A DNA stretch of 64,000 nucleotides from Candidatus Eiseniibacteriota bacterium (GTDB taxonomy: Bacteria; Joyebacterota; Joyebacteria; Joyebacterales; Joyebacteraceae), in assembly GCA_030622115.1 (NCBI GenBank), contig JAUXGN010000002.1, positions 1-64,000 of the forward strand. Direction: 5' to 3'. Of the stretch, positions 1 to 64,000 are shown piece after piece. The translations under genes were made by a program, and so were the position numbers. The first letter of the stretch is position 1. The number at the start of each line of letters is the position of its first letter. The notes below the pieces were generated by a model. That model was not told the origin of the DNA. It did no database searches and saw nothing but the letters and a program-made list of their open reading frames with translations.

Positions 1-370
1 CGATTACAGTTATGATCAACGTTATAGGGAGAGCAGCTGCGCGCTCGCCTTTGAGTGTTCTGATCCAGTGTCGCATCGTGGCTCTCCTTGTGGTTTGCAT
101 TGACTGGCTGCAGCATTCGGCTGAGAGTCTGCTGGCACTAGTCCAAGTTGCACAGAGTGTGCCATGTTGCAGGTACAAATGGGGTGGGAAAGACAGATTT
201 GTCAGACAGGACGGATGGTATACTTATATTGCACCTAGTATACTGGTCACTTCTGTAAGGATGTGCAGAACGCAGGGACTCAGCTGCGGATTGGAAGCAG
301 AAAACAGGACTACCAACGCGTCACGGACCGTGAGCATGGAGATGTGTTAGGTGGGGAGTTGAGGTGGCTG
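1..370. other. Left edge, no gene recognised
   Basis: I see no convincing coding region, RNA gene or repeat here. A 112-codon open frame runs through part of it, but its composition is not protein-like and I see no ribosome binding site or recognisable motif. The stretch lies downstream of the minus-strand regulator that ends at 371, so it may contain that gene's 3' untranslated region. Confidence 0.4.
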
Positions 371-940
371 CTACCAGCCGTCGTGGGTCACGAGGGTCGC
401 TATGCAGATCGATTCTGCCGGTTCGTCCCCGATGTTCTGCAATTCGAAACCGGACATGAGGGAGAACTGGATGGTGTCACCATCTCTGAGGACGACCGCG
501 AAATCGCCGACTGCAAAGCGGAGCATGCCGGAGACGCACAAAACAACGATCTCACCGAGGGCCGGGGAGCGGCACGCAGTGGCGCCGGGCTGAGTGATCT
601 TCTTGAAGATCCTTGTCATGGTCCACGGGACGGTGTGGGTGAGGCCTTCGGTTTCGAGTATCTGGTTGTGAGAATCACAGAAGTAGGCCTTTTCTCTCTC
701 GCTCCTGCGCGTGAGGACGGCGAGCGAGCTGGTGGTCTCCTCGACGAAGTGTGCCGATCGTTCGCCCAGTGCTTTGGAGATGCGTTCGAGCGCACCTATT
801 GTAGGCGAGGTCTTGCCCCGTTCTATCTCGGAGATGTGCGTTGCCGACATTCCGGAGCGAACTGCCACCTCCTTGAGGGTCATATCTCGCCTGAAACGGG
901 CCAGCTTGATGCGGCGTCCAACCTCTTCCTTCGTAGGCAT
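371..940 (-). CDS. XRE-family HTH regulator with C-terminal cupin domain (copy 1)
   Basis: 189-residue DNA-binding regulator. Residues about 8-62 form a helix-turn-helix of the XRE/HTH_3 type, with the recognition-helix region MSATHISEIERGKTSPTI. Residues about 110-185 look like a small cupin barrel (GEIVVLCVSGML, then VLRDGDTIQF). This architecture is known for regulators that sense a small molecule in the cupin, such as the SutR and PuuR type. A good AGGAG lies ahead of the ATG. The gene is 103 bases downstream of a close paralogue on the same strand, probably co-transcribed with it. The two share the HTH almost exactly, but their cupins have diverged, so they may bind similar operators with different ligands. 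The ligand is unknown; the divergent aminotransferase suggests amino-acid metabolism, which is inference. Confidence 0.88.
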   Translation of the reverse strand: MPTKEEVGRRIKLARFRRDMTLKEVAVRSGMSATHISEIERGKTSPTIGALERISKALGERSAHFVEETTSSLAVLTRRSEREKAYFCDSHNQILETEGLTHTVPWTMTRIFKKITQPGATACRSPALGEIVVLCVSGMLRFAVGDFAVVLRDGDTIQFSLMSGFELQNIGDEPAESICIATLVTHDGW

Positions 941-1043
941 ACTGGTGTCTCCTGTGATAGCGGTCGCTGGATCCGGATGTCCCTCATTACTTCAATTCCT
1001 TTGTGGCCGGAACTGCGCATCTCTGAAACGTCGATCGACAGAT

Positions 1044-1607
1044 CTAGGTGAGAACCGGAGAGGCGTAGAAGGCCACGCCCTCATGCTCTTCGTCACCCAG
1101 TATCTCGGCTTCGAAGCCTTCATCGGTCCTGAACTGGATGGAGTCACCCTCTCTCAGAACGGTGGTGTCGTTGCCAATAGTCAGCCTGTACATCCCCTTG
1201 AGGCAGACGATGACCATTTCACCTATCTTCGGTTGCATCGAGAGAGCCTCGCCCACCGGGACGGTTCTAATGTAGACTTGCATGATCCCACCGGGTATGC
1301 CGGGACCCACGATCTCGAACCGGCTAGGCTTGCCGGCGGCATCCGCTACGTAGCGATAGCACCCATGTCCCGCCTTTGTGAACAGAACAAGAGGCAGAGA
1401 TTCCTCTCGCACGAACAGCGAGGGGTTCTCACCAAGAGCGGCCGAGATCCGTTGGAGGGCGCCAATTGTCGGTGACGTCTTTCCGCGTTCAACTTCGGAA
1501 ATATGTGTGGCTGACATCCCGCAGCGGGCAGCGACTTCCTTGAGTGTCAGTCCCTTCTCGAAGCGGACGAGGCGGAGTCTACGTCCTAGTTCCTTCTTGG
1601 TTGGCAT
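1044..1607 (-). CDS. XRE-family HTH regulator with C-terminal cupin domain (copy 2)
   Basis: 187-residue paralogue of the regulator at 371-940. The HTH (about residues 8-62, MSATHISEVERGKTSPTI) is almost identical to copy 1. The C-terminal cupin (GEMVIVCLKGMYRL, VLREGDSIQF) is recognisable but diverged. I chose the ATG at 1607 because GGAG lies 7 bases ahead of it; an in-frame TTG one codon earlier is less likely. It is divergently transcribed from the aminotransferase at 1916, and its own promoter region contains a perfect 10-base palindrome, which suggests autoregulation and possibly control of the aminotransferase. The ligand is unknown. Confidence 0.88.
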   Translation of the reverse strand: MPTKKELGRRLRLVRFEKGLTLKEVAARCGMSATHISEVERGKTSPTIGALQRISAALGENPSLFVREESLPLVLFTKAGHGCYRYVADAAGKPSRFEIVGPGIPGGIMQVYIRTVPVGEALSMQPKIGEMVIVCLKGMYRLTIGNDTTVLREGDSIQFRTDEGFEAEILGDEEHEGVAFYASPVLT

Positions 1608-1719
1608 CAATAATCTCCATTGTTCAATCTCCGAGTGCCCCGGTCAAATGAACGCACCGCTGTCCCTATGTAGAGTTGCTAGTCCTGTCCATGACCGTTG
1701 AGCAAACTAATTTCACGGA

Positions 1720-1748
1720 AAGGTATCATGATATGGGAATACGGTCAA
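1720..1748 (-). promoter_or_regulatory. Promoter with palindromic operator candidate for the tandem regulators
   Basis: On the minus strand TTGACC (plus 1743-1748), a 17-base spacer and TACCTT (plus 1720-1725) form a sigma-70 type promoter pointing at the regulator at 1607. The perfect palindrome TATCATGATA at 1724-1733 overlaps the -10 element and spacer, where a repressor would block transcription. That the XRE-cupin protein binds here is inference. Confidence 0.5.
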
Positions 1749-1915
1749 GAGGAAAGGTTGACCGCAATTCATGTCCTGGGGGTCTGCAAGGTCCCTTCCG
1801 GAACCTGAAGTCTGACGCTTGACACCCTCGCATGTCACTGCTAACCTCAGATGTTTCGCTCAGACAGGAAAAGGGAGTTTTGGTCTTCCACACGGCGTCT
1901 TTTCCGGGAGGGGAT

Positions 1916-3169
1916 ATGGTCAGCGATCTTCAGGGGCTCTTCTCAACGAATGCAAGAGGGATGAAGAAGTCGATCATCCGTGAATTGCTCAAGCTCACTC
2001 GGAGACCGGAGGTCATCTCGTTTGCCGGCGGCTTGCCCGATCCGAACGCTTTCCCGATAAAGGAAGTGGGGGAGATCGTGCTCGATGTCCTTGAGCGCGA
2101 GGGCAAGATGGCGCTGCAGTACAGCCCCACGGAGGGCGATCCGAAGCTCAAGGACCAGCTTATCGCCTACCACGAGCAGGAAAACGGCATCAAGCTCAAC
2201 CCGGACAACATCCTCATCACGGTTGCCTCCCAGCAGGCCTTGGACCTTATCGGGAAGTGCTTCATCGATATCGGTGACCCGGTCATCGTCGGGCAGCCAA
2301 CGTACGTCGGGGGGTTGAGCGCCTTCCACAACTACGGCGCGCACATGATCGGAGTTCCGTTGGACGAAGGCGGGATGCGGATGGACCTCCTCAAGCTTGA
2401 GCTTGGGAAACTGAAACAGGTGGGAAAGAGGCCGAAGTTCATCTACGTCATTCCCGACTTCCAGAATCCGGCCGGTCTCACGATGAACGAGGAGCGTCGG
2501 CGGGAACTCCTGAAGCTCGCACGCGAGTATGATTCGCTCATCGTGGAAGACAGTCCGTACAGAGAGCTGCGCTACGAGGGCGAGAGCGTCAAGACGATCT
2601 ACGCTCTTGACGGAACGGGACAGGTGCTCGGGCTTCACACCTTCTCGAAGATCCTGTTTCCGGGGATGAGACTGGGATGGGTAATCGGAGATGAGACGGT
2701 GATCCAGAAGCTCGTGACGGCGAAACAGGCCACCGATCTGTGCACACCGGCTTTCACTCAGGCTATTGTGGCTGAGTTCATGAGCAGAGATCTTCTCAGC
2801 AAGGTGGTCGAGAAGGTCAAGAGTATCTACTCGGAGAAAATGGCAGTGATGCTCGGCGCACTCGACGAGTACATGCCCGACATCGCCGATCTGACGTGGA
2901 CGCGGCCCGAGGGTGGGCTTTTCCTCTGGGTCACGCTGCCGGCGCATATGAACTCGGAGGAGCTTTTCTACGAGGCGATCGAGAGCAACGTGGCGTTTGT
3001 TATTGGCTCGGCATTCGACTGCACCGGCGAGGAGACGAATACGATGCGGCTTAACTTCTCCTTCCCGTCGAAGGAGGACATAGTCGAAGGCATCAAACGC
3101 CTTGCCAAAGTCATTGAGAAATCAGACCTGAGCCACAGGAAGTCAAGCGGCATCATTGCTACGCCGTAG
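1916..3169 (+). CDS. PLP-dependent class I/II aminotransferase (2-aminoadipate / aromatic type)
   Basis: 417-residue fold-type I aminotransferase. The pyridoxal phosphate lysine is expected at K245 in HTFSKILFPGMRLGW. ISFAGGLPDP near the N-terminus, YSPTEGDPKLKD, VIPDFQNPAGLTM and MRLNFSFP near the C-terminus (substrate carboxylate arginine) match the LysN / kynurenine-aminoadipate / MocR-catalytic-domain group. These enzymes move the amino group of aromatic, branched or aminoadipate substrates to 2-oxoglutarate. The start at 1916 is chosen because GGGAGGGG sits immediately before this ATG and the conserved region begins there; the frame is open 28 codons further upstream. It is divergent from the XRE-cupin regulators. 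Substrate is not determinable from sequence alone. Confidence 0.9.
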   Translation: MVSDLQGLFSTNARGMKKSIIRELLKLTRRPEVISFAGGLPDPNAFPIKEVGEIVLDVLEREGKMALQYSPTEGDPKLKDQLIAYHEQENGIKLNPDNILITVASQQALDLIGKCFIDIGDPVIVGQPTYVGGLSAFHNYGAHMIGVPLDEGGMRMDLLKLELGKLKQVGKRPKFIYVIPDFQNPAGLTMNEERRRELLKLAREYDSLIVEDSPYRELRYEGESVKTIYALDGTGQVLGLHTFSKILFPGMRLGWVIGDETVIQKLVTAKQATDLCTPAFTQAIVAEFMSRDLLSKVVEKVKSIYSEKMAVMLGALDEYMPDIADLTWTRPEGGLFLWVTLPAHMNSEELFYEAIESNVAFVIGSAFDCTGEETNTMRLNFSFPSKEDIVEGIKRLAKVIEKSDLSHRKSSGIIATP

Positions 3170-3298
3170 GTGCGTGCGGTGGGAAGCATGGTTGCCGCGT
3201 TCTTCCTCACGATGCTATGATTTCGAACTTGGCGAGAGCAGTTGACGTGGAGAAATTCAATACGGTTGTGGTGACCGACAGAACCAGGAGAGAGATGC

Positions 3299-4432
3299 AT
3301 GGCGAACATGGACAAGACCGCTGATCTGGCAGGGCCCGGAATCAGCACGTACGACGAGGTGGCGAAGATTCTTCCCGATGGTTACGAGCCGATTCTCCCT
3401 CCGATGGAGCGTATGAAGGCGCTCTACGAGATCAAGCGGTACATTGAGGACGGCCTTGCCAAAGAGCTGAATCTACAGCTCGTGCAGGTCCCGCTTATCG
3501 TGGAGAAGAGCAGTGGCGTCAACGACGATCTGGATCGCGACGGGTCGCGTACCCCGGTCGATTTCCCGTGCGGTCTCGGACTCGACAAGCGGATCGAGGC
3601 GCAGGTCGTTCAGGCTGCCACGAAGTGGAAGCGGCCGGCCTTGAAGCAGTTCGGGTGTGGTGTGGGTGAGGGGATCAACACCGACATGCGTGCCGTGCGG
3701 AAGGACTACTTCCTTGACCACGACCACAGCTCCTACGTGGACCAGTGGGACTGGGAGAAAGTCATCACCGACAAAGACCGCAATCTCGATTACCTGAAGG
3801 ACACCGTCCGGAAGATATGGAAGGTCCTCTACGGTGCAGGGATGCACGCGCAGGAGCTCTTCCCGGAGCTCAAGACCGACAAGTACCCGGACTTCCCCGA
3901 GGAGCTTGAGTTCTTCCATGCTGAAGAGATTCTCGAGATGTACCCGGACCTTCCGAGGAAGCAGCGCGAGACGAAGCTCATCATGGAGCATCCGGCGGTC
4001 TTCATCATTGGTATCGGCTGGGTTCTCAAGGACGGGTACCCGCACGAGATGCGCGCGGCGGATTATGATGACTGGGTCACCCCGACTGTCTCCGAGAAGG
4101 GCGAGCCGATGCACGGGCTGAACGGCGACATCCTCGTGTGGAATCCGGTCACGAAGCGGCGTCACGAACTCACATCGATGGGCATCCGTGTGACCAAGGA
4201 GACGCTCAAGCAGCAGCTCGAGCTCACAGGTCAGATGGACTTCATCGACCGGCCGTACCACCAGGCCATCATGAACGATGAAATCCCGCTCTCGATAGGT
4301 GGTGGTATCGGGCAGGCGAGGACCTACATGTACTTTCTCCGCACGGCGCATCTCGGCGAGGTGACGGTCTCGATCTGGCCTGAGAAGCTCAAGGAGATCT
4401 GTGCCGCGAAGAACATAACCGTTCTGGAGTAG
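3299..4432 (+). CDS. asnA: Aspartate-ammonia ligase (asparagine synthetase A)
   Basis: 377 residues; makes asparagine from aspartate, ammonia and ATP with release of AMP and pyrophosphate. Strong similarity in order to AsnA: VQVPLIVEKSSGVNDDL, KWKRPALKQFGCGVGEG, HSSYVDQWDWEKV, DILVWNPVTK, ELTSMGIRV and GGGIGQAR near the C-terminus, the class II aminoacyl-tRNA-synthetase-like active site. It is longer than the E. coli enzyme (about 330 residues), with roughly 20 extra residues at the N-terminus and a slightly extended middle. An ATG with AGGAGAGA upstream fits as the start. A terminator follows, so it is probably a single-gene unit. Confidence 0.96.
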   Translation: MANMDKTADLAGPGISTYDEVAKILPDGYEPILPPMERMKALYEIKRYIEDGLAKELNLQLVQVPLIVEKSSGVNDDLDRDGSRTPVDFPCGLGLDKRIEAQVVQAATKWKRPALKQFGCGVGEGINTDMRAVRKDYFLDHDHSSYVDQWDWEKVITDKDRNLDYLKDTVRKIWKVLYGAGMHAQELFPELKTDKYPDFPEELEFFHAEEILEMYPDLPRKQRETKLIMEHPAVFIIGIGWVLKDGYPHEMRAADYDDWVTPTVSEKGEPMHGLNGDILVWNPVTKRRHELTSMGIRVTKETLKQQLELTGQMDFIDRPYHQAIMNDEIPLSIGGGIGQARTYMYFLRTAHLGEVTVSIWPEKLKEICAAKNITVLE

Positions 4433-4496
4433 TATGGAACGCCGCAGGATGAACACAGGGTCGGCGAAGAGGTAATCGCCGCACCCGGGGACAGAG

Positions 4497-4540
4497 GGGG
4501 CCGTCTGTGGGAAAGCACCGCAGATGGCCCCTTGTCTTGC
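4497..4540 (+). terminator. Rho-independent terminator after asnA
   Basis: Left arm 4497-4510 and right arm 4518-4531 pair over 14 positions (two G-T pairs) around a 7-base loop, followed by the T-rich TTGTCTTG. It lies just ahead of the butyrate kinase promoter. Confidence 0.75.
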
Positions 4541-4556
4541 AGCCTGGAGCTCGGGG

Positions 4557-4585
4557 TTTGGTGCGAGACCGATCTGTGCTATCAT
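4557..4585 (+). promoter_or_regulatory. Extended -10 promoter for buk-ptb
   Basis: TTTGGT at 4557-4562, 17-base spacer, TATCAT at 4580-4585 preceded by TGC (extended -10). The -35 is weak. Transcription would start about 40 bases before the buk ATG and just after the asnA terminator. Confidence 0.5.
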
Positions 4586-4630
4586 TCTAGGGTTCTGGGC
4601 GGTTCTGTTCGTCGAGCAAGGAGATGCGCC

Positions 4631-5743
4631 ATGTCGGGAGCCCTGAGAGTTCTGGCCGTCAACCCGGGCGGCATGACCACCAAGATCGCCGTCTACGAAG
4701 AGAACTCGCGCGTCTACGAGGCGACCGTGGATCACTCGCGCGAGGAGCTTTCGCAATTCGATACCATTCCCGATCAGCTCGACTATCGGAAGGCCGCGAT
4801 CAAGACTGTTATCGAGAACGGAGGCTACCTCGACAGGCCGTTTCACGCGATCGTCGGTAGGGGAGGTCTCTTCAAGTCGATCCCGAGCGGGACCTACGTC
4901 GTCAATGAGGAGATGCTTGAAGACGCGCGGGCCGGGTATGCAGGACAGCATGCAAGCAATCTCGGTGCGCTTCTTGCCGAGGCGCTCAGACGGGACCTCG
5001 GTGGTAGGGCATTCGTTGTCGATCCGGTCTGTGTAGATGAGTTTGAGCCTTTGGCGAGATACTCAGGCCACCCCGAGATCCAGCGCAAGAGCCTCCTGCA
5101 CGCGCTCAATATCAAGGCCACGGCCAAGAAGGCGGCCGCGAAGCTTAAGAGCCGCATCGACGATATCAACATGATCGTCGCCCATCTGGGAAGCGGGATC
5201 TCGATCGCCCCTCTCAGGAGGGGGAAGATGGTGGATGTGAACAACGCTCTCTCGGGGGGCCCTTTCTCGCCGGAGCGCACGGGAGCGCTGCCTCTTATCG
5301 AGATGTTCGATTTCATGATCGAGAAGGGATACGACCCCAAGAGAATGAAGAGGTTCATCGCGAAGGAAGGTGGGCTTCTGGCGTATCTGGGCACAAACGA
5401 CTTCCGTGAGATCGAGAAGCGCATGGAGGGCGGCGACCCGGAGGCGCGGGAGACCGTCGAGGCCATGGTCTACCAGATAGCCAAGGAGATATGCGCGATG
5501 GCCGCCGTGCTGTCCGGTGATGTTGATGCGATCGTGCTGACCGGAGCCATCGCCAACTCGGAGCTTCTGCTGGGCCTTCTCAAGAAACGTGTCTCCTTCG
5601 TGGCTGATATCCTCGTTTTCCCGGGCGAGAACGAACTGGAGTCGCTGGCCGAGGGTGCACTGGAGGTTCTGCGAGATGAAGCGGCCCCGAGGGTCTATCC
5701 TACAGGCTGCGCGGTGGAGAGAGAGGGCAACGTCCGCCGGTAG
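4631..5743 (+). CDS. buk: Butyrate kinase
   Basis: 370-residue acetokinase-family (ASKHA) enzyme: acyl phosphate + ADP to butyrate + ATP. Signature segments: VLAVNPGGMTTKIAVYE (phosphate 1 loop), AIVGRGG, ASNLGALLA, VVDPVCVDEFEPLARYSG, IVAHLGSGISIAPLRRGKMVDVNNAL (adenosine/phosphate loops) and DAIVLTGAIANS. Length matches the family (about 355-370). Start chosen at 4631, with AAGGAG 7 bases upstream; the frame is open 33 codons earlier but that part overlaps the promoter. The next gene is phosphate butyryltransferase, the partner enzyme, so together they give substrate-level phosphorylation from an acyl-CoA. Branched substrates (isobutyryl, isovaleryl) are also possible for this family. Confidence 0.93.
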   Translation: MSGALRVLAVNPGGMTTKIAVYEENSRVYEATVDHSREELSQFDTIPDQLDYRKAAIKTVIENGGYLDRPFHAIVGRGGLFKSIPSGTYVVNEEMLEDARAGYAGQHASNLGALLAEALRRDLGGRAFVVDPVCVDEFEPLARYSGHPEIQRKSLLHALNIKATAKKAAAKLKSRIDDINMIVAHLGSGISIAPLRRGKMVDVNNALSGGPFSPERTGALPLIEMFDFMIEKGYDPKRMKRFIAKEGGLLAYLGTNDFREIEKRMEGGDPEARETVEAMVYQIAKEICAMAAVLSGDVDAIVLTGAIANSELLLGLLKKRVSFVADILVFPGENELESLAEGALEVLRDEAAPRVYPTGCAVEREGNVRR

Positions 5744-5871
5744 TGCCGCGGCATGCGATGGCGTCTGCCGGCAGTGCTGCGGCAAGCTGATGACTCCTGC
5801 TGATGGCCCGGCGACGAACGACTGTAAATCTCTGTAGCATTTCTGGAATCGAGTTGACGAAAGGAGTACGC

Positions 5872-6813
5872 ATGGGTGGAGCACAACCGCCAAGGAGTTT
5901 CGACGAGCTCAAGGCAAGGGCGCTCGAGTATGGGAAGGAACATGGAAGAGCCCGGCTCGGTCTAGCCGCGGCTCGGGATGAATGCGCGCTCGAGGCGGCG
6001 CACGACGCATGGAAACTCGGACTTGTCGACCCGGTTCTTGTAGGAGCCCCGGATCTCATTCAGGCGGCGGCCAAGAGCGCCGGTCTGGACATCTCATCGT
6101 GGCGCATCGTCAAGGCGGATGGGCCGGTCGAATCAGCCCGAAAGGCCGTGGAACTCGTGCGTCAGGGCGAGGTCGACTTCCTCATGAAGGGCAAAATGAA
6201 CACTGCCGTGCTCATGAGGGCCGTTCTGGACAAGGAGACGGGAATTCGTGCCGGCGGACTCATGAGCCATATCGCCATCGTCTGGACCCCGACCTTCGGT
6301 CGCCTGCTCTGCATGTCCGACGGAGGCATAGTGCTGGCTCCGTCTCTGGAAGAGAAGGCCGATATCATCAGAAACGCCGTCGATGCCATGCACAAGCTCG
6401 GATGGGAGTGCCCGAACGTAGCAGTAGTCGGCGCTCTCGAACTCGTCAATCCGAAGATGCCGCACACTATCGATGCCGCCGCGCTGGCGAAGATGAACGA
6501 CCGGGGTCAGATTACTGGTTGCATCGTCGACGGTCCGTTCGCGTTCGACAATGCCATCAACGAGGATGCAGCCAGAACGAAGGGCATCAAGAGCCCGATC
6601 GCCGGGAAGGCGGACTTCGTCACGTTCGCCGACATAGACGTCGGAAACGTGTTCTACAAGGCTCTCTACTTCATGACGGAGGGCGTTCAGAACGCGGGCG
6701 TCCTGATCGGGTCGAAAGTGCCGATCGTGCTGCCGTCGAGGGCGGACGGTCTTGACACGAAGCGAAACTCGATCATTGTCGCAACCGTCATAGGGCACGC
6801 CTCCGCAGAGTAA
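5872..6813 (+). CDS. ptb: Phosphate butyryltransferase
   Basis: 313 residues; converts butyryl-CoA (or branched acyl-CoA) and phosphate to acyl phosphate and CoA. Family features: SFDELKARA start, FLMKGKMNTAVLMRAVLDKE, CMSDGGIVLAPSLEEKADII, VAVVGALELVNPKMPHTIDA, GCIVDGPFAFDNAIN, VTFADIDVGNVFYKAL and VPIVLPSRAD. Start at 5872 follows AAAGGAG by 6 bases; 23 open codons upstream are disregarded. It follows buk by 128 bases on the same strand. The order buk then ptb is the reverse of the classic clostridial ptb-buk operon. Confidence 0.93.
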   Translation: MGGAQPPRSFDELKARALEYGKEHGRARLGLAAARDECALEAAHDAWKLGLVDPVLVGAPDLIQAAAKSAGLDISSWRIVKADGPVESARKAVELVRQGEVDFLMKGKMNTAVLMRAVLDKETGIRAGGLMSHIAIVWTPTFGRLLCMSDGGIVLAPSLEEKADIIRNAVDAMHKLGWECPNVAVVGALELVNPKMPHTIDAAALAKMNDRGQITGCIVDGPFAFDNAINEDAARTKGIKSPIAGKADFVTFADIDVGNVFYKALYFMTEGVQNAGVLIGSKVPIVLPSRADGLDTKRNSIIVATVIGHASAE

Positions 6814-6833
6814 CATACGGAGGTCTGTGGCGC

Positions 6834-6918
6834 GCGAGAGTGGCGGAACTGGCAGACGCGCTGGATTTAGGTTCCAGTAGGGAAACCTGTGGGGGTTCGA
6901 GTCCCCCCTCTCGCACCA
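6834..6918 (+). tRNA. tRNA-Leu (anticodon UAG)
   Basis: 85 bases including an encoded CCA (6916-6918). Acceptor arms 6834-6840 and 6908-6914 pair fully. Anticodon loop TTTAGGT on a CTGGA/TCCAG stem gives UAG. A long variable arm, as expected for leucine, and a GGTTCGAGTCC T-arm are present. It lies directly between ptb and tig. Confidence 0.97.
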
Positions 6919-6989
6919 TGTGTCAAGGATGTGGTTTCTCAGACTCTGCAGGCGTAGTTTATGCAGCCGTTCATACAAAGGAGCAGTCG

Positions 6990-8315
6990 TTGCTGGTTCG
7001 CGTAGAAGAACTCGACGGGTGGAAGAGGAAGCTCGTAGTCGTTCTGCCCGAGGAGGACATCGCAAACAAAGTGAGCGAGCTCTATCTTGAGCTCTCGAAG
7101 CGTGCCGACGTCCCGGGTTTCAGGAAGGGGAAGGTTCCCCGCAAGATGCTCGAGGGGCTTCACGGCGACGCCGTGAGGGCCGAAGCGCTCGATACGCTCA
7201 TGGGCGAGGCGTACGTAAGTGCAATCCGGGAGTCGGGCTTGAAGCCCATTTGTGACCCGACCGTTGAGAGCCTGGACACTGAGCTGACGGACGGCGAGCA
7301 TACCTTCGCGGCAGTCGTAGAGGTGCAGCCGGAGATCGAAGTCTCAGACTACAGCGGTTTTGAGTTCACCGAACGCATTCCGAATATCGCCGACGAGGAT
7401 GTGGGGCGCGCCCTCGACGAACTGAGGGAACAGCGAGCGGAGCTTGTGATTGCTGGGCGTCCATCGGGCGCCGGCGACTTCGTTATTATCGACTACGTCC
7501 GCTTGGACGACCATGGGAATGCCATCGAGGAATCGAAGCAGGTCGATTTCCCGTACGAGGTCGGCAGGGACGGTGTTGTGAAGGAGTTGGAGGAGGCGCT
7601 CACGGGCGTGAGTCCCGGTGACGAGAAGAAGGTAACGGTCCGATATCCGGATGACTACGGAAACGAGGCCCTGAACGGGAAGACGATTCTGTTCGACGTC
7701 ACCGTCAAGGAGATCAAGGAGAAGAAGCTTCCGGTCCTTGACGATGAGTTCGCTCGGACGCTGGGCAAGTTCGAGACGCTTCTTGATCTCAGAGTTCAGG
7801 TGCGGAACAGCCTGGAGGCGGAGGCGAAGGCGGCAGCACGGCGGAAGCTCGATGAAGATGTGATCAACAAGCTCGTCATGGAGAACCCATTCGAGCTACC
7901 CGAGTGCCTTGTTCAGGATCGCCTTGAGCGCATGTACAAGCGCATGACCGACGGCCGTGAGGAAACCGATCTGCCGGATCGTGACGAGTTCGATCGTGCG
8001 TACCGTGAGGTGGTGGAGCGGCAGATCAAGTCCGGCATCGTGCTCGCCAAGATAGCGGAGACGAACGGCATCAAGGTGAGCGAGGATGATATCAAGACAC
8101 GTGTTGGCCTCGTGGCTGAGCATCAGGGTCGCGAGCCCAAGAGCTTCTTCGAAGATCTCAAGGGGACGGATCTTCTATCGCAGATAGAGGATGAGTTGTG
8201 GCTCGAGAAGGTTCACACGGTCCTCACGAACGGAGTAACGATCAAGACCGAGATGATAGACCTGCCGCGAGCGCCCGCTGAGGGACCCGCGAGCGAGGCT
8301 GACGGCCGGGGTTAG
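6990..8315 (+). CDS. tig: Trigger factor, ribosome-associated chaperone and prolyl isomerase
   Basis: 441 residues. N-terminal ribosome-binding domain with the signature [15 protein letters not shown] (about residues 38-52); middle FKBP-type isomerase domain (GDFVIIDYV to [14 protein letters not shown], about 160-255); C-terminal helical chaperone arms. Start chosen as TTG at 6990 because AAAGGAG lies 6 bases before it and the family's N-terminus begins there ([14 protein letters not shown]). The open frame upstream runs back through the tRNA and is not coding. It heads the classic order tig-clpP, but clpX is absent and lon follows. Confidence 0.96.
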
Positions 8316-8361
8316 GGGAGACGGGCTTCACACAGGCGATATCACTGGAGGACGGCACGCA

Positions 8362-8973
8362 ATGGGACTCACACCCTTTGTCATCGAGCAGACACGAACG
8401 GGAGAGCGCTCGTACGACATTTTCTCGCGACTGCTCAAGGACTACATCATCTTCATTGGCGTGCCGATAGACGACAGGGTCGCCAACATCGTCATAGCGC
8501 AGCTCCTGTTCCTCGAGGCACAAGATGCCGAGCGGGATATCTACATCTACATCAACAGCCCGGGTGGCCACATAGCCGCGGGACTCGCGATCTACGACAC
8601 CATCCAGTACATCAGGTCCGACGTGCACACGATCTGCATGGGGCAGGCGGCCAGCATGGCGGCCGTGCTCCTCGCAGCCGGGAAGAAGGGGAAGCGGTCG
8701 GCGCTGCCGCACGCCCGCATCATGATCCACCAGCCCATGGGCGGAAGTCAGGGGCAGGCGAGCGACATCGAGATATACGCGAAGGAGATCGTCCGGATGC
8801 GGGGAGAACTGACCGACATCCTCGCGGCGCACACCGGCCAGAACAAGAAGAAGATACTCACAGATTCAGACCGCAACTTCTTCATGTCGGCCGAAGAGGC
8901 TCTCAAGTACGGGATCATCGATGAGGTTATCACCAGGAAGCACGATCCACCTGCGAAGTCGGCACGGACATAG
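8362..8973 (+). CDS. clpP: ATP-dependent Clp protease proteolytic subunit
   Basis: 203-residue serine protease subunit that forms the double heptameric chamber. The catalytic triad is inferred as Ser98 in MGQAASMA, His123 in RIMIHQP and Asp170 in [17 protein letters not shown] and the handle region HTGQ are typical. It lies 46 bases after tig, probably the same operon. A Clp ATPase is needed to feed it substrates; none is encoded in this window. Confidence 0.97.
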
Positions 8974-9162
8974 CGAGGCCGAGCGCGGTAGGAAGCTGCG
9001 GATCCGGGGCAAGTACGTCAGTTGCGGGACGCGACCGTCCAGACTATGTTGTGGACTGAGTGGCAGTGGTATCACGTGTGTTTCCCGCCTCGCGCGTTTG
9101 CGAGGCAGACTGCCGGATTCCCAACGACCCGGCGGTCGGGGGAACGGACAACGGGAGATGAG

Positions 9163-11580
9163 ATGCTACGAATAGTCCATGACGATGAGACCATCGAGTT
9201 CAGCGAGAAGCTGCCGATCGTCCCACTTCGGGATCTCGTTCTGTTTCCGCGCATGATCGTGCCTCTTCTCGTCGGGCGTCCGCGTTCAGTGAGCGCTCTC
9301 GAAGAGGTCATGCACGGCGACAAGATAATGTTCGTCGTGACACAGCGCGAAGCCGAGAAGCAGGAGCCTGCATCGGACGATCTCTACCGCACAGGGACGA
9401 TCGTTCGTGTTCTCCAGCTTCTGCGTCTGCCGGACGGAACGATGAAGGTCCTGGTTGAGGGGCTGGCTCGTGCCACCGTCAGACGGTTCGTTCGTGGCGA
9501 GAGCTTCATCCAGGCGCGGGTCGAACTCGTTGATGAAACGGTCGAGCGCACCGTTGAGATTGAGGCGCTGATGCGAAGCGTCTCCACCCAGTTTGAAGAG
9601 TATGTCCAGCTTGCAAGGAAGATACCGCAGGAGGTGCTTGCATCGGTTCTCGGCATGGAGGATGTTGCACGATTCGCCGACACGGTTGCGACGCATCTCG
9701 CAGGGCAGATCGAGGACAAGCAGCAGATTCTCGAGGCCTCCGATGTGACGACCAGACTTCGGATTCTGGCGAGAGCGCTCTCGGGCGAGCTCGAGATCCT
9801 GCGGCTGGAACGGAAGATCGAGAACCAGGTTCGCGAGCAGCTTCAGAAGAGCCAGAAGGAGTTCTACCTTCACCAGCAGATGAAAGCGATCCAGGAGGAG
9901 CTGGGGCAGGAGGGCGAGGGCGCGCCTGAGGTTGTCGAACTGGCGAAATCGATCGAAGAAGCCAACATGAGCGAGGAGGCGGAGAAGAAGGCTCTCTCCG
10001 AACTCGATCGCCTGAAGAAGATGTCGCCGATGTCGCCCGAGGCGACAGTCGTCCGGACCTACATCGAGTGGATGACGACGGTCCCGTGGGACAAGCGGAC
10101 CACCGACCGAGAGGACATCGGAGAGGTCGAGGATATCCTCGAGGAGGATCACTACGGCCTCAAGAAGCCGAAAGAACGCATCCTCGAATACCTGGCGGTG
10201 CTCAAGCTCACAGAGAAGGTGAAGGGACCCATCCTGTGTCTGGTCGGTCCTCCCGGCGTCGGCAAAACATCGCTCGGCAAATCGGTCGCCAGGGCGCTCG
10301 ACCGCAAGTTCGTGCGCATATCGCTCGGCGGAGTGAGAGATGAGGCGGAGATAAGGGGGCACAGACGGACCTACATCGGTTCGATGCCCGGCCGCATCAT
10401 TCAGGGTCTGAGGAAGGCCGGCTCAAAGAACCCCATCTTCCTTCTGGATGAGATAGACAAAATGAGTTCCGACTTCCGGGGCGACCCGGCGTCGGCGCTT
10501 CTGGAGGTGCTCGATCCCGAGCAGAACTGCGCGTTCAACGACCACTACCTCGATGTGGATTTCGATCTTTCAGAAGTGATGTTCATCACCACGGCGAACG
10601 TGCTGCACACTATTCCGCCGGCTCTTGAGGACAGGATGGAGACGATCCGGTTGCCCGGATACCTGGCCCAGGAGAAGCTGCAGATAGCCAGGAAGTTCCT
10701 GGTTCCCAAACAGGTCAAGGCGAACGGCCTGTCCGATGTCGGCGTGGCATTCTCCGACGCGGCAATCGTCAAGCTGATCGAGGACTACACCCGGGAGTCG
10801 GGCGTTCGGAACCTCGAGCGCGAGATAGCGAACATATGTCGGAAGATCGCCAGAGAGCATGCTGCGAAGAAGAAGGTCACTCACCGAGTGACACCCGCTG
10901 CAGTGCGCCGGTTCCTTGGTATGGCGAGGTTCCTGTCGCAGGAGGTAGAGACCGAGTCTCGCATAGGAGTGGCGACCGGTCTGGCCTGGACGAGCGTCGG
11001 TGGAGAGATACTGACGATCGAGGTTCTTACCATGAAGGGCGATGGCCACCTCACGTTGACCGGCAAGCTGGGGGAGGTCATGCAGGAGTCGGCTAAGGCC
11101 GCGCTCTCGTATGCGAAGGCCCACGCTCAAGAACTCGGTATCGACGAAGATATGCTGGCAAGCACAGACATACACATCCATGTTCCTGAGGGCGCTATTC
11201 CGAAGGACGGACCGTCCGCCGGTGGAGCGATGGCTACGGCTCTGGTCTCCGCCCTCACGGGGCGGCCGACACGGCCGGAGGTGGCGATGACGGGCGAGAT
11301 CACACTCTCCGGGAAGATGCTGCCGATCGGTGGCCTGAACGAGAAGGCGGTCGCCGCCCACCGGGCCAGGATCACAACGCTTGTCATCCCGGCCAGGAAT
11401 GAGAAGGACATGGCCGAGCTACCGAAAGAGGTCAAGCGCGATCTCGATATCAAGCTTGTCAGCAGCATCGATCAGGTATTCAAGATTGCGTTCGAGGATT
11501 GGGAAAAGACCGAGGCCAAATCGGAAGAGGCCAAGGGTGAACAGCGCCCGAAGCCCCCGATGACCCCGGCGCCGCACTAG
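9163..11580 (+). CDS. lon: Lon protease, ATP-dependent AAA+ serine protease
   Basis: 805 residues, standard length. N-terminal LON substrate domain begins at LPIVPLRDLVLFPRMI (about 17-32). A coiled-coil region lies at about 210-285. The AAA+ module has Walker A GPPGVGKTS (362-370) and Walker B FLLDEIDK (426-433). The C-terminal protease has the Ser-Lys dyad Ser685 (KDGPSAGG) and Lys728 (GGLNEKA). Start at 9163 has GGGAG before it and is the start that matches the family. It occupies the place where clpX is usually found between clpP and engB in this gene order. Confidence 0.97.
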   Translation: MLRIVHDDETIEFSEKLPIVPLRDLVLFPRMIVPLLVGRPRSVSALEEVMHGDKIMFVVTQREAEKQEPASDDLYRTGTIVRVLQLLRLPDGTMKVLVEGLARATVRRFVRGESFIQARVELVDETVERTVEIEALMRSVSTQFEEYVQLARKIPQEVLASVLGMEDVARFADTVATHLAGQIEDKQQILEASDVTTRLRILARALSGELEILRLERKIENQVREQLQKSQKEFYLHQQMKAIQEELGQEGEGAPEVVELAKSIEEANMSEEAEKKALSELDRLKKMSPMSPEATVVRTYIEWMTTVPWDKRTTDREDIGEVEDILEEDHYGLKKPKERILEYLAVLKLTEKVKGPILCLVGPPGVGKTSLGKSVARALDRKFVRISLGGVRDEAEIRGHRRTYIGSMPGRIIQGLRKAGSKNPIFLLDEIDKMSSDFRGDPASALLEVLDPEQNCAFNDHYLDVDFDLSEVMFITTANVLHTIPPALEDRMETIRLPGYLAQEKLQIARKFLVPKQVKANGLSDVGVAFSDAAIVKLIEDYTRESGVRNLEREIANICRKIAREHAAKKKVTHRVTPAAVRRFLGMARFLSQEVETESRIGVATGLAWTSVGGEILTIEVLTMKGDGHLTLTGKLGEVMQESAKAALSYAKAHAQELGIDEDMLASTDIHIHVPEGAIPKDGPSAGGAMATALVSALTGRPTRPEVAMTGEITLSGKMLPIGGLNEKAVAAHRARITTLVIPARNEKDMAELPKEVKRDLDIKLVSSIDQVFKIAFEDWEKTEAKSEEAKGEQRPKPPMTPAPH

Positions 11581-11600
11581 TATTGTCGGCAGAATCGGGA

Positions 11601-11634
11601 AGGGGGCCTCGCTTGCGCGGGGCCCTCTTCTTGT
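11601..11634 (+). terminator. Imperfect terminator hairpin after lon
   Basis: A GC-rich inverted repeat (GGGGGCC with GGGCCCTC, small bulge) is followed by TTCTTGT. It lies between lon and engB and may only partly stop transcription. Confidence 0.45.
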
Positions 11635-11664
11635 GCACCCGCGTATCCCGGGGGGAGAGGCAAC

Positions 11665-12261
11665 ATGGTAGTGAAGAGCGCCGAGTTTCTTCTGGGCGCG
11701 GCGAGTATCAGGCAGCTGCCAAAGGACGGTCTACCTGAGATAGCACTGGCCGGGCGTTCAAACGTCGGGAAGTCATCGCTTCTGAACAAGCTGACCGGCA
11801 GGAGGAACCTGGCGAGGATCTCGGGCACACCGGGAAAGACCAGGGAACTCAACCTCTACCGGATCGATAAGGGTCTCGTCATTGTGGACCTCCCTGGGTA
11901 CGGATTCGCGAAGGTTCCGGAGAGCGTGAAACGGAAGTGGGGAGTGCTGATAGAGTCCTATCTGAACGAGCGTCAGGAGCTATCGGGCATCGTACACCTC
12001 GTGGATGCTCGTCACACGCCCAGTCGGGGGGATGTGCAGATGCACGAGTGGATCAAGCACACTCGCGTCCCGGCATTGATTGCGATCACCAAGACTGATA
12101 AGATATCCAGGGGCAAACGAGCAGGCGCCCTGAAAACGGTGCGGGAGACGCTCGTGCCCGATGTTGAGACTTCTATCGTTTTCTTCTCCGCTGAAACGGG
12201 GGAGGGAACGAAGGAAGTCTGGAGCTGGATTCGTGAGGCTACTGGTACGAGAAGGGCCTGA
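11665..12261 (+). CDS. engB: Ribosome biogenesis GTPase EngB / YsxC / YihA
   Basis: 198-residue GTPase acting in large ribosomal subunit assembly. G1 loop GRSNVGKSSLLN (about 30-41), G2/effector segment SGTPGKTRELN, G3 DLPGYGFAKVP (about 74-84), G4 TKTD (about 142-145), G5 FSAETGEG. Start ATG has GGGGGGAGAGG nearby. It follows lon, as in many genomes. Confidence 0.96.
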   Translation: MVVKSAEFLLGAASIRQLPKDGLPEIALAGRSNVGKSSLLNKLTGRRNLARISGTPGKTRELNLYRIDKGLVIVDLPGYGFAKVPESVKRKWGVLIESYLNERQELSGIVHLVDARHTPSRGDVQMHEWIKHTRVPALIAITKTDKISRGKRAGALKTVRETLVPDVETSIVFFSAETGEGTKEVWSWIREATGTRRA

Positions 12262-12305
12262 GATTCAGGGTTCATGAGGGCCCTGTTTCACAATGGAGGA
12301 TGTCG

Positions 12306-13439
12306 ATGAAGTCAAAGCTCTTCACGCCGGGTCCCACGAAGATCCCGGGAGCCGTCCTGAGTTCGGTCGGCAAGCAGGTTCTGCATCACAGGACCCCCGA
12401 GTTCTCCGTAAAGGTCAGACACGTGCAGGATGAGTTGGGCCGACTCCTGAGCACACGCAACGACGTTCTGCTTTTCACATGCTCGGGCACGGCAATGATG
12501 GAAGCGGCTGTTGCCAACCTGTTTTCGCGTGGTGACAAGGTCATCTGCCTCATGAACGGCGCGTTTGGCGAGCGGTGGCGTGACATCTGCAATGTCTATG
12601 GCGTGAATGTCGTCGAGTACGCAGTCGAGTGGGGGCAGAGCAACGATCCTGCCAGAGTAGGGGAATTGCTCGAGCAGCACCCCGATGCCAAAGCCGTGCT
12701 TGTCATTCACAGCGAGACTTCCACGGGAGCTCTGAACGACATCAAGGCGATAGCGAAGGTTGCCGAGGGCCACGATGCCGTCACCGTGGTGGATGCAACG
12801 TCGAGCGTTGGTGTCCACGAGATCTACATGGACGACTGGGGCGTAGATGTGCTGGTGGCCGGAACACAGAAAGCGCTCATGACGCCTCCCGGGATCTCGT
12901 TTGTGGCTATCAACGGGAACGGATGGCGGTGTGTGACGAAGTCCGACCTGCCCGCGTTCTACTTCGACTTCACGAGGACATGGAAGAGGCTTCAGTCAAA
13001 GGGGCAGACGCCCTTTACACCTGCCGTCTCGCTGATCTACGGTCTTGAGACCGCTCTTCAGATGATGGATGACGAGGGGTGGAATGAGATCTACGCCCGT
13101 CATCGGACGATGGGAGAGGCGACGAGAGCGGCCGTGAAAGCGCTCGGGTTCGGCATTCTGCCCGAGAACCCCGTCAACGGGGTCACGGTCTGTGTCTGTC
13201 CGGAAGGCATCGACGGGAATCAGATAGTGAGAACCATGGATGATGACTTCGGCGTTCGCGTCGCCGGCGGACAGCTGGGGCTTTCGGGCAAGGTCTTCCG
13301 CATCGGTCACATGGGTGGGATTCGCGAGCGCGATCTACCCATGGTCATCGGAGCGCTTGAACTGGCCATGGCGAAGCTCGGCTACAAGGTTGAGATTGGC
13401 AGAGGACTCTCGGCTCTTCAGGATGTGCTGCGCGCGTAG
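12306..13439 (+). CDS. Class V aminotransferase, alanine/serine-glyoxylate type
   Basis: 377 residues, PLP fold type I, related to serine-pyruvate/alanine-glyoxylate aminotransferases (pucG/SgaA-like). LFTPGPTKIP at the start, HHRTPEF, CSGTAMMEAAVANL, HSETSTGALND, VVDATSSVG, and the PLP lysine in AGTQKALMTPPG. RVAGGQLGLSGKVFRIGHMG closes the fold. GGAGG directly abuts an ATG at 12300, which is too close for initiation; the ATG at 12306 has a 6-base spacing and is preferred. Probable role is glycine/serine or phosphoserine interconversion; substrate not certain. Confidence 0.9.
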   Translation: MKSKLFTPGPTKIPGAVLSSVGKQVLHHRTPEFSVKVRHVQDELGRLLSTRNDVLLFTCSGTAMMEAAVANLFSRGDKVICLMNGAFGERWRDICNVYGVNVVEYAVEWGQSNDPARVGELLEQHPDAKAVLVIHSETSTGALNDIKAIAKVAEGHDAVTVVDATSSVGVHEIYMDDWGVDVLVAGTQKALMTPPGISFVAINGNGWRCVTKSDLPAFYFDFTRTWKRLQSKGQTPFTPAVSLIYGLETALQMMDDEGWNEIYARHRTMGEATRAAVKALGFGILPENPVNGVTVCVCPEGIDGNQIVRTMDDDFGVRVAGGQLGLSGKVFRIGHMGGIRERDLPMVIGALELAMAKLGYKVEIGRGLSALQDVLRA

Positions 13440-13502
13440 TGAGTGGTTGCACGTAGCGCGAGTCGCAGTGGCGACGCACGGAAGCGCGGTGCGTGTTCGA
13501 AC

Positions 13503-13578
13503 GGGCCGTTAGCTCAGTCGGTAGAGCACCTGCCTTTTAAGCAGGGAGTCGCTGGTTCGAGCCCAGCACGGCCTACCA
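13503..13578 (+). tRNA. tRNA-Lys (anticodon UUU)
   Basis: 76 bases with encoded CCA. Acceptor arms 13503-13509 and 13568-13574 pair with one G-U at the end. Anticodon loop CTTTTAA on a CTGC/GCAG stem gives UUU. T-arm GCTGGTTCGAGCCCAGC is intact. Confidence 0.97.
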
Positions 13579-13637
13579 TAGAAACAGAGTCGCATGGGTG
13601 CGTGCACGAGCAGACGCCCACGAGCGGCAGACATAGC

Positions 13638-13712
13638 GTCCCTATCGTCTAGGGGTCAGGACACCGCCCTTTCACGGCGGCAACACGGGTTCGATTCCCG
13701 TTGGGGACGCCA
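13638..13712 (+). tRNA. tRNA-Glu (anticodon UUC)
   Basis: 75 bases with encoded CCA at 13710-13712 and discriminator G, as in known tRNA-Glu. Acceptor GTCCCTA pairs with TGGGGAC. Anticodon loop CTTTCAC on a CCGC/GCGG stem. It lies 59 bases after tRNA-Lys and its 3' end is the first two bases of a long hairpin. Confidence 0.97.
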
Positions 13713-13756
13713 CTTGCAGAGAACCCCGCCCGAAAGGGCGGGGTTCTCTGCAAGTG
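13711..13756. terminator. 21-bp perfect hairpin with GAAA tetraloop abutting tRNA-Glu
   Basis: Arms 13711-13731 and 13736-13756 are perfectly complementary over 21 base pairs around a GAAA loop. The left arm starts within the CCA end of tRNA-Glu. No T-run follows on the plus strand, so it is either a strong terminator of unusual form, a processing signal for the tRNA transcript, or a repeat-type palindrome. Confidence 0.7.
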
Positions 13757-13823
13757 ACTCGCCGGATACTGTGAGTTCCGAGGGTCGGCGGTCGCAGTCG
13801 CCTGGGGGGAACAGGAGATGGAC

Positions 13824-13913
13824 ATGAGCCGGAAGGACTACCGCGAACTCACGCCCGAGGAAGAGGCAGTGACTGTCAGCAAGGGGGCCGAGGCGCCCTT
13901 CAGCGGAGGATGA
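13824..13913 (+). pseudogene. Short fragment resembling the N-terminus of methionine sulfoxide reductase B
   Basis: A 29-codon frame with AGGAG 6 bases before its ATG encodes DYRELTPEEEAV and KGAEAPFSGG, which match the conserved first 30 residues of MsrB (typically YRELTPEEE...KGTE.PFSG). It then stops at TGA. I cannot find the zinc-binding CxxC segment or the rest of MsrB in any nearby frame. It could be a decayed or deleted msrB, or an unrelated small peptide. The rest of the 341-base gap holds only the sulfatase promoter. Confidence 0.45.
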
Positions 13914-13996
13914 TGGCTGACAGGCTGCATCCCGGCGCCAGCAAGGTGGCCCCGTAGTCTCCGCATTCGTGGGGTCTCTCTCTGCCGTCCACGATA

Positions 13997-14025
13997 TTGA
14001 CGTCCCCGGATACTTGGACTAACAT
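13997..14025 (+). promoter_or_regulatory. Promoter for the sulfatase-family gene
   Basis: TTGACG at 13997-14002, 17-base spacer, TAACAT at 14020-14025, about 70 bases before the ATG at 14098. Confidence 0.5.
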
Positions 14026-14097
14026 CGTGCATGTACTCGCAATCTGCCGGGGTTCGCTGGAGCTACGGAAGAACCTACTCGAGAGCCGGGGGGAGAG

Positions 14098-15405
14098 ATG
14101 AAGCGGACACTACGATTTATTGCGGCGGGCTTGATCGTTGCTCTTGCATCCATCATAGTTTCCGGCGGCATCGTGTCGAAGCCACGGCACAACATCGTCC
14201 TCATCGTCATCGATACGCTCAGAACAGATCACCTCCCGTTCCACGGGTACGAGAAGAACACGGCTCCTTTCCTCAGCCGGCTGGTCGAGGAAGGTGTGGT
14301 CTTCGAGCGGGCGCACTCGACATCGTCCTGGACCGCTCCGGCCACAGCGTCCCTCGTGACATCGCTCCACCCGATACAACACGGAGTTCTCACCGGTTTC
14401 CGAGCGACCCAGATGCTGCGTCAGGCGAACCCGACGATCACACTGAATCGGATTCCCGGAGAGACCACGACCATGGCCGAGGTACTCAGGGATGCCGGTT
14501 ACTCAACATGGGCGGTGAGCGACAACATCAACGTCAGCTACGAGCAGGGCTTCGATGAGGGATTCGGGAAGTTCCGGAAGACGGATTTCCAGGGAGCGGC
14601 GACCGTCAATGCCACGGTGAAGGGATGGGCTCCGGCGATCCAGGATCGAGAGCCGTACTTCCTCTATCTCCACTACATAGATCCCCACAGACCATACGAG
14701 AAGCAGTCACCCTGGTACGAGCCGGCGGAAGGGGAACTGCTGGACTCCATCTCCGCCTACGACAGCGAGATCAACTACGTCGATCAGAAGATCCGCGAGC
14801 TGTTTGAACTCATGGAGTGGGACAAGAACACACTGATCATCGTCACGTCCGATCACGGCGAGGAGTTCCTCGACCATGGCGACTGGGATCACAGCAGGAC
14901 TCTCTACGGTGAAGTCTTGGATGTGCCGCTCGTCATGTACTGTCCCGGCGAGATCCCGGTCTCGCAGAGGATCGCGGAGCGCGTCTCTATCCTCGACATC
15001 CTCCCGACGCTGAGAGAGTTCGCGGGACTCACCTCAAGCGAGGTCGATCAGGGCATCAGTCTGCTATCGGCCGCCCGTGGTGAAGGAAGTCTTCCCGGGG
15101 ACAGGCCGCACTTCTCCGATCTCCGCAGTCCGCCGTGGTTCGGCAGCCGCATCCTCAGGGCCGTCATCCGTGGGGATGAGAAGTACGTGCTTACCGAACC
15201 TGGTATCGAGGAACTCTACGACCTGGTGGGCGATCCGGACGAACTCCACTCCCTGGCATCAGCGCGGAGAGATCGCTGCGCTGAGATGAGACGTGAGCTG
15301 GAGGACTTCGAGGAGAGCCGCATCATCTATACGCACGAGGAGTTCGGCATTACCATGGACGAGGAGACGCTGAAGAAGCTCGAGTCCCTGGGATACATCA
15401 ACTAG
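14098..15405 (+). CDS. Membrane-anchored or secreted sulfatase-fold hydrolase
   Basis: 435 residues of the alkaline phosphatase/sulfatase superfamily. Residues 1-27 form a signal or anchor helix. NIVLIVIDTLRTDHL holds metal-binding aspartate D39, and IIVTSDHGEEFLDHG holds the second metal site. DPHRPYE and the C-terminal LKKLESLGYIN are typical of this bacterial subgroup. The canonical formylglycine motif [CS]xPxR is not present: the corresponding stretch reads SSWTAPATAS (76-85). Sulfate ester hydrolysis is therefore uncertain; a phosphoester or phosphoglycerol substrate with Ser/Thr as nucleophile is possible. It has its own promoter and a single-gene layout. Confidence 0.85.
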   Translation: MKRTLRFIAAGLIVALASIIVSGGIVSKPRHNIVLIVIDTLRTDHLPFHGYEKNTAPFLSRLVEEGVVFERAHSTSSWTAPATASLVTSLHPIQHGVLTGFRATQMLRQANPTITLNRIPGETTTMAEVLRDAGYSTWAVSDNINVSYEQGFDEGFGKFRKTDFQGAATVNATVKGWAPAIQDREPYFLYLHYIDPHRPYEKQSPWYEPAEGELLDSISAYDSEINYVDQKIRELFELMEWDKNTLIIVTSDHGEEFLDHGDWDHSRTLYGEVLDVPLVMYCPGEIPVSQRIAERVSILDILPTLREFAGLTSSEVDQGISLLSAARGEGSLPGDRPHFSDLRSPPWFGSRILRAVIRGDEKYVLTEPGIEELYDLVGDPDELHSLASARRDRCAEMRRELEDFEESRIIYTHEEFGITMDEETLKKLESLGYIN

Positions 15406-15442
15406 CCTGAGGTTCGATCACTCGGCCTTCGGAGGAATCCTC

Positions 15443-16855
15443 TTGGCAGCACATACCAACACACCGCGCGGCCTCGAGTCGTTCCTCAAGCAGTGCCCCG
15501 AGTACGGAGAGACAGCCGTGCTCGACGAGCTTCGCGCAACCGAGTTCTCACGACTGGACAGGCTCGGCCATATCTATCTTGACTACACTGGAGGGGGGCT
15601 CTACGGCGAGTCTCAAGTGAGGCAGCACTCTGAGTTTCTGCTCGGCAATGTTCTGGGCAATCCACATTCCTCAAATCCGACATCGTCGGTATCCACCAAG
15701 CTGATCGAGCGCTGCCGCAACCGTGTACTCAGTTTCTTCAAGGCTTCATCTGAGGAGTACGTGGTCGCATTCACCGCCAACGCCAGCCACGCGCTCAAGC
15801 TCGTGGGGGAGGCCTACCCGTTCTCCGACGGAGATGAGCTTCTCCTGAGTTTCGACAATCACAATTCGGCGAACGGGATCCGTGAGTTCAGCCGGGCTGA
15901 CCTCGCAACCACCCGCTACCTTCCGGTTGCGCCCCCGAACCTGTGCATCTCCGATGATATTGTCGAACGAGCTCTCGGCGAAGGCGCAGGTGCGAGGAAC
16001 AAGCTCTTCGTCTATCCCGCTCAGTCCAACTTCTCAGGTGTTCAGCACCCTCTGAGCTGGATCGAGCTTGCGCAGTCGAAGGGGTGGGACGTCTTTCTCG
16101 ACGCGGCGGCGTTCGTGCCCACGAACAGTCTGGATCTCAGCCGCTGGCATCCCGACTACATCTGCGTATCGTTCTACAAGATGTTTGGCTATCCGACCGG
16201 TGTCGGTGTGCTCATTGCGCGACGGGAAGCGCTTGGGAAGCTTCACCGCCCGTGGTTTTCGGGAGGAACCATTACCGTGGTCTCCGTGCAGTCCGACCAG
16301 CATCTCGTGGCGATGGGGGCGGCCAGGTTCGAGGACGGCACACCGAACTACGCGTGTTTCCCGGCCGTGGAACGGGGTCTCGATTTCGTCGAGTCGGTTG
16401 GCATCGAGACCATACACGAGCGCGTGACGTGCCTCACCGCCTGGCTTCTCGATCGAATGGTCGAACTCAGACACGATGCGGGTCGTCCGGTCGTCAAGAT
16501 CTACGGTCCTGAGAACATGGAGTGCCGCGGCGCTACCATCGCTTTCAACGTGTACGACGCAGAGGGCGCCACCGTAGATCATCTGGTGGTCGAAGAACGG
16601 GCCAACGAGTGGGGCATATCGCTCCGTACCGGCTGCTTCTGCAACCCCGGAGCGGGGGAGATGGCGCTCGGCCTCGAGAAGGATGAGATAGACGCGTGCT
16701 TCACCGATGTCGACGCAAGGATCACACTAAACGAATTCCGCCAGTGCATAGACAGCAAGGCCACGGGAGCCGTGCGCATATCCCTGGGGATCGCCACGAA
16801 CTACTCTGACGTGGGCACGTTCCTGAGCTTCCTTGAGACCTTCCGGGAGAGCTAA
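15443..16855 (+). CDS. Cysteine-desulfurase-like enzyme similar to the molybdenum cofactor sulfurase N-terminal domain
   Basis: 470 residues, fold type I PLP enzyme. IYLDYTGGGLYGESQV, HSSNPTSS, FTANASHALKLVGEAYPF, YPAQSNFSGV, and the PLP lysine K246 in VSFYKMFGYPTGVG resemble the eukaryotic MOCOS/ABA3 N-terminal domain more than IscS or SufS. LRTGCFCNPGAGE supplies the likely persulfide-carrying cysteines C398/C400. No C-terminal MOSC domain is present. Start is TTG at 15443 with GGAGG 7 bases before it. Likely role: sulfur transfer from cysteine, perhaps to a molybdenum cofactor, which is inference. Confidence 0.85.
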   Translation: MAAHTNTPRGLESFLKQCPEYGETAVLDELRATEFSRLDRLGHIYLDYTGGGLYGESQVRQHSEFLLGNVLGNPHSSNPTSSVSTKLIERCRNRVLSFFKASSEEYVVAFTANASHALKLVGEAYPFSDGDELLLSFDNHNSANGIREFSRADLATTRYLPVAPPNLCISDDIVERALGEGAGARNKLFVYPAQSNFSGVQHPLSWIELAQSKGWDVFLDAAAFVPTNSLDLSRWHPDYICVSFYKMFGYPTGVGVLIARREALGKLHRPWFSGGTITVVSVQSDQHLVAMGAARFEDGTPNYACFPAVERGLDFVESVGIETIHERVTCLTAWLLDRMVELRHDAGRPVVKIYGPENMECRGATIAFNVYDAEGATVDHLVVEERANEWGISLRTGCFCNPGAGEMALGLEKDEIDACFTDVDARITLNEFRQCIDSKATGAVRISLGIATNYSDVGTFLSFLETFRES

Positions 16856-16897
16856 CGTGCTCCCACGGTGTGTTCCTGCAGGGTCGGCGTGCTCCCG

Positions 16898-19522
16898 CTA
16901 TTTCACGAGGCTGACCTTCCTTGCGATCGCCTCGCCATTTGCTTCAAGCCTGATGAAGTACGTACCGCTCGAAACCGCTCGCCCCTCATCATTCCGTCCA
17001 TCCCAGTGCACTTTATGCTGACCGGCGTCTCGGTAGCCGGTATGGAGCGTTTGCACACATCTCCCGGCCAGGTCATACACCGTGATCGAGACACTCGCCG
17101 GCTGAGACAGAGCGTACACCACCGTCGTGCTTGGATTGAACGGGTTCGGGAAGCTTGCGAACTCGGCGATGATCTTCACCTCGGCGACCGCATCACCTAC
17201 ACCGGTCACATCATCCAGGTCGATCGAGTACATCGAGCGTCCGTGGGTTCCCGCAACGAGCGTTCTCGTTGGCTGATGAATCTTGAGGTCGAAGATGGGC
17301 GCCGGAGGGAGTCCCGTTCCGAGCACGTCCCAGTTCGCACCCAGATCCCTGGTGAAGAAGCAGCCGACGTCCGTGCCGATGTAGAGCACAGATGGCAGGT
17401 CAGGGTCGACAGCGACCACATTGAACGGCGTATCCGGGAGGTTCCCGCTGATGTCGGTCCAGGTCGCGCCGAAGTCGTCCGTTCTACAGACGTGGGCGAT
17501 GTCCTCATCCCATCTCAATCCGGAGAACGTAACGTAGGCGACCGCCGCGTCGCTATGATCAACAGCGACACGCGTGACCCAGCGATTCGGAAGCGTCCCG
17601 GAGACATTCGACCAGCTCCCTCCGCCGTTCTCGGTGACCCATACGTTGGAGTCGTCGGTTCCCACGTAGACGACATCCGGGTCGCTCGGGGAGACCGCGA
17701 TCGTCGTGATCGTGCCGTAGCTGCCTTGGTCTCCGTTTGTGAGGTCGGTGCTGATCGCGTTCCACCATGAGGCGCCGTTGGTCGTGCGCCAGAGCCTGTA
17801 GGTGCCGAAGTAGAGTGTCTGTGGGTCGGATGGGTCCATCACGATAGGGGACGACCAGTTTCTACGGTCTCCTCCATCAACTCCGTCGAGCGCCCACGAC
17901 CAGTAGTTGCCGAAGTCGGTGGACTTGTAGGCGTTGCCCCACTGGTACTCGCAGTAGATCGTGTTCGGGTCCGTCGGATCCACGATCGTGTAGAATCCAT
18001 CGCCACCGAAGATCCTCTCCCAGTCGTCGGTCGCGCCTGTGGGGGTTCTGAGCGTGCCGTTGTCCTGCGTTCCACCGTAGAGCCGCTCAGGATTCTGGTA
18101 GTCGATCTCGATCGCGTAGAACTGGTTCGTCGGTTGGTCGTAGAGCTTCGTCCAGGAAGTTCCGCTGTTCGTCGAGACGTAGATGCCCCCGTCATTGCCC
18201 TCGAATACCCTCGTGGCGTCGGTGGGGTCGAACTCCATGGCGTGGTGGTCGACATGGGTGTCGTAGCCCACCTGCGACCAGCTTGCGCCTCCGTTCTGCG
18301 ACCTGTAGAAGGGAACACCGAGCGCAAATACGCGATCGGGATTGCTTGGATCGACACGCACCTGGCCGAAATACCAGCCGAATGAGCTTGTCAGGCTCGA
18401 AAGCGCACCGTCATTCGTCTGCGTCCAGGTGTCGCCGCCGTCCGTGCTCTTGAAGAGACCATCGAAGTAGCCCGGGTCATCTACATACATGGCGTAGATG
18501 ACGCTTGGGTCGGATTCACACACCGAGATGCCGATTCGGCCGACTCCAGAGCCCGAAGGCAACCCGCTCGTGAGTTCGGACCACGTATCACCGCCGTCGG
18601 CAGAACGGTAGATGCCGCTCGATGGTCCACCTGATCTCCTGTATGTGCGTCTTCGGACGCGCTCCCACATGGCGACATAGACCGTGTCCGGGTGGTCGGG
18701 GTTGATGGCGAGATCGATCGCCGCGGTCGAATCCGTGAGCGCGAAGACCTGCGTCCACGAGTCACCTGCGTCCTCCGACCGATAGACACCGCGGTCCGGG
18801 TTCGTGCCGAAGAGCGTTCCCGTGGCAGCCACCCATATGCGGTCGGTATTCTTCGGGTCGATCACGATACGACCGGTGTAGCGTGTTTCCTCGAGGCCGA
18901 GGTGGCTCCAGGATGATCCGCCATCCGTAGATTTGAAGAGCCCGGCGCCGAACCAGCTTGCGCTCGATGCGTTTGCTTCCCCAGTGCCCACGTAGATGAT
19001 ATCCGGGTCGTCGGGGTCGACGGCGATGTCTCCTATGGTGAGGACCGGCTGGTCATCGAAGATCGGATCCCAAGAGCTTCCGCCGTCGATTGTCTTGAAG
19101 AGGCCACCGCTTGCCATTGCCGCATAGATAATGTCGGGGTCGGTCGGGTCGAAGGCGAGGTCAGTGACACGAGCCCCGATGTTGCTCGGTCCCCGCTCCT
19201 GCCACGTCGCTCGGCCGGATCGCGTCGCCGAAAGCCTCAAGGCGTGCCCGTCGGCCAGAGCCTCGGCCATCTGCTCGTGGTTGATCTCCTCATAGGGATA
19301 GGCTCGCTGAGAGAACGCCCAGTCGTTCGGGAAGGCCCCCGGTTCATAGAGCTTTCCTTCAAGTGCCATTTCAGCCTTGAGCGATGCCTTCTCGGCTGCG
19401 ATCCGGGATGCGACCTCTTCGGTCGTCAAGAGCTCCGCAGTGCGTGTGCCGTGCACCGTCCAGATCACGACGATCAGCGCAAGAGCGCAGAGCGCGGAGA
19501 GAAGAACTCGTCGTCTTGTCAT
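16898..19522 (-). CDS. Secreted BNR/sortilin-repeat (beta-propeller) protein with FlgD-like C-terminal tail
   Basis: 874 residues. Hydrophobic signal segment at residues 5-22. From about residue 110 there are many repeats of the type GGLFKTIDGGSSW, GLFKSTDGGSSW, GVYRSEDAGDSW, which are Asp-box/BNR units of sortilin (VPS10) or xyloglucanase-type ten-bladed propellers. SDPDVVYVGT-like strands lie between them. The last 80 residues (SFPNPFNPSTTVVYAL to KVSLVK) form the FlgD-like beta-sandwich used as a T9SS-type sorting domain. Start at 19522 has AGGAGG 9 bases upstream; the frame is open 10 codons further. Function unknown, probably carbohydrate or protein binding at the surface. Confidence 0.9.
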   Translation of the reverse strand: MTRRRVLLSALCALALIVVIWTVHGTRTAELLTTEEVASRIAAEKASLKAEMALEGKLYEPGAFPNDWAFSQRAYPYEEINHEQMAEALADGHALRLSATRSGRATWQERGPSNIGARVTDLAFDPTDPDIIYAAMASGGLFKTIDGGSSWDPIFDDQPVLTIGDIAVDPDDPDIIYVGTGEANASSASWFGAGLFKSTDGGSSWSHLGLEETRYTGRIVIDPKNTDRIWVAATGTLFGTNPDRGVYRSEDAGDSWTQVFALTDSTAAIDLAINPDHPDTVYVAMWERVRRRTYRRSGGPSSGIYRSADGGDTWSELTSGLPSGSGVGRIGISVCESDPSVIYAMYVDDPGYFDGLFKSTDGGDTWTQTNDGALSSLTSSFGWYFGQVRVDPSNPDRVFALGVPFYRSQNGGASWSQVGYDTHVDHHAMEFDPTDATRVFEGNDGGIYVSTNSGTSWTKLYDQPTNQFYAIEIDYQNPERLYGGTQDNGTLRTPTGATDDWERIFGGDGFYTIVDPTDPNTIYCEYQWGNAYKSTDFGNYWSWALDGVDGGDRRNWSSPIVMDPSDPQTLYFGTYRLWRTTNGASWWNAISTDLTNGDQGSYGTITTIAVSPSDPDVVYVGTDDSNVWVTENGGGSWSNVSGTLPNRWVTRVAVDHSDAAVAYVTFSGLRWDEDIAHVCRTDDFGATWTDISGNLPDTPFNVVAVDPDLPSVLYIGTDVGCFFTRDLGANWDVLGTGLPPAPIFDLKIHQPTRTLVAGTHGRSMYSIDLDDVTGVGDAVAEVKIIAEFASFPNPFNPSTTVVYALSQPASVSITVYDLAGRCVQTLHTGYRDAGQHKVHWDGRNDEGRAVSSGTYFIRLEANGEAIARKVSLVK

Positions 19523-19677
19523 GCTGAGAAACCTCCTGTCGGCGTGCCGCATCTCAAATCGGTATACGCATATCCTATCTCATCATAGCAAGTTCCGTGT
19601 GAGACGACGAGGCGGGAGTTGTCCGACGATAATGCAGGAAATGCCGTAACAGGACAAGTGTACACAAGTTATGGGTC

Positions 19678-19706
19678 TTGAACCGGTTGCTGGATTGTGG
19701 TATCAT
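19678..19706 (+). promoter_or_regulatory. Extended -10 promoter of the UGA-containing secreted gene
   Basis: TTGAAC at 19678-19683, 17-base spacer ending GATTGTGG, TATCAT at 19701-19706. The TGG before the -10 makes it an extended -10 type. The spacer end is identical to that of the promoter at 34720. Confidence 0.65.
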
Positions 19707-19790
19707 TGACAAATGGGTGTACCGGAGGAAGCTGATTTCAGGTCGGATGTGGTGTCCCCGGAGCAGGACAAATGCCAAGGGGCCCATAGG

Positions 19791-21707
19791 ATGAAAGGGA
19801 AGAGAATGCGAAACCCCGTGGTGATTCTGCTGCTTCTAGTGTGCTTCGCTCTACCGGCGGGGGCATCGAGCCTGCATCTCATGGAAAACGGGGATATCGA
19901 ACAGCCCCTCACAACCGGCTGGGAGCAGAGTATCGCGGGCTCCTACCTCTATATCCAGCGCAGCACGGCGTTCGACGCCGATCCGGACTACGAGGTCAAG
20001 GTGTCAAGCAACAACGGCCACGGCAGCGCGAAGCTCTGGCAGTCGATCATCATTCCAAACACCGATGTGCAGTTCTCCGCCAGGCTTTCCTCAGCAGCGG
20101 TCGACGGGGGAGGTGCGTGGTGTGCCGCGGGTCTCATTCTGACCTATCTTGATGTCACCGGTGCGCCGCTGGGCAAAACGGCGCTGGCCGCGACGAGCGC
20201 GATCTGTCCATGGACCGAGAGCTCCACCTTCCACATCATCGATACGAATGGCGGGTGGGCGGACTATGGATTCACCCTGGCCGATGAGCTTCTGAATCTC
20301 CCCGGGATCGACGGTGAGGATGTCCACGAGATCGAGCTGTCATTGCTCGTATCCGCCGCCAACTGCTGAGGCGGCGTTGCTCAGGCGGAGGTCTCCGCCG
20401 ACGACATCAAGGTGGTCTTCACGAGTGCGGCGCCACACGTTGTCTACTTCGCGCAGTCGATCTCAGATCCCGGCGGGAACGGCAACGGTTATCTGGATGC
20501 CGGCGAGACCGTCGATCTCGAGATAACCGTGAGGAACTACGGCGAGCCGGCAAGCGGTGTTACCGCCGTTCTCAGTTCGATCGATTCGTATATCACTATC
20601 CTTCAGGCGAGCGCATCCCACGGGGACATGGCGACGGGAGCGACAGCCGTGAACTCCGCTGAACCGTTCGTGGTTGTGGCTTCAGCCGACACACCGCTCG
20701 GTCATCTTGCACAGTTCACCATTACGGCCACTTATGCAGATGGCGATGCTACAAGCAACTTCGCTATCCCAGTCGGCAAGTACCACTACGTCGTCTGGGA
20801 TCCGACCGCGGACACGTCGAGCGGCCCCGACATACATGCCACGCTCGCCGGGCTGGGGTTCAGTGGAGTCTACATGGAGCAGTTGCCCGTCGATGACCTG
20901 GATCGCTATCAGACTGTATGGGTCTCCCTCGGCATCTACTCGAGCAACTACGTCATCGGTCTGAACTCCCAGGAAGCACTTGCGATCGTCGACTACCTCA
21001 ATGGCGGCGGGTGCGTGTACCTGGAGGGCGGCGACTGCTGGAACTACGACCCGACCATCGGCGGGCACAATTTCAACAGTACGTTCGGACTGACGTCCCC
21101 GCAGGATGGCAGCAACGACTGCGGCCCGGCACAGGGCAAGGCGGGCACGTTCACGGAGGGGATGTACTTCGCCTACAATGGGGAGAACAACTGGATCGAT
21201 CATCTTTCCCCCGCGAACGGGAGCGCGACGCTCGTTCTTGAGAACGGCAGCCCGGTCTACGGTCTCGCGGTGGCATACGACCAGGGGACGTACAAGACTG
21301 TCGGAGCGTCTTTCGAATTCACCGGACTCAGGAACGGTACTGTGCCGTCTACCAGGGCACACTTTGCGCTTACGATCATGGACTTCTTCCTGCCGATCCC
21401 ATCCGGTGTGGATGACGACGTCGTGGTGAACAAGGCCGCCCGTCTCGCCGCGCGGCCCAATCCCTTCAACCCAAACACCACTCTTCAGTTCATGAATCCT
21501 GGTGACGGCAGGGTGCACCTGGGTATCTACGACGTCTCTGGTCGGCTGGTGCGGGTTCTCGTGGATGACGAGATGTCTGCCGGGGAGGGCGCCTGCATCT
21601 GGAACGGCATGGATGAATCGGGCAGGTCGGTTGCCAGTGGCGTGTACTTCGCACGTTTGAAGGGAGCGGACTTCTCGAGCAGCAGCAAACTCGTCCTGCT
21701 GAAATAG
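19791..21707 (+). CDS. Secreted FlgD-tailed protein with an in-frame UGA at codon 193
   Basis: The frame is open from 19791 to 21707 except for TGA at 20367-20369. Residues 16-34 are a signal peptide; then an anchor-type beta domain (to about 205), a CARDB-like domain (NGNGYLDAGETVDLEITVRN, about 230-330), a domain with VVWDPTADTSSG, and a FlgD-like tail (RPNPFNPNTTLQF to KLVLLK). Both sides of the UGA read as one domain: VSAANC-stop-GGVAQAEVSADDI. A GTG at 20412 could restart translation but has no signal peptide. Options are a nonsense mutation or sequence error (likeliest), readthrough, or selenocysteine, because a SECIS-like hairpin follows. The ATG at 19806 is an alternative start. Confidence 0.75.
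20384..20399 (+). promoter_or_regulatory. SECIS-like hairpin downstream of in-frame UGA
   Basis: GGCGGA pairs with TCCGCC around the loop GGTC. The bases GGTCT begin 20 bases after the UGA. E. coli fdhF has GGUCU in the SECIS apical loop at 18 bases, and known bacterial elements allow about 16-37. No bulged U is visible in the stem, which E. coli SelB needs. The structure may be chance in GC-rich coding sequence. Confidence 0.25.
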
Positions 21708-21732
21708 CGCCGTGCAAGGAACTGGATCTGAT

Positions 21733-23613
21733 CTACGGGGCTTCCGTGACGTCTCTCGGGGGCCCCGTTTTTCCTGCCGCTCTCACTCGCTCCTTCTTCC
21801 GTTCCGTCTGCAGGAACTCCCGGTACGTCTCGCATCGGCCGATGAGTTCGTCGTGCGTTCCACTGTCAACGAGACGCCCGTCTTCGAGGACGACAATGGA
21901 GTCGGCTCGCCTGATCGTGGTGAGTCGATGTGAAACAACGAAGCAAAGACAGTCCTTGTACTCGCTGTCGAGACGCGTCCAGAAACGGTCCTCGTTGCGC
22001 GCGTCGAGAGCGGCCGTGCAGTCATCCAGAAGCAGGATACCAGGCCGTCCGGCAAGCGCTCTTGCGATCGCAATGCGCTGCTTCTGACCACCGGACACAA
22101 GCTCACCCTTCTGTCCCACGACAGTATCGATACCGGCTGGAAGCGCCGCGATGTCGGAGTCCATCTGGGCCATCGACAGGCAGTGCTCCGCCCACTCTCG
22201 CGGTGAGGGCGCGTCCAGTGGTCCGTCCTCGGGAGGTGTTCGCCCGAAGGAGACGTTCTCCTCAATTGATTGTGAGAACAGGAGCGCCTCCTGAGGCACA
22301 TAGCCGATCTCAAGGCGGTAGGTGTTCCAGTCCCAGTCACCGAGCGGGCGCCCGTTGATGAGAACGCGTCCTTCATCCGGACTGATGACACCTGCGAGGA
22401 GCTTGAGCATCGTCGACTTGCCGCTCGCGACCGACCCCACGACAGCGATCCGTTGCCCCTTCGATACGCGAAGACTGACGTTGCTGAGGATCCGACGGGA
22501 GCGATCATACGAGAAGGAGACCCCCTCGAGCGCCACGTCGCGAACGTCCTCGAGCCGTGCGCCGGAAGATCGCCGCTCCGTCACGGGGAACGCGCGGATC
22601 TCTTCCACACGATCGATCGAGATGAATGCCTGCTGACCCGTCATGAAGAGGAACGGGATGTCCATCATCGGACCAGTGAGTATGTCCAGGTAGACGTAGA
22701 ACGCGAAGAGCGTCCCGATCGTGAGCTCGCCACTCATGACGAGGAAGCCGCCGTAGACGATGACCACCATCTGGCCCAGCCTGGTGGCGAACGTGTCGAG
22801 TGAGAAGAGAACGACCTGCAGCTTCACAAGCCCCATGAGGATCTCAACGCGCTCCCTCAGTATCGTCGAAAGCCGTTTGCTCTGGGCATCCTCGGCGCTG
22901 AACGCCTTGACGATTCTGATTCCCGAGAATACCGACTCAAGGATGTTGTTGGTTGTGGAAACGTACTTCTGTGATTCCTCCATGTAGTGGCTCATCTTGT
23001 GTCTGAGCGTGTAGAAGACCCACATCATGATGGGGAGGGGGATCACGGAGAGTCCCGTGAGCTTTGGGTTCATGATGAGCATGGCCCCAAGGCAGAAGAT
23101 GAGTTTGGAGCTCGACTCGACCGCCCGGAAGATACCCGAGCAGGCGAACCACGAGACCTTCGGCCACTCCGCGATATCGTCAGTCAGGCGTGTGACCACG
23201 TCTCCGGTCCGGAATGCATTCCCGAAGTGGTAGTCTTTCGTCATGAGCTGGCCGAAAACGTCGTCGCGTATGTCACGCTCAAGCCGAGCGTTGATCATAG
23301 CGCGGGTAGCGGGGTAGAGGCGCGAGATGAAGTGCCCCACCAGAATGGCGCCCAGGATGAGCATGATCCCGTGGATGCTCGCGTCGGCCGTGCCGGACTT
23401 GAAGATGCCGGAGACGCGATCTATGACAGTTCTGAAGACGAGCGGATACGCCACCGTCACGGCGGTCGACAGGAGTGTGAATGCGGCCATGAAGACGAGA
23501 AGGTACTTGTGTGGGCGCCAGTAGCCCCACATCCACAGGATGTGCTCCTTCAGGCTGAGCTTCGGAGCGCTGTCTGTGCCTTCCGTCCGGCGTTTTGCTG
23601 TGGTCTCGCTCAT
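21733..23613 (-). CDS. ABC exporter half-transporter, subunit 2 (degenerate catalytic residue)
   Basis: 626 residues: six-helix membrane domain (about 35-330), then nucleotide-binding domain with Walker A GSVASGKST (393-401), Q-loop VPQEALLF, signature VSGGQKQR (507-514) and Walker B ILLLD (526-530). The catalytic glutamate after Walker B is replaced by Asp (LLLDDCTAALD). Its ATG overlaps the stop of the upstream half-transporter (ATGA), so the two are co-translated and form a heterodimer. Such asymmetric exporters (BmrCD, TM287/288 type) have one active and one degenerate ATP site. Substrate unknown; multidrug or lipid-like export is typical. Confidence 0.92.
   Translation of the reverse strand: MSETTAKRRTEGTDSAPKLSLKEHILWMWGYWRPHKYLLVFMAAFTLLSTAVTVAYPLVFRTVIDRVSGIFKSGTADASIHGIMLILGAILVGHFISRLYPATRAMINARLERDIRDDVFGQLMTKDYHFGNAFRTGDVVTRLTDDIAEWPKVSWFACSGIFRAVESSSKLIFCLGAMLIMNPKLTGLSVIPLPIMMWVFYTLRHKMSHYMEESQKYVSTTNNILESVFSGIRIVKAFSAEDAQSKRLSTILRERVEILMGLVKLQVVLFSLDTFATRLGQMVVIVYGGFLVMSGELTIGTLFAFYVYLDILTGPMMDIPFLFMTGQQAFISIDRVEEIRAFPVTERRSSGARLEDVRDVALEGVSFSYDRSRRILSNVSLRVSKGQRIAVVGSVASGKSTMLKLLAGVISPDEGRVLINGRPLGDWDWNTYRLEIGYVPQEALLFSQSIEENVSFGRTPPEDGPLDAPSPREWAEHCLSMAQMDSDIAALPAGIDTVVGQKGELVSGGQKQRIAIARALAGRPGILLLDDCTAALDARNEDRFWTRLDSEYKDCLCFVVSHRLTTIRRADSIVVLEDGRLVDSGTHDELIGRCETYREFLQTERKKERVRAAGKTGPPRDVTEAP
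21735..21772 (+). terminator. Terminator after the FlgD-tailed gene, inside the end of the ABC exporter gene
   Basis: ACGGGGC at 21735-21741 pairs with GCCCCGT at 21762-21768, followed by a T-run. The hairpin lies within the last codons of the convergent minus-strand exporter gene. Confidence 0.7.
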
Positions 23614-25403
23614 TCCGTCGCCTGCGCTGCGAATTGGAGATCGAAGAGGTCCCTGTACATTCCATCTTGCGCGTACAGCTCGTCGTGATCGCCTTCTTCT
23701 ATCAGTTGTCCCTCGTGCAGAACCAGTATCCGGTCCGCACCTGTGACCGTTGAGAGCCGATGGGCCACGATCAACGACGTGCGTCCCGCGAGCAGACTGT
23801 CAAGCGCATCCTGAAGCCTACTCTCGGTCACGGGGTCGACCGACGATGTCGCTTCGTCGAGTATGAGGATGTCCGGGTTGTTGACGATCGCGCGCGCGAA
23901 GCAGAGAAGCTGCCGCTCGCCCATCGAGAGGTTCGCTCCTCCTTCGGAGAGTTCCGTGTTGTAGCCGTCCGGGAGGCGCTCGATCATCCTGCCTGCCTGC
24001 ACAGTCTCGAGTGCTTTGGCGATCGCGTCGTCCGGGATCTCTTCCCGGAGGACCTTCAGGTTGTCCGCGAGATCTCCGGGGAAAAGATGTATGTCCTGGA
24101 GGACGAGGCCGATCCTGCGTCTCCACTCCTTCTGCCTGAAGTGGCGGATGTCGACACCGTCGAGCGTTATCCTGCCTTGGGTAGGCTCGTAGAATCTCAG
24201 AAGGAGGTTCGTGACTGTGGTCTTGCCTCCTCCCGAGAGCCCCACGAGCGCCACTCTCTCTCCGTGCCGAAGATCAAAGCTCACATTGTCGAGTGCCTTG
24301 GTACCTCCGTCGTACTGGAACGTGACGTTCTCGAAGGCCAGCGCTTCCCAGTCTGTCGGGATATCCGGGACGGCGTCCTTCCAGTCAGGCGTGCGGGAGG
24401 GCGTGTCGAGTATTGCGAAGACCCGGTCCGCCGACGCGAATGCCCGCTGGATGAAATCAAGCTGCTCCGAGAACATCACGAGCGGCCAGAAGAGACGCCT
24501 TGTGTACTCGATGAAGAGCACGAGTGTTCCGACCGTCATCGTCACACCGAACGTATGTCTCGCTCCGATATAGATGATGACCATGACGGCAGCGATCTCG
24601 GCCGAAGAGAAGGCGCCCCAGAAGGCGTATTCTCTGAAGTAGATCCGGATCTCCTTCGAGTACTTGTCTCTGTTCAGGCGCATGAGGTTCATCTGCGCCG
24701 TCTCCGTGTACCCGAAGATCTGTAGTATTGGGATGCTCTGCACGTACTCGGCGAGGAAGGCTGAGATTCGTGCATAGAGCTTGCGGACGGTGCGGAATGC
24801 CCGTCGGATGTATTTCAGGAAGAAGTAGGTCGCGAAGAGCACTGGGCTCATCATGATGATGATCGACAGTGTTACGCGGGCGTCCGCGGCGAGCATGACC
24901 GTGATCGTTCCACCCAGGAGCACCACATTTCTCACAAGCGACAGAGCCACATCGGAGAAGAGGTGCCGCAAACGTTCGATGTCGCTCTCGACCCTTGCCA
25001 TGAGCACGCCCGGAGAGTTCTTGTCAAAATAGGCGAGCGAGAGTCCCATGAGGTGCGAGAATGTCTGTTCTCGGAGTTCCGTGATTATGGAGAGACCGAT
25101 CCTCGAGACGATCACGACCTGGACATATGCGGCGCCCATCCCGAGAGCGTAGAGCGCGACATACAACAGCCCCCGGCGCAGCAGTCCGCCGCCGTCTCCG
25201 GCCGGGATGTCGGTGTCGAGAACATGCCGGACGATGAGAGGTCCCGCGAGCTCTGCCGCAGCCGTAATGAGCATCAAGAGAGCCGCTCCCAGGAGCCTGC
25301 GCCTGTGCGGCCGGAAGAGCGGCAGGATTCTCCGGATCATCGCCCGGAGCGGAAGCCGCTTTGCCTCCTGCTCATCTCCGTGTATGTCTTCGTCCCAATG
25401 CAT
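23610..25403 (-). CDS. ABC exporter half-transporter, subunit 1
   Basis: 597 residues: membrane domain (about 25-320) and nucleotide-binding domain with Walker A GLSGGGKTT (388-396), signature LSMGERQ (492-498, degenerate relative to LSGGQ) and Walker B LILDEATSS with catalytic Glu517. Its intact Walker site pairs with the intact VSGGQ of the partner encoded immediately downstream; the other site (partner's Asp, this LSMGE) is degenerate. The first gene of the two-gene operon; the ribosome binding site before the ATG is weak. Confidence 0.92.
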   Translation of the reverse strand: MHWDEDIHGDEQEAKRLPLRAMIRRILPLFRPHRRRLLGAALLMLITAAAELAGPLIVRHVLDTDIPAGDGGGLLRRGLLYVALYALGMGAAYVQVVIVSRIGLSIITELREQTFSHLMGLSLAYFDKNSPGVLMARVESDIERLRHLFSDVALSLVRNVVLLGGTITVMLAADARVTLSIIIMMSPVLFATYFFLKYIRRAFRTVRKLYARISAFLAEYVQSIPILQIFGYTETAQMNLMRLNRDKYSKEIRIYFREYAFWGAFSSAEIAAVMVIIYIGARHTFGVTMTVGTLVLFIEYTRRLFWPLVMFSEQLDFIQRAFASADRVFAILDTPSRTPDWKDAVPDIPTDWEALAFENVTFQYDGGTKALDNVSFDLRHGERVALVGLSGGGKTTVTNLLLRFYEPTQGRITLDGVDIRHFRQKEWRRRIGLVLQDIHLFPGDLADNLKVLREEIPDDAIAKALETVQAGRMIERLPDGYNTELSEGGANLSMGERQLLCFARAIVNNPDILILDEATSSVDPVTESRLQDALDSLLAGRTSLIVAHRLSTVTGADRILVLHEGQLIEEGDHDELYAQDGMYRDLFDLQFAAQATE

Positions 25404-25745
25404 AGCAGGTTCGCCAGTCCTGGGAAGGCGGGTTTCATTCCGGCCGTCGTGAAGTCCGCTGCGCCGGCCGGGAGCCGTGCGGTCCCGAACCTCAAGTTGA
25501 GTGTACCGACACGGACAGATTGCGCGATTCTACAGGCGACAGGATGAGCGTGCAAAGCAATAGCCGCACGTCGTACTACGAAGTGCCTGCGCTCACCATT
25601 ATGACGGGATGCCGGTACGCCTTTCTGGCCCGGAAGATGCAAGAATGGACGATTGTTCAGGTATCACCTGGCACCGCCCTGATGTTGTACTTGGCTTGCA
25701 ATCCCACAGGATACTGGCTCTACCATCACCATAGGAGAGATCGTC
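25404..25745. other. Divergent intergenic region, no gene seen
   Basis: The 342 bases lie between the minus-strand exporter operon and the plus-strand porin. A GGAGA lies ahead of the porin start. I find no promoter of the strength seen elsewhere in the window. A short open frame beginning at 25543 overlaps the porin gene in another frame and is not supported. Confidence 0.4.
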
Positions 25746-26960
25746 ATGATATTCGGACGTATGCAGCGCCAGCTTATGACAGCCATGGTTGTGCTTCTTG
25801 CCGCTCCTGCTACGGCACTCGCCGCAGACGTGGCGGTCACAACCGATGGCGGAATCGAGGTGTCGCGGTATGACGGTAGCGCCTGGTTCAAAGTCGGCGG
25901 AAGAGTGATGGTCGACGGAGGGTTCTACGCTGAGGACGAAGTTACGCTCGGCGATGGTACCGAGCTGCGGCGAGCAAGAATCGACGTCGAGGGTGGTGTC
26001 TCTCACAACTGGGAGTTCGAGTTCAGCGCCGACTTCGCAGACGGAGACGCCGACGTCAAGGATGCAGCCCTTTCCTATCTGGGACTCGATTCGACGCAGA
26101 TCACCATCGGGCAGCAGAAAATCCCGTTCAGCCTTGAGGAGCTCACAAGCTCCAAGCACACGACGTTCCTCGAGCCGGCGCTCCTCAACGAGCTCGTACC
26201 AAGTCGGAAGATCGGGATCACCGCCATCTACCGCAGCAGCGCCTGGACCACGGCGGCAGGTGTATACGGCGAGGAGTTCGATGATGACGCGGACGACGAG
26301 GGCAACGAAGGTTGGTGCGTCGCTGCGCGAGCGACCATCGCGCCGGTTCACGATGACCGCCACGCCGTGCACTTCGGAGCTAATGTCGCGTTGGAGATTC
26401 CCGACACCGAACGGAAGATCTCGTACGACACGCGCCCCGAAGCGCACGTTGCCGGCGTGAAATATGTCGACACAGGCAAGATCAGAGGCGTGGAGGATGT
26501 CCGAGCGTGGGGTCTCGACGCGGCCGTTGTCATGGGATCCTTTTCGCTGCAGGGTGAGTATGTGGTGGCGACGGTGGCTCAGGAACCGGAGGATGAGCGT
26601 GCCTCATCCAAGGAGTACGAGTTCACCGGATGGTACGCGTACGCCAGCTGGTTCGTGACGGGCGAGTCCCGCGACTACAAGGTCAACAAGGGCGCTTTCG
26701 GCAGAGTGAAACCGTATGGTACCAGCGGCGCCCTCGAACTCTCGGTCCGCTACAGTGTGCTCGATCTCACCGACGGTGAGATCGAAGGTGGCGAGGAAGC
26801 GAACATCACGCTTGGCGCCAGCTGGTATGCGAACCGCAACGTTCGTCTCACTGCCAACTACGTCATCGTCGACAACGACGAATGCGCGGACGCCGACGGC
26901 GATGTCGAGGGAGATGACGATCCGCACATCTTGAGCGTCAGATGCCAGGTATGTTTCTGA
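25746..26960 (+). CDS. Outer-membrane porin, phosphate-selective porin O/P-like
   Basis: 404 residues. Signal peptide about 1-27 (cleavage near ALAADV). The body is made of alternating amphipathic strands: FKVGGRVMVDGGFY, LRRARIDVEGGVSHNWEFEFSAD, VKDAALSYLGL, ITIGQQKIPFSLEELTSSK. These match the Porin_O_P (OprO/OprP) family, including the RRAR start strand and the QQKIPFSLEELTS segment. It ends in phenylalanine (QVCF), the usual last residue recognised by BamA. It lies 52 bases before a PhnD-like gene, which suggests that the porin admits the ligand (phosphate, phosphite or phosphonate) sensed by its neighbours. Confidence 0.85.
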   Translation: MIFGRMQRQLMTAMVVLLAAPATALAADVAVTTDGGIEVSRYDGSAWFKVGGRVMVDGGFYAEDEVTLGDGTELRRARIDVEGGVSHNWEFEFSADFADGDADVKDAALSYLGLDSTQITIGQQKIPFSLEELTSSKHTTFLEPALLNELVPSRKIGITAIYRSSAWTTAAGVYGEEFDDDADDEGNEGWCVAARATIAPVHDDRHAVHFGANVALEIPDTERKISYDTRPEAHVAGVKYVDTGKIRGVEDVRAWGLDAAVVMGSFSLQGEYVVATVAQEPEDERASSKEYEFTGWYAYASWFVTGESRDYKVNKGAFGRVKPYGTSGALELSVRYSVLDLTDGEIEGGEEANITLGASWYANRNVRLTANYVIVDNDECADADGDVEGDDDPHILSVRCQVCF

Positions 26961-27012
26961 AGCCGCGCCGGCCCCGGCCGGTCCAGCGGCACTGCTGCAC
27001 GGAGGTGTCTCA

Positions 27013-27960
27013 ATGAGAAGCGGCCGCTGGTCCATCGCTCAGATCTTGATCGTGATGGCCATCTCGGTGGCGTTTGTTCCATCGCAGCTGTCCGCCGCCC
27101 GGGACGGCGATGAACGGAGCCACGTGCTTGTCATCGGCAAGGTCTCAGACAACCCGAAGAAGCACTACGGCTATCTGAAACCGATGGTTGACTACGCGGT
27201 CTCGATGATGGGAGATCTGGGCATTACACGCGGCGAAGTGCTCATGGCGCCCTCAAACGAGGTGATGATTGAATACCTGAAGGCAGGCAGAGTCGACTGG
27301 GTCACAGAGGCCCCCTTCTCGGCTCTGATCTTCAGAGACGAGGCTGAAGCCGTGCTGCTGCTGCGGAAATGGAAAAGGGGTGTTCCGAAATACCGAACCG
27401 TATTCTTCGTGAGGAAAGACAGCGGCATTGCGACGCTTGCGGACCTCCGGGGGCGAACAATGGCCTTCGAGGATGACGGTTCGAGTTCGGCCTTTTTCGT
27501 ACCGGCGTCCGTGCTTCTCGGAACCGGCTTGAAACTCGTTCCCCTCGCGTCACCCAGAGACGTGCCGCCGGACGACGCCGTCGGGTATGTCTACTCTCAT
27601 GAGGAGATCAACTCGTCCGTGTGGGTGTACCGCGGCATCGTCGATGCGGCCGCCTTCAACGACCTCGATTGGAACAAGGAAGACCACATGCCGGCGTTTT
27701 GTCGAGACGACATGCAGATCATCTACCAGACGGAGCCGATGACACGGGCCATCGAGGTGGTTCGCGGCGACCTCGATCCGGCCGTCAGGGAGAGGCTGCG
27801 AAGTGTGCTATTGCTTGCGCACGAGGATCCGTCCGCTGTCGATGCGCTGTGGGCGTATCAGAAGACGGCGAGATTCGACGAGATCGATGCGGGTGTGATA
27901 GCAGATCTGCGGACAATGGAGAGCATGCTGAGTGAGGTTTGCGAGGAGTTCGGCGAATGA
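27013..27960 (+). CDS. PhnD-like periplasmic phosphate/phosphonate-type binding protein
   Basis: 315 residues with signal peptide (about 1-28). The two-lobed substrate-binding fold of the PhnD/PtxB family is recognisable: VIGKVSDNPKKHYGYLKPMVDY, NEVMIEYLKAGRVDWVTEAPFSA, VFFVRKDSGIATLADLRG, MAFEDDGSSSAFFVP. No permease or ATPase gene is adjacent. The stop codon overlaps the start of a hybrid histidine kinase (ATGA), so the protein probably delivers ligand to that kinase. A short GC hairpin (26968-26981) lies between the porin and this gene. Confidence 0.88.
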   Translation: MRSGRWSIAQILIVMAISVAFVPSQLSAARDGDERSHVLVIGKVSDNPKKHYGYLKPMVDYAVSMMGDLGITRGEVLMAPSNEVMIEYLKAGRVDWVTEAPFSALIFRDEAEAVLLLRKWKRGVPKYRTVFFVRKDSGIATLADLRGRTMAFEDDGSSSAFFVPASVLLGTGLKLVPLASPRDVPPDDAVGYVYSHEEINSSVWVYRGIVDAAAFNDLDWNKEDHMPAFCRDDMQIIYQTEPMTRAIEVVRGDLDPAVRERLRSVLLLAHEDPSAVDALWAYQKTARFDEIDAGVIADLRTMESMLSEVCEEFGE

Positions 27961-30146
27961 TCCTACGTCTGCGAACTCAGTACACTCTCGCGATCGCATC
28001 CGTGGTTGTGCTCACAGCACTCGCGCTGGCTGCAGTCATCGTGTACAGCTCGAGCCGCGCTGCTATCTTACGCACTGAGACAATCAGCCGCGCCGCTTCT
28101 GAACGGCTCATCAGCGAGATGCGCAATCGCGCGGAGCTGGCATCACACCTGGTCGCCGAGAACATCGTCAATGCCTACTACATGTACGACATGGAGAGAA
28201 TGGACAACGTTCTCTCTGCTGCCATGTCGCAGCCGAACCTCGTCACCGCAGAGGTGTTCGACCTGGAAGGCAGGATAGTCCACGATGGCACGGGCAGTGC
28301 TGCCTACGGCGACAGGGGCGTGGGATCCGAACTCCTGGCGGCCCTCACTATCTCACGTTCCGGAGACGCCATCGTCAGGATGTCAGAAGACGCTGTGTAC
28401 GCTACCACACCACTCCTGATGGGCGATGATGTCATCGGTGGGACCACCGTCGCGCTGTCACTTGCTGAGCTGAAGCAGCAGATAATACTGCTCGAAGCAG
28501 AGTTCGACACGCTCAACAGACAGGCTGTGCGACACGGCGTTTTCGCAATCGTCCTGGCAGCGGCACTCATCGTCGGCGTTGCGGCTCTGATCGCATCGAG
28601 GGTAGCCGCACGCCTTTCGAGGCCCATCACGAACTTGTCCCGTGCTGCCCTTGAGATCGGCAAAGGACTCCCGACGATGCACGTAGAGGCGCAGGGCGCT
28701 CGCGAGATCGTCGACCTGGTCGACTCGTTCAACTCGATGGCGCGGGATCTTAGTAACACGACGATCTCGCTGGACCGTCTTGAAGATGTCGTCGCTGAGC
28801 GCACGTCTCAGATCCGGGCGGCCAACCAGCGTCTTCGCTCTGAGATTGGACATCGCAAGCGTGCCGAGGAAGAGCTTCAGAGACACCGAGACAGGCTAGA
28901 GCTGCTCGTGGTCGAACGCACGCAGGAGTTGACCGAATCCAATTGCCTGCTCAAACGCGAGATCAAGGAGCGTATCGAGGCAGAGCGGAGCCGCCAGCAG
29001 CTCGAAGCCCAGCTTCTCCGTGCGAAAAAGATGGAATCCTTGGGTATGCTCGCGGGCGGAGTCGCCCACGACCTCAACAACATCCTGACAGGCATCGTGA
29101 GCTACCCTGAACTCCTGCTGCACCAGATCCCGCCTGACAGCAAACTGGCCGAACCGCTCAGGACGATCATGTCCTCCGGCGAGAGGGCGGCTGCGGTCGT
29201 TCAGGACCTGCTCACAATGGCCCGCCGGGGCGTTGCGTCGATGGAGCCGCGCGACCTCAATGCGATCGTTGACGAGTATCTGATGACCCCAGAATTCAAG
29301 TCGCTGGCCGCCGCCCGACCCGATGTGGATGTTCAGGTACGGCGCAGCGACCAGAGCCAATGGATCATGGGGTCCCGCGTCCACCTTATCAAGAGCATCG
29401 CGAATCTGGTGATGAACGCCTTCGAGGCCATGCCGGACAGAGGGACTGTGCGCATCGAGACGCGCCGGGCGGAGGCCGGCGGCTCCGCCGATCGGTCGGA
29501 CGTGTCCCCACACGCGGTCCTCGAGATCTCCGACACAGGCATCGGCATCAGTCATGACGATCTCGAGAGGATATTCGAGCCGTTCTACACGAAGAAGAAG
29601 CTCGGCCGCAGCGGTTCAGGACTGGGGATGGCCGTCGTCTGGGGAACGGTTCAGGACCATGACGGTCGGATCGATGTCGACAGCAGACTAAGTGAGGGAA
29701 CGACGTTCACGGTGTTCTTCCCGGTCACGGATTTGCCTCCGGAGCAGCTGCAGGACAGCGAGACCATCAGCGACTTCGAAGGTCGGGGGCAGCCGATCCT
29801 CGTCGTCGACGATGTTGCCGAACAGCGCGACGTCGCCACGAAGATGCTGACCATGATGGGGTACGAACCGACCGCCGTTTCCGGCGGCGAGGAGGCCATC
29901 GACTATGTGCGTGACCACGAGTGTGACCTCCTCGTTCTCGACATGATCATGGATCCGGGCATCGACGGCCTGGAAACGTACCGCAGAATCCTGGATGTCC
30001 GACCGGACATACGAGTCGTGATAGCGAGCGGATTTGCGGAATCCGAACGAGTCGCCCAGGCGCGGGCACTGGGCGCATCCTTCTACATTCAGAAGCCCTA
30101 CTCAGCGACCGATCTCGGCAGAGCCGTGAGCGCGGCTCTGCAGTAG
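27957..30146 (+). CDS. Hybrid sensor histidine kinase with receiver domain
   Basis: 729 residues. Membrane helices at about 10-30 and 195-215 flank a periplasmic or extracellular sensor domain (about 31-194). Then HAMP (216-270), coiled coil (270-360), HisKA with phospho-acceptor His371 in GGVAHDLNNIL, HATPase_c with N-box around N487 (IANLVMNAFEAM), ISDTGIGIS and RSGSGLGMAV, and a C-terminal receiver with acidic pair D618/D619, phospho-Asp D662 (LLVLDMIMDP) and K713. Start at 27957 overlaps the PhnD-like stop. No DNA-binding response regulator is nearby, so the receiver must pass the signal to a partner elsewhere or act as a phosphate sink. Confidence 0.95.
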   Translation: MILRLRTQYTLAIASVVVLTALALAAVIVYSSSRAAILRTETISRAASERLISEMRNRAELASHLVAENIVNAYYMYDMERMDNVLSAAMSQPNLVTAEVFDLEGRIVHDGTGSAAYGDRGVGSELLAALTISRSGDAIVRMSEDAVYATTPLLMGDDVIGGTTVALSLAELKQQIILLEAEFDTLNRQAVRHGVFAIVLAAALIVGVAALIASRVAARLSRPITNLSRAALEIGKGLPTMHVEAQGAREIVDLVDSFNSMARDLSNTTISLDRLEDVVAERTSQIRAANQRLRSEIGHRKRAEEELQRHRDRLELLVVERTQELTESNCLLKREIKERIEAERSRQQLEAQLLRAKKMESLGMLAGGVAHDLNNILTGIVSYPELLLHQIPPDSKLAEPLRTIMSSGERAAAVVQDLLTMARRGVASMEPRDLNAIVDEYLMTPEFKSLAAARPDVDVQVRRSDQSQWIMGSRVHLIKSIANLVMNAFEAMPDRGTVRIETRRAEAGGSADRSDVSPHAVLEISDTGIGISHDDLERIFEPFYTKKKLGRSGSGLGMAVVWGTVQDHDGRIDVDSRLSEGTTFTVFFPVTDLPPEQLQDSETISDFEGRGQPILVVDDVAEQRDVATKMLTMMGYEPTAVSGGEEAIDYVRDHECDLLVLDMIMDPGIDGLETYRRILDVRPDIRVVIASGFAESERVAQARALGASFYIQKPYSATDLGRAVSAALQ

Positions 30147-30292
30147 CACCGGACGGGCGGGCGCTCGATTACTTCCCCGGGCACTCGGCGGCGGTCGGAG
30201 GACAATGCCTTGACACACGCCCCGCCAATCGCGATACTGCAGAGTGAACGGTCGGCAACGGAACTGATGCCGGCAGCGAAGTTAGGTACCAT

Positions 30293-30320
30293 CTGACACG
30301 CCTCGACCACCTGATATCAT
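30293..30320 (+). promoter_or_regulatory. Promoter candidate for the trehalose operon
   Basis: CTGACA at 30293-30298, 16-base spacer, TATCAT at 30315-30320 preceded by TGA (extended -10). A second candidate, TTGACA at 30210-30215 with 17 bases to GATACT at 30233-30238, lies upstream. Either gives a leader ahead of the GTG at 30389. Confidence 0.5.
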
Positions 30321-30388
30321 GCGCCGTGAGGCGTGCTCTGTTTCACCTGCGGGCAACCGCCGGCATCTGGCGCCAACGAGAGGTTTCC

Positions 30389-31069
30389 GTGACGCGTCCA
30401 ACGCCAGCCGCTTTCGGAGAGGAACTGCAGTTCCGGGTGAAGGACTGCGCTCTGGCCGCGCTGGCGACAGGCGAGCGGGCGCAGAACCTCAAAGAGCTGC
30501 GTGACAAGCTGACGACGGTCGACGCCGCCAGCATATACTACCACTTCTGGGGTACGCTCCTGCGCCCCGTCTTCGACGATCCCAGGTACAACAACGACTT
30601 TGCCATCTGGGTCTTTGACGCACTGCACGACCAGCCGCTGGCCGAGCGGCTCGGCGTGCTCGATCCGGTCGACTTCTACGACATGGAGGAGCTCCGCAGA
30701 GAGCTGCTCGACATCATCGACGAAGAACTCGACCTGGTCGAAGTTCTCCCCTGGACCCCGCGCGAGTCGCAGTTCCACTTCATGCGTTCGCAGATCGTTG
30801 TGTTCGACTCGCAACTGACGGTGATAGATCCTGCGGGTCTTGCAGACGCTGTGTCCGCCATGTCGGTCGGGAGCATATTCTACCACTTTGTGGACGCGCG
30901 GAGGCGGACACCGGAGGGTGTCGACGACTTTCGTGCATGGCTTCAGGGACTGCCGGGCGACTACAGTGCGGCCTGCGACCGGCTCGCCCAGGTGGACCCG
31001 TTCTTCAGAAGCCTGGTCGAGATCCGTGAGGAACTGTTCGAAGCGCTGTTGGAAACACTGACCGGGTAG
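30389..31069 (+). CDS. DUF5752-like protein of the trehalose cluster
   Basis: 226 residues made of two similar halves: KDCALAALATGERAQNLKELRDKL...DAASIYYHFWGTLL and RSQIVVFDSQL...MSVGSIFYHFVDARRR. Each half carries a [AV][AG]SI[YF]YHF motif. I believe this is the DUF5752 family, which is found next to glycosyltransferases and trehalose genes; its function is not established. I prefer GTG at 30389 because GAGAGG lies 5 bases before it; a GTG at 30326 is at or near the predicted transcript start. It is the first gene of the operon, 62 bases before the TreT-like gene. Confidence 0.75.
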   Translation: MTRPTPAAFGEELQFRVKDCALAALATGERAQNLKELRDKLTTVDAASIYYHFWGTLLRPVFDDPRYNNDFAIWVFDALHDQPLAERLGVLDPVDFYDMEELRRELLDIIDEELDLVEVLPWTPRESQFHFMRSQIVVFDSQLTVIDPAGLADAVSAMSVGSIFYHFVDARRRTPEGVDDFRAWLQGLPGDYSAACDRLAQVDPFFRSLVEIREELFEALLETLTG

Positions 31070-31131
31070 CTCACGGGAGAACGTCCGGGCGGTCGCGCGG
31101 AGCACTACGAACGGAAGGGGCAGCATTCTCA

Positions 31132-32373
31132 GTGTCTTTATCACTCGCACGATACGTTGACATCACCGGCGAAGATGTCGTCAATCAACTCCGACAGCTC
31201 GCCGAGCCGCTAGCCGGCAAGCGCGTCGTACACGTCAACTCCACACGCGTCGGCGGAGGAGTCGCGGAGATCCTCGCGAAGCTCGTACCGCTCATGCGGG
31301 AGCTCGGCATCGAGACGACGTGGGAGGTTATCACCGGCGACCCCGACTTCTTCAGCGTGACCAAGTCCTTTCACAACGCACTGCAGGGCAATCGGGTCCC
31401 TATCTCCGCAAGCCAGTACGAGCACTATGAGGCGGTGAACCGCGAGAACGCCAAGACGCTCTCTGAGAAGCTGGCGTCCGCAGATCTCGTTTTCGTCCAC
31501 GACCCACAGCCGGCGCCGCTGCTGAGCTTCATCCCGAAGCGTCGCGGCAGCTGGATCTGGCGCTGTCACATCGACGCGAGCCGGCCGCACAGACCGGTCT
31601 GGAAGCACTTACGCAGATTCGTCGAGGGATACGACGCGAGCATCTTCTCGCTACCCGACTTCGCTCAGAGACTACCGCACCCTCAGTACATCATTCCGCC
31701 CAGCATCGATCCGTTGAGCGAGAAGAACGTCGATCTGCCGGCGTCGGAGATCGATGAGGTCTGCAGGCGGCATGGCATCGATCGGACACGACGGCTCGCT
31801 GTGCAGGTCTCGCGCTTCGATTGGTTCAAGGACCCGGTCGGAGTCATCGAGGCCTTCCAACTCGCGCGGAGATCCTGCCCCGATCTGCAGCTGGTCCTGG
31901 CGGGGGGGACGGCCACGGACGACCCGGAGGGCGCCGCCGTGCTCGACGCGGTGAACACTGCTGCGAACGGCGACCCGGACATCCATATTCTGCTTCTGCC
32001 CCCCGACGCCCACAGGGAGATCAACGCGATCCAGCGCGCCGCCGATGTGGTCCTCCAGAAGTCCATCAAGGAAGGTTTCGGCCTCACCGTGACCGAGGCG
32101 CTCTGGAAGGCCCGGCCCGTCATCGGCGGCAACGTCGGAGGGATTCGACTCCAGGTCATCGACCACCATACGGGCTTCCTCGTATCGACGCCTGAGGGCG
32201 CGGCTCTGAGGATGTGCTATCTTCTCCAGCGGCCGGACCGCCTCCGAACCATGGGTGAGAAAGCCAGGGAGTTTGTCCGCGAGAACTTCCTTCTGACCCG
32301 TCACCTCCGCGAGTACCTGACCGTGATGGTCGCGCTCACAACGGGGATGAAGGACCGGATCGAGCTCGCATGA
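31132..32373 (+). CDS. treT: TreT-like trehalose synthase, GT4 glycosyltransferase
   Basis: 413 residues, GT-B fold. The N-terminal domain has HVNSTRVGGGVAEILAKLVP and WEVITGDPDFFSVTKSFHNA, characteristic of trehalose-glycosyltransferring synthases (NDP-glucose + glucose to trehalose). The C-terminal GT4 domain has VSRFDWFKDPVG and KEGFGLTVTEALWKARPVIG with the conserved EX7E glutamates. Start is GTG at 31132 with AAGGGG upstream, spacing rather long. Its stop overlaps otsB (ATGATG). In this cluster it may use glucose or glucose-6-phosphate; family membership is clear but exact acceptor is inferred. Confidence 0.88.
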   Translation: MSLSLARYVDITGEDVVNQLRQLAEPLAGKRVVHVNSTRVGGGVAEILAKLVPLMRELGIETTWEVITGDPDFFSVTKSFHNALQGNRVPISASQYEHYEAVNRENAKTLSEKLASADLVFVHDPQPAPLLSFIPKRRGSWIWRCHIDASRPHRPVWKHLRRFVEGYDASIFSLPDFAQRLPHPQYIIPPSIDPLSEKNVDLPASEIDEVCRRHGIDRTRRLAVQVSRFDWFKDPVGVIEAFQLARRSCPDLQLVLAGGTATDDPEGAAVLDAVNTAANGDPDIHILLLPPDAHREINAIQRAADVVLQKSIKEGFGLTVTEALWKARPVIGGNVGGIRLQVIDHHTGFLVSTPEGAALRMCYLLQRPDRLRTMGEKAREFVRENFLLTRHLREYLTVMVALTTGMKDRIELA

Positions 32374-33167
32374 TGGATCGGAATCCACGGCCGCCTCACG
32401 TGTCGGACGTTCCTGGCTTCTGGGACCGGGTGGCGACGGCTCCGTCGAGGATGCTCGTTCTCGATTACGATGGAACGTTGGCTCCGTTCGTCGTCGATCG
32501 GATGGCGGCATTCCCGCTGGACGGGATCACGGAGACGCTCTGCGCCATCAGGGAGAGCGGGACAACACGGTTAGCGATCGTGACAGGGCGGCCGATCGAC
32601 GAGCTTCTGGAACTCCTCGGCGATCTCGAGATCCCAGTCGTCGGGAGTCAGGGGGCGGAATTCCGCTACCCGAACGGGCGCTGGTTCACAATGCTGCCGT
32701 CGGCTCGACAGCGGGCGAGACTCCTCCAGGCCGAGCAGGAAGCCCTGGCCTTCGCGCCCGAAGAACGCGTGGAGAAGAAGCCGGCGAGCGTTGCGTTGCA
32801 CACCCGCGGCACAGCTGCGTCGAAGGCGCGAGCGAGCGAAAAGGCGCTCCGCAAACTCTGGACGCGGGATGCAGAGGAGAGCGGCCTGGAATGCAGATCG
32901 TTCCTCGGCGGGGTGGAGTTTCGTCTCAAAGGGACCACTAAGGGGACAGCGGTCAACGTCCTCACGAAAGAATGCGCACCAGACGACCTCATCGTCTACA
33001 TCGGCGATGACGACACCGACGAGGATGCCTTCGCGGCGCTCAAGGGCCGAGGACTCTCCATTCGGGTCGGGGACGCGGCGACAGCGACGGCGGCCGACGC
33101 AAGACTGTGCGACACATCGGATGTTCGGTGGTTCCTCGTCAAATGGCTCGACGTGACGAACGCCTGA
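32370..33167 (+). CDS. otsB: Trehalose-6-phosphate phosphatase
   Basis: 265-residue HAD hydrolase: trehalose 6-phosphate to trehalose + phosphate. Motif I LVLDYDGTLAPF (nucleophile Asp), motif II AIVTGRP, conserved GSQGAEFR, KPASVALHTRG, and motif IV YIGDDDTDEDAF. Start overlaps the TreT-like stop and the next gene begins 4 bases after its stop, so the three are translationally linked. Confidence 0.94.
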   Translation: MMDRNPRPPHVSDVPGFWDRVATAPSRMLVLDYDGTLAPFVVDRMAAFPLDGITETLCAIRESGTTRLAIVTGRPIDELLELLGDLEIPVVGSQGAEFRYPNGRWFTMLPSARQRARLLQAEQEALAFAPEERVEKKPASVALHTRGTAASKARASEKALRKLWTRDAEESGLECRSFLGGVEFRLKGTTKGTAVNVLTKECAPDDLIVYIGDDDTDEDAFAALKGRGLSIRVGDAATATAADARLCDTSDVRWFLVKWLDVTNA

Positions 33168-33170
33168 GGC

Positions 33171-34664
33171 GTGCACGAACAAGGCAGGACGGTCCAGCAG
33201 ATGCTACACCAGAGAGGTAACCTCATCGTCGTTTCCAACCGCCTCCCGGTGGTGCTCTCGCACGAAACGGACGGCTGGCACGTCGAACCTGGATCCGGCG
33301 GACTCGTCACCGCACTGGCGCCCGTCCTCCGCGACCGGGGCGGCACTTGGATTGGCTGGCCCGGGACCTCCGCTGACGGCGACATCGAGAGTGCGCTGAC
33401 ATCGCTCGCCGGCAAGATCGGATACTCGCTCGTACCGGTGCGGCTCACACCGAACGAGACCGCCAAGTACTACGAGGGGTTCTCCAACGAGATCATCTGG
33501 CCGCTCTTTCACGATATGCAGTCCCTCTGTAACTTCGACCCGTCGTACTGGAATGTCTATAGGGACGTGAACCGCAAGTTCGCAGAGGTGGTCATGCGGA
33601 CGGTCGGCAACGATGACTTCGTCTGGCTGCACGACTACCACCTGATGCTCACAGCGAAGTACATGCGGGAGATGGGATTCAAAGGAAAGATCGGTTTCTT
33701 CCTTCATATTCCCTTCCCACCGCTCGACATGTTCCTCCGGCTGCCGTGGAGGGCAGAGATCCTGACGGCGCTCACGGAATGTGATCTCGTCGGCTTCCAG
33801 ACGATGCGCGACCGGCGCAACTTTGTTCACTGTCTTCGGGCAATCCTCGGGGGAGCCAACTACTGCGGCAGAGGACAAGTGTGCGGCCTCACGACCGAGC
33901 ACCGCGAGTTCCGGATTGGCGCGTTCCCGATCAGCATTGACTTCGGCTATTTCTCGGAGAAGGCGCACAGCGACGAGGTTGCCGAGTGCGCGTGGCAGAT
34001 CCACGCGAACCTGCCCGACCGCCAGATCGTCCTCGGCGTCGACCGGCTGGATTACAGCAAGGGGATTCTTCACCGCCTCGATGCGTTCAAGAGACTGCTC
34101 GCGCGACGCCCAGAATTACAGAACCACGTCTCGCTCGTTCAGATCATCGTGCCGAGCCGGCGCGGCATCCCGGAATACGGGGCGCTCAAGACGCGGATCG
34201 AGCGGGCGGTCGGAGAGATCAACGGGCGGTTCACACAGCTGACCGGTTGGATTCCCGTCCACTACATCTACCGTTCGCTCGAGCAGACGGAGCTCATCGC
34301 GTACTATCGTACGGCGGAGATCGCACTCATCACTCCGCTGAAGGACGGAATGAACCTGGTGGCGAAGGAGTACTGCGCCGCCAATTCTGAAGAGAGCGGT
34401 GTGCTCATTCTGAGCGAGTTTGCGGGCGCAGCGGCGGAACTGGGGAAGGCAGCCCTACTTGTGAACCCTCACGACGTCGTGGGCGTGGCGGAAGCGCTTC
34501 ACACGGCCCTCTCAATGCCGCTCGAAGAGCGCAGGCGTAGGATGGGCAGCATGCGGCAGATCGTGAGGCGTCACGACGTCTTCTGGTGGGTGGACACATT
34601 CCTCAGGGCTGCGTTTGCAAAGGACCTCAGCAACTTCCCGGTCATTGCCGAGCTCCCCACGTAG
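33171..34664 (+). CDS. otsA: Trehalose-6-phosphate synthase
   Basis: 497 residues, GT20: UDP- or other NDP-glucose + glucose 6-phosphate to trehalose 6-phosphate. IVVSNRLPVVL, GSGGLVTAL, WPLFHD, WLHDYHLMLT, GFFLHIPFPP, GVDRLDYSKGI (phosphate and nucleotide contacts), LIALITPLKDGMNLVAKEY-type segment and EFAGAAAELG. The start is uncertain between GTG 33171 and ATG 33201; the conserved region begins after the latter. Last gene of the DUF5752-treT-otsB-otsA operon, giving an OtsAB route beside the TreT route. Confidence 0.95.
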   Translation: MHEQGRTVQQMLHQRGNLIVVSNRLPVVLSHETDGWHVEPGSGGLVTALAPVLRDRGGTWIGWPGTSADGDIESALTSLAGKIGYSLVPVRLTPNETAKYYEGFSNEIIWPLFHDMQSLCNFDPSYWNVYRDVNRKFAEVVMRTVGNDDFVWLHDYHLMLTAKYMREMGFKGKIGFFLHIPFPPLDMFLRLPWRAEILTALTECDLVGFQTMRDRRNFVHCLRAILGGANYCGRGQVCGLTTEHREFRIGAFPISIDFGYFSEKAHSDEVAECAWQIHANLPDRQIVLGVDRLDYSKGILHRLDAFKRLLARRPELQNHVSLVQIIVPSRRGIPEYGALKTRIERAVGEINGRFTQLTGWIPVHYIYRSLEQTELIAYYRTAEIALITPLKDGMNLVAKEYCAANSEESGVLILSEFAGAAAELGKAALLVNPHDVVGVAEALHTALSMPLEERRRRMGSMRQIVRRHDVFWWVDTFLRAAFAKDLSNFPVIAELPT

Positions 34665-34719
34665 CATCTCATGAGCGCTTCTACACAAGAACTGGTACAT
34701 TGCTATGTTGGGCCTGTCC

Positions 34720-34748
34720 TTGACCGACCCCGCCGATTGTGGTATTCT
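34720..34748 (+). promoter_or_regulatory. Extended -10 promoter of the LVIVD-repeat gene
   Basis: TTGACC at 34720-34725, 17-base spacer ending GATTGTGG, TATTCT at 34743-34748. The eight bases before the -10 are identical to those at the promoter of the gene at 19791. Confidence 0.75.
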
Positions 34749-34797
34749 TGATAGGTATCGCTGATTGACACATCCGTGGTGGAGGGGGAGGTATATC

Positions 34798-37356
34798 GTG
34801 GAGAGGTGGAGGCTCATGGCTCGATTGCTTGTCACGCTGCTCCTGGTCGCGTTCGCGATCTCTGCGAGCGCGGACGTTCACATCTTCTCCGAGGATTTCT
34901 CCGACGCTGAGTTCAAGGATACTGCCATCACAACTGCGATCTGGGATACGACTTCCGGGAGGATAGAACTCCCGCTCTTCGAGATGTTGATGGTGGGAAA
35001 CGCGGCTCTTACCGACCCGGCTCTTCGCGTTGAGGTCGCCGGTGACATCGCATATGTTGCCGCCGACGCGCGTGGACTTCTTGTTATCGACATCAGCGAC
35101 CCTGCAGATCCGCTGGTCATTGGGAGCTACGAGACGCCGGGTGACGCGAGAGACGTCACCGTGGCCGGGGATCTTGCGTTCGTGGCCGATCGGCTTGAGG
35201 GGCTTCAAATTATAGATGTGAGTGATCCAGGGACTCCCGAACTCGTCGGCAGTTGTGCGATGCCAACGGTAGCGCTGGGTGTCGTGGTGTCAGGCGACTA
35301 TGCATACATCGCTGCCGGTGGGAGTGGCCTCCAAGTTGTTGATATCAGCGATCCGACGGCGCCTTTTGTGGCGGGTGGGCAGGAGCTTGCCAGTGAGGCA
35401 GTGGACGTCACTGTCAGTGGCCGCTCCGTCTTCGTGGCCGCAAGAATCGGCGGGGTCTTCGCTGTCGACGTCAGCGATCCCACGAACCCCGCGAATATGT
35501 GGAAGTACGTGACACCGGGCGACGCGTACGCCGTGGCCGTGGCCGGCGATATCGCCTATGTTGCCGGCTTCAGTGTTGCCTGGCCTCCTCCCAGTGAATC
35601 GTTCTTCCATGTCCTGGATATCAGCGCTCCCGACGAGGCTGTGGTCATAGGCACGATGTCGGAATATGGGAAACCGAGCGGTCTCTCCATCCACGGAGAC
35701 CGGGTGTATGTCGCCGACTGGTCGTACGGACTCTCGGTCATAGACGTGAGTAATCCTGCCGCACCGGTTGTCGACGGTACGCTCGATTCTGCGATGGGGC
35801 CGCGCGGCGTGTCCGTTGTTGGCGGCCATGCATACTTGGCGGATACGGCAGCCGGTCTCAACGTGGCGAGCGTGGGATCGCCCGTCCCTCCGGAGACGGT
35901 GGCTCTCGTTGATACCCCGGGCGATGCGTTTGGGATCGTGGTCGAAGGGAACTACGCCTTTGTTGGTGATCAGCTTGCCGGTCTTCAGATCATAGATATG
36001 ACCGACCCGCTTGCGCCGGTGCTTACTGGAGGCGTTGATACGCCGGGCAGATCGTACGGTGTGGATGTGGCCGGCAACTACTGCTATGTCGCCGACGGCG
36101 GATTCGGCCTGCGCGTAGTCGACATTACCGATATCGATGCGCCGGTTGAGACCGGAAGCTACAACTCTCCCGGATTCGCATACGATGCCGAGGCGGCCGG
36201 GAATATCGTGTTTGTGGCCGACGGAAACGCCGGCGTCGGGACCTACGATGTTACGGATCCCGAGAACCCACGGCCTGTTGGCCTCTGCGATACGCCGGGA
36301 ACGGCCTACAGCATCGCCGTGGATGGAGACATTATCTACCTGGCGGACCGCTACGGCGGCCTCCAGATCCTCGATGCGAGTGATCCCGAGACTCTGGAGA
36401 TAGTCGGGAACTCCGACGCCCCTCAGGATGCACGAGGAATCGAGGTTCGCGGAGACGTCGCGTTTGTGGCTGACGCCGGCTCGGGGCTCAGGATCATCGA
36501 TGTCGGCAACCCCGTCGATCCAGTTGAGATAGCGTCACTTGATCTTGCTGCAGGCGCGTACGGGATTGCCGTTCGCGGCGACATGGCCTATGTGGCTCTG
36601 GGAGTGTGGGGGGTCGAGGCAGTGGACATCTCGGATCCTTCGAATCCGTCTTCCATCGGGCGAAATGCCGTGGACGATTGGGCTTACGGTGCGACCGTGG
36701 CAGGTGACTACGCGTACGTGTCGGACAGCGAGTCGGGAATCAAGGTGATGGAGGTTCTCCAGCACCGTCTTGGAGTCGGACAGAACGTCGTGAAGTCGCT
36801 ACCCATCGGGACGACCACCGGCGAGATCGTGAGTGTAGAAATCGAGACGGTTCAGATGGACTCCATCCGCTGGGAGTTGAGCGCGGATGGCGGGTCTACC
36901 TGGGAGGAGGTCCATCCAGGCGCCAGGCCTCTCGATTTCGGCAATCCGGGCGACACGATTCTATGGAGAGCTGAGCTGGTCTACGTGAAGTCCGGTGACT
37001 TCCCACTCTGCACCGAGCTTGTCATCACGTGGGTCGCGGATGAGACCGGCGTTGGTGACGACCTCGAGATGCCGGGCTCCTTCGCCCTCTACCAGAACAG
37101 TCCGAATCCCTTCGGGCCCACAACGAGGATCCGGTACGATGTGCCGGCCGGAGGGGGAGTGGTGACTCTCGATGTTTTCGACGTGCGTGGGAGGCTTGTC
37201 AGGAGACTCGAGCGCAAGCACGAGGCGCCGGGCCGCAGGGAGGTCGTCTGGGATGGGCGGAACTCGAGCGGGGACCGTGTTGCGGCGGGCGTCTATTTCT
37301 ACAGACTCGAAGGTCCCGGATTCGAACACGAGCGCAAGATGATCGTGCTCAGGTGA
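34798..37356 (+). CDS. Secreted LVIVD-repeat beta-propeller protein with FlgD-like tail
   Basis: 852 residues. Signal peptide at about residues 7-26 (ARLLVTLLLVAFAISASA). About 14 LVIVD-type repeats of roughly 42 residues follow, for example GDIAYVAADARGLLVIDIS, GDYAYIAAGGSGLQVVDIS and GNYCYVADGGFGLRVVDIT, each continuing DP..P. They build one or two beta-propellers. After a linker domain (GTTTGEIVSVEIETVQMDS) the last 85 residues (NSPNPFGPTTRIRYDV to MIVLR) are a FlgD-like sorting domain. Start is GTG at 34798 (GGGGGAGG upstream) or ATG at 34816. Likely a surface binding or adhesion protein. Confidence 0.9.
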   Translation: MERWRLMARLLVTLLLVAFAISASADVHIFSEDFSDAEFKDTAITTAIWDTTSGRIELPLFEMLMVGNAALTDPALRVEVAGDIAYVAADARGLLVIDISDPADPLVIGSYETPGDARDVTVAGDLAFVADRLEGLQIIDVSDPGTPELVGSCAMPTVALGVVVSGDYAYIAAGGSGLQVVDISDPTAPFVAGGQELASEAVDVTVSGRSVFVAARIGGVFAVDVSDPTNPANMWKYVTPGDAYAVAVAGDIAYVAGFSVAWPPPSESFFHVLDISAPDEAVVIGTMSEYGKPSGLSIHGDRVYVADWSYGLSVIDVSNPAAPVVDGTLDSAMGPRGVSVVGGHAYLADTAAGLNVASVGSPVPPETVALVDTPGDAFGIVVEGNYAFVGDQLAGLQIIDMTDPLAPVLTGGVDTPGRSYGVDVAGNYCYVADGGFGLRVVDITDIDAPVETGSYNSPGFAYDAEAAGNIVFVADGNAGVGTYDVTDPENPRPVGLCDTPGTAYSIAVDGDIIYLADRYGGLQILDASDPETLEIVGNSDAPQDARGIEVRGDVAFVADAGSGLRIIDVGNPVDPVEIASLDLAAGAYGIAVRGDMAYVALGVWGVEAVDISDPSNPSSIGRNAVDDWAYGATVAGDYAYVSDSESGIKVMEVLQHRLGVGQNVVKSLPIGTTTGEIVSVEIETVQMDSIRWELSADGGSTWEEVHPGARPLDFGNPGDTILWRAELVYVKSGDFPLCTELVITWVADETGVGDDLEMPGSFALYQNSPNPFGPTTRIRYDVPAGGGVVTLDVFDVRGRLVRRLERKHEAPGRREVVWDGRNSSGDRVAAGVYFYRLEGPGFEHERKMIVLR

Positions 37357-37386
37357 TGTGGCACGAAGCGGGAGAGATACGAAAAG

Positions 37387-37422
37387 GAGAAGGCCCGACC
37401 AGATGGTCGGGCCTTCTCTCTT
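37387..37422. terminator. Bidirectional terminator between convergent secreted-protein genes
   Basis: Arms 37387-37400 and 37405-37418 pair perfectly over 14 bases with an AGAT loop. TCTTCC follows on the plus strand and TCCTTTTC on the minus strand, serving both flanking genes. Confidence 0.85.
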
Positions 37423-37488
37423 CCAGAGGCTCTTGTCCCAGAGCAGTGGACTCACGCTGCGTGCTCCGGATCTTCAAGCCATCGCACT

Positions 37489-38079
37489 CTATCTGAACAT
37501 CGCCTTGATGCTGCCCCAGCTCGTCTCTTCGACCGGTGTCTCGCCGGTCACTGCGACGTTGTCGACCTGCCAGTACCACTCCCAGTCGTCGGGCTCAGGA
37601 TCCCAGTAGCGAAAGCGGACACGGGCGGTCGCGCCGACGTACGCGGTGAGATCGATAACCACATGCTCGCCCGGGAGTGCCTTGAATCCACCGTGGTCCT
37701 CATTCCACTGAAGCAGATTGACCCAGCCGGCGCCAACGTCGATGTCGACATCGGCGAAATCCTCGTTGGCGTAGTTCTGATAGTTTGTGTCGTACTCGAG
37801 TGTGGCGTCAATCGGGACGACGAACACGTGCGTGATGAGTTCTGTATCGAAGTCGCCAGTGCCAAATGTGTCAGAGTTGACGTCGGCGCACATACCGTCT
37901 CCGCCGGTCCAATTGTCATCGCCCCAGGACACGTTCGTATCCCAGACGCAACCGGTGCCGGCGTTGTCCACGATCGTCCAGGTCCCTGGGATGCCGGCGT
38001 TGAAATCTTCCATGAAGGCCTGCCCCCACGCCGGAACCGTCGCGAGCACGAGGACCATCGCGATAGCAAGGAATCTCAT
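37489..38079 (-). CDS. Secreted adhesin-like beta-sandwich protein with WGSIKAMFR tail (copy A)
   Basis: 196 residues. Signal peptide 1-20 (MRFLAIAMVLVLATVPAWGQ). The body resembles a cleaved-adhesin / choice-of-anchor jelly roll: FMEDFNAGIPGTWTIVDNAG, DTNVSWGDDNWTGGDG, FVVPIDATLEYDTNYQNY, LLQWNEDHGGFKALPGEHV, WYWQVDNVAVTG. It ends TPVEETSWGSIKAMFR. A paralogue lies 208 bases upstream on the same strand. Start at 38079 has GAGGAG before it; the frame is open 40 codons more. The tail is shared with a protein of another fold at 59669. Confidence 0.85.
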   Translation of the reverse strand: MRFLAIAMVLVLATVPAWGQAFMEDFNAGIPGTWTIVDNAGTGCVWDTNVSWGDDNWTGGDGMCADVNSDTFGTGDFDTELITHVFVVPIDATLEYDTNYQNYANEDFADVDIDVGAGWVNLLQWNEDHGGFKALPGEHVVIDLTAYVGATARVRFRYWDPEPDDWEWYWQVDNVAVTGETPVEETSWGSIKAMFR

Positions 38080-38101
38080 CTTCTGCACTCCTCGATTCAG
38101 G

Positions 38102-38173
38102 TCAGGCAACCCACAGTGTCGAGGTTGCCGCCGACAGTGTTTCCATCGCACTGGACTTCCCGGAACCGACCAT
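38102..38173 (-). CDS. Possible 23-codon upstream ORF
   Basis: An ATG at 38173 preceded by a near-perfect AAGGAGG (5-base spacing) opens a 23-codon frame, MVGSGKSSAM to TLWVA, that ends 22 bases before the start of copy A. It could be a leader peptide that couples or controls translation of the secreted protein, or a chance match. No homologue is recognised. Confidence 0.3.
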   Translation of the reverse strand: MVGSGKSSAMETLSAATSTLWVA

Positions 38174-38238
38174 CGCCACCTCCTTGATTGAGGCAACACA
38201 TGCGCTCACAGAACGTGAGAATCTTACACATCATCCTC

Positions 38239-38267
38239 AGTATATCGCGTCCAAGGTCCCGCCGCAA
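38239..38267 (-). promoter_or_regulatory. Promoter of copy A
   Basis: Minus strand TTGCGG (plus 38262-38267), 17 bases, TATACT (plus 38239-38244), about 60 bases before the small upstream ORF and 160 before the main start. Confidence 0.55.
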
Positions 38268-38287
38268 TAGGGGATTTCACGCTTCTG

Positions 38288-38884
38288 TCATCTATACAAG
38301 GCCTTGATGCTGCCCCAGTGAGTACGTTCGGTGGGAGTCTCGTCGCCGACGATCACGTCATCGATCTCGACGTACCAAGCGGCGCCCTTTCCAGTAGGAT
38401 CGAAGTAGTGGAACCGCAACGCTATCGTGTTCCCGGCAAAGTGGTCCAAAGGGATGACGACCTCATAGCCGGGGAGGTCATACCAGGCGCCGTGATCCTC
38501 ATTCCAGCTCAGGATGTTCGTCCAGACCTCCTCGGACCAGAGGTCCACCTCAAGGAAATCCCTGGACACACAGTTCTGGTAGTTGACGCGGAAGAAGAGG
38601 ACAGCGTCCGGAGGGCACTGGAACTGCGGGGACTCCAGTGTCGTGTCGAAAGCTATTTCCCGCGCTGCCTCAGGTCTGACACAGGCGCAGGATCCCAAGC
38701 CCCCCGTCCAGTTGTCAATGCCCCACTGAGTATTCGTATCCCACAGAACGCCGTTTCCCGCGGAGTCCTGGACCACCCAGCCGCTTGGGGGAAAGGTTCC
38801 CTCAAACCGTTCGACGAGGCCTTCTCCAGCGACCGTGCACGTCATGAGCGGCAAGAGACAAGCAACAAGAGCAATGGATCTCAT
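38288..38884 (-). CDS. Secreted adhesin-like beta-sandwich protein with WGSIKALYR tail (copy B)
   Basis: 198 residues, paralogue of copy A. Signal peptide about 1-20. Corresponding segments: LVERFEGTFPPSGWVVQDSA, DTNTQWGIDNWTGG, RVNYQNCVSRDFLEVDL, LSWNEDHGAWYDLPGYEV, WYVEIDDVIVG. It ends TPTERTHWGSIKALYR. The bodies differ in many positions but the last nine residues are almost unchanged, which suggests that the tail has its own function. It has extra cysteines (CACVRPE, QFQCPP) that copy A lacks in part. Role unknown, probably extracellular binding. Confidence 0.85.
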   Translation of the reverse strand: MRSIALVACLLPLMTCTVAGEGLVERFEGTFPPSGWVVQDSAGNGVLWDTNTQWGIDNWTGGLGSCACVRPEAAREIAFDTTLESPQFQCPPDAVLFFRVNYQNCVSRDFLEVDLWSEEVWTNILSWNEDHGAWYDLPGYEVVIPLDHFAGNTIALRFHYFDPTGKGAAWYVEIDDVIVGDETPTERTHWGSIKALYR

Positions 38885-39184
38885 ATGAGCGCACCTTGTG
38901 TAGGAGATCTCTCCATGATGTCGGCTGATACTACCACTCTGCGAGACCCGACAAGAGGGAAATCCGCGTACTCACGGAGTGTCGGTCCCATGATGGCCGC
39001 TCCGGCATGCGAACAAGCGGACCGGCCCGGATATCCGCGCAAAGGCGAACGTCGCATCCAACGCCGCGGCGTAGTAGAGTGTCATATGAATCGATTGCGC
39101 GAGTTGCTGAGTCCTGTAGCTTCCGCAGCTCATGATCAGTGAACGGATCGCGCGGCCGAGCAACCCCATCCCACAGGAGTGAAG
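38885..39184. other. Divergent intergenic region
   Basis: 300 bases between the minus-strand copy B and the plus-strand DUF5916 gene. It must hold both promoters, but I find no clear -35/-10 pair. AGGAG precedes the start at 39185. No gene seen. Confidence 0.4.
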
Positions 39185-41779
39185 ATGCGCTTCCCACACA
39201 TGCTTGCGTTTGCGACACTTCTCTTGTTTCTCATCTCGGTTCCGGGCGCCTCGGCATCGTTTCCCGCGTTCGAGCCTGCGAGTGTCGCAGATGGTCTGAG
39301 CAGCCTATCTGACGGCATCGCCGCGGAGCGGCCGTCGGTACGAGCGCATCGACTCGCTGATGGCGAGACCGTCACGCTGGATGGGCGATTGGACGACGCG
39401 GCGTGGCGGAATGCGGAGCTGGCGACGGGTTTTCGCCAGTGGGATCCAAACCGCGGAGAGGACGCAAGCAAGCAGACGACCTTCAAGATTGTCTATGACG
39501 ATGAGGCTATCTTCTTCGGCGTAGCCTGTTTCGAGTCCAGTTCGGAGGACATCCGCGGCCAGCTCTGTCGCCGCGACAACATGGTCGGCTCGGACGTTAT
39601 CAGCATCTACCTGGATACGTATCATGACTACAGCACGGGGTACAATTTTCGAGTGAATCCGCGCGGCGTCCAGCGTGACGTCTATGTTTACAACGACGAC
39701 CATATGGACCCGGACTGGGATGCTGTCTGGGAGGCCGAGACATTCGTCGATGAGACCGGCTGGTACGCTGAGATGCGGATCCCGTTCGCCGCCGTCCGGT
39801 ACAGCAACGGCAACGAGATGACGTGGGGCCTGAACATCTACCGATACATGCACGCCCGCGGTGAGGACACCTCATGGGTGAACTGGGAGAGGGAGGTATC
39901 CGGGTTCGTCAGCCGGTTCGGTGAGATAACGGGGCTTTTCGACGTGCCGCCCGCCAGGCAGCTTGAGCTTCTGCCGTACGTTGTCCATCGCACGACGGAT
40001 CCATCCGCGGTGGGGGATGAAGATGTGCTCGATCATTTTGACAACTTCGGTCTCGACGTGAAGTACGGAATCACATCGGATCTCACGCTCAATGCCACCT
40101 TTCAGCCGGATTTCGGACAGGTAGAGGCCGATCCCGCGCTCTTGAACCTGTCGTCCTTCGAGACCTACTACGAGGAGAAACGCCCGTTCTTCGTGGAGGG
40201 AAACCGCTTCTTCTCCCACGAGGGATTCCGCATGTTCTACTCACGCAGAATCGGGACCGGGGAGGAACGCTCCAGGATTCGCGCAGCTGGGAAGCTCACG
40301 GGCAAGACCGCTTCGGGTGTGTCGATCGCAGCCCTCTACGCGCTGACGGATATCGCCGGAGAGGGGCAGGCTCACAACTTTCTGAAGAGCGGGGAGCTTC
40401 CGACGCACTACATGGTGGGGCGAATCGGCAAGGAGTTCGCCGACGGAGCGCACAGATTCAATCTCATGCAGACCGCCGTCCTGAGGCCGGACGATCGCGA
40501 CGAATCCGGCGAGTACGCGACGCGCGATGCCCTTACGAGCGGAATGGATTTCGACTTCAACTTCCATGACCGGAACTACAGCGTAAGCGGCTCGGTCGTC
40601 GGGTCGATCGTGGATCCCAAGGCGTCGGAATCCGATCCGGACATGGGGCACGCCGCCCGCCACGGGACAGGAGGTCTGCTTGAGCTCAGGAAGCGTGGGG
40701 GCACCATTCGTGCAGGCGTCATGGGCAGCTGGGAGACCGAGAGACTCGATCTCAACGACATGGGTTTTCTCGCGGCTCCCGACGAAATCGACAGCCGTGG
40801 CTGGGTCGAGTACAACCACGAATCCACTCGCGAGGGCGCTCTCATCACGCGCGGGAGCTTTGGTCTGAATGCGTGGCGGGAATGGACCTACGCCGCAGCA
40901 GAAGGGCACGACATCGACACGGGCGAGATGGCTTGGTCGTACGGTCGGGCCCATCCTCTTTGCGTAGGCGGTGATGTCCACGGCTGGATGCAGCTTGGGA
41001 ACTACTGGAACACATGGTTCGGGCTCGGCGGGGGCCCGGAGAGCGCAAGCAAGCACCTGACGAGGACGTACGACGGAGAACAGGGTCCGCTGATGCACTC
41101 GCCGGGCGCCATCTGGGGCTGGTGGGGATTCCAGACCGATGGGCGAAAGGACTTCACACTGGTCCATAACGGCAGCATCAACCGCGACAGCGCCGGCGGT
41201 CGCAGGGCGCAGGTCGGACTCTGTGGTCACTGGACTCCGACGACTTCGACCAACCTGAGCATCGAGACATCGTACAGGGCGACGCACGCGATGGCGCGCC
41301 ATATCGGCAACTTTGCCAGCCCCGGCGGCGGTATCGGAGGCGTCAGCTACGTCTTCGCCGAGCTGGATCAGCAGACGTTGGACGTTACCTTCCGGGCCGA
41401 CGTCCTTTTCAGCAGAAGGCTCTCTTTGCAGTTCTACGCGCAGCCCTATCTCACCGTTGGGGAGTACGGCAAACCGAAGCAGCTGGCCCGGGCTGACTCT
41501 TACGACTTCGACCCGGCGGAGGGAATTCCCGAGTTTGATCCACAGGCGATCAGCGACTATGACTTCCGCTACGCCTCCGTGAATGTCAATATCGTGCTCA
41601 GGTGGGAGTATCGACCCGGAAGCACATTCTACCTGGTTTGGAAGCAGGGCAGGAGTGAGTACGCCGAGCGGGGATGGTCAGGGAGCGACTTCGACACGAC
41701 TCTGAATACGGGGGACATGTTCGATACCGAGCCGGAGAACACCTTCCTTGCGAAGGTCACGTACTGGCTGCCTATCTAA
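39185..41779 (+). CDS. Outer-membrane DUF5916-family protein with N-terminal carbohydrate-binding-like domain
   Basis: 864 residues. Signal peptide about 1-25. Residues about 50-240 form a family 9 carbohydrate-binding-like domain (VTLDGRLDDAAWRNAE, FKIVYDDEAIFFGVACFES, GYNFRVNPRGVQRDVY, MRIPFAAVRYS). The remainder matches the DUF5916 beta-barrel: LDVKYGITSDLTLNATFQPDFGQVEADPA and YYEEKRPFFVEGNRFF are family hallmarks, followed by many amphipathic strands to ATYW-type end VTYWLPI. I recall these as barrels of the outer membrane with unknown substrate. Start at 39185 has AGGAG 5 bases before. Confidence 0.9.
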   Translation: MRFPHMLAFATLLLFLISVPGASASFPAFEPASVADGLSSLSDGIAAERPSVRAHRLADGETVTLDGRLDDAAWRNAELATGFRQWDPNRGEDASKQTTFKIVYDDEAIFFGVACFESSSEDIRGQLCRRDNMVGSDVISIYLDTYHDYSTGYNFRVNPRGVQRDVYVYNDDHMDPDWDAVWEAETFVDETGWYAEMRIPFAAVRYSNGNEMTWGLNIYRYMHARGEDTSWVNWEREVSGFVSRFGEITGLFDVPPARQLELLPYVVHRTTDPSAVGDEDVLDHFDNFGLDVKYGITSDLTLNATFQPDFGQVEADPALLNLSSFETYYEEKRPFFVEGNRFFSHEGFRMFYSRRIGTGEERSRIRAAGKLTGKTASGVSIAALYALTDIAGEGQAHNFLKSGELPTHYMVGRIGKEFADGAHRFNLMQTAVLRPDDRDESGEYATRDALTSGMDFDFNFHDRNYSVSGSVVGSIVDPKASESDPDMGHAARHGTGGLLELRKRGGTIRAGVMGSWETERLDLNDMGFLAAPDEIDSRGWVEYNHESTREGALITRGSFGLNAWREWTYAAAEGHDIDTGEMAWSYGRAHPLCVGGDVHGWMQLGNYWNTWFGLGGGPESASKHLTRTYDGEQGPLMHSPGAIWGWWGFQTDGRKDFTLVHNGSINRDSAGGRRAQVGLCGHWTPTTSTNLSIETSYRATHAMARHIGNFASPGGGIGGVSYVFAELDQQTLDVTFRADVLFSRRLSLQFYAQPYLTVGEYGKPKQLARADSYDFDPAEGIPEFDPQAISDYDFRYASVNVNIVLRWEYRPGSTFYLVWKQGRSEYAERGWSGSDFDTTLNTGDMFDTEPENTFLAKVTYWLPI

Positions 41780-42153
41780 GAAACGTTGCCGCCGAATACC
41801 ACGGCCGTCGAAGCACGGCCGTCGAAGCACGGTTGCCGAAGCGCGACTGTCTGATTGCGCAGACGGCCGCGCAGTCGATGACGGTCAGTTCGGGGTTCTC
41901 CACGTCCTCGGACATCAGAACGATGTGCATCCCACCGAAGTTGATCTCCCTGTTGCCGGAGGCGAGCCGCATGAGGGGATATCGGTTGCAGCACCAGCTC
42001 TAGCCCCTTTCCGGGGAGCGGTCAAGGCCCGAAAAAGGGGAAACCCGACCTCTGAATGGCCGGGTTTCTCCACAGTCCGCCTCGTGCAGCACCGCAGATC
42101 CCCGGGGTCTCCGGGGGATGCTCTGCCGTCACCTGCAGCACGGCGTCTGGGGT
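41780..42153. other. Convergent intergenic region with short repeats
   Basis: Just after the DUF5916 stop, a 14-base unit (ACGGCCGTCGAAGC) occurs twice in tandem and a third time with changes (about 41803-41844). The region then holds the terminator at 42031-42070 and a small GC palindrome near 42100-42121. No gene is supported. Confidence 0.5.
42031..42070 (-). terminator. Terminator of the ZU5-like lipoprotein gene
   Basis: GAAACCCG and CGGGTTTC pair across a 13-base loop. On the minus strand the stem is followed by CCCCTTTTT, a good release run. It may also act on the plus strand for the DUF5916 gene. Confidence 0.7.
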
Positions 42154-43281
42154 CTACTCCAGAGTCATGCTGATTGGGCTCGTCACTTGCGCCCTGATGT
42201 AGCTGTCGGGGTCGTATCCCGTCTCGTCGATGTTCTCTTCGTTGACGTAGTTGAGAGTGAGCGCATAGGGGGCGGCGCTCAGCTCGCTCAATTCGCTCGC
42301 TGAGAACGTGTGCGATCCGGTGTTCGCCGTCTCGACGCCCACGAAACCAGCTCCGCCTACTCCAACGATTGTGAGGAAGATGTTCTCACTGCCGGCGACG
42401 CTCCACGTCACGGTGAATCCGCCGAGAGACACGGTGTCGCCCATCTCTGGTTCTGTGATGTAGGGGCTGCTGTCCAGGAAGTCGATCGAGGCCGTCAAGT
42501 CGGGCGCCTGGCCGCCGCCGTCGACATCAAATGTGTAGGTCGCGTCCTCAACAAGGAATGGGAGCGAGACGGGCGGCGTGTACTTGTATAGAGTCCCCGC
42601 GGCGGACCACTCCAGCGCGTATTCGTTGCATGTGACCGAATCGACCATGATGGGACTTGCCGGCGCACACGGAGCAACGGTGCTGTCGAACCACGCCACG
42701 AGGAAGTCCGTGATGATCGGATCGATGCCGGGCATCTTCATGACGCCACGGTGGACCCTGAGGGCGGCGAAGACACCATCCGCCGATGAACCGCCATTGA
42801 CGGTGGCGACGAAGTCGGACAGGTGGTCGATCTCTGCGGATACCTCATTGTCTGATTCATTCACGGTCGTGGTCAACGGCCGCCACGCGCGGCCATCGTC
42901 CGTGTATATGACGATCGAACTCTCGTCTTCTCCGGCCAGATCACCCTCGTCGTACTCGAGTGTGATCGTCGCGGGAGTTGTGAATGCCGTTCCCGAAGGC
43001 TCGACACTGTACGCCCCTGTGACGAACAGCCTGTTGGCCGGTGGGGTGGTGGGGGAGCCGTTCTCCCCAAGGGAGAAATCAACCGCGCCAGCCAATGCTC
43101 CGGCAGGAATGACCAGACGCGCCTCGCCGTCCAGTTCGATGGTCCCACCGGCTGGGCCGATGGTTTCTTCGGCTGGGTCCTGGGGGTCATCCGGATCCGT
43201 TCCACCGTTCCCGGAGGAACAGCCGAGAGCCAGGGCGAACACAGCCACTCCCAGCAGGAGGAGAAGCAGAGTACGTTTCAT
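42154..43281 (-). CDS. Lipoprotein with ZU5-like domain
   Basis: 375 residues. Signal MKRTLLLLLLGVAVFALALG with lipobox ALGC, lipidated cysteine about residue 21. Then a low-complexity linker rich in D and P (NGGTDPDDPQDPAEE) and a ZU5-type domain: IGPAGGTIELDGEARLVIPAG, ALAGAVDFSLGE, ITLEYDEGDL. The C-terminal half has beta-rich segments of unknown family. Start at 43281 chosen for the signal peptide and GGGAG upstream; 78 further open codons lie over the promoter. Probably an envelope protein; function unknown. Confidence 0.85.
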   Translation of the reverse strand: MKRTLLLLLLGVAVFALALGCSSGNGGTDPDDPQDPAEETIGPAGGTIELDGEARLVIPAGALAGAVDFSLGENGSPTTPPANRLFVTGAYSVEPSGTAFTTPATITLEYDEGDLAGEDESSIVIYTDDGRAWRPLTTTVNESDNEVSAEIDHLSDFVATVNGGSSADGVFAALRVHRGVMKMPGIDPIITDFLVAWFDSTVAPCAPASPIMVDSVTCNEYALEWSAAGTLYKYTPPVSLPFLVEDATYTFDVDGGGQAPDLTASIDFLDSSPYITEPEMGDTVSLGGFTVTWSVAGSENIFLTIVGVGGAGFVGVETANTGSHTFSASELSELSAAPYALTLNYVNEENIDETGYDPDSYIRAQVTSPISMTLE

Positions 43282-43357
43282 GACGACGTGTCTCCCTTCC
43301 GCGGGTCTGTCGCACCCGCCTGTTTGCACCACGTTACACTGCAGTTTCGACCAAATG

Positions 43358-43386
43358 AGCTTAATGAGGAAGAATGCTGGAGTCAA
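43358..43386 (-). promoter_or_regulatory. Promoter of the lipoprotein gene
   Basis: Minus strand TTGACT (plus 43381-43386), 17 bases, TAAGCT (plus 43358-43363), about 75 bases before the start codon. Confidence 0.5.
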
Positions 43387-43501
43387 GGACACCTTGAACA
43401 CGATTCTCGAAAAGGTGCTTGATAACAGGGATCCGCGAGATCCGCGCATGCTCTTGAGATCCGCAGGGCGCACAAGAAAGGGGTGCCGCAACGATACATT
43501 C

Positions 43502-43530
43502 TTGCTGAATGGCATTGACTATGCTATTCT
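43502..43530 (+). promoter_or_regulatory. Extended -10 promoter of the Cys-rich FlgD-tailed gene
   Basis: TTGCTG at 43502-43507, 17 bases, TATTCT at 43525-43530 preceded by TGC. The ATG is at 43626. Confidence 0.55.
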
Positions 43531-43625
43531 GCGTGGGAGTTGTATCGTTCGAACGTTCCTGATCGTTTTTCGTCGGCTTTTGTATAGGCGGCCGAAAGGC
43601 AGTGCTTCAAATCGGGAGGAACCTC

Positions 43626-44711
43626 ATGTTGGAGCGCCATCTCACTTGTCTCTCTGTTGTGCTGGCACTACTGCTGAGCGCGGCCACGGCTTTCGCCGAC
43701 GCGATTATCGCCGACCACACCACGTGCGGCTCCTTCGGGAATATCCCGGAGTCGGTCATCGACGAGATCCAAGCGCACTACAGGATATTCTACGGTCACA
43801 CGTCCCATGGAAGCCAGATCGTTACCGGGATGACTATGCTGTACGATGAGGACGATCTTTTCGCATACAACTCCGGTGACACCACCATCTACCTGACCGA
43901 GTACGGCGATGATCTGGGACACAACGGGGATGTTTCGTGGGTTCCGATCACGCGAACCCGTCTGGACAATCCGTCCTACAACCTGAATACGGTGATGTGG
44001 TCGTGGTGTGGAGGCTGCTCGGACAACACCGAAGAGGGAATCAACATATACCTCAATGCGATGAACGATCTCGAGCTGGACTACCCGGGCGTGCTCTTCA
44101 TCTACATGACCGGACATCTGGACGGTAGCGGTGTCTCCGGCAATCTCTATGCGAGGAACAACCAGATTCGCGCCTACTGCGAGGCGAACAACAAGGTCCT
44201 CTTCGATTTCGCCGATATCGAGAGCTGGGATCCGGACGGGAACTACTACCCGGACGAGCATGATTACTGCGCATGGTGCTCCGACTGGTGCTCCCAGCAC
44301 TACTGCCCGGACTGCTCGAGCTGTGCGCATTCTCACTGCTTCAACTGCTACCAGAAGGGCAAGGCTTTCTGGTGGTTGATGGGGGCGTACCTGACGGGCA
44401 TGAGTTCGGATGTCCAGGATGGGACGGTCGCGCCGAGGGCGTCACTCGAGCAGAACCGCCCAAATCCGTTCAATCCGATTACCGCGATCAGCTTTGTGCT
44501 TGATGGACCATCTCACGTCGTCCTGGATATCTACAGTATGGCAGGCCGTCACGTGAGGACGCTTGTGGACTCCGACGTGAGCGCCGGAGAGCAGACGATC
44601 AGGTGGGATGGAAAAGACGACGACGGGCGCGAGATGCCTTCCGGATGCTACTTCTACAGCCTTGCCGCCGATGGCGCTGTGGAAACACGGAAGATGGTGC
44701 TCCTGCGGTGA
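43626..44711 (+). CDS. Secreted protein of unknown family with Cys-rich insert and FlgD-like tail
   Basis: 361 residues. Signal peptide about 1-24 (LALLLSAATAFA). The main domain has IFYGHTSHGSQIVTGM, NTVMWSWCGGCSD, GVLFIYMTGHLDGSG, ARNNQIRAYCEANNKVLFDFADIE, which resembles an SGNH/GDSL-like hydrolase layout but lacks an obvious GDS serine motif. At about residues 217-242 ten cysteines occur within 26 residues (CAWCSDWC, CPDCSSC, CFNC), with several histidines, suggesting metal or disulfide knots. FlgD-like tail: NRPNPFNPITAISFVL to KMVLLR. Start at 43626 has GGGAGG before it. Confidence 0.8.
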   Translation: MLERHLTCLSVVLALLLSAATAFADAIIADHTTCGSFGNIPESVIDEIQAHYRIFYGHTSHGSQIVTGMTMLYDEDDLFAYNSGDTTIYLTEYGDDLGHNGDVSWVPITRTRLDNPSYNLNTVMWSWCGGCSDNTEEGINIYLNAMNDLELDYPGVLFIYMTGHLDGSGVSGNLYARNNQIRAYCEANNKVLFDFADIESWDPDGNYYPDEHDYCAWCSDWCSQHYCPDCSSCAHSHCFNCYQKGKAFWWLMGAYLTGMSSDVQDGTVAPRASLEQNRPNPFNPITAISFVLDGPSHVVLDIYSMAGRHVRTLVDSDVSAGEQTIRWDGKDDDGREMPSGCYFYSLAADGAVETRKMVLLR

Positions 44712-44769
44712 CCCGTGGGGCCGATACAGCAGATGACGGCTATCCATGGGGCTTGGTTGGGGGGCGGGA

Positions 44770-47628
44770 TCAGCGGATCACGATGAGCTTCGAACGGGCG
44801 CTCCGCCCCGCGACCGTGATCTCACAGAAGTAGACGCCGCTCGATGCGAATTGGCCTCGTGTATCTTCGGCGTCCCAGTGGACATCCACCGCCGGCTCGC
44901 TGGACCACCCGCGAGCGACCGCTCGCACAAGGCGGCCGGCGGCGTCATAGATGCGGACCGAATACTCCCACGGCTCATCTCCTCGGGACTGCTGAAGAGA
45001 GATGGGAGGGCAGACGCGGAGGGTAGTCCCGTCAGTGATGGGATTCGGGAACACCCAGAGCCGGGGAGCCGTGCCGGCGCCGGCAACGGCTTCCACGATC
45101 ACGGACCGTTCACTCTCGTTCTCAGACTCGTCCACTGCAGACACTGCGTACCCGTACCGAACGCCATCGATCGCGCTCTCGTCTCCGTACTCCAGAACGC
45201 CCGATGACACCTCCGCGAGAAGAGTCATGGTCGTGTCCGTCCCGCTCCGTCTGTACAAACGGTAACCGGCGAGATCCGGATCGGCACACTCCGCCCATGC
45301 GACAATGAGAGTTCCCGTGTCCGGAGTCACATTCAATGCCTGGGGAACAGATGGCGCGTTGTAGTCGCCTGCCTCCGGCGTTTCGAAGGTCCCATCTCCC
45401 GAGGAAGCGGGAGCTCCGTCCATGCTCTCAGAGAAAACTCCGAAGTGGTACTCAGTGGCCGGATCGAGACCGGTCAGCAGCAGCTCATGCTCGGTCACAA
45501 ACGTCGCATCGAAGACGCTCGAGCTGTAGTCGGACGATGTCCCAAACTGAACCTCCGATGTGGCCGGTCTGTCCGTGGTCCATGAGACTCTAGCGTACGT
45601 CGGCCCAAGCTCGAACACGTCCACATCGGCGATCTCGAGTGGATTCTGGAAGCCGGGGGATCTCGTCTCAAAGGAATACACATCCGACGTGGTCTCCTGC
45701 CCGTAACCATCGGTAGCTACGATCCTGAAGCCGTAGTTGGTTGAGGGAAGAAGATCGAGGAGTTCGATCGCGTGAACGGTGACAGTGCTCTGCTCATCGT
45801 CAGTCGCGAGGTCGAAGGCCGATTCGACGCCATACTCAACGCGGCACCAGGCCGGGTGCGATGTCGTCCAGCTGAGCACGGCCGACACGTCAGTCGTGTC
45901 CGAGACCACCACCGACTCCACGATCAGCTCCGGGACAGGCACGGTGGCCACGAGGTCCTGCGATCCGGCCACGAAGCCATGGTCGTCGATGCTCCAGGCT
46001 CTGAAGTGGTAGACCTCATCCGGAAGCAGCTCATCGACCGTGATGGAGTGGTCTGTGACGAGTTCGGGGAAGAGAGGTGTAACATCTCCGTAGCTCTCGT
46101 CCAAGCCATACTCAACGCGCGAGTCTGATGGTCGATTCGTCGTCCATGTGAGAGTCACGAAACCGACGCCCAACTCCGAGCCGAGGTCTGTGATATCGAG
46201 CGGGGAGAGGATCGTTGTGAATGTGCCGACGTCGGAAACGCCTGGTATCCCGGCCTCTGTGACGGATCTCACGCGATAGTAGTACGTGGCCGTCTCATCC
46301 AGTTCCTCAAGCAGTATGGCGTGACCGGTGACATAGTCGGAGTTCGAGATCTCTGATTCACACTCGGGGGTCGTGCCGTACTCGACGATCGAAGTCGCCG
46401 GGATGTTCGTGATCCACCCGATGACGGCGTGGTTCCAGCCCACCTGTTTTGGCATGATCTTGAAGAAGATGAGGTCATCCGGGTGTCCCGGAGGTTTCGT
46501 CTCAAACGTCATGTCGGGAGTCATGACCTGATCCCCTCCGACGCTCGTGCAGACGATACGGTAGTGGTAGGCCGTCTCCGGCGCGAGATCGATGAGGACG
46601 GCGAGGTTGTAGGCCTCGAAGTAGTCGCTGAGCTCCACCGACATTCCGTAGTCGGGCGTCAGGCCGTACTCGACAACGGCCGTTGCTGCGACCGTCGTGT
46701 TCCAAGAGACGGTCGCCGTGAGTGATGTCGTGTCTATGACAGCCACGCTGAAGATCTGGAGATCCGATGTTTGGGTCGTGGCCGTGCCGTCCACGGAGAC
46801 CGCAGTCTGTCCGTCGTCGTCGGTGCTCCATGCCCTGAAGTGATATGTTGTTCCCGGCTGGAGCCCGTCGATCACGACGGAGTGCTCGCTCACGAACTCG
46901 GGATCGAGAGGTGTGGCGCTCCCATAGAAGTGGTCCAGGCCGTACACGACGCGTGAGTCGGCCGCTTCGTTTGTGGTCCAGTTCACAGTGATGGAGTGTG
47001 TTGTCGCGTCCGATGGTCCGAAGCTGCCGATTCTCAGGTGGGGCGCATCCGTGATGACCGTGTGGTCGCCGGACTTCGTCGTGTTGCCGAAGGAGTCCGT
47101 TGAGATCGTGCGGTAGTGATAGGTTGTCTCAGGCTCCAGAGGGGAGATGTAGACGGAGTGAATCGTCGTTTTGCCCCCGACGGGGTTCGTGGTGCTGCCG
47201 TAGAAGTCTGTTGTACCGAATTCGACCTGTGACGTTGCTGGGCGGTCTGTGTTCCAGCAGATGAGCGCGTATGTGTCGGACACTGCGCACGTCGTCACAT
47301 CCGATATCTCAGGGGGTGCAGGCGTCCCGATCCAGATCGTGACCGGAGAGCCCTCCAGGTCCTCGTTCGTGGAGAACGTGAGAACCCCGAGCTCATCGGA
47401 CTCGATGGGGTTGGAACTGAGCAGCGAATCGTCGTATGTGACGGCGAATTGCGTATTGGGGATCATGCCCACGATGACGTGCGCACGAAGATCCGGTTGA
47501 GTCTCCGGGGCGGCCGAAGTGGCGCCTGTGAATATGAAGCAAACGGCCAGGATCATAAGAACCTGCCACGCTGCTCCACGTAGCGTCGCACATGTGCCAC
47601 GTGCCGCGCCGCGCGAAAAGACGAACAA
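44770..47628 (-). CDS. Secreted protein with eight fibronectin-III-like repeats and FlgD-like tail
   Basis: 952 residues. Start is TTG at 47628, with AGGGAGAG just upstream and a promoter 22-30 bases before, giving an arginine-rich signal peptide that ends near FTGATSA. Seven homologous FnIII-like repeats of about 100 residues follow, each with SW[NT]T..PA.S.VEYG and TTYHYR or VYHFRAWS (purple-acid-phosphatase N-terminal type), then a more ordinary FnIII (PSVPQALNVTPDTG). The end (WVFPNPITDGTTLRV to KLIVIR) is a FlgD-like domain. No catalytic domain is visible: probably an extracellular spacer, adhesin or binding protein. Confidence 0.88.
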   Translation of the reverse strand: MFVFSRGAARGTCATLRGAAWQVLMILAVCFIFTGATSAAPETQPDLRAHVIVGMIPNTQFAVTYDDSLLSSNPIESDELGVLTFSTNEDLEGSPVTIWIGTPAPPEISDVTTCAVSDTYALICWNTDRPATSQVEFGTTDFYGSTTNPVGGKTTIHSVYISPLEPETTYHYRTISTDSFGNTTKSGDHTVITDAPHLRIGSFGPSDATTHSITVNWTTNEAADSRVVYGLDHFYGSATPLDPEFVSEHSVVIDGLQPGTTYHFRAWSTDDDGQTAVSVDGTATTQTSDLQIFSVAVIDTTSLTATVSWNTTVAATAVVEYGLTPDYGMSVELSDYFEAYNLAVLIDLAPETAYHYRIVCTSVGGDQVMTPDMTFETKPPGHPDDLIFFKIMPKQVGWNHAVIGWITNIPATSIVEYGTTPECESEISNSDYVTGHAILLEELDETATYYYRVRSVTEAGIPGVSDVGTFTTILSPLDITDLGSELGVGFVTLTWTTNRPSDSRVEYGLDESYGDVTPLFPELVTDHSITVDELLPDEVYHFRAWSIDDHGFVAGSQDLVATVPVPELIVESVVVSDTTDVSAVLSWTTSHPAWCRVEYGVESAFDLATDDEQSTVTVHAIELLDLLPSTNYGFRIVATDGYGQETTSDVYSFETRSPGFQNPLEIADVDVFELGPTYARVSWTTDRPATSEVQFGTSSDYSSSVFDATFVTEHELLLTGLDPATEYHFGVFSESMDGAPASSGDGTFETPEAGDYNAPSVPQALNVTPDTGTLIVAWAECADPDLAGYRLYRRSGTDTTMTLLAEVSSGVLEYGDESAIDGVRYGYAVSAVDESENESERSVIVEAVAGAGTAPRLWVFPNPITDGTTLRVCPPISLQQSRGDEPWEYSVRIYDAAGRLVRAVARGWSSEPAVDVHWDAEDTRGQFASSGVYFCEITVAGRSARSKLIVIR

Positions 47629-47656
47629 ATGTCTCTCCCTAGCCTGAGTTGCGCGG

Positions 47657-47685
47657 AGTATATGCACGAGCAAGAAAGCTGTCAA
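47657..47685 (-). promoter_or_regulatory. Near-consensus promoter of the FnIII gene
   Basis: Minus strand TTGACA (plus 47680-47685), 17 bases, TATACT (plus 47657-47662). The predicted transcript begins near 47650, which fixes the TTG at 47628 as start and excludes starts upstream. Confidence 0.75.
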
Positions 47686-47792
47686 GCATTTCCTCACCAT
47701 GTGGCGCTCTATGGCGACCAGCGCCGGTTGCTTCGCAATATAGTCGTAGTGTCTTTGAATGCCAGAAGTGGGCCAGTCGGGTTGCTCGTCTT

Positions 47793-47831
47793 CTTCATGA
47801 TGTCATGAAGCTCACTTCACGGCGCCGTGAA
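47793..47831. promoter_or_regulatory. Pair of perfect palindromes downstream of malG
   Basis: CTTCATGATGTCATGAAG (47793-47810) and TTCACGGCGCCGTGAA (47816-47831) are both perfect inverted repeats, 5 bases apart. They lie between the malG-like stop at 47860 and the FnIII promoter. They could be regulator binding sites or hairpins in the 3' region of the importer transcript. Confidence 0.5.
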
Positions 47832-47859
47832 GCGTCGACACGAAGTTCGGCAGTGCAAG

Positions 47860-48687
47860 TCAGCGAGTTGCCCCGGCCGTCAGTCCCTCCACGATCTTCC
47901 GCTGAAACAGAGCCACGAGGAGCAGCACAGGGGCGATGCTCACGACCGTCGCAGCGGCAATCGTGCCCCATGGCAATTCGTGCAATCCGGCGAAAAGGGC
48001 CAGCGCCACGGGCACGGTCCTTGACTCGGGTGTGGAGGTCATGATGAGAGCAAAGAGGAACTCGTTCCAGGCGAAGATGAAGATGAGAGCCGCAGATGTG
48101 AAGAGGCCTGGAGCCGAGACAGGGAGGATTATCCGCAGAAAGGCCTGTGCGGGGGTGCAGCCGTCAATGAGTGCCGCGTCCTCGAGGCTTCTAGGAAGTG
48201 TGGAGAAATAATGGGTGAGAATCCACACCGCAAGGGGCAGCGACATCAACGTGTAGGGAAGGACGAGCGCCGGGTAGCGCCCAATGAGCGAAAGACGCGC
48301 CATAGCAACGTACAGGGGGCCGATCATCCCAATCGCGGGGAAGATGGCAATCCCTAGGAAGATGGCCATGATCAGTCCCTTCCGCCGCACCTTCAGGCGG
48401 GCAAGTGCGTATGCGGCCGGGGAAGCGAGCGCCAGGGTGAGAAGAGTTGTGAGCGATGCCACGACGAAGCTGTTCAGGATATTCCTGAGAAACTGCCCCG
48501 TCTCGAAGACGGCGCGGAAGTTGTCGATCACCGCCGGGCGCGGCCAGTAGTCCGCCGGCATCTTGTATATGGCAGAAGGGGTGGAGAGACTGACGTTCAG
48601 GAGCCAGTAGAAAGGGATCAGGCACGCTGCGGCGATCGCCCCCCGCGCGATCCACAGCCCGATGCTGTCGAGTCTTTTCCTTCTCAT
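47860..48687 (-). CDS. Sugar ABC importer permease, MalG family
   Basis: 275 residues with six hydrophobic helices. LPFYWLLNVSLSTPSA-type N-terminus and the cytoplasmic EAA loop EDAALIDGCTPAQAFLRIIL, which docks to the ATPase, are typical of CUT1 permeases. ATG overlaps the malF-like stop (ATGA); the frame is open much further upstream inside malF, but that is a shadow. Third gene of the binding protein-malF-malG operon. Confidence 0.92.
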   Translation of the reverse strand: MRRKRLDSIGLWIARGAIAAACLIPFYWLLNVSLSTPSAIYKMPADYWPRPAVIDNFRAVFETGQFLRNILNSFVVASLTTLLTLALASPAAYALARLKVRRKGLIMAIFLGIAIFPAIGMIGPLYVAMARLSLIGRYPALVLPYTLMSLPLAVWILTHYFSTLPRSLEDAALIDGCTPAQAFLRIILPVSAPGLFTSAALIFIFAWNEFLFALIMTSTPESRTVPVALALFAGLHELPWGTIAAATVVSIAPVLLLVALFQRKIVEGLTAGATR

Positions 48688-49580
48688 TGGAGCGGCTCCC
48701 GCGTGACCTTCATGATTTTCAAGAGACCGAGGCTCATGAGGAAGACGATCAAAAAGAGAGCGACCGTCATGGCCGATCCGTAGCCCAGGTCGGAATAGCG
48801 GAACAGCACCCGATAGATGTAGATGGAAAGCGTTTCCGTCTTGGTGGCGCCGCCCGTGAGCACCCATATGATGTCGAAGATGCGGAACGCGTCCATTGTT
48901 CGAAAGAGCAGTGCGATCGCGATGAAAGGGCGTAACAGCGGCATCGTGACGAACCGGAGCTGGTGCCATCTGCTGGCGCCGTCGAGCGCGGCCGCTTCGT
49001 AGTACTGATCAGGGATCGACTTGAGTCCCCCGAGAAGAATGATTGCCACGAACGGCGTAGTCTTCCACACATCGGCGAGTATGATCGAGCCCATAGCCAG
49101 ACCAGGCCCGAGCCAGACCACAGGTGTGTCTATCGCACCAAGCCTGACCAGAACCGAGTTCAGAAGTCCCATCCTGTCGTTCAGAATGAGCGACCACATC
49201 GTCGCTGCCACGACCGTGGGAAGGGCCCACGGAAGCACGACCGACGTGCTTACGGGGGCACGCCCGCGGCCGATCCGATTGAGCGCCAGCGCCGCCGCGA
49301 GCCCGAACGTGAGCTCGAAGCCCACCGATATGACAGTGAAGTAGACGGTCTGCCAGAAATCCTGCAGGAATGTAGCGTCAGTTGCCAGCCTGGCGAAATT
49401 CTCCAACCCGGCGAATCCCCGTTCATCCGCGAACTTCATGTTGTAGTGCGTGAAGCTGAGAACGAACTGGCTCAGGACCGGAAACGCTCCAATGATCGCC
49501 ACGAACGCCAGTGATGGCGCAAGCAGCCAGACCGCCAAGCGGCTATCTCGTCGTCTTCTCCTTGTCATTGGACCGCTCAC
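48684..49580 (-). CDS. Sugar ABC importer permease, MalF family
   Basis: 298 residues with six membrane helices, first at about 14-35 (AVWLLAPSLAFVAIIGAFPV). EAA loop YEAAALDGASRWHQLRFVTM. CUT1 family, importing di- or oligosaccharides. Start is GTG at 49580 with GGGAGAG 8 bases before; ATG 4 codons in is the alternative. It follows the binding protein gene by 29 bases. Confidence 0.92.
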   Translation of the reverse strand: MSGPMTRRRRRDSRLAVWLLAPSLAFVAIIGAFPVLSQFVLSFTHYNMKFADERGFAGLENFARLATDATFLQDFWQTVYFTVISVGFELTFGLAAALALNRIGRGRAPVSTSVVLPWALPTVVAATMWSLILNDRMGLLNSVLVRLGAIDTPVVWLGPGLAMGSIILADVWKTTPFVAIILLGGLKSIPDQYYEAAALDGASRWHQLRFVTMPLLRPFIAIALLFRTMDAFRIFDIIWVLTGGATKTETLSIYIYRVLFRYSDLGYGSAMTVALFLIVFLMSLGLLKIMKVTREPLQ

Positions 49581-49609
49581 GCTGTTTCTCTCCCAGCGCT
49601 GTGGTTGCT

Positions 49610-50863
49610 CTAGCGTGACAGGATCGCGGCCATCTCGGTCACGATGCTCTCGGCCGCCGCGCGCGAATCGAACTCGCCGGTGAGTGCCCTGTGGACGTTC
49701 TCCTGGATGATGTCGGATGCGATCGGGTAGTAGGGTGTTCGCGGTCGGTTGCGCGTGTTCTGGAAGACGTCAAAGAAGCTGCTGTAGTGCGGATTCACGG
49801 CCAAGACATCCGGATCCTCATATGTGCTCTTCCTGGTCGGCAGGTACCCTCCCTCGATCGCGCGGAGTCTGAGCGAGCGCTCGCCCGTGATGAATGCGAG
49901 AAACTCAAGTGCCTCTTCCTGGTGTCGGCTGTACGCGGAAATGGCGATGTTCCAGCCTCCGATCGTCGAGTAGCCCGTCTCGCCGTCCGCGTGGGGGAGA
50001 GGCGCTACTCCAACGGACCCCGCCACCGATGATTCCTCGTCTTCGGCGATGCTCCAGACGTAGGGCCAGTTCCTTAGGAACAGGACCTGACCTTCCGTGA
50101 AGAGCCGTCGTGATTCCTCTTCCTTGTAGGTGAGGACGCTTGCCGGAGAGATCCCCGTCTCGATGAGCTCTTTCATGAAGTCGATCGCCGATTCCACGTC
50201 CCTCACTGCGCGCTCCGGCGAATCCCGAAGAGTTTCTGCGGTGATGTCGCCTCCCCGGCCCCACAGAACCTCGAGGAAGTTGCAGACCAGCCCTTCGTAT
50301 TTCGCGCCCTGCCAGATGAACCCCTCGATCCCGGCCGGCTCGGCGACGCTCGTGCAGGCCTGTCTGAACTCGCTCCACGTTTCGGGAACCGGGAGTCCGG
50401 CTTTCTCGAGGAGGTCGCTGCGGTAGTAGAGGACTCCCGCGTCCGTGAACCAAGGCACCGCGTAGATCGTACCCTCGTACATCACGCTCTCAAGAGGTCC
50501 GGACAAGAACATCTGTTCGTCGAAGAAGCCGCTTGGTATCGGCTGTATCCACCCGGCGCGCGCGAACTCGGCCGTCCAGATGACGTCCAGGCTGTAGAGA
50601 TCGATGCTCGATTCGCGAGCCGAGAGGTACGTGACGTAGGCATCGTGCTGCGTATCTGTGTTGGCCGGCATTACCTGAAATGTGACCTCGACGCCCGGGT
50701 GCAACGCGTTGTACTCCTCGATGAGTGCGGCGGTGGCTCCTGAGGGATCCTGCCCCGCTGCGAAGATTATCCTGGTGACTCCATCGCCTCCCGTCGAACA
50801 CCCGGCGAGAAAGCAGATCGACAGAGCGACCCCTGCTCTGACAGTAGTTGACAGTTTCCCCAT
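49610..50863 (-). CDS. Sugar-binding lipoprotein of the ABC importer (CUT1, family 1 solute-binding protein)
   Basis: 417 residues. Lipoprotein signal ending in LAGC, lipid cysteine about residue 22. Body of the MalE/TreX type: IIFAAGQDPSGATAALIEEYNALHPGVEV, SLDVIWTAEFARAGWIQPI, YAVPWFTDAGVLYYRSDLLEKAG, GFIWQGAKYEGLVCNFLEVLWG, YSTIGGWNIAIS. It resembles trehalose/maltose-binding proteins (LpqY/ThuE-like). Start at 50863 is supported by the promoter position and signal peptide. No ATPase gene is in the operon. Confidence 0.93.
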   Translation of the reverse strand: MGKLSTTVRAGVALSICFLAGCSTGGDGVTRIIFAAGQDPSGATAALIEEYNALHPGVEVTFQVMPANTDTQHDAYVTYLSARESSIDLYSLDVIWTAEFARAGWIQPIPSGFFDEQMFLSGPLESVMYEGTIYAVPWFTDAGVLYYRSDLLEKAGLPVPETWSEFRQACTSVAEPAGIEGFIWQGAKYEGLVCNFLEVLWGRGGDITAETLRDSPERAVRDVESAIDFMKELIETGISPASVLTYKEEESRRLFTEGQVLFLRNWPYVWSIAEDEESSVAGSVGVAPLPHADGETGYSTIGGWNIAISAYSRHQEEALEFLAFITGERSLRLRAIEGGYLPTRKSTYEDPDVLAVNPHYSSFFDVFQNTRNRPRTPYYPIASDIIQENVHRALTGEFDSRAAAESIVTEMAAILSR

Positions 50864-50912
50864 TCTCCGGTCCCCCTGAGTTCGCTCGCGTGGCATCTCA
50901 CTGCTCCCGGTC

Positions 50913-50941
50913 ATGCTATAGATCGCACGACATACTGTCAA
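50913..50941 (-). promoter_or_regulatory. Promoter of the sugar importer operon
   Basis: Minus strand TTGACA (plus 50936-50941), 17 bases, TAGCAT (plus 50913-50918); leader of about 43 bases to the start at 50863. Confidence 0.6.
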
Positions 50942-50992
50942 TGCGAACCGCAGCCTGCCAAACTCACTCGGAATGCGTGGGCCTCTTGCGCT

Positions 50993-51021
50993 TTGGGATT
51001 GCTCCCCCCAGATGCTATAGT
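50993..51021 (+). promoter_or_regulatory. Extended -10 promoter of the arylsulfotransferase-like gene
   Basis: TTGGGA at 50993-50998, 17 bases, TATAGT at 51016-51021 preceded by TGC; start codon at 51090. Confidence 0.55.
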
Positions 51022-51089
51022 TGGAGCGGTGCGTGACTCAGTGATACGCAACCGATGCGTCGCCTGTCCTTGTTCTCCTGGAGGTGCTC

Positions 51090-52469
51090 TTGATCCGCGC
51101 AGCATGCGAGACCGGAGGAACGTCACGGGGGAGGCGTCGACTTCGGGTCCTCCATATGGGAGTCCTGCTTCTGGTGGCCGTCATGCTTCTTCCCCCCTCA
51201 GACGCCGCGGGTTTCTGGGGCTGGACGCGCACGGAATCCTCGGAGAGCGTTGAAACTGAAACCAGCGAGGAACCGGCCGGACGCTGGCGCACGGCGAGGC
51301 CCCGCGACCGCAGACCGCTCACCAAAGAGCAACAGCGCGAAATCGAGCGCCTGGAATCCATAGGGTACATGACCGGCACACAGCCGGCCCCCTACCGCTC
51401 AGGCGTCACGGTGCACGATTCCGAGCTCAGCCTCGCCGGCGTGAACCTCGTTGTCTCCGCTCACAGACCTGGGGCCGCGCTCATGGACATGAACGGAGCG
51501 GTTCTCCATGAGTGGAGCCTCGAGTTTTCCGAGGCCTGGCCTAGCAGACCCGACGATGCGGCGGAGGAGAGCGCGCAATCGTGGAGGTATGCACACCTGC
51601 TCGAGGACGGGAGCGTTCTGGCCGTCTTCGAGGGACTCGGGCTCATGAAGGTGGATAGCAGTTCAAGGCTGATCTGGGCCAGGGGCAACGGTGCGCACCA
51701 TGATCTCGACGTCACGGACGATGGGACGATTTATGCGCTGACGCGTGAAGCACACATCGTCACACGTGTGAATTCCGCCAGTCCCGTTCTCGAGGACTTC
51801 GTCGAGGTTCTCGACAGAGAGGGCAGAACACTCAAGCGTTTCTCCTTGCTCAGGGCGTTTGAACAGTCCGAATTCGCCAACGCTCTCAGCGTGCTCAACA
51901 TGGGAAGAACGGGGGACCTTTTTCATACGAATGCCATCGAGGTACTGGACGGGAGCCTGGCCGACCGCATCCCCGCTTTCCGGAAAGGCAATGTTCTCAT
52001 CTCCCTCAGAAAGCTCAGCCTCGTGGCGGTCGTGGATCTCGATCAGGAGAAGGTGGTATGGGCGCACGCCGGCGTTTGGCTCAAACAGCACATGCCCACG
52101 ATGCTGAAGAACGGGAACATGCTCGTGTTCGACAACCGCGGGGATGAAGGTCGCTCGCGAGTTGTCGAATTCAACCCCGTGACGCAGGAAGTCGCGTGGG
52201 TATACAAGGGTGGCAAAGACAACGACTTCTTTACCGGCATGTGTGGGGCGAACCACCGACTCGCCAACGGCAACACGCTGATCGTCGAATCGGACTTCGG
52301 TCGCGCCTTCGAGGTAACGCGCTCGGGCGAAATCGTCTGGGAGTACGTGAACCCCGCGCGAGCCGGCAAGAGGGACCGCCTCATTGCCACCCTCTTCGAT
52401 GTTGTGAGGCTGCCGCCGTCCTTCCCACTCTCATGGGCGTCCGGCCGCCGGCCGTCGCCCCAACCCTGA
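51090..52469 (+). CDS. Arylsulfotransferase (ASST)-family beta-propeller protein
   Basis: 459 residues. Hydrophobic export signal near residues 22-40 (MGVLLLVAVMLLPPSDAAG). After a charged linker (EQQREIERLESIGYM) a six-bladed propeller begins: GAALMDMNGAVLHEWSLEF, YAHLLEDGSVLAVFEG, GAHHDLDVTDDGTIYALTR, MLKNGNMLVFDNRG, HRLANGNTLIVESDFGRAFEVT, GEIVWEYVNP. These D-x-N/G repeats fit the ASST/DUF-type family. GAHHDLDV holds a histidine that corresponds to a plausible active-site His. Start TTG at 51090 has GGAGG 5 bases before it. Sulfate transfer is inferred, not shown. Confidence 0.82.
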   Translation: MIRAACETGGTSRGRRRLRVLHMGVLLLVAVMLLPPSDAAGFWGWTRTESSESVETETSEEPAGRWRTARPRDRRPLTKEQQREIERLESIGYMTGTQPAPYRSGVTVHDSELSLAGVNLVVSAHRPGAALMDMNGAVLHEWSLEFSEAWPSRPDDAAEESAQSWRYAHLLEDGSVLAVFEGLGLMKVDSSSRLIWARGNGAHHDLDVTDDGTIYALTREAHIVTRVNSASPVLEDFVEVLDREGRTLKRFSLLRAFEQSEFANALSVLNMGRTGDLFHTNAIEVLDGSLADRIPAFRKGNVLISLRKLSLVAVVDLDQEKVVWAHAGVWLKQHMPTMLKNGNMLVFDNRGDEGRSRVVEFNPVTQEVAWVYKGGKDNDFFTGMCGANHRLANGNTLIVESDFGRAFEVTRSGEIVWEYVNPARAGKRDRLIATLFDVVRLPPSFPLSWASGRRPSPQP

Positions 52470-52650
52470 CCATCACAGCCTTCGGACACTCCTAACTGAC
52501 GCGCACGAACCCGCACGGACCCCCGGGTCCGTCCACGTTCATCCAGGCGTCAGAAAGGATGCGACAAGACACCGGGAAGAATCGGGACCGCTCGCGCGTC
52601 TGTCGGTGTGAGAGCAGGCCACATCCGACCTGCCAGGAAAGGGAGGGAAC

Positions 52651-53871
52651 ATGAGAAATGGAACGAGAGCGACAATAGCGCTCCCCTTCATCATCCTTCT
52701 GGCTGGAATTGTACTCCCTCTGCTGTCCGGCGCCGGGTCCGATCTTCCCGACGAGGCGCGCGTGGCGGCAGTGGCGAGTTATGCAGGCAGGACGGCCGCT
52801 GAGTGGGAGATCCTGGCCACAAGGTCCGCTGAACGTGGAGCCTACGACAGGGCGCTATCGTGCGCCAAAAGCGCGGAGCTGGTTCTGCCCGGCGAGCAGT
52901 TCGGCGGGCTCTTGAAGGGCATCAGGGCACTGCGGTGGCGCTCGCGGGAGATCGCCGGATCACGAGATAGGTTCTTCCACGGAGACGTGGTGGCGGGCAC
53001 GTACGATGACGCGGCCGCGTTCACCCCGGCTCACAGAGTGACGGTCGCTCTCCCTGGGGAGAGTCTCTGGACGATCGCGACCATCATCGTGGCAACCGAG
53101 CGCGGGGAGCTGGCGCGCGACATATCCGACGACAGCGGAGCCATCTACACTGTGTGGGACGGTCTCACGGAGCTGAACGGCGTGGGGGAACTTGAGGTAG
53201 GGGAACGTGTGCTTCTGCCGATCCCCGAGAAGGAAGTCGAGGAGCTCCGCCACCTTGCTCTCGAAGCCGCCATGGAGCATCAGTTCACGTTGGCTGATAG
53301 TGCGGCAATGGAAGCCGTGCGCCGTGGGAACTCAGAACAGCTACTCGGAACACTGAGCGACAGGAGGGACGAGTGGGAGGATGAACTTGTGACGGAAGCT
53401 CAAGCCGCCGTTGAGCGGACTCTCGGGCTGTCGCGCGTGTCCGAACACGGGGAACTTGTCGACGTGCTTAGAGAAGCGCATCGCGCTCTCGATGAGGCCG
53501 AACGGCTATCCACGGGCGTGCAGTACGAGCAGTCCCTTGTCGTGGTCGAAGCAATGATCGCCGAGGCGGAGAGATTCCGGTTCAGAGAGGACGGCGCCAT
53601 CCGCATCACTAAGCCGGCAGGGGAGACCTACACCGAAGCTGCCAGAGCGGCTGTCGAGTGGCTGCTGGAGAGGAGTCTTGAGACAACGGGTGCATCCTAT
53701 CCGCACTCGGCGGACAAGACCGGCGACCAGCTGGCGTGGGCGGTGTTCCTGAAGGGCGCCTACGATCTCGCCGAGAGCGAGGGGATCAACTTCACCGCAC
53801 TCTTGGAGAACGTGGACACGGATTCCGAGATGCTGCTTCCGAACCCCGAGCTGTACTTCGCCTCGCGGTGA
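52651..53871 (+). CDS. Secreted or membrane-anchored protein with LysM-like domain
   Basis: 406 residues. N-terminal signal helix about 8-27. Residues about 125-190 look like a LysM fold: HRVTVALPGESLWTIATII, AIYTVWDGLTELNGVGELEVGERVLLPIP. The remainder is helical and rich in E and A (EELRHLALEAAMEHQFTLADSAAM, HRALDEAERLSTG), suggestive of a TPR-like or coiled arrangement. Probably binds peptidoglycan. AAGGGAGGG precedes the ATG. A bidirectional terminator separates it from hflC. Confidence 0.75.
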   Translation: MRNGTRATIALPFIILLAGIVLPLLSGAGSDLPDEARVAAVASYAGRTAAEWEILATRSAERGAYDRALSCAKSAELVLPGEQFGGLLKGIRALRWRSREIAGSRDRFFHGDVVAGTYDDAAAFTPAHRVTVALPGESLWTIATIIVATERGELARDISDDSGAIYTVWDGLTELNGVGELEVGERVLLPIPEKEVEELRHLALEAAMEHQFTLADSAAMEAVRRGNSEQLLGTLSDRRDEWEDELVTEAQAAVERTLGLSRVSEHGELVDVLREAHRALDEAERLSTGVQYEQSLVVVEAMIAEAERFRFREDGAIRITKPAGETYTEAARAAVEWLLERSLETTGASYPHSADKTGDQLAWAVFLKGAYDLAESEGINFTALLENVDTDSEMLLPNPELYFASR

Positions 53872-53908
53872 CAATCCGACGGCGCCGAGAGGCTCCCGGA
53901 AACAGACA

Positions 53909-53943
53909 AGACCCGGAGGCTGCTCCCTCCGGGTCTCGTGTTT
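53909..53943. terminator. Bidirectional terminator between the LysM-like gene and hflC
   Basis: Arms 53909-53919 and 53926-53936 pair perfectly over 11 bases; TTT follows on the plus strand and TTGTCTGTTT on the minus strand. Confidence 0.75.
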
Positions 53944-53980
53944 GGCTGCTGCGGTCTTCCTGACACGCTCGTGTTGCGCA

Positions 53981-54916
53981 CTACCTTCCCGACATGCTCT
54001 TCAGGTACTTGAAGTAGTCGCTGTCGGTCGTCAGGATGATCGTGCTCTCCCGGCCCATGGTCTCCTTGTAGCTCTCCAGCGTGCGGAGGAACGAGTAGAA
54101 CTCCGGGTCCCGTCCGTACGCCTCAGCGTAGATCCTTGTCGCTTCAGCATCGGCGTCGCCGCGAACCTCCTCGGCGATGCGATAGGCCTCGGAGGTGATG
54201 CGTTGGAGTTCCTTCTCTTTCTCGCCGCGGATCTCAGCGCTCTCTCCTTCGCCCTCTGATCGGTAGCGCTCGGCGATACGCTGACGCTCGGAGATCATGC
54301 GCTCGTAGACCTTTCTTCTCACTTCCTCCACGTAGTTGATGCGCTTGACCTCGACATCGACGAGTTCGATTCCATAGCGAGGCATCTGCAGGGCGGCGCT
54401 CTCGAATATCTGTCTCGCTATCTCCGCTCTACCTACCTCGATCGCCGTCTGCTCGCTCATCATCTCAACCGTCTCGTCTTCCTCCATCACGCGGTTCGTG
54501 TTCCTCACCACTTCGATGAGGTCGTGGCTTGTGATGAGATCTCTCGTCACCGCGTCGATCACGTCGTCCAGGCGAGCGTGCGCGCCCATCTCACTTGATA
54601 CCGATTGCATGAACTTGAGCGGATCGATGATTCTCCAGCGAGCGAAAGTATCGACCCATATGTACCTCTTGTCCTTGGTCGGAACCTGACTGGGGGTCCC
54701 GTCCCACTCGAGCACGCGCTTGTCGAACACGTTGACGGTCTGCACGAACGGTATTCTGATCCTTAGCCCCGGCTCGGTGATAGGTTCGCCGACCGGCCTG
54801 CCGAACTGAGTCACTACGATCTGTTCGGTCATGTCGACGACGTAGAGCGAACTGCTGAGGATGATGAGCCCGAGGACTGCGAGACCCAGCACGATCGTCA
54901 CCTTGGGTGCGTTCAT
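53981..54916 (-). CDS. hflC: HflC, band 7 membrane protease modulator
   Basis: 311 residues. One N-terminal membrane helix (about 6-26), then SPFH/band 7 domain (VDMTEQIVVTQFGRPVGEPI, GLRIRIPFVQTV, YIWVDTFARWRI), a helical coiled region (RQRIAERYRSEGEGESAEIRG), and the C-terminal FYSFLRTLESYKE motif typical of HflC. In E. coli HflKC forms a cage round FtsH. Start overlaps the hflK stop. No ftsH is in the window. Confidence 0.95.
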   Translation of the reverse strand: MNAPKVTIVLGLAVLGLIILSSSLYVVDMTEQIVVTQFGRPVGEPITEPGLRIRIPFVQTVNVFDKRVLEWDGTPSQVPTKDKRYIWVDTFARWRIIDPLKFMQSVSSEMGAHARLDDVIDAVTRDLITSHDLIEVVRNTNRVMEEDETVEMMSEQTAIEVGRAEIARQIFESAALQMPRYGIELVDVEVKRINYVEEVRRKVYERMISERQRIAERYRSEGEGESAEIRGEKEKELQRITSEAYRIAEEVRGDADAEATRIYAEAYGRDPEFYSFLRTLESYKETMGRESTIILTTDSDYFKYLKSMSGR

Positions 54917-55905
54917 TGCTGGCCCCCTTTCGTTCCAAGCTGTAGAAGGGGGATGAGATTGCTGAGCTCCGGATCGACGATGTACTTGTTCTCAATGCTC
55001 GGGATGACCTCTGTCATGACCTCAAGGTAGAGGCGCCGCTTAGTGACGTCGCGAGCTCGCGAGTACTCCTTCCAAACTGCCACGAAACGCTCCGCGTCGC
55101 CCCGTGCCCTGTTGATGCGGGCGAGAGCGTAGCCCTCCGCATCCCTGATCAGCCTCTGCGCCTCGCCCTCAGCGGCGGGGATGGCTCTGTTGTACTCGGA
55201 CCATGCTTCGTTGATGAGACGCTCGCGCTCCTGCTTGGCCTGGTTGACCTCGTTGAATGCCGGCTTGACGGCATCGGGTGGGTTGACGTCCTTGAGGTTC
55301 ACGGTCACTATCTCGATGCCTGCCTCGTATTTATTGAGGAGCTCCTGCATGAGAAGAGCAACTTCATCGGCAACTTCGCGTCTTCCGATCGTGAGCACTT
55401 CCGTGACGCTTCGGTCGCCGACTATCTGTCTCATGGCCGCTTCTGACACGCCCCTCAATGTCTCCTCGACTCCGCGCACCTTGAACAGATAGAGAACGGG
55501 ATCGCTTATTCTGTACTGGACGATCCACTCGACAACTGCGGAGTTGAGGTCGCCCGTCAGCATCAGCGATTCCCCGGAGAAGTCACCCCGCCTGTATGTC
55601 GTGCGCACGCCGGCCCGGGCGGTGGCGAACCCGAACTCCTGCTTGAACACGTGCTTCACTCGGACCTTGTGGACTTTCTCAAGCGCGAACGGCAGCTTGA
55701 CGTGAAGACCGCTCGGGACGGTGCGATTGTAGTTCCCCATCCTCTTGACCACACCGACCTCGTCTGTAGCGACCGAGTAGAACGTCGTGGTAAGAAAGAT
55801 GATGCCGAGCACTCCGAGCGCGATCCAGCGCCACGCTCTGGTGTCGATGGGGGGGAACTTGATCTGGGGCTTGTTGTAGACCCTCATCCCAGGATCGTAC
55901 TCCAT
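54913..55905 (-). CDS. hflK: HflK, band 7 membrane protease modulator
   Basis: 330 residues. Membrane helix at about 25-45, SPFH domain (SVATDEVGVVKRMGNYNRTV, PSGLHVKLPF), VNLKDVNPPDAVKPAFNEVNQAKQ and the AEGEAQRLIRDAEGYAL helix characteristic of HflK. The N-terminus is shorter than in E. coli and lacks the Gly/Pro-rich cytosolic tail. ATGA overlap with hflC indicates a coupled two-gene operon. Confidence 0.95.
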   Translation of the reverse strand: MEYDPGMRVYNKPQIKFPPIDTRAWRWIALGVLGIIFLTTTFYSVATDEVGVVKRMGNYNRTVPSGLHVKLPFALEKVHKVRVKHVFKQEFGFATARAGVRTTYRRGDFSGESLMLTGDLNSAVVEWIVQYRISDPVLYLFKVRGVEETLRGVSEAAMRQIVGDRSVTEVLTIGRREVADEVALLMQELLNKYEAGIEIVTVNLKDVNPPDAVKPAFNEVNQAKQERERLINEAWSEYNRAIPAAEGEAQRLIRDAEGYALARINRARGDAERFVAVWKEYSRARDVTKRRLYLEVMTEVIPSIENKYIVDPELSNLIPLLQLGTKGGQQ

Positions 55906-56108
55906 GCGTCGCCCCTTTCTTCCGAAGTGGAGGTAGCTGTTCCCTGCTCCAGGCAGCTCGTGCTCCAGGAGCCGTGACTGTCCGATTGCGAGCCTATACT
56001 AGTCGGTCGTGCAGATCGGTGCAACAGCCATCGGTGGCACAGGATGTGCAAGGTAAGGGAGCTTCCGGGATGTCCTCTGCAATAGCGAACATCAATTGGA
56101 TTTTGTTC

Positions 56109-56137
56109 TTGACGACCAATAGAGGATGTGGTAATCT
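56109..56137 (+). promoter_or_regulatory. Extended -10 promoter of the PEP-CTERM gene
   Basis: TTGACG at 56109-56114, 17-base spacer ending GGATGTGG, TAATCT at 56132-56137. The start codon is at 56249. The rest of the 343-base divergent gap with hflK holds nothing recognisable. Confidence 0.7.
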
Positions 56138-56248
56138 TAACCCATAGTGACAGATTGTCCGAAGAGGCCGAGCGCACGATCAGTATCGGCCTCGGGTTTC
56201 TATTTGAGATCACAACCTGGAAGCACCGATCCTGAAGGAGGAATCACC

Positions 56249-56908
56249 ATGAGACTACTGGCTATCATAGCGGCGGCAATGCTCGTTCTCGCGAGCGTGG
56301 CATCAGCCACGGTCTTTCTGTACGAGGATTTCGAAGGTGAGCCGGAGGGATGGGTAACGCACGGTCAGATCAACGGTCAGCCGGGATCGCTCTGGCACCT
56401 CGAGGATCACCGTGCCTATGAGGGGCAGAGAAGTGCTGCGTACAACACCGGCTTCCCGGGTTACAACTACGACATCGGTCACAACCGGGGTATCCTCGCA
56501 TCTCCCTGGCTCGACCTGTCTGATGCGACAGATGTCTATCTTGATTTCTACTCGTGGCTCGATACGGATGACTGCCCGCTGCCGCTGGATCTGACGCTCG
56601 TGATGCTCCGCGCTGAGGGGCTGCCTTGGCTTCCTCTTTTCCCGGACATCCAGGTCTTCCCGCAGGAGCAGTGGAACCATCTTGGAGCAGACATCTCGAT
56701 CCTTGCAGGTTTGGAGCAGGCGAGAATCGGATTCCTGTTCGACAGCTTGGGACCGTTCTTCAACTACGGTGAGGGTTGGTATCTCGACAACGTGAGGGTT
56801 CACGACGGCGGTCAGACGCCGCCGGTGCCGGAGCCGTCGACACTCCTCCTGCTCGGAACCGGTCTCATGGGGCTCGGGGCAGTCGCAAGGAAGCGCATCC
56901 GCAAGTAG
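56249..56908 (+). CDS. PEP-CTERM sorting-domain protein
   Basis: 219 residues. Signal peptide about 1-20. Beta-sandwich body (FLYEDFEGEPEGWVTHGQI, DIGHNRGILASPWLDLSDA, IGFLFDSLGPFFNYGEGWYLD) similar in plan to MAM or choice-of-anchor domains. C-terminal VPEPSTLLLLGTGLMGLGA then a hydrophobic helix and the basic RKRIRK: a textbook PEP-CTERM tail, recognised by an exosortase (EpsH/XrtA family). No exosortase gene is in the window. Start ATG at 56249 has AAGGAGG before it. Confidence 0.92.
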   Translation: MRLLAIIAAAMLVLASVASATVFLYEDFEGEPEGWVTHGQINGQPGSLWHLEDHRAYEGQRSAAYNTGFPGYNYDIGHNRGILASPWLDLSDATDVYLDFYSWLDTDDCPLPLDLTLVMLRAEGLPWLPLFPDIQVFPQEQWNHLGADISILAGLEQARIGFLFDSLGPFFNYGEGWYLDNVRVHDGGQTPPVPEPSTLLLLGTGLMGLGAVARKRIRK

Positions 56909-56936
56909 TACGCAACGTACATCGCGCAGATTGCTG

Positions 56937-56969
56937 AGAGGCAGGGACTTCGTGTCCCTGCCTCTTTTC
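56937..56969 (+). terminator. Strong terminator after the PEP-CTERM gene
   Basis: Arms 56937-56948 and 56954-56965 pair perfectly over 12 bases with a TTCGT loop and a TTTT tail. Confidence 0.88.
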
Positions 56970-57034
56970 ATTGGCGCGCGCTTCTTGAGCTGGGTGGCCG
57001 GTGCATCCATCCGGAGCCGGCTCCGTTCCGCTTC

Positions 57035-57616
57035 TCAGGGGAGGCGCGTCTTCCTCTCTCGCAGATAGGTGACAGCGTCGGGGATGTGTCTCAAGATGAG
57101 AGGAACGACAATGGCGAACGGACCCCAGAGATCCGCGCCACGTCTTCCCATTCCGTAGCTGAGAACAACTGCAAGTGGGACGGCCATGATGCCGCCGACA
57201 TAGAGACTGCCGGTGGCGCGCATGAAGATCAGCATCAGGACCAGCCCGGCTCCGACTTCCAACGGCAGGAAAGCGGCGATGGCGCCCGCCATCGTGGCCG
57301 CGCCGCGTCCACCCTTGAGCTTGTAGTAGATGGGCCAATTGTGTCCAACGACCGTGGCTGCTCCGCACGCGATCTGCAGGCTGAACGGCGCACCGACCGC
57401 ACGGGCGAGGAGCACGGGCAGGAGCCCCTTGGCCATGTCCAGGACCAGAACGGTGATCCCAATTGGAGCGCCCAGTGCGCGCCCTGCGTTCCTGGCCCCG
57501 AGGTTGCCGCTATCGATAGTTCTCAGGTCGATGCCGGAGACCGCGCGACAGATGATGAAGGCGGGAGAGATGGCGCCGAACAAATAGGAACTCGCGATGA
57601 GCAGAAGGCTCTGCAT
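57035..57616 (-). CDS. plsY: Acyl-phosphate glycerol-3-phosphate acyltransferase
   Basis: 193-residue membrane enzyme with about five helices; transfers an acyl group from acyl phosphate to glycerol 3-phosphate, the first step of phospholipid synthesis. The three signature loops are present: SGNLGARNAGR, GHNWPIYYKLKGGRGAATMAG and the later GRRGADLWGP region, somewhat divergent. Start at 57616 has GAGGAAA upstream. Divergent from the GWxTD gene. Confidence 0.93.
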   Translation of the reverse strand: MQSLLLIASSYLFGAISPAFIICRAVSGIDLRTIDSGNLGARNAGRALGAPIGITVLVLDMAKGLLPVLLARAVGAPFSLQIACGAATVVGHNWPIYYKLKGGRGAATMAGAIAAFLPLEVGAGLVLMLIFMRATGSLYVGGIMAVPLAVVLSYGMGRRGADLWGPFAIVVPLILRHIPDAVTYLRERKTRLP

Positions 57617-57813
57617 GAGTTTTTCCTCAAGGGACGTTATGCAGCGTGGTGCGTGAGTCATGCTGCGATCGTGCTCGATTGCCGAGCATGGAGGCTAGCA
57701 CCTGTGAGCACGAGACGCGAGGTTAGCATCCGGGAACGAGGGACGCAATGCACGGGCTCCACCGGCGCCGCCGATCGGCGAGGCCGGAGCTTCGATCGTG
57801 CCGGCGCCATGGC

Positions 57814-57842
57814 TTGACGCGTGTCTCAGGGACTGATAGTGT
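57814..57842 (+). promoter_or_regulatory. Promoter of the GWxTD gene
   Basis: TTGACG at 57814-57819, 17 bases, TAGTGT at 57837-57842 preceded by TGA. Confidence 0.5.
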
Positions 57843-57893
57843 CAGTAATAGCGGCTGGGGTCTCGCCCGGGAATCGCGTTTTGAGGAGAATCC

Positions 57894-59414
57894 ATGCCCA
57901 TAAGCAGCAGGGTTCCAGTTCGCATCGTACCTTTCATCCTTGTCATCGCATGTACAACAGTCCTCGCGGTCTTCCTTCCTCCCGAGCTCATGGCTCGGCC
58001 TCGCGTCGATTTCACGATGGTCATTCGGGATGATATCCCGTTGCCTGGGGAGGTGCTTGCCCGTCCACCCGAATCGATCGTTGATCGCATGTTCGAAACG
58101 ATACTCTCAGACAGTTGGAGAATCGACTACATGTCGCTCGATGCGAGCGGACGTTCCGTCTACCGCGAGCGTTTCTGGACAGTGAACGACCCAACGCCAA
58201 CGACACATGAGAATGAGCTATACGACGAATACATGCTCCGGCTGACTTACACGCTCGCCAACTTCTGTCCTCATGATGCTCTTGATTGGGACGAGAGGGG
58301 AGACATCGCGCTCAGGTTCGGCGTTCCTCCTTCCCGCTCGCTGTTCATGGGGGATGTCCTCGCGTACATCGACCCTCCCGCTGAATTCTGGGTTTATCCG
58401 AGGATCGGCATGTCGGTGCGCTTCATCGATCCGGCTCTCAAGGGCTGGTATCAGGTGGGAACGGACCTCAAGTATCTTACGGACGGGAGGCGGCCGGGAT
58501 CCGGCCAGGTCACCGGCCCGATCGAGTACGGCTGGGGCAAACTCGAGGCGGAGGGGTACCGGGTTATTCAAGACGTCCCCACAGCATACGAATACCAGCA
58601 GCAGGCGGAGCCACTCCTGCTGCTCTATGAGGTCGTGACCGCTGCCGGGCCCGATGGAGCCACCGATGTCGCCATCAACTGGCAGGTGCCGATGAGCCAG
58701 CTGGGCTTCTCAGAGACCGAGGATGGAGGATTGCGGGCGTCGATCTTGAAGCGCATCAGGATACTGAATGCGGACAACGACGTTCTCAACAGCCAGGCGA
58801 GGCGGTCAACGATCCACTGTGAGTGTCGGGAGGCTCTGGCGAGCGGTCTCCTGATCACGGACGAGTGGCGAGTGGACATGCAACCCGGCGAGTACACGAT
58901 TGCCATCTCGGTGGAGGATTCATCGAGCAGGAGGCGTGGAATCGGCCGGAGCAGCGTCCATGTGCAGGACTACACAGCACCTCGTCTGCTCATGAGTGAC
59001 ATACAGCTTGCGATCGAGGTAGGTTCGGGAGAGAAGTTCCTGCGCATGGGGCGGATGGTCGTCCCGAAGCCGGTGCACGCCTTCCCGGCGTCCGGTGAGC
59101 TCGTGGTCTACTTCGAGCTCTACGGTCTGGCCGAGGACAGGAATGGAGGCTCGCGGTTCACAATCACAACGAAGATCGAGGGACGCGAGCACCGAGCCCA
59201 TGAAAGCTGGTTTCGGCGGCTTCTCGGTGTCCAGAAGAGGGCTGTGTCCTCAACGGTCGTAGCGGTGGGCGAAGCACCGAGCACGCAGCACTGGTATTCT
59301 GTCGTGCTTGAGAACCTGAAGACAGACATCTACGACCTCCTGATCGTTGTCAAAGATGCGAATTCCAAGCAAGAGGTCTCAAGAATCGTCTCGTTCACGG
59401 TTGTAGAGGAATGA
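57894..59414 (+). CDS. GWxTD-domain protein
   Basis: 506 residues. Signal or anchor helix about 10-30. Residues about 75-155 match the GWxTD domain found across FCB phyla: SDSWRIDYMSLDASGRSVY, RERFWTVNDPTPTTHENE, FCPHDALDWDERGDIALRFG. The C-terminal half is beta-rich (VDMQPGEYTIAISVEDSSSR, VYFELYGLAED). The family is common in secreted proteins of these lineages but has no established activity. It stands alone with its own promoter, and a pair of direct repeats follows. Confidence 0.85.
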   Translation: MPISSRVPVRIVPFILVIACTTVLAVFLPPELMARPRVDFTMVIRDDIPLPGEVLARPPESIVDRMFETILSDSWRIDYMSLDASGRSVYRERFWTVNDPTPTTHENELYDEYMLRLTYTLANFCPHDALDWDERGDIALRFGVPPSRSLFMGDVLAYIDPPAEFWVYPRIGMSVRFIDPALKGWYQVGTDLKYLTDGRRPGSGQVTGPIEYGWGKLEAEGYRVIQDVPTAYEYQQQAEPLLLLYEVVTAAGPDGATDVAINWQVPMSQLGFSETEDGGLRASILKRIRILNADNDVLNSQARRSTIHCECREALASGLLITDEWRVDMQPGEYTIAISVEDSSSRRRGIGRSSVHVQDYTAPRLLMSDIQLAIEVGSGEKFLRMGRMVVPKPVHAFPASGELVVYFELYGLAEDRNGGSRFTITTKIEGREHRAHESWFRRLLGVQKRAVSSTVVAVGEAPSTQHWYSVVLENLKTDIYDLLIVVKDANSKQEVSRIVSFTVVEE

Positions 59415-59425
59415 GAATCATAGAC

Positions 59426-59499
59426 GAACTCCGCGACACGGTTCGGCCTGTGGCGCTGCCGGGGTGAACTCCGCGACACGGTTCGGCCTGTGGCGCTGC
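59426..59499 (+). repeat. Tandem pair of 34-base direct repeats
   Basis: Copies at 59426-59459 and 59466-59499 are identical over 34 bases with a period of 40. They lie 12 bases after the GWxTD stop. Two copies with a 6-base gap do not make a CRISPR array. Confidence 0.85.
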
Positions 59500-59534
59500 T
59501 GGTAGGCAGGGTTCTTGGGGCTCCACCCTCATGC

Positions 59535-59563
59535 TTGACCGCAGCAGAAAGATGTGTTATCCT
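59535..59563 (+). promoter_or_regulatory. Extended -10 promoter of the WGSVKAMYR-tailed gene
   Basis: TTGACC at 59535-59540, 17-base spacer ending GATGTGT, TATCCT at 59558-59563. The start codon is at 59669. Confidence 0.7.
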
Positions 59564-59668
59564 ATATCATAGGCATGGAGTGAATCGATGGCGTCGGGGC
59601 AATCTCAACGCGCAGAGCGCGTTCGGTGGCCGGCGCCTGACGGCTAACAGACGGGGGTATTGAAGACG

Positions 59669-60463
59669 ATGAGAAAGAGCTTCTTCGTTGTTGGGTTCGT
59701 TATCCTGGCGCTCACATCGTCGGCGCTTGGCACCGAGTACCAGACGGTCGATGCGTACAAGAACTGCATCGGTGTTCGCTCGTTGAACGCGGCATACACG
59801 TCGAATCTGATGCCTGGCGACACCTACACGGTCACCGTGGATGGCGATGCCAAAGCGAGCATGTACATGGATTCCGATTACGACGGCGTCTTCCTCTACT
59901 ACTACGACGGCACAGCTCCCGTTCATCCGAAGATGGTTGTCGTCAACAAGGGTGAGGAGCACACGTTCGTCGCGAGTGGGAGCGATTTCTACGCGTTCCT
60001 GGTCGACAAGTCGATGAAGGACACGGCCGACAACAGCGGATCGATGACAGTGACGATCACCGGTGAGCCCGGGTTTCGTGAGGAGCTCACCGTCAACGCG
60101 CTTTTCAACTGCATCGGTCTCTTCGAGTTCGGCGCCGCGAAGAAGTACCTCACAGGCGGGAATACGTACGCCACGACCGTCAGCGGCACTGCGGTCACGA
60201 ACGGCGACCCGACCGGATACTTCGACGGAGTCTGCCTCTTCTACAGACACATCAGCAGGCCTTATCATCCCATTCTTGATGTTCTCGAGGTCGGCGATGA
60301 GAGGTTGATCACGCCGCACAGCACGGGGTGGGTCTTCTGCTTCCTGCTTGACGAGACGGTTGATGCGATGGGCAACAACTCCGGATCGATGCTTCTATCC
60401 TTCGAGGAGGAGACGCCGGTCGAGGAGTCAAGTTGGGGCAGTGTGAAGGCGATGTACCGCTAG
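59669..60463 (+). CDS. Secreted two-repeat protein with WGSVKAMYR tail
   Basis: 264 residues. Signal peptide about 1-19 (LALTSSALG). Two related halves follow: YKNCIGVRSLNAAYTSNLMPGDTYTVTVDG and ALFNCIGLFEFGAAKKYLTGGNTYATTVSG, each continuing with a DGV[FC]L[FY]Y strand and a SGSM end. The last residues ETPVEESSWGSVKAMYR match the tails of the adhesin-like pair at 37489-38884 although the body is unrelated. ATG at 59669 preferred; TTG at 59660 is the alternative. Function unknown. Confidence 0.85.
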   Translation: MRKSFFVVGFVILALTSSALGTEYQTVDAYKNCIGVRSLNAAYTSNLMPGDTYTVTVDGDAKASMYMDSDYDGVFLYYYDGTAPVHPKMVVVNKGEEHTFVASGSDFYAFLVDKSMKDTADNSGSMTVTITGEPGFREELTVNALFNCIGLFEFGAAKKYLTGGNTYATTVSGTAVTNGDPTGYFDGVCLFYRHISRPYHPILDVLEVGDERLITPHSTGWVFCFLLDETVDAMGNNSGSMLLSFEEETPVEESSWGSVKAMYR

Positions 60464-60558
60464 TCGCGTCCGGCGCCCGTGGCGTGCTCGCGCTTGCATC
60501 TGTCGGCGCAGACTGATTGGAGCGAACCGACCGGCATAGACCGGCCGACACAACAGGA

Positions 60559-60590
60559 GGGGCCCGCCAACATGGACGGGCCCCTTTTCT
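60559..60590 (+). terminator. Terminator after the WGSVKAMYR-tailed gene
   Basis: GGGGCCCG (60559-60566) pairs with CGGGCCCC (60577-60584), followed by TTTTCTTC. Confidence 0.85.
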
Positions 60591-60613
60591 TCAGCATCGA
60601 TTGCGCATTCCGC

Positions 60614-60656
60614 ACCAGCCGCTTCGCAGAAGCGGCCCTTCTCTGAAGCGGCTGGT
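60614..60656. repeat. Nested inverted repeat with two exclusive hairpins
   Basis: ACCAGCCGCTTC (60614-60625) can pair fully with GAAGCGGCTGGT (60645-60656), or its GCCGCTTC can pair with the nearer GAAGCGGC (60629-60636). It abuts the stop of the minus-strand C25 gene and may be its terminator or 3' protective structure; no T-run is seen. Confidence 0.65.
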
Positions 60657-60658
60657 GA

Positions 60659-63600
60659 TCAGCGGAGGAGCACCACCTTGTGAGTATCCTCGCGTGCTCC
60701 CGTCTCCAGGCGGATGAAGTAGACGCCGCTCCCAACGGCGTATCCACCGCTGTCCGTACCGTCCCAGGCGAACACGTGGTTGCCGGCCGGGATCTCACCA
60801 TCGTGCACTGTCTTCACGAGACGCCCTGAAGGACTGTAGATCCTGAGCCGCACCGGACCCACCTCTGGCAGCGCGAGGTGCATCGTCGTCGCTTGGTTGA
60901 ATGGGTTCGGGAAGCATGGATGGAATCGGAAGACCGAGGGGACCGGATCGTCGAAGACCCCAGTTGCCGAAAGATCCACGTGGAGATCGTGCCGGAGCAC
61001 TGCGCCGTATGAGCCTCCACCGGCCTCCACCTCAATCCAGAGCGTGAGCAGTGTGTCATCCACGGCGTCGGATATCTCGAGTGTGAACGCGTCGGCCGCG
61101 CTGCTCTCAGAGCTTCCCTCGCTGATATCCGGAGAGCTTCCATCGGCGTCGATGATGGTCACGAGTCCCTCATTCGATGTGAGCGTCAGCGCCACGCCGG
61201 TTGCTGCAGCCTGACCATTGTTGGTCAGCGTCACGGACAAGGTCGCGGCTTCCCCGGGGCCGATCTGACCGTTTCCATTGCCAAGCGTCGTGTCGTCAAG
61301 CGTAACATCCGTCAGCACGAGCCACGGAAGGCTTGGTTCATCCGGTGGTGTTGTTGTGAAGAGAATCGCCGTACCGTCAACGAGCGGTGTGGCGGTATCG
61401 TTGTACTCACCGTCGAAGAGGTACTCGATCCCGTAACTCTCATCGGGGCTCTCGATCCCGATCGTACACCCCATCGGATTCGTCACGGTCTCGTACTGTA
61501 CGAGGATCATCCCGTCGTCCGTGGGTGTCGGATACTCGGACTCCCTCAGAAAGATGATCTGGAACGTCTCGGTGTCCGACGTTCCGAATCGGGGCACCTC
61601 GTCGAACTGGATGATGAACCTCTCGCCCACGGCATCGTACCACTTGTAGATATCACCGCCTGTCGACGGGTCAAGGTCATCCCAGAACACGGCGATCATG
61701 TTCTCGGGACCATCGGTGCTTGGGATCTCCGAGTTGTGGCCGAATCGGTAGTCCTCCGTACCCATCGAGATGAATCCGTTCGAACAGACCGACATCTGCA
61801 TGTAGCTGTTGCCGTAGTGCTGGAAGCTGAAGGGCATGTTCACAAGCGCGATCGTGTCGTCTTCGTCCGTGATCTCAGTGATGAGATTCCCGGGGCCTGG
61901 TGGTGCGATGTCGTACCAGTCGAAGGCAGGCGCCCCTCCGTAGGTCGAGTCACTTGAATCGAACGCGTAGTAGCCGTAGTCGTCGGGTCCGGTCACAAGG
62001 GAGGCCGTCGGCCCCGAGATGACGAGATCGAAATCGAGGGTCTCGACATAGGCGTAGGAGTGCCCCTGTCCGCCGAGAACGAGTCTGAGAGCCACGCTCG
62101 TATTGTTGGGCGCCATTGGAGATATCTGCAGCACGAAGGGTGTCTCCGAATTGTCCTTAAACGCTCCGGCAGCCATGTCTCCGAGGGCTGCCGTGGCCGA
62201 AGCGATCGCGATGTGTGGGCTCTCGGTCGTGATCTCGGCCGAGACCGACTCAGCGTCACACTCGCCTGTGTTCTCAAACGTCACCGTGAGACCGATCACC
62301 TCGCCGGGACTCGCCGTCGCTCCTCCGTCTCCCGCTGGGGGAGCATCGTCTATGTCGACGACAACGATGTCGAGATCGGCGCTTGCCACCTGTATCGGTG
62401 ACGGCGAGAGAATTCGCAGTGAACCACTGTACGTTGTGACAAGCTCGTACGGGATCACAGATCCGACTCTGCAGGTAGGTGAGACCGTGATCGTGAGAGG
62501 CGGAGATCCCCAGGAGTTTGCCTGCGCCGCGATATCACCGAAGGTGGACACACTGTCCACCACGGTTGCATAGGGCGCGCTGCTTCTCAGCACGGTGACC
62601 GTCGATGATGCCACCACGTCGCCGACGTTCGTGAACTCGATCGACACCTCCGCCGATTCCCCGGGACTCAGAAGTCCATCGCCGTTACCGCCGCTCGCAT
62701 CGTCAATAGAGATGTCGGCGAAAACCACGAACGGGCCACTGTCCAACACCTGAGTCGTCCCCTCGTAGGGAACGAACCCCTCCGCGGTCACGGTTACACT
62801 GAGAGCGCCGGACGAAGCCGGCGTGAGCGGGAACGACGCCTGTCCAGTGTCATTAGTGTACGCCCACGCATATATGTCGCCGTCCTTCACACAAGCGACA
62901 AGCGCACCCTCGACCGGCTGGCCCTGCGAGAGGACCGAGACAGCGAACGTTCCCTGTCCGGAATGGTAGTACCCGTTGTGAAGCACCGTGATGTCCTTCG
63001 GGCTCTCGAGCCAGAGGTTCATCTCCGGGTCGCCCAGGAGATTCCACGCCTCGTACTCCTGCTGCACCGCGTCAAAGTTGTAGATGGACATCTTGGCGGC
63101 GACACACGCGGCTCCAAGTACACCGCCGTTCTCACCGAAGACGTGCTCGTAGAAGCCCGTAGCGCCCGCGCCCCTGCGCCTTGAGAGCGGCTGGCTTCCC
63201 GCGATGACCGTGTTGCTTCCGAAGAAGGCGACAGCGCCGCGCGGGAAGGATGCCGTGCCCGCACGGACAAACTCTTCACAGACGAACCCGTCGTCATGAT
63301 ATATGCCCGTTCCGCACGTCGCCGATATGATGATGGGCAGCTTCCATCCGTTCACCAGGCTGTTCGGGTTGATGTTGAACGGGTACGGCCATTCATACCA
63401 GGCCTGTCCTCTGAACGTGACGAACCCGCGTCCTGCGTTCACGGCCGCGTAGACGTCAGCGTGGGCCGTGTCGTTCCTCCTGAAAAGCGTGTCCATGGGA
63501 GCGAACCCGGCGGCATCCATGAGATCATAGATCAGCCACGTGTTCGCATAGTAGATAGCATCGCCCGCATCGCCGTCCTCGGCGATCAGGAACGTCGCGC

Positions 63601-64000
63601 TCGTGGGCCAGTTGGCATGTCCAGTGATCGGTGTGCGTTCGTAGCCGAGGATCTTGGCAACCTGGGTCGAACAATGGGCGGGGGAGTCGGCAGAGATCCG
63701 GCCCACCATTACGTCAACGAAGTAGTCCGCACCCTCCAGAGTTGCGTAGTAATCGTCCGTCCATGTGAGACCCGCGTACGCGGGAAGCTGTTCGGTGTCG
63801 CCGACGAGCAGCACATATTCCGGAGGAACCGCCCACGTGTCGTATGCCGTCTGGACGTAGGCTCGGATGTCGTCCGCATCGGAACCGATTTCAGAGAGTG
63901 CTACAACCTTCGTCTGGACGCCTTTCTTGTGCTTCCACTCGGCAAGATCGACGATCTCGCTCTCGTATGAATCCGCCGTGATGATGAGGTATCTTCCACC
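60659..64000 (-). CDS. Gingipain-like C25 peptidase with FlgD-like tail (5' end beyond window)
   Basis: At least 1113 residues; the frame is open to the window edge, so the N-terminus is missing. The first visible part, YLIITADSYESEIVDLAEW through PPEYVLLVGD to DYYATLEGADYFVDVMVGRI, is the gingipain catalytic fold. The expected catalytic Cys lies in IIISATCGTG. The position where gingipains have the catalytic His (G-H-G) reads FRGQAWYEW, so His is replaced by Gln. After the peptidase come CARDB-like beta domains (NGDGLLSPGESAEVSIEFTN; NGNGQIGPGEAATLSVTLTN) and a FlgD-like tail (CFPNPFNQATTMHLAL to KVVLLR). Probably secreted by a Por-type system. Confidence 0.9.
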   Translation of the reverse strand, partial: GGRYLIITADSYESEIVDLAEWKHKKGVQTKVVALSEIGSDADDIRAYVQTAYDTWAVPPEYVLLVGDTEQLPAYAGLTWTDDYYATLEGADYFVDVMVGRISADSPAHCSTQVAKILGYERTPITGHANWPTSATFLIAEDGDAGDAIYYANTWLIYDLMDAAGFAPMDTLFRRNDTAHADVYAAVNAGRGFVTFRGQAWYEWPYPFNINPNSLVNGWKLPIIISATCGTGIYHDDGFVCEEFVRAGTASFPRGAVAFFGSNTVIAGSQPLSRRRGAGATGFYEHVFGENGGVLGAACVAAKMSIYNFDAVQQEYEAWNLLGDPEMNLWLESPKDITVLHNGYYHSGQGTFAVSVLSQGQPVEGALVACVKDGDIYAWAYTNDTGQASFPLTPASSGALSVTVTAEGFVPYEGTTQVLDSGPFVVFADISIDDASGGNGDGLLSPGESAEVSIEFTNVGDVVASSTVTVLRSSAPYATVVDSVSTFGDIAAQANSWGSPPLTITVSPTCRVGSVIPYELVTTYSGSLRILSPSPIQVASADLDIVVVDIDDAPPAGDGGATASPGEVIGLTVTFENTGECDAESVSAEITTESPHIAIASATAALGDMAAGAFKDNSETPFVLQISPMAPNNTSVALRLVLGGQGHSYAYVETLDFDLVISGPTASLVTGPDDYGYYAFDSSDSTYGGAPAFDWYDIAPPGPGNLITEITDEDDTIALVNMPFSFQHYGNSYMQMSVCSNGFISMGTEDYRFGHNSEIPSTDGPENMIAVFWDDLDPSTGGDIYKWYDAVGERFIIQFDEVPRFGTSDTETFQIIFLRESEYPTPTDDGMILVQYETVTNPMGCTIGIESPDESYGIEYLFDGEYNDTATPLVDGTAILFTTTPPDEPSLPWLVLTDVTLDDTTLGNGNGQIGPGEAATLSVTLTNNGQAAATGVALTLTSNEGLVTIIDADGSSPDISEGSSESSAADAFTLEISDAVDDTLLTLWIEVEAGGGSYGAVLRHDLHVDLSATGVFDDPVPSVFRFHPCFPNPFNQATTMHLALPEVGPVRLRIYSPSGRLVKTVHDGEIPAGNHVFAWDGTDSGGYAVGSGVYFIRLETGAREDTHKVVLLR

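Follow-up and report, generated by a model that had tools for sequence, protein, structure and literature searches.

A porin, a PhnD-type binding protein and a hybrid histidine kinase encoded side by side in a Candidatus Eiseniibacteriota genome as a probable sensing cassette

The window considered here, a stretch of 64,000 nucleotides from a Candidatus Eiseniibacteriota bacterium, carries a gene for a PhnD-type binding protein between the genes for an outer-membrane porin and a hybrid histidine kinase. Such a neighbourhood raises the question of whether the three products take up a solute or sense it. Very probably, the porin, the binding protein and the kinase jointly detect a small molecule and do not import it. 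The preferred reading, with a probability of about 85%, is that the three genes make up a single sensing cassette of the XAC2383-XAC2382 type, movable as a block, in which solute entry, capture, docking on a Cache domain and a phosphorelay would follow one another. The source genome comprises 2.63 Mb, and its completeness is given as 100%.

All three genes lie on the plus strand, and their order was confirmed as Porin_O_P porin (25746-26960), PhnD-type binding protein (27013-27960) and hybrid histidine kinase (27957-30146). The first-pass annotation had placed an OprO/OprP-like porin upstream of the binding protein, and the 404-residue product indeed matches PF07396 (Porin_O_P, 8.5e-67) over profile positions 1-370 of 370, i.e., over the full barrel, its nearest solved relatives being OprP (2.4e-34) and OprO. 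The overlap of stop and start codons described for the next two genes was found as an ATGA at 27957-27960, where the kinase start ATG occupies 27957-27959 and the binding-protein stop TGA occupies 27958-27960; the start given for the kinase by the list of open reading frames was TTG 27939. No importer-type permease or ATPase gene is present in the cluster, as had been claimed, and only exporter-type ABC genes occur upstream. The cluster contains no separate response-regulator gene, so it does not belong with the receptor-kinase-regulator clusters of the AioXSR/ArrXSR kind. Promoter and terminator scans near the cluster start revealed nothing firm, and no Rfam elements were found at positions 20000-36000.

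On the minus strand, divergent from the porin, two overlapping genes (21733-25403) encode fused exporter-type ABC half-transporters, which are not Phn or Pst parts and probably form a heterodimer. The cassette is followed by four consecutive trehalose genes (30326-34664), encoding a DUF5752 protein, a TreT-like synthase, a trehalose phosphatase and a trehalose-phosphate synthase. Large proteins with a terminal FlgD-like Ig domain are encoded at 34765-37356 and 44770-47700, one with LVIVD repeats and the other with purple-acid-phosphatase N-terminal and fn3 domains.

The binding protein (315 aa) was assigned by Pfam to PF12974 (Phosphonate-bd, 3.5e-37), and its score against the PhnD equivalog, 74.6 bits, lies below the cutoff of 261. 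A signal peptide is present and a lipobox cysteine is absent. The nearest PDB relative is XAC2383 (5ub3; E 1.3e-61, 41% identity). The AlphaFold2 model (pLDDT 92.4) fits XAC2383 with TM 0.96 and an rmsd of 1.3 Å, closer than ArrX, PtxB or PhnD, and the phylogenetic tree groups the window protein with XAC2383 against PtxB. XAC2383 reportedly contacts the Cache domain of XAC2382 and prefers phosphate-containing compounds, and relatives with other output modules are said to occur in several phyla. XAC2383 and XAC2382 of Xanthomonas citri are published as a pair of periplasmic receptor and diguanylate cyclase (Teixeira et al. 2018, J Biol Chem 293:10767). The window resembles this pair in that an XAC2383-like PF12974 receptor adjoins a sensor with homologous Cache and HAMP domains and no transporter accompanies them; in Lysobacteraceae relatives, the receptor gene likewise overlaps the gene for a Cache-HAMP sensor. 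Unlike the Xanthomonas pair, the window has a hybrid-kinase output in place of GGDEF, an upstream porin and Glu198 instead of Lys. The binding protein and the sensor are thus a known kind of sensing pair, which departs here from the characterised case by having a hybrid kinase as output and a modified porin linked to it.

The kinase (729 aa) begins with TM1 at about residues 7-30 and continues with an extracytoplasmic part, TM2 at about 190-215 and a HAMP domain at 216-265 (28602-28751; PF00672, 1.6e-06). The extracytoplasmic stretch of roughly 160 residues noticed earlier was found at about residues 31-189 (28047-28523) and is predicted to be a single Cache domain. In an AlphaFold2 model of residues 1-268 (mean pLDDT 87), this part was matched by Foldseek to the sensor domains of WalK and CitA, which are of the single-Cache type. 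A sensor-only HMM covering residues 1-205, with HAMP excluded, detected the window sensor at 7e-20, being built from Lysobacteraceae sequences only. The catalytic part includes HisKA (363-424), with the phospho-acceptor His371 (codon 29067-29069) in the motif GGVAHDLNN (H-box at 367), HATPase_c (474-591) and a C-terminal Response_reg receiver (614-724; 29796-30128; PF00072, 8.8e-20) with Asp662 in LDMIMD at 661. The motifs are intact, with H, N, G1 and G2 boxes all present, as in a hybrid histidine kinase.

The pairing of binding protein and sensor was followed in a scan of 84,980 species genomes, which yielded 234 relatives of the binding protein, and the best 80 were read. Directly after the binding protein, on the same strand, a membrane sensor with a homologous N-terminus was found in 79 of the best 80 of the 234, a count that does not represent 80 independent events because most of these loci are from Lysobacteraceae; in the one remaining locus, the contig stops 286 bases past the binding protein. 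The four-nucleotide NTGA overlap recurs in 76 of 80 binding protein-sensor pairs, the window counted and the relatives taken from the best 80 of 234. The second sample was the order of one Chromatiales genome, where the binding protein occurs in 36 of 210 genomes; among the 30 loci read, two of which repeat loci of the 80, the sensor adjoins the binding protein on the same strand in every case (30/30). Co-occurrence of sensor and binding protein, the rarity of which would speak against a common function, is frequent in both samples, and these loci were found via the binding protein, so sensors lacking it would be missed. No related locus was found on viral contigs. The record of contig JAHREJ010000037.1 names Bacillus subtilis SK7B5 in its title, yet the locus on it (5416-6318) is Stenotrophomonas-like, which suggests that the assembly is contaminated or mislabelled.

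The modules that follow the sensor vary. According to Pfam, ten neighbours have a common HAMP-linked sensor and differing outputs, and the outputs seen behind this sensor include HK-receiver (Eisenbacteria), HK-receiver-receiver, PAS-GGDEF-EAL and GGDEF-EAL. The output of the window kinase is HisKA-HATPase-receiver and not a diguanylate cyclase; since relatives that share this sensor differ in their output, a diguanylate cyclase was not taken as defining the pair. One and the same receptor-Cache pair would drive a kinase, a phosphorelay or c-di-GMP signalling, and in a whole clade the porin goes with it. In one locus (L040, 6903-11867), a single chain of 1655 residues combines the sensor with HK-receiver-receiver-Hpt-PAS-GGDEF-EAL and links the kinase and c-di-GMP versions in one protein.

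The order porin-binding protein-sensor, the conservation of which the first-pass annotation had proposed to check, is found in the window and recurs in 8 of the best 80 of 234 loci and in 22 of the 30 loci of the second sample, two being shared. Members from Lysobacteraceae lack the porin, which is therefore not needed for the pair to work. In the binding-protein tree, all porin-bearing loci make up one clade (98/94), which is mainly gammaproteobacterial, and the two Candidatus Eisenbacteria copies are placed together (100/99) inside it. The second copy belongs to another genus of the same family and is 64% identical to the window in the porin, 63% in the binding protein and 49% in the kinase; in the stretch compared, conservation does not extend to either flank. 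Only two of 20 genomes of the phylum contain the cassette. The simplest scenario is that the linkage of the porin arose once and that Eisenbacteria received the block by transfer. Over 29 loci, the pairwise distances measured for each of the three proteins are correlated at 0.94-0.97, in part through shared descent. Two records, one assigned to Proteobacteria and the other to Desulfurivibrio, have nearly identical cassettes (L045 and L046), pointing to either a recent transfer or a binning error. No paper treating porin, binding protein and hybrid kinase together was found in a literature search.

It seems that the cassette operates as follows. A small anionic or zwitterionic solute would pass the outer membrane, probably via the porin, as suggested by the linkage of its gene, and would be captured in the periplasm by the soluble PhnD-type protein, for which the anion motif and the predicted fold were seen. 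The binding protein would then dock on the single Cache domain and alter kinase activity via TM2 and HAMP; we infer the docking because the pairing of the genes is obligate and the pair persists while the output module is swapped. The phosphoryl group would presumably be handed from His371 to the receiver of the same kinase, and further to an unlinked Hpt protein and response regulator. The binding protein would serve no ABC importer.

The nature of the ligand bears on another explanation of the cassette. Phosphate, phosphite and phosphonate had been put forward as candidates, and this is a weaker part of the proposal: it derives from the names of the families, while half of the porin's central phosphate site and the ligand His and cap Tyr of the phosphite binders are not conserved. 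The comparisons of pocket and pore were made by alignment and describe the proteins as known from sequences, not measured pockets. Using the pocket residues of PMC5700983, Ser157-Ser158-Ser159 (codons 27481-27489) aligned with S124-T125-S126 of Pseudomonas PtxB, i.e., the Ser/Thr-Ser anion loop (STS motif) is kept, as is pocket Tyr127. Where PtxB and ArrX have their ligand His, the window protein has Glu198 (codon 27604-27606), and this residue is Glu in 80/80 of the best 80 of 234 loci and Lys in XAC2383. The Tyr that caps the ligand in phosphite binders is absent from the alignment position. Glu198 and Glu248 are invariant acidic residues in the region of the pocket.

The porin is similar to Pseudomonas OprP and OprO in the Pfam family and in part of the phosphate site. 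The central phosphate site of OprP includes D94, Y62, S124, S125, K121, K126, R34 and R133, and Porin_O_P proteins are not always phosphate channels, since ExtI of Geobacter, so annotated, is tied to selenite and tellurite (PMC5877670). Equivalents of Arg34, Ser124, Ser125 and Lys126 are retained in the window porin (4/8), whereas Lys121 is changed to Glu, Asp94 to Lys, Tyr62 to Arg and Arg133 to Pro, a pattern other than the central phosphate site of the phosphate-selective OprP/OprO porins. The positions of OprP Lys121 and Arg222 are Glu in 12/12 cassette porins. Unlike OprP and OprO, the window porin is strongly acidic, with a pI of 4.3 and 34 Arg and Lys versus 70 Asp and Glu.

It is conceivable, if rather unlikely, that the cassette is a sensor of phosphate limitation composed of an OprP-like phosphate porin, a phosphate receptor and a Pho-response kinase. 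The names of the porin and receptor families, the deposition of XAC2383 as a phosphate-binding protein and the retained Ser157-159 loop are in line with this explanation. It is opposed by the pore substitutions at Lys121 and Arg133, by the replacement of the PtxB ligand His with an invariant Glu in the best 80 of 234 relatives, and by the genome itself, in which PstSCAB, PhoU and a PhoR-like kinase are already encoded at another place. Simple phosphate or phosphite as the ligand is not supported by the aligned residues, and the best guess is an anionic or zwitterionic solute. A bolder version of the sensing cassette is tentative and about as doubtful as phosphate limitation: the porin clade might represent a three-part device reaching from the outer membrane to the cytoplasm, with its own entry channel and a non-phosphate ligand, moved as a block between gammaproteobacteria and Eisenbacteria, its output being exchangeable between phosphorelay and c-di-GMP. 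If this were true, a zwitterionic phosphorus compound, for example, an aminoalkyl phosphonate or a phosphoamine, would suit the invariant Glu198 and Glu248 and the pore Glu at the position of OprP Lys121. A class V aminotransferase gene (12300-13439) was considered as PhnW, but its best model was BhcA and all PhnW models scored far below the cutoff, so it was not used as evidence of the ligand.

Detection by a receptor and kinase has other precedents. Arsenic oxyanions are sensed by AioX and ArrX, two proteins of the PhnD fold that act upstream of a kinase (PMC5908839). The window shares with AioX-AioS-AioR and ArrX-ArrS-ArrR a PhnD-fold receptor paired with a histidine kinase for sensing and not for transport, but its receptor is only about 20% identical, the ArrX ligand His is replaced, no response regulator is linked and a porin is. 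It is improbable that the Cache domain senses the ligand directly, the binding protein only buffering or carrying the solute or modulating the sensor by contact. The Cache domains of CitA and DcuS, which the kinase model matches, do bind ligands directly; however, the binding protein adjoins every sensor met (79 of the best 80 of 234, and 30/30), and identity between the two Eisenbacteria copies is much lower in the sensor (39%) than in the binding protein (63%). The receptor and the cyclase of the XAC2383-XAC2382 pair are also said to interact.

The sensing cassette is further favoured by the search for importer genes. As in the importer receptors PhnD and PtxB, the window protein has the fold, the Pfam family and the STS-type anion loop; unlike them, it has no permease or ATPase partner and does not conserve the ligand His and the cap Tyr. 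Within about 6 kb of the binding protein, no binding-protein-dependent (BPD) permease gene was found in any of the best 80 of 234 loci, and an ABC ATPase gene occurred nearby in two of these 80, on the opposite strand. The same search seeds are able to see ABC parts, because they found them in 4 of 23 PF12974 loci that are only distantly related and were covered with shorter flanks. The genome encodes one PF12974 protein and eight BPD permeases, namely PstA, PstC and three sugar-type pairs; none of the eight is PhnE-like, and since the Pst pair and the sugar-type pairs account for all of them, there is no PhnE-type permease for the binding protein. A cognate permease and ATPase were thus found neither in the cluster, nor in the genome, nor near the best 80 of 234 relatives, and the protein does not qualify as an importer receptor. 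It is very improbable that the binding protein serves as receptor for an ABC importer encoded elsewhere in the genome and that the kinase only regulates this importer: the family PF12974 is counted among the ABC receptors, and permease and ATPase genes do lie next to some distant relatives, but the Pst pair has its own PstS, the other three pairs are of sugar type, and no permease lies near the best 80 of 234 relatives. Neither importer genes near the best 80 of 234 relatives nor rare co-occurrence, the two observations that could overturn the proposal of a sensing unit instead of a transporter, materialised, and the proposal is supported. A PF12974 protein that would be annotated as a phosphonate-transporter receptor appears as sensor input in all loci examined, so automatic annotation of this subfamily misleads.

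One sugar-type ABC permease pair is located in the window (47860-50941) with a binding protein, and an ATPase gene was not seen beside them. The Pst operon (PstSCAB) lies on another contig, together with PhoU and the PhoR-like kinase. A few kb downstream of phoU/pst, at 3536-5954 of L158 (genome G000, contig C51), a second Porin_O_P gene is accompanied by a PAS-GGDEF gene.
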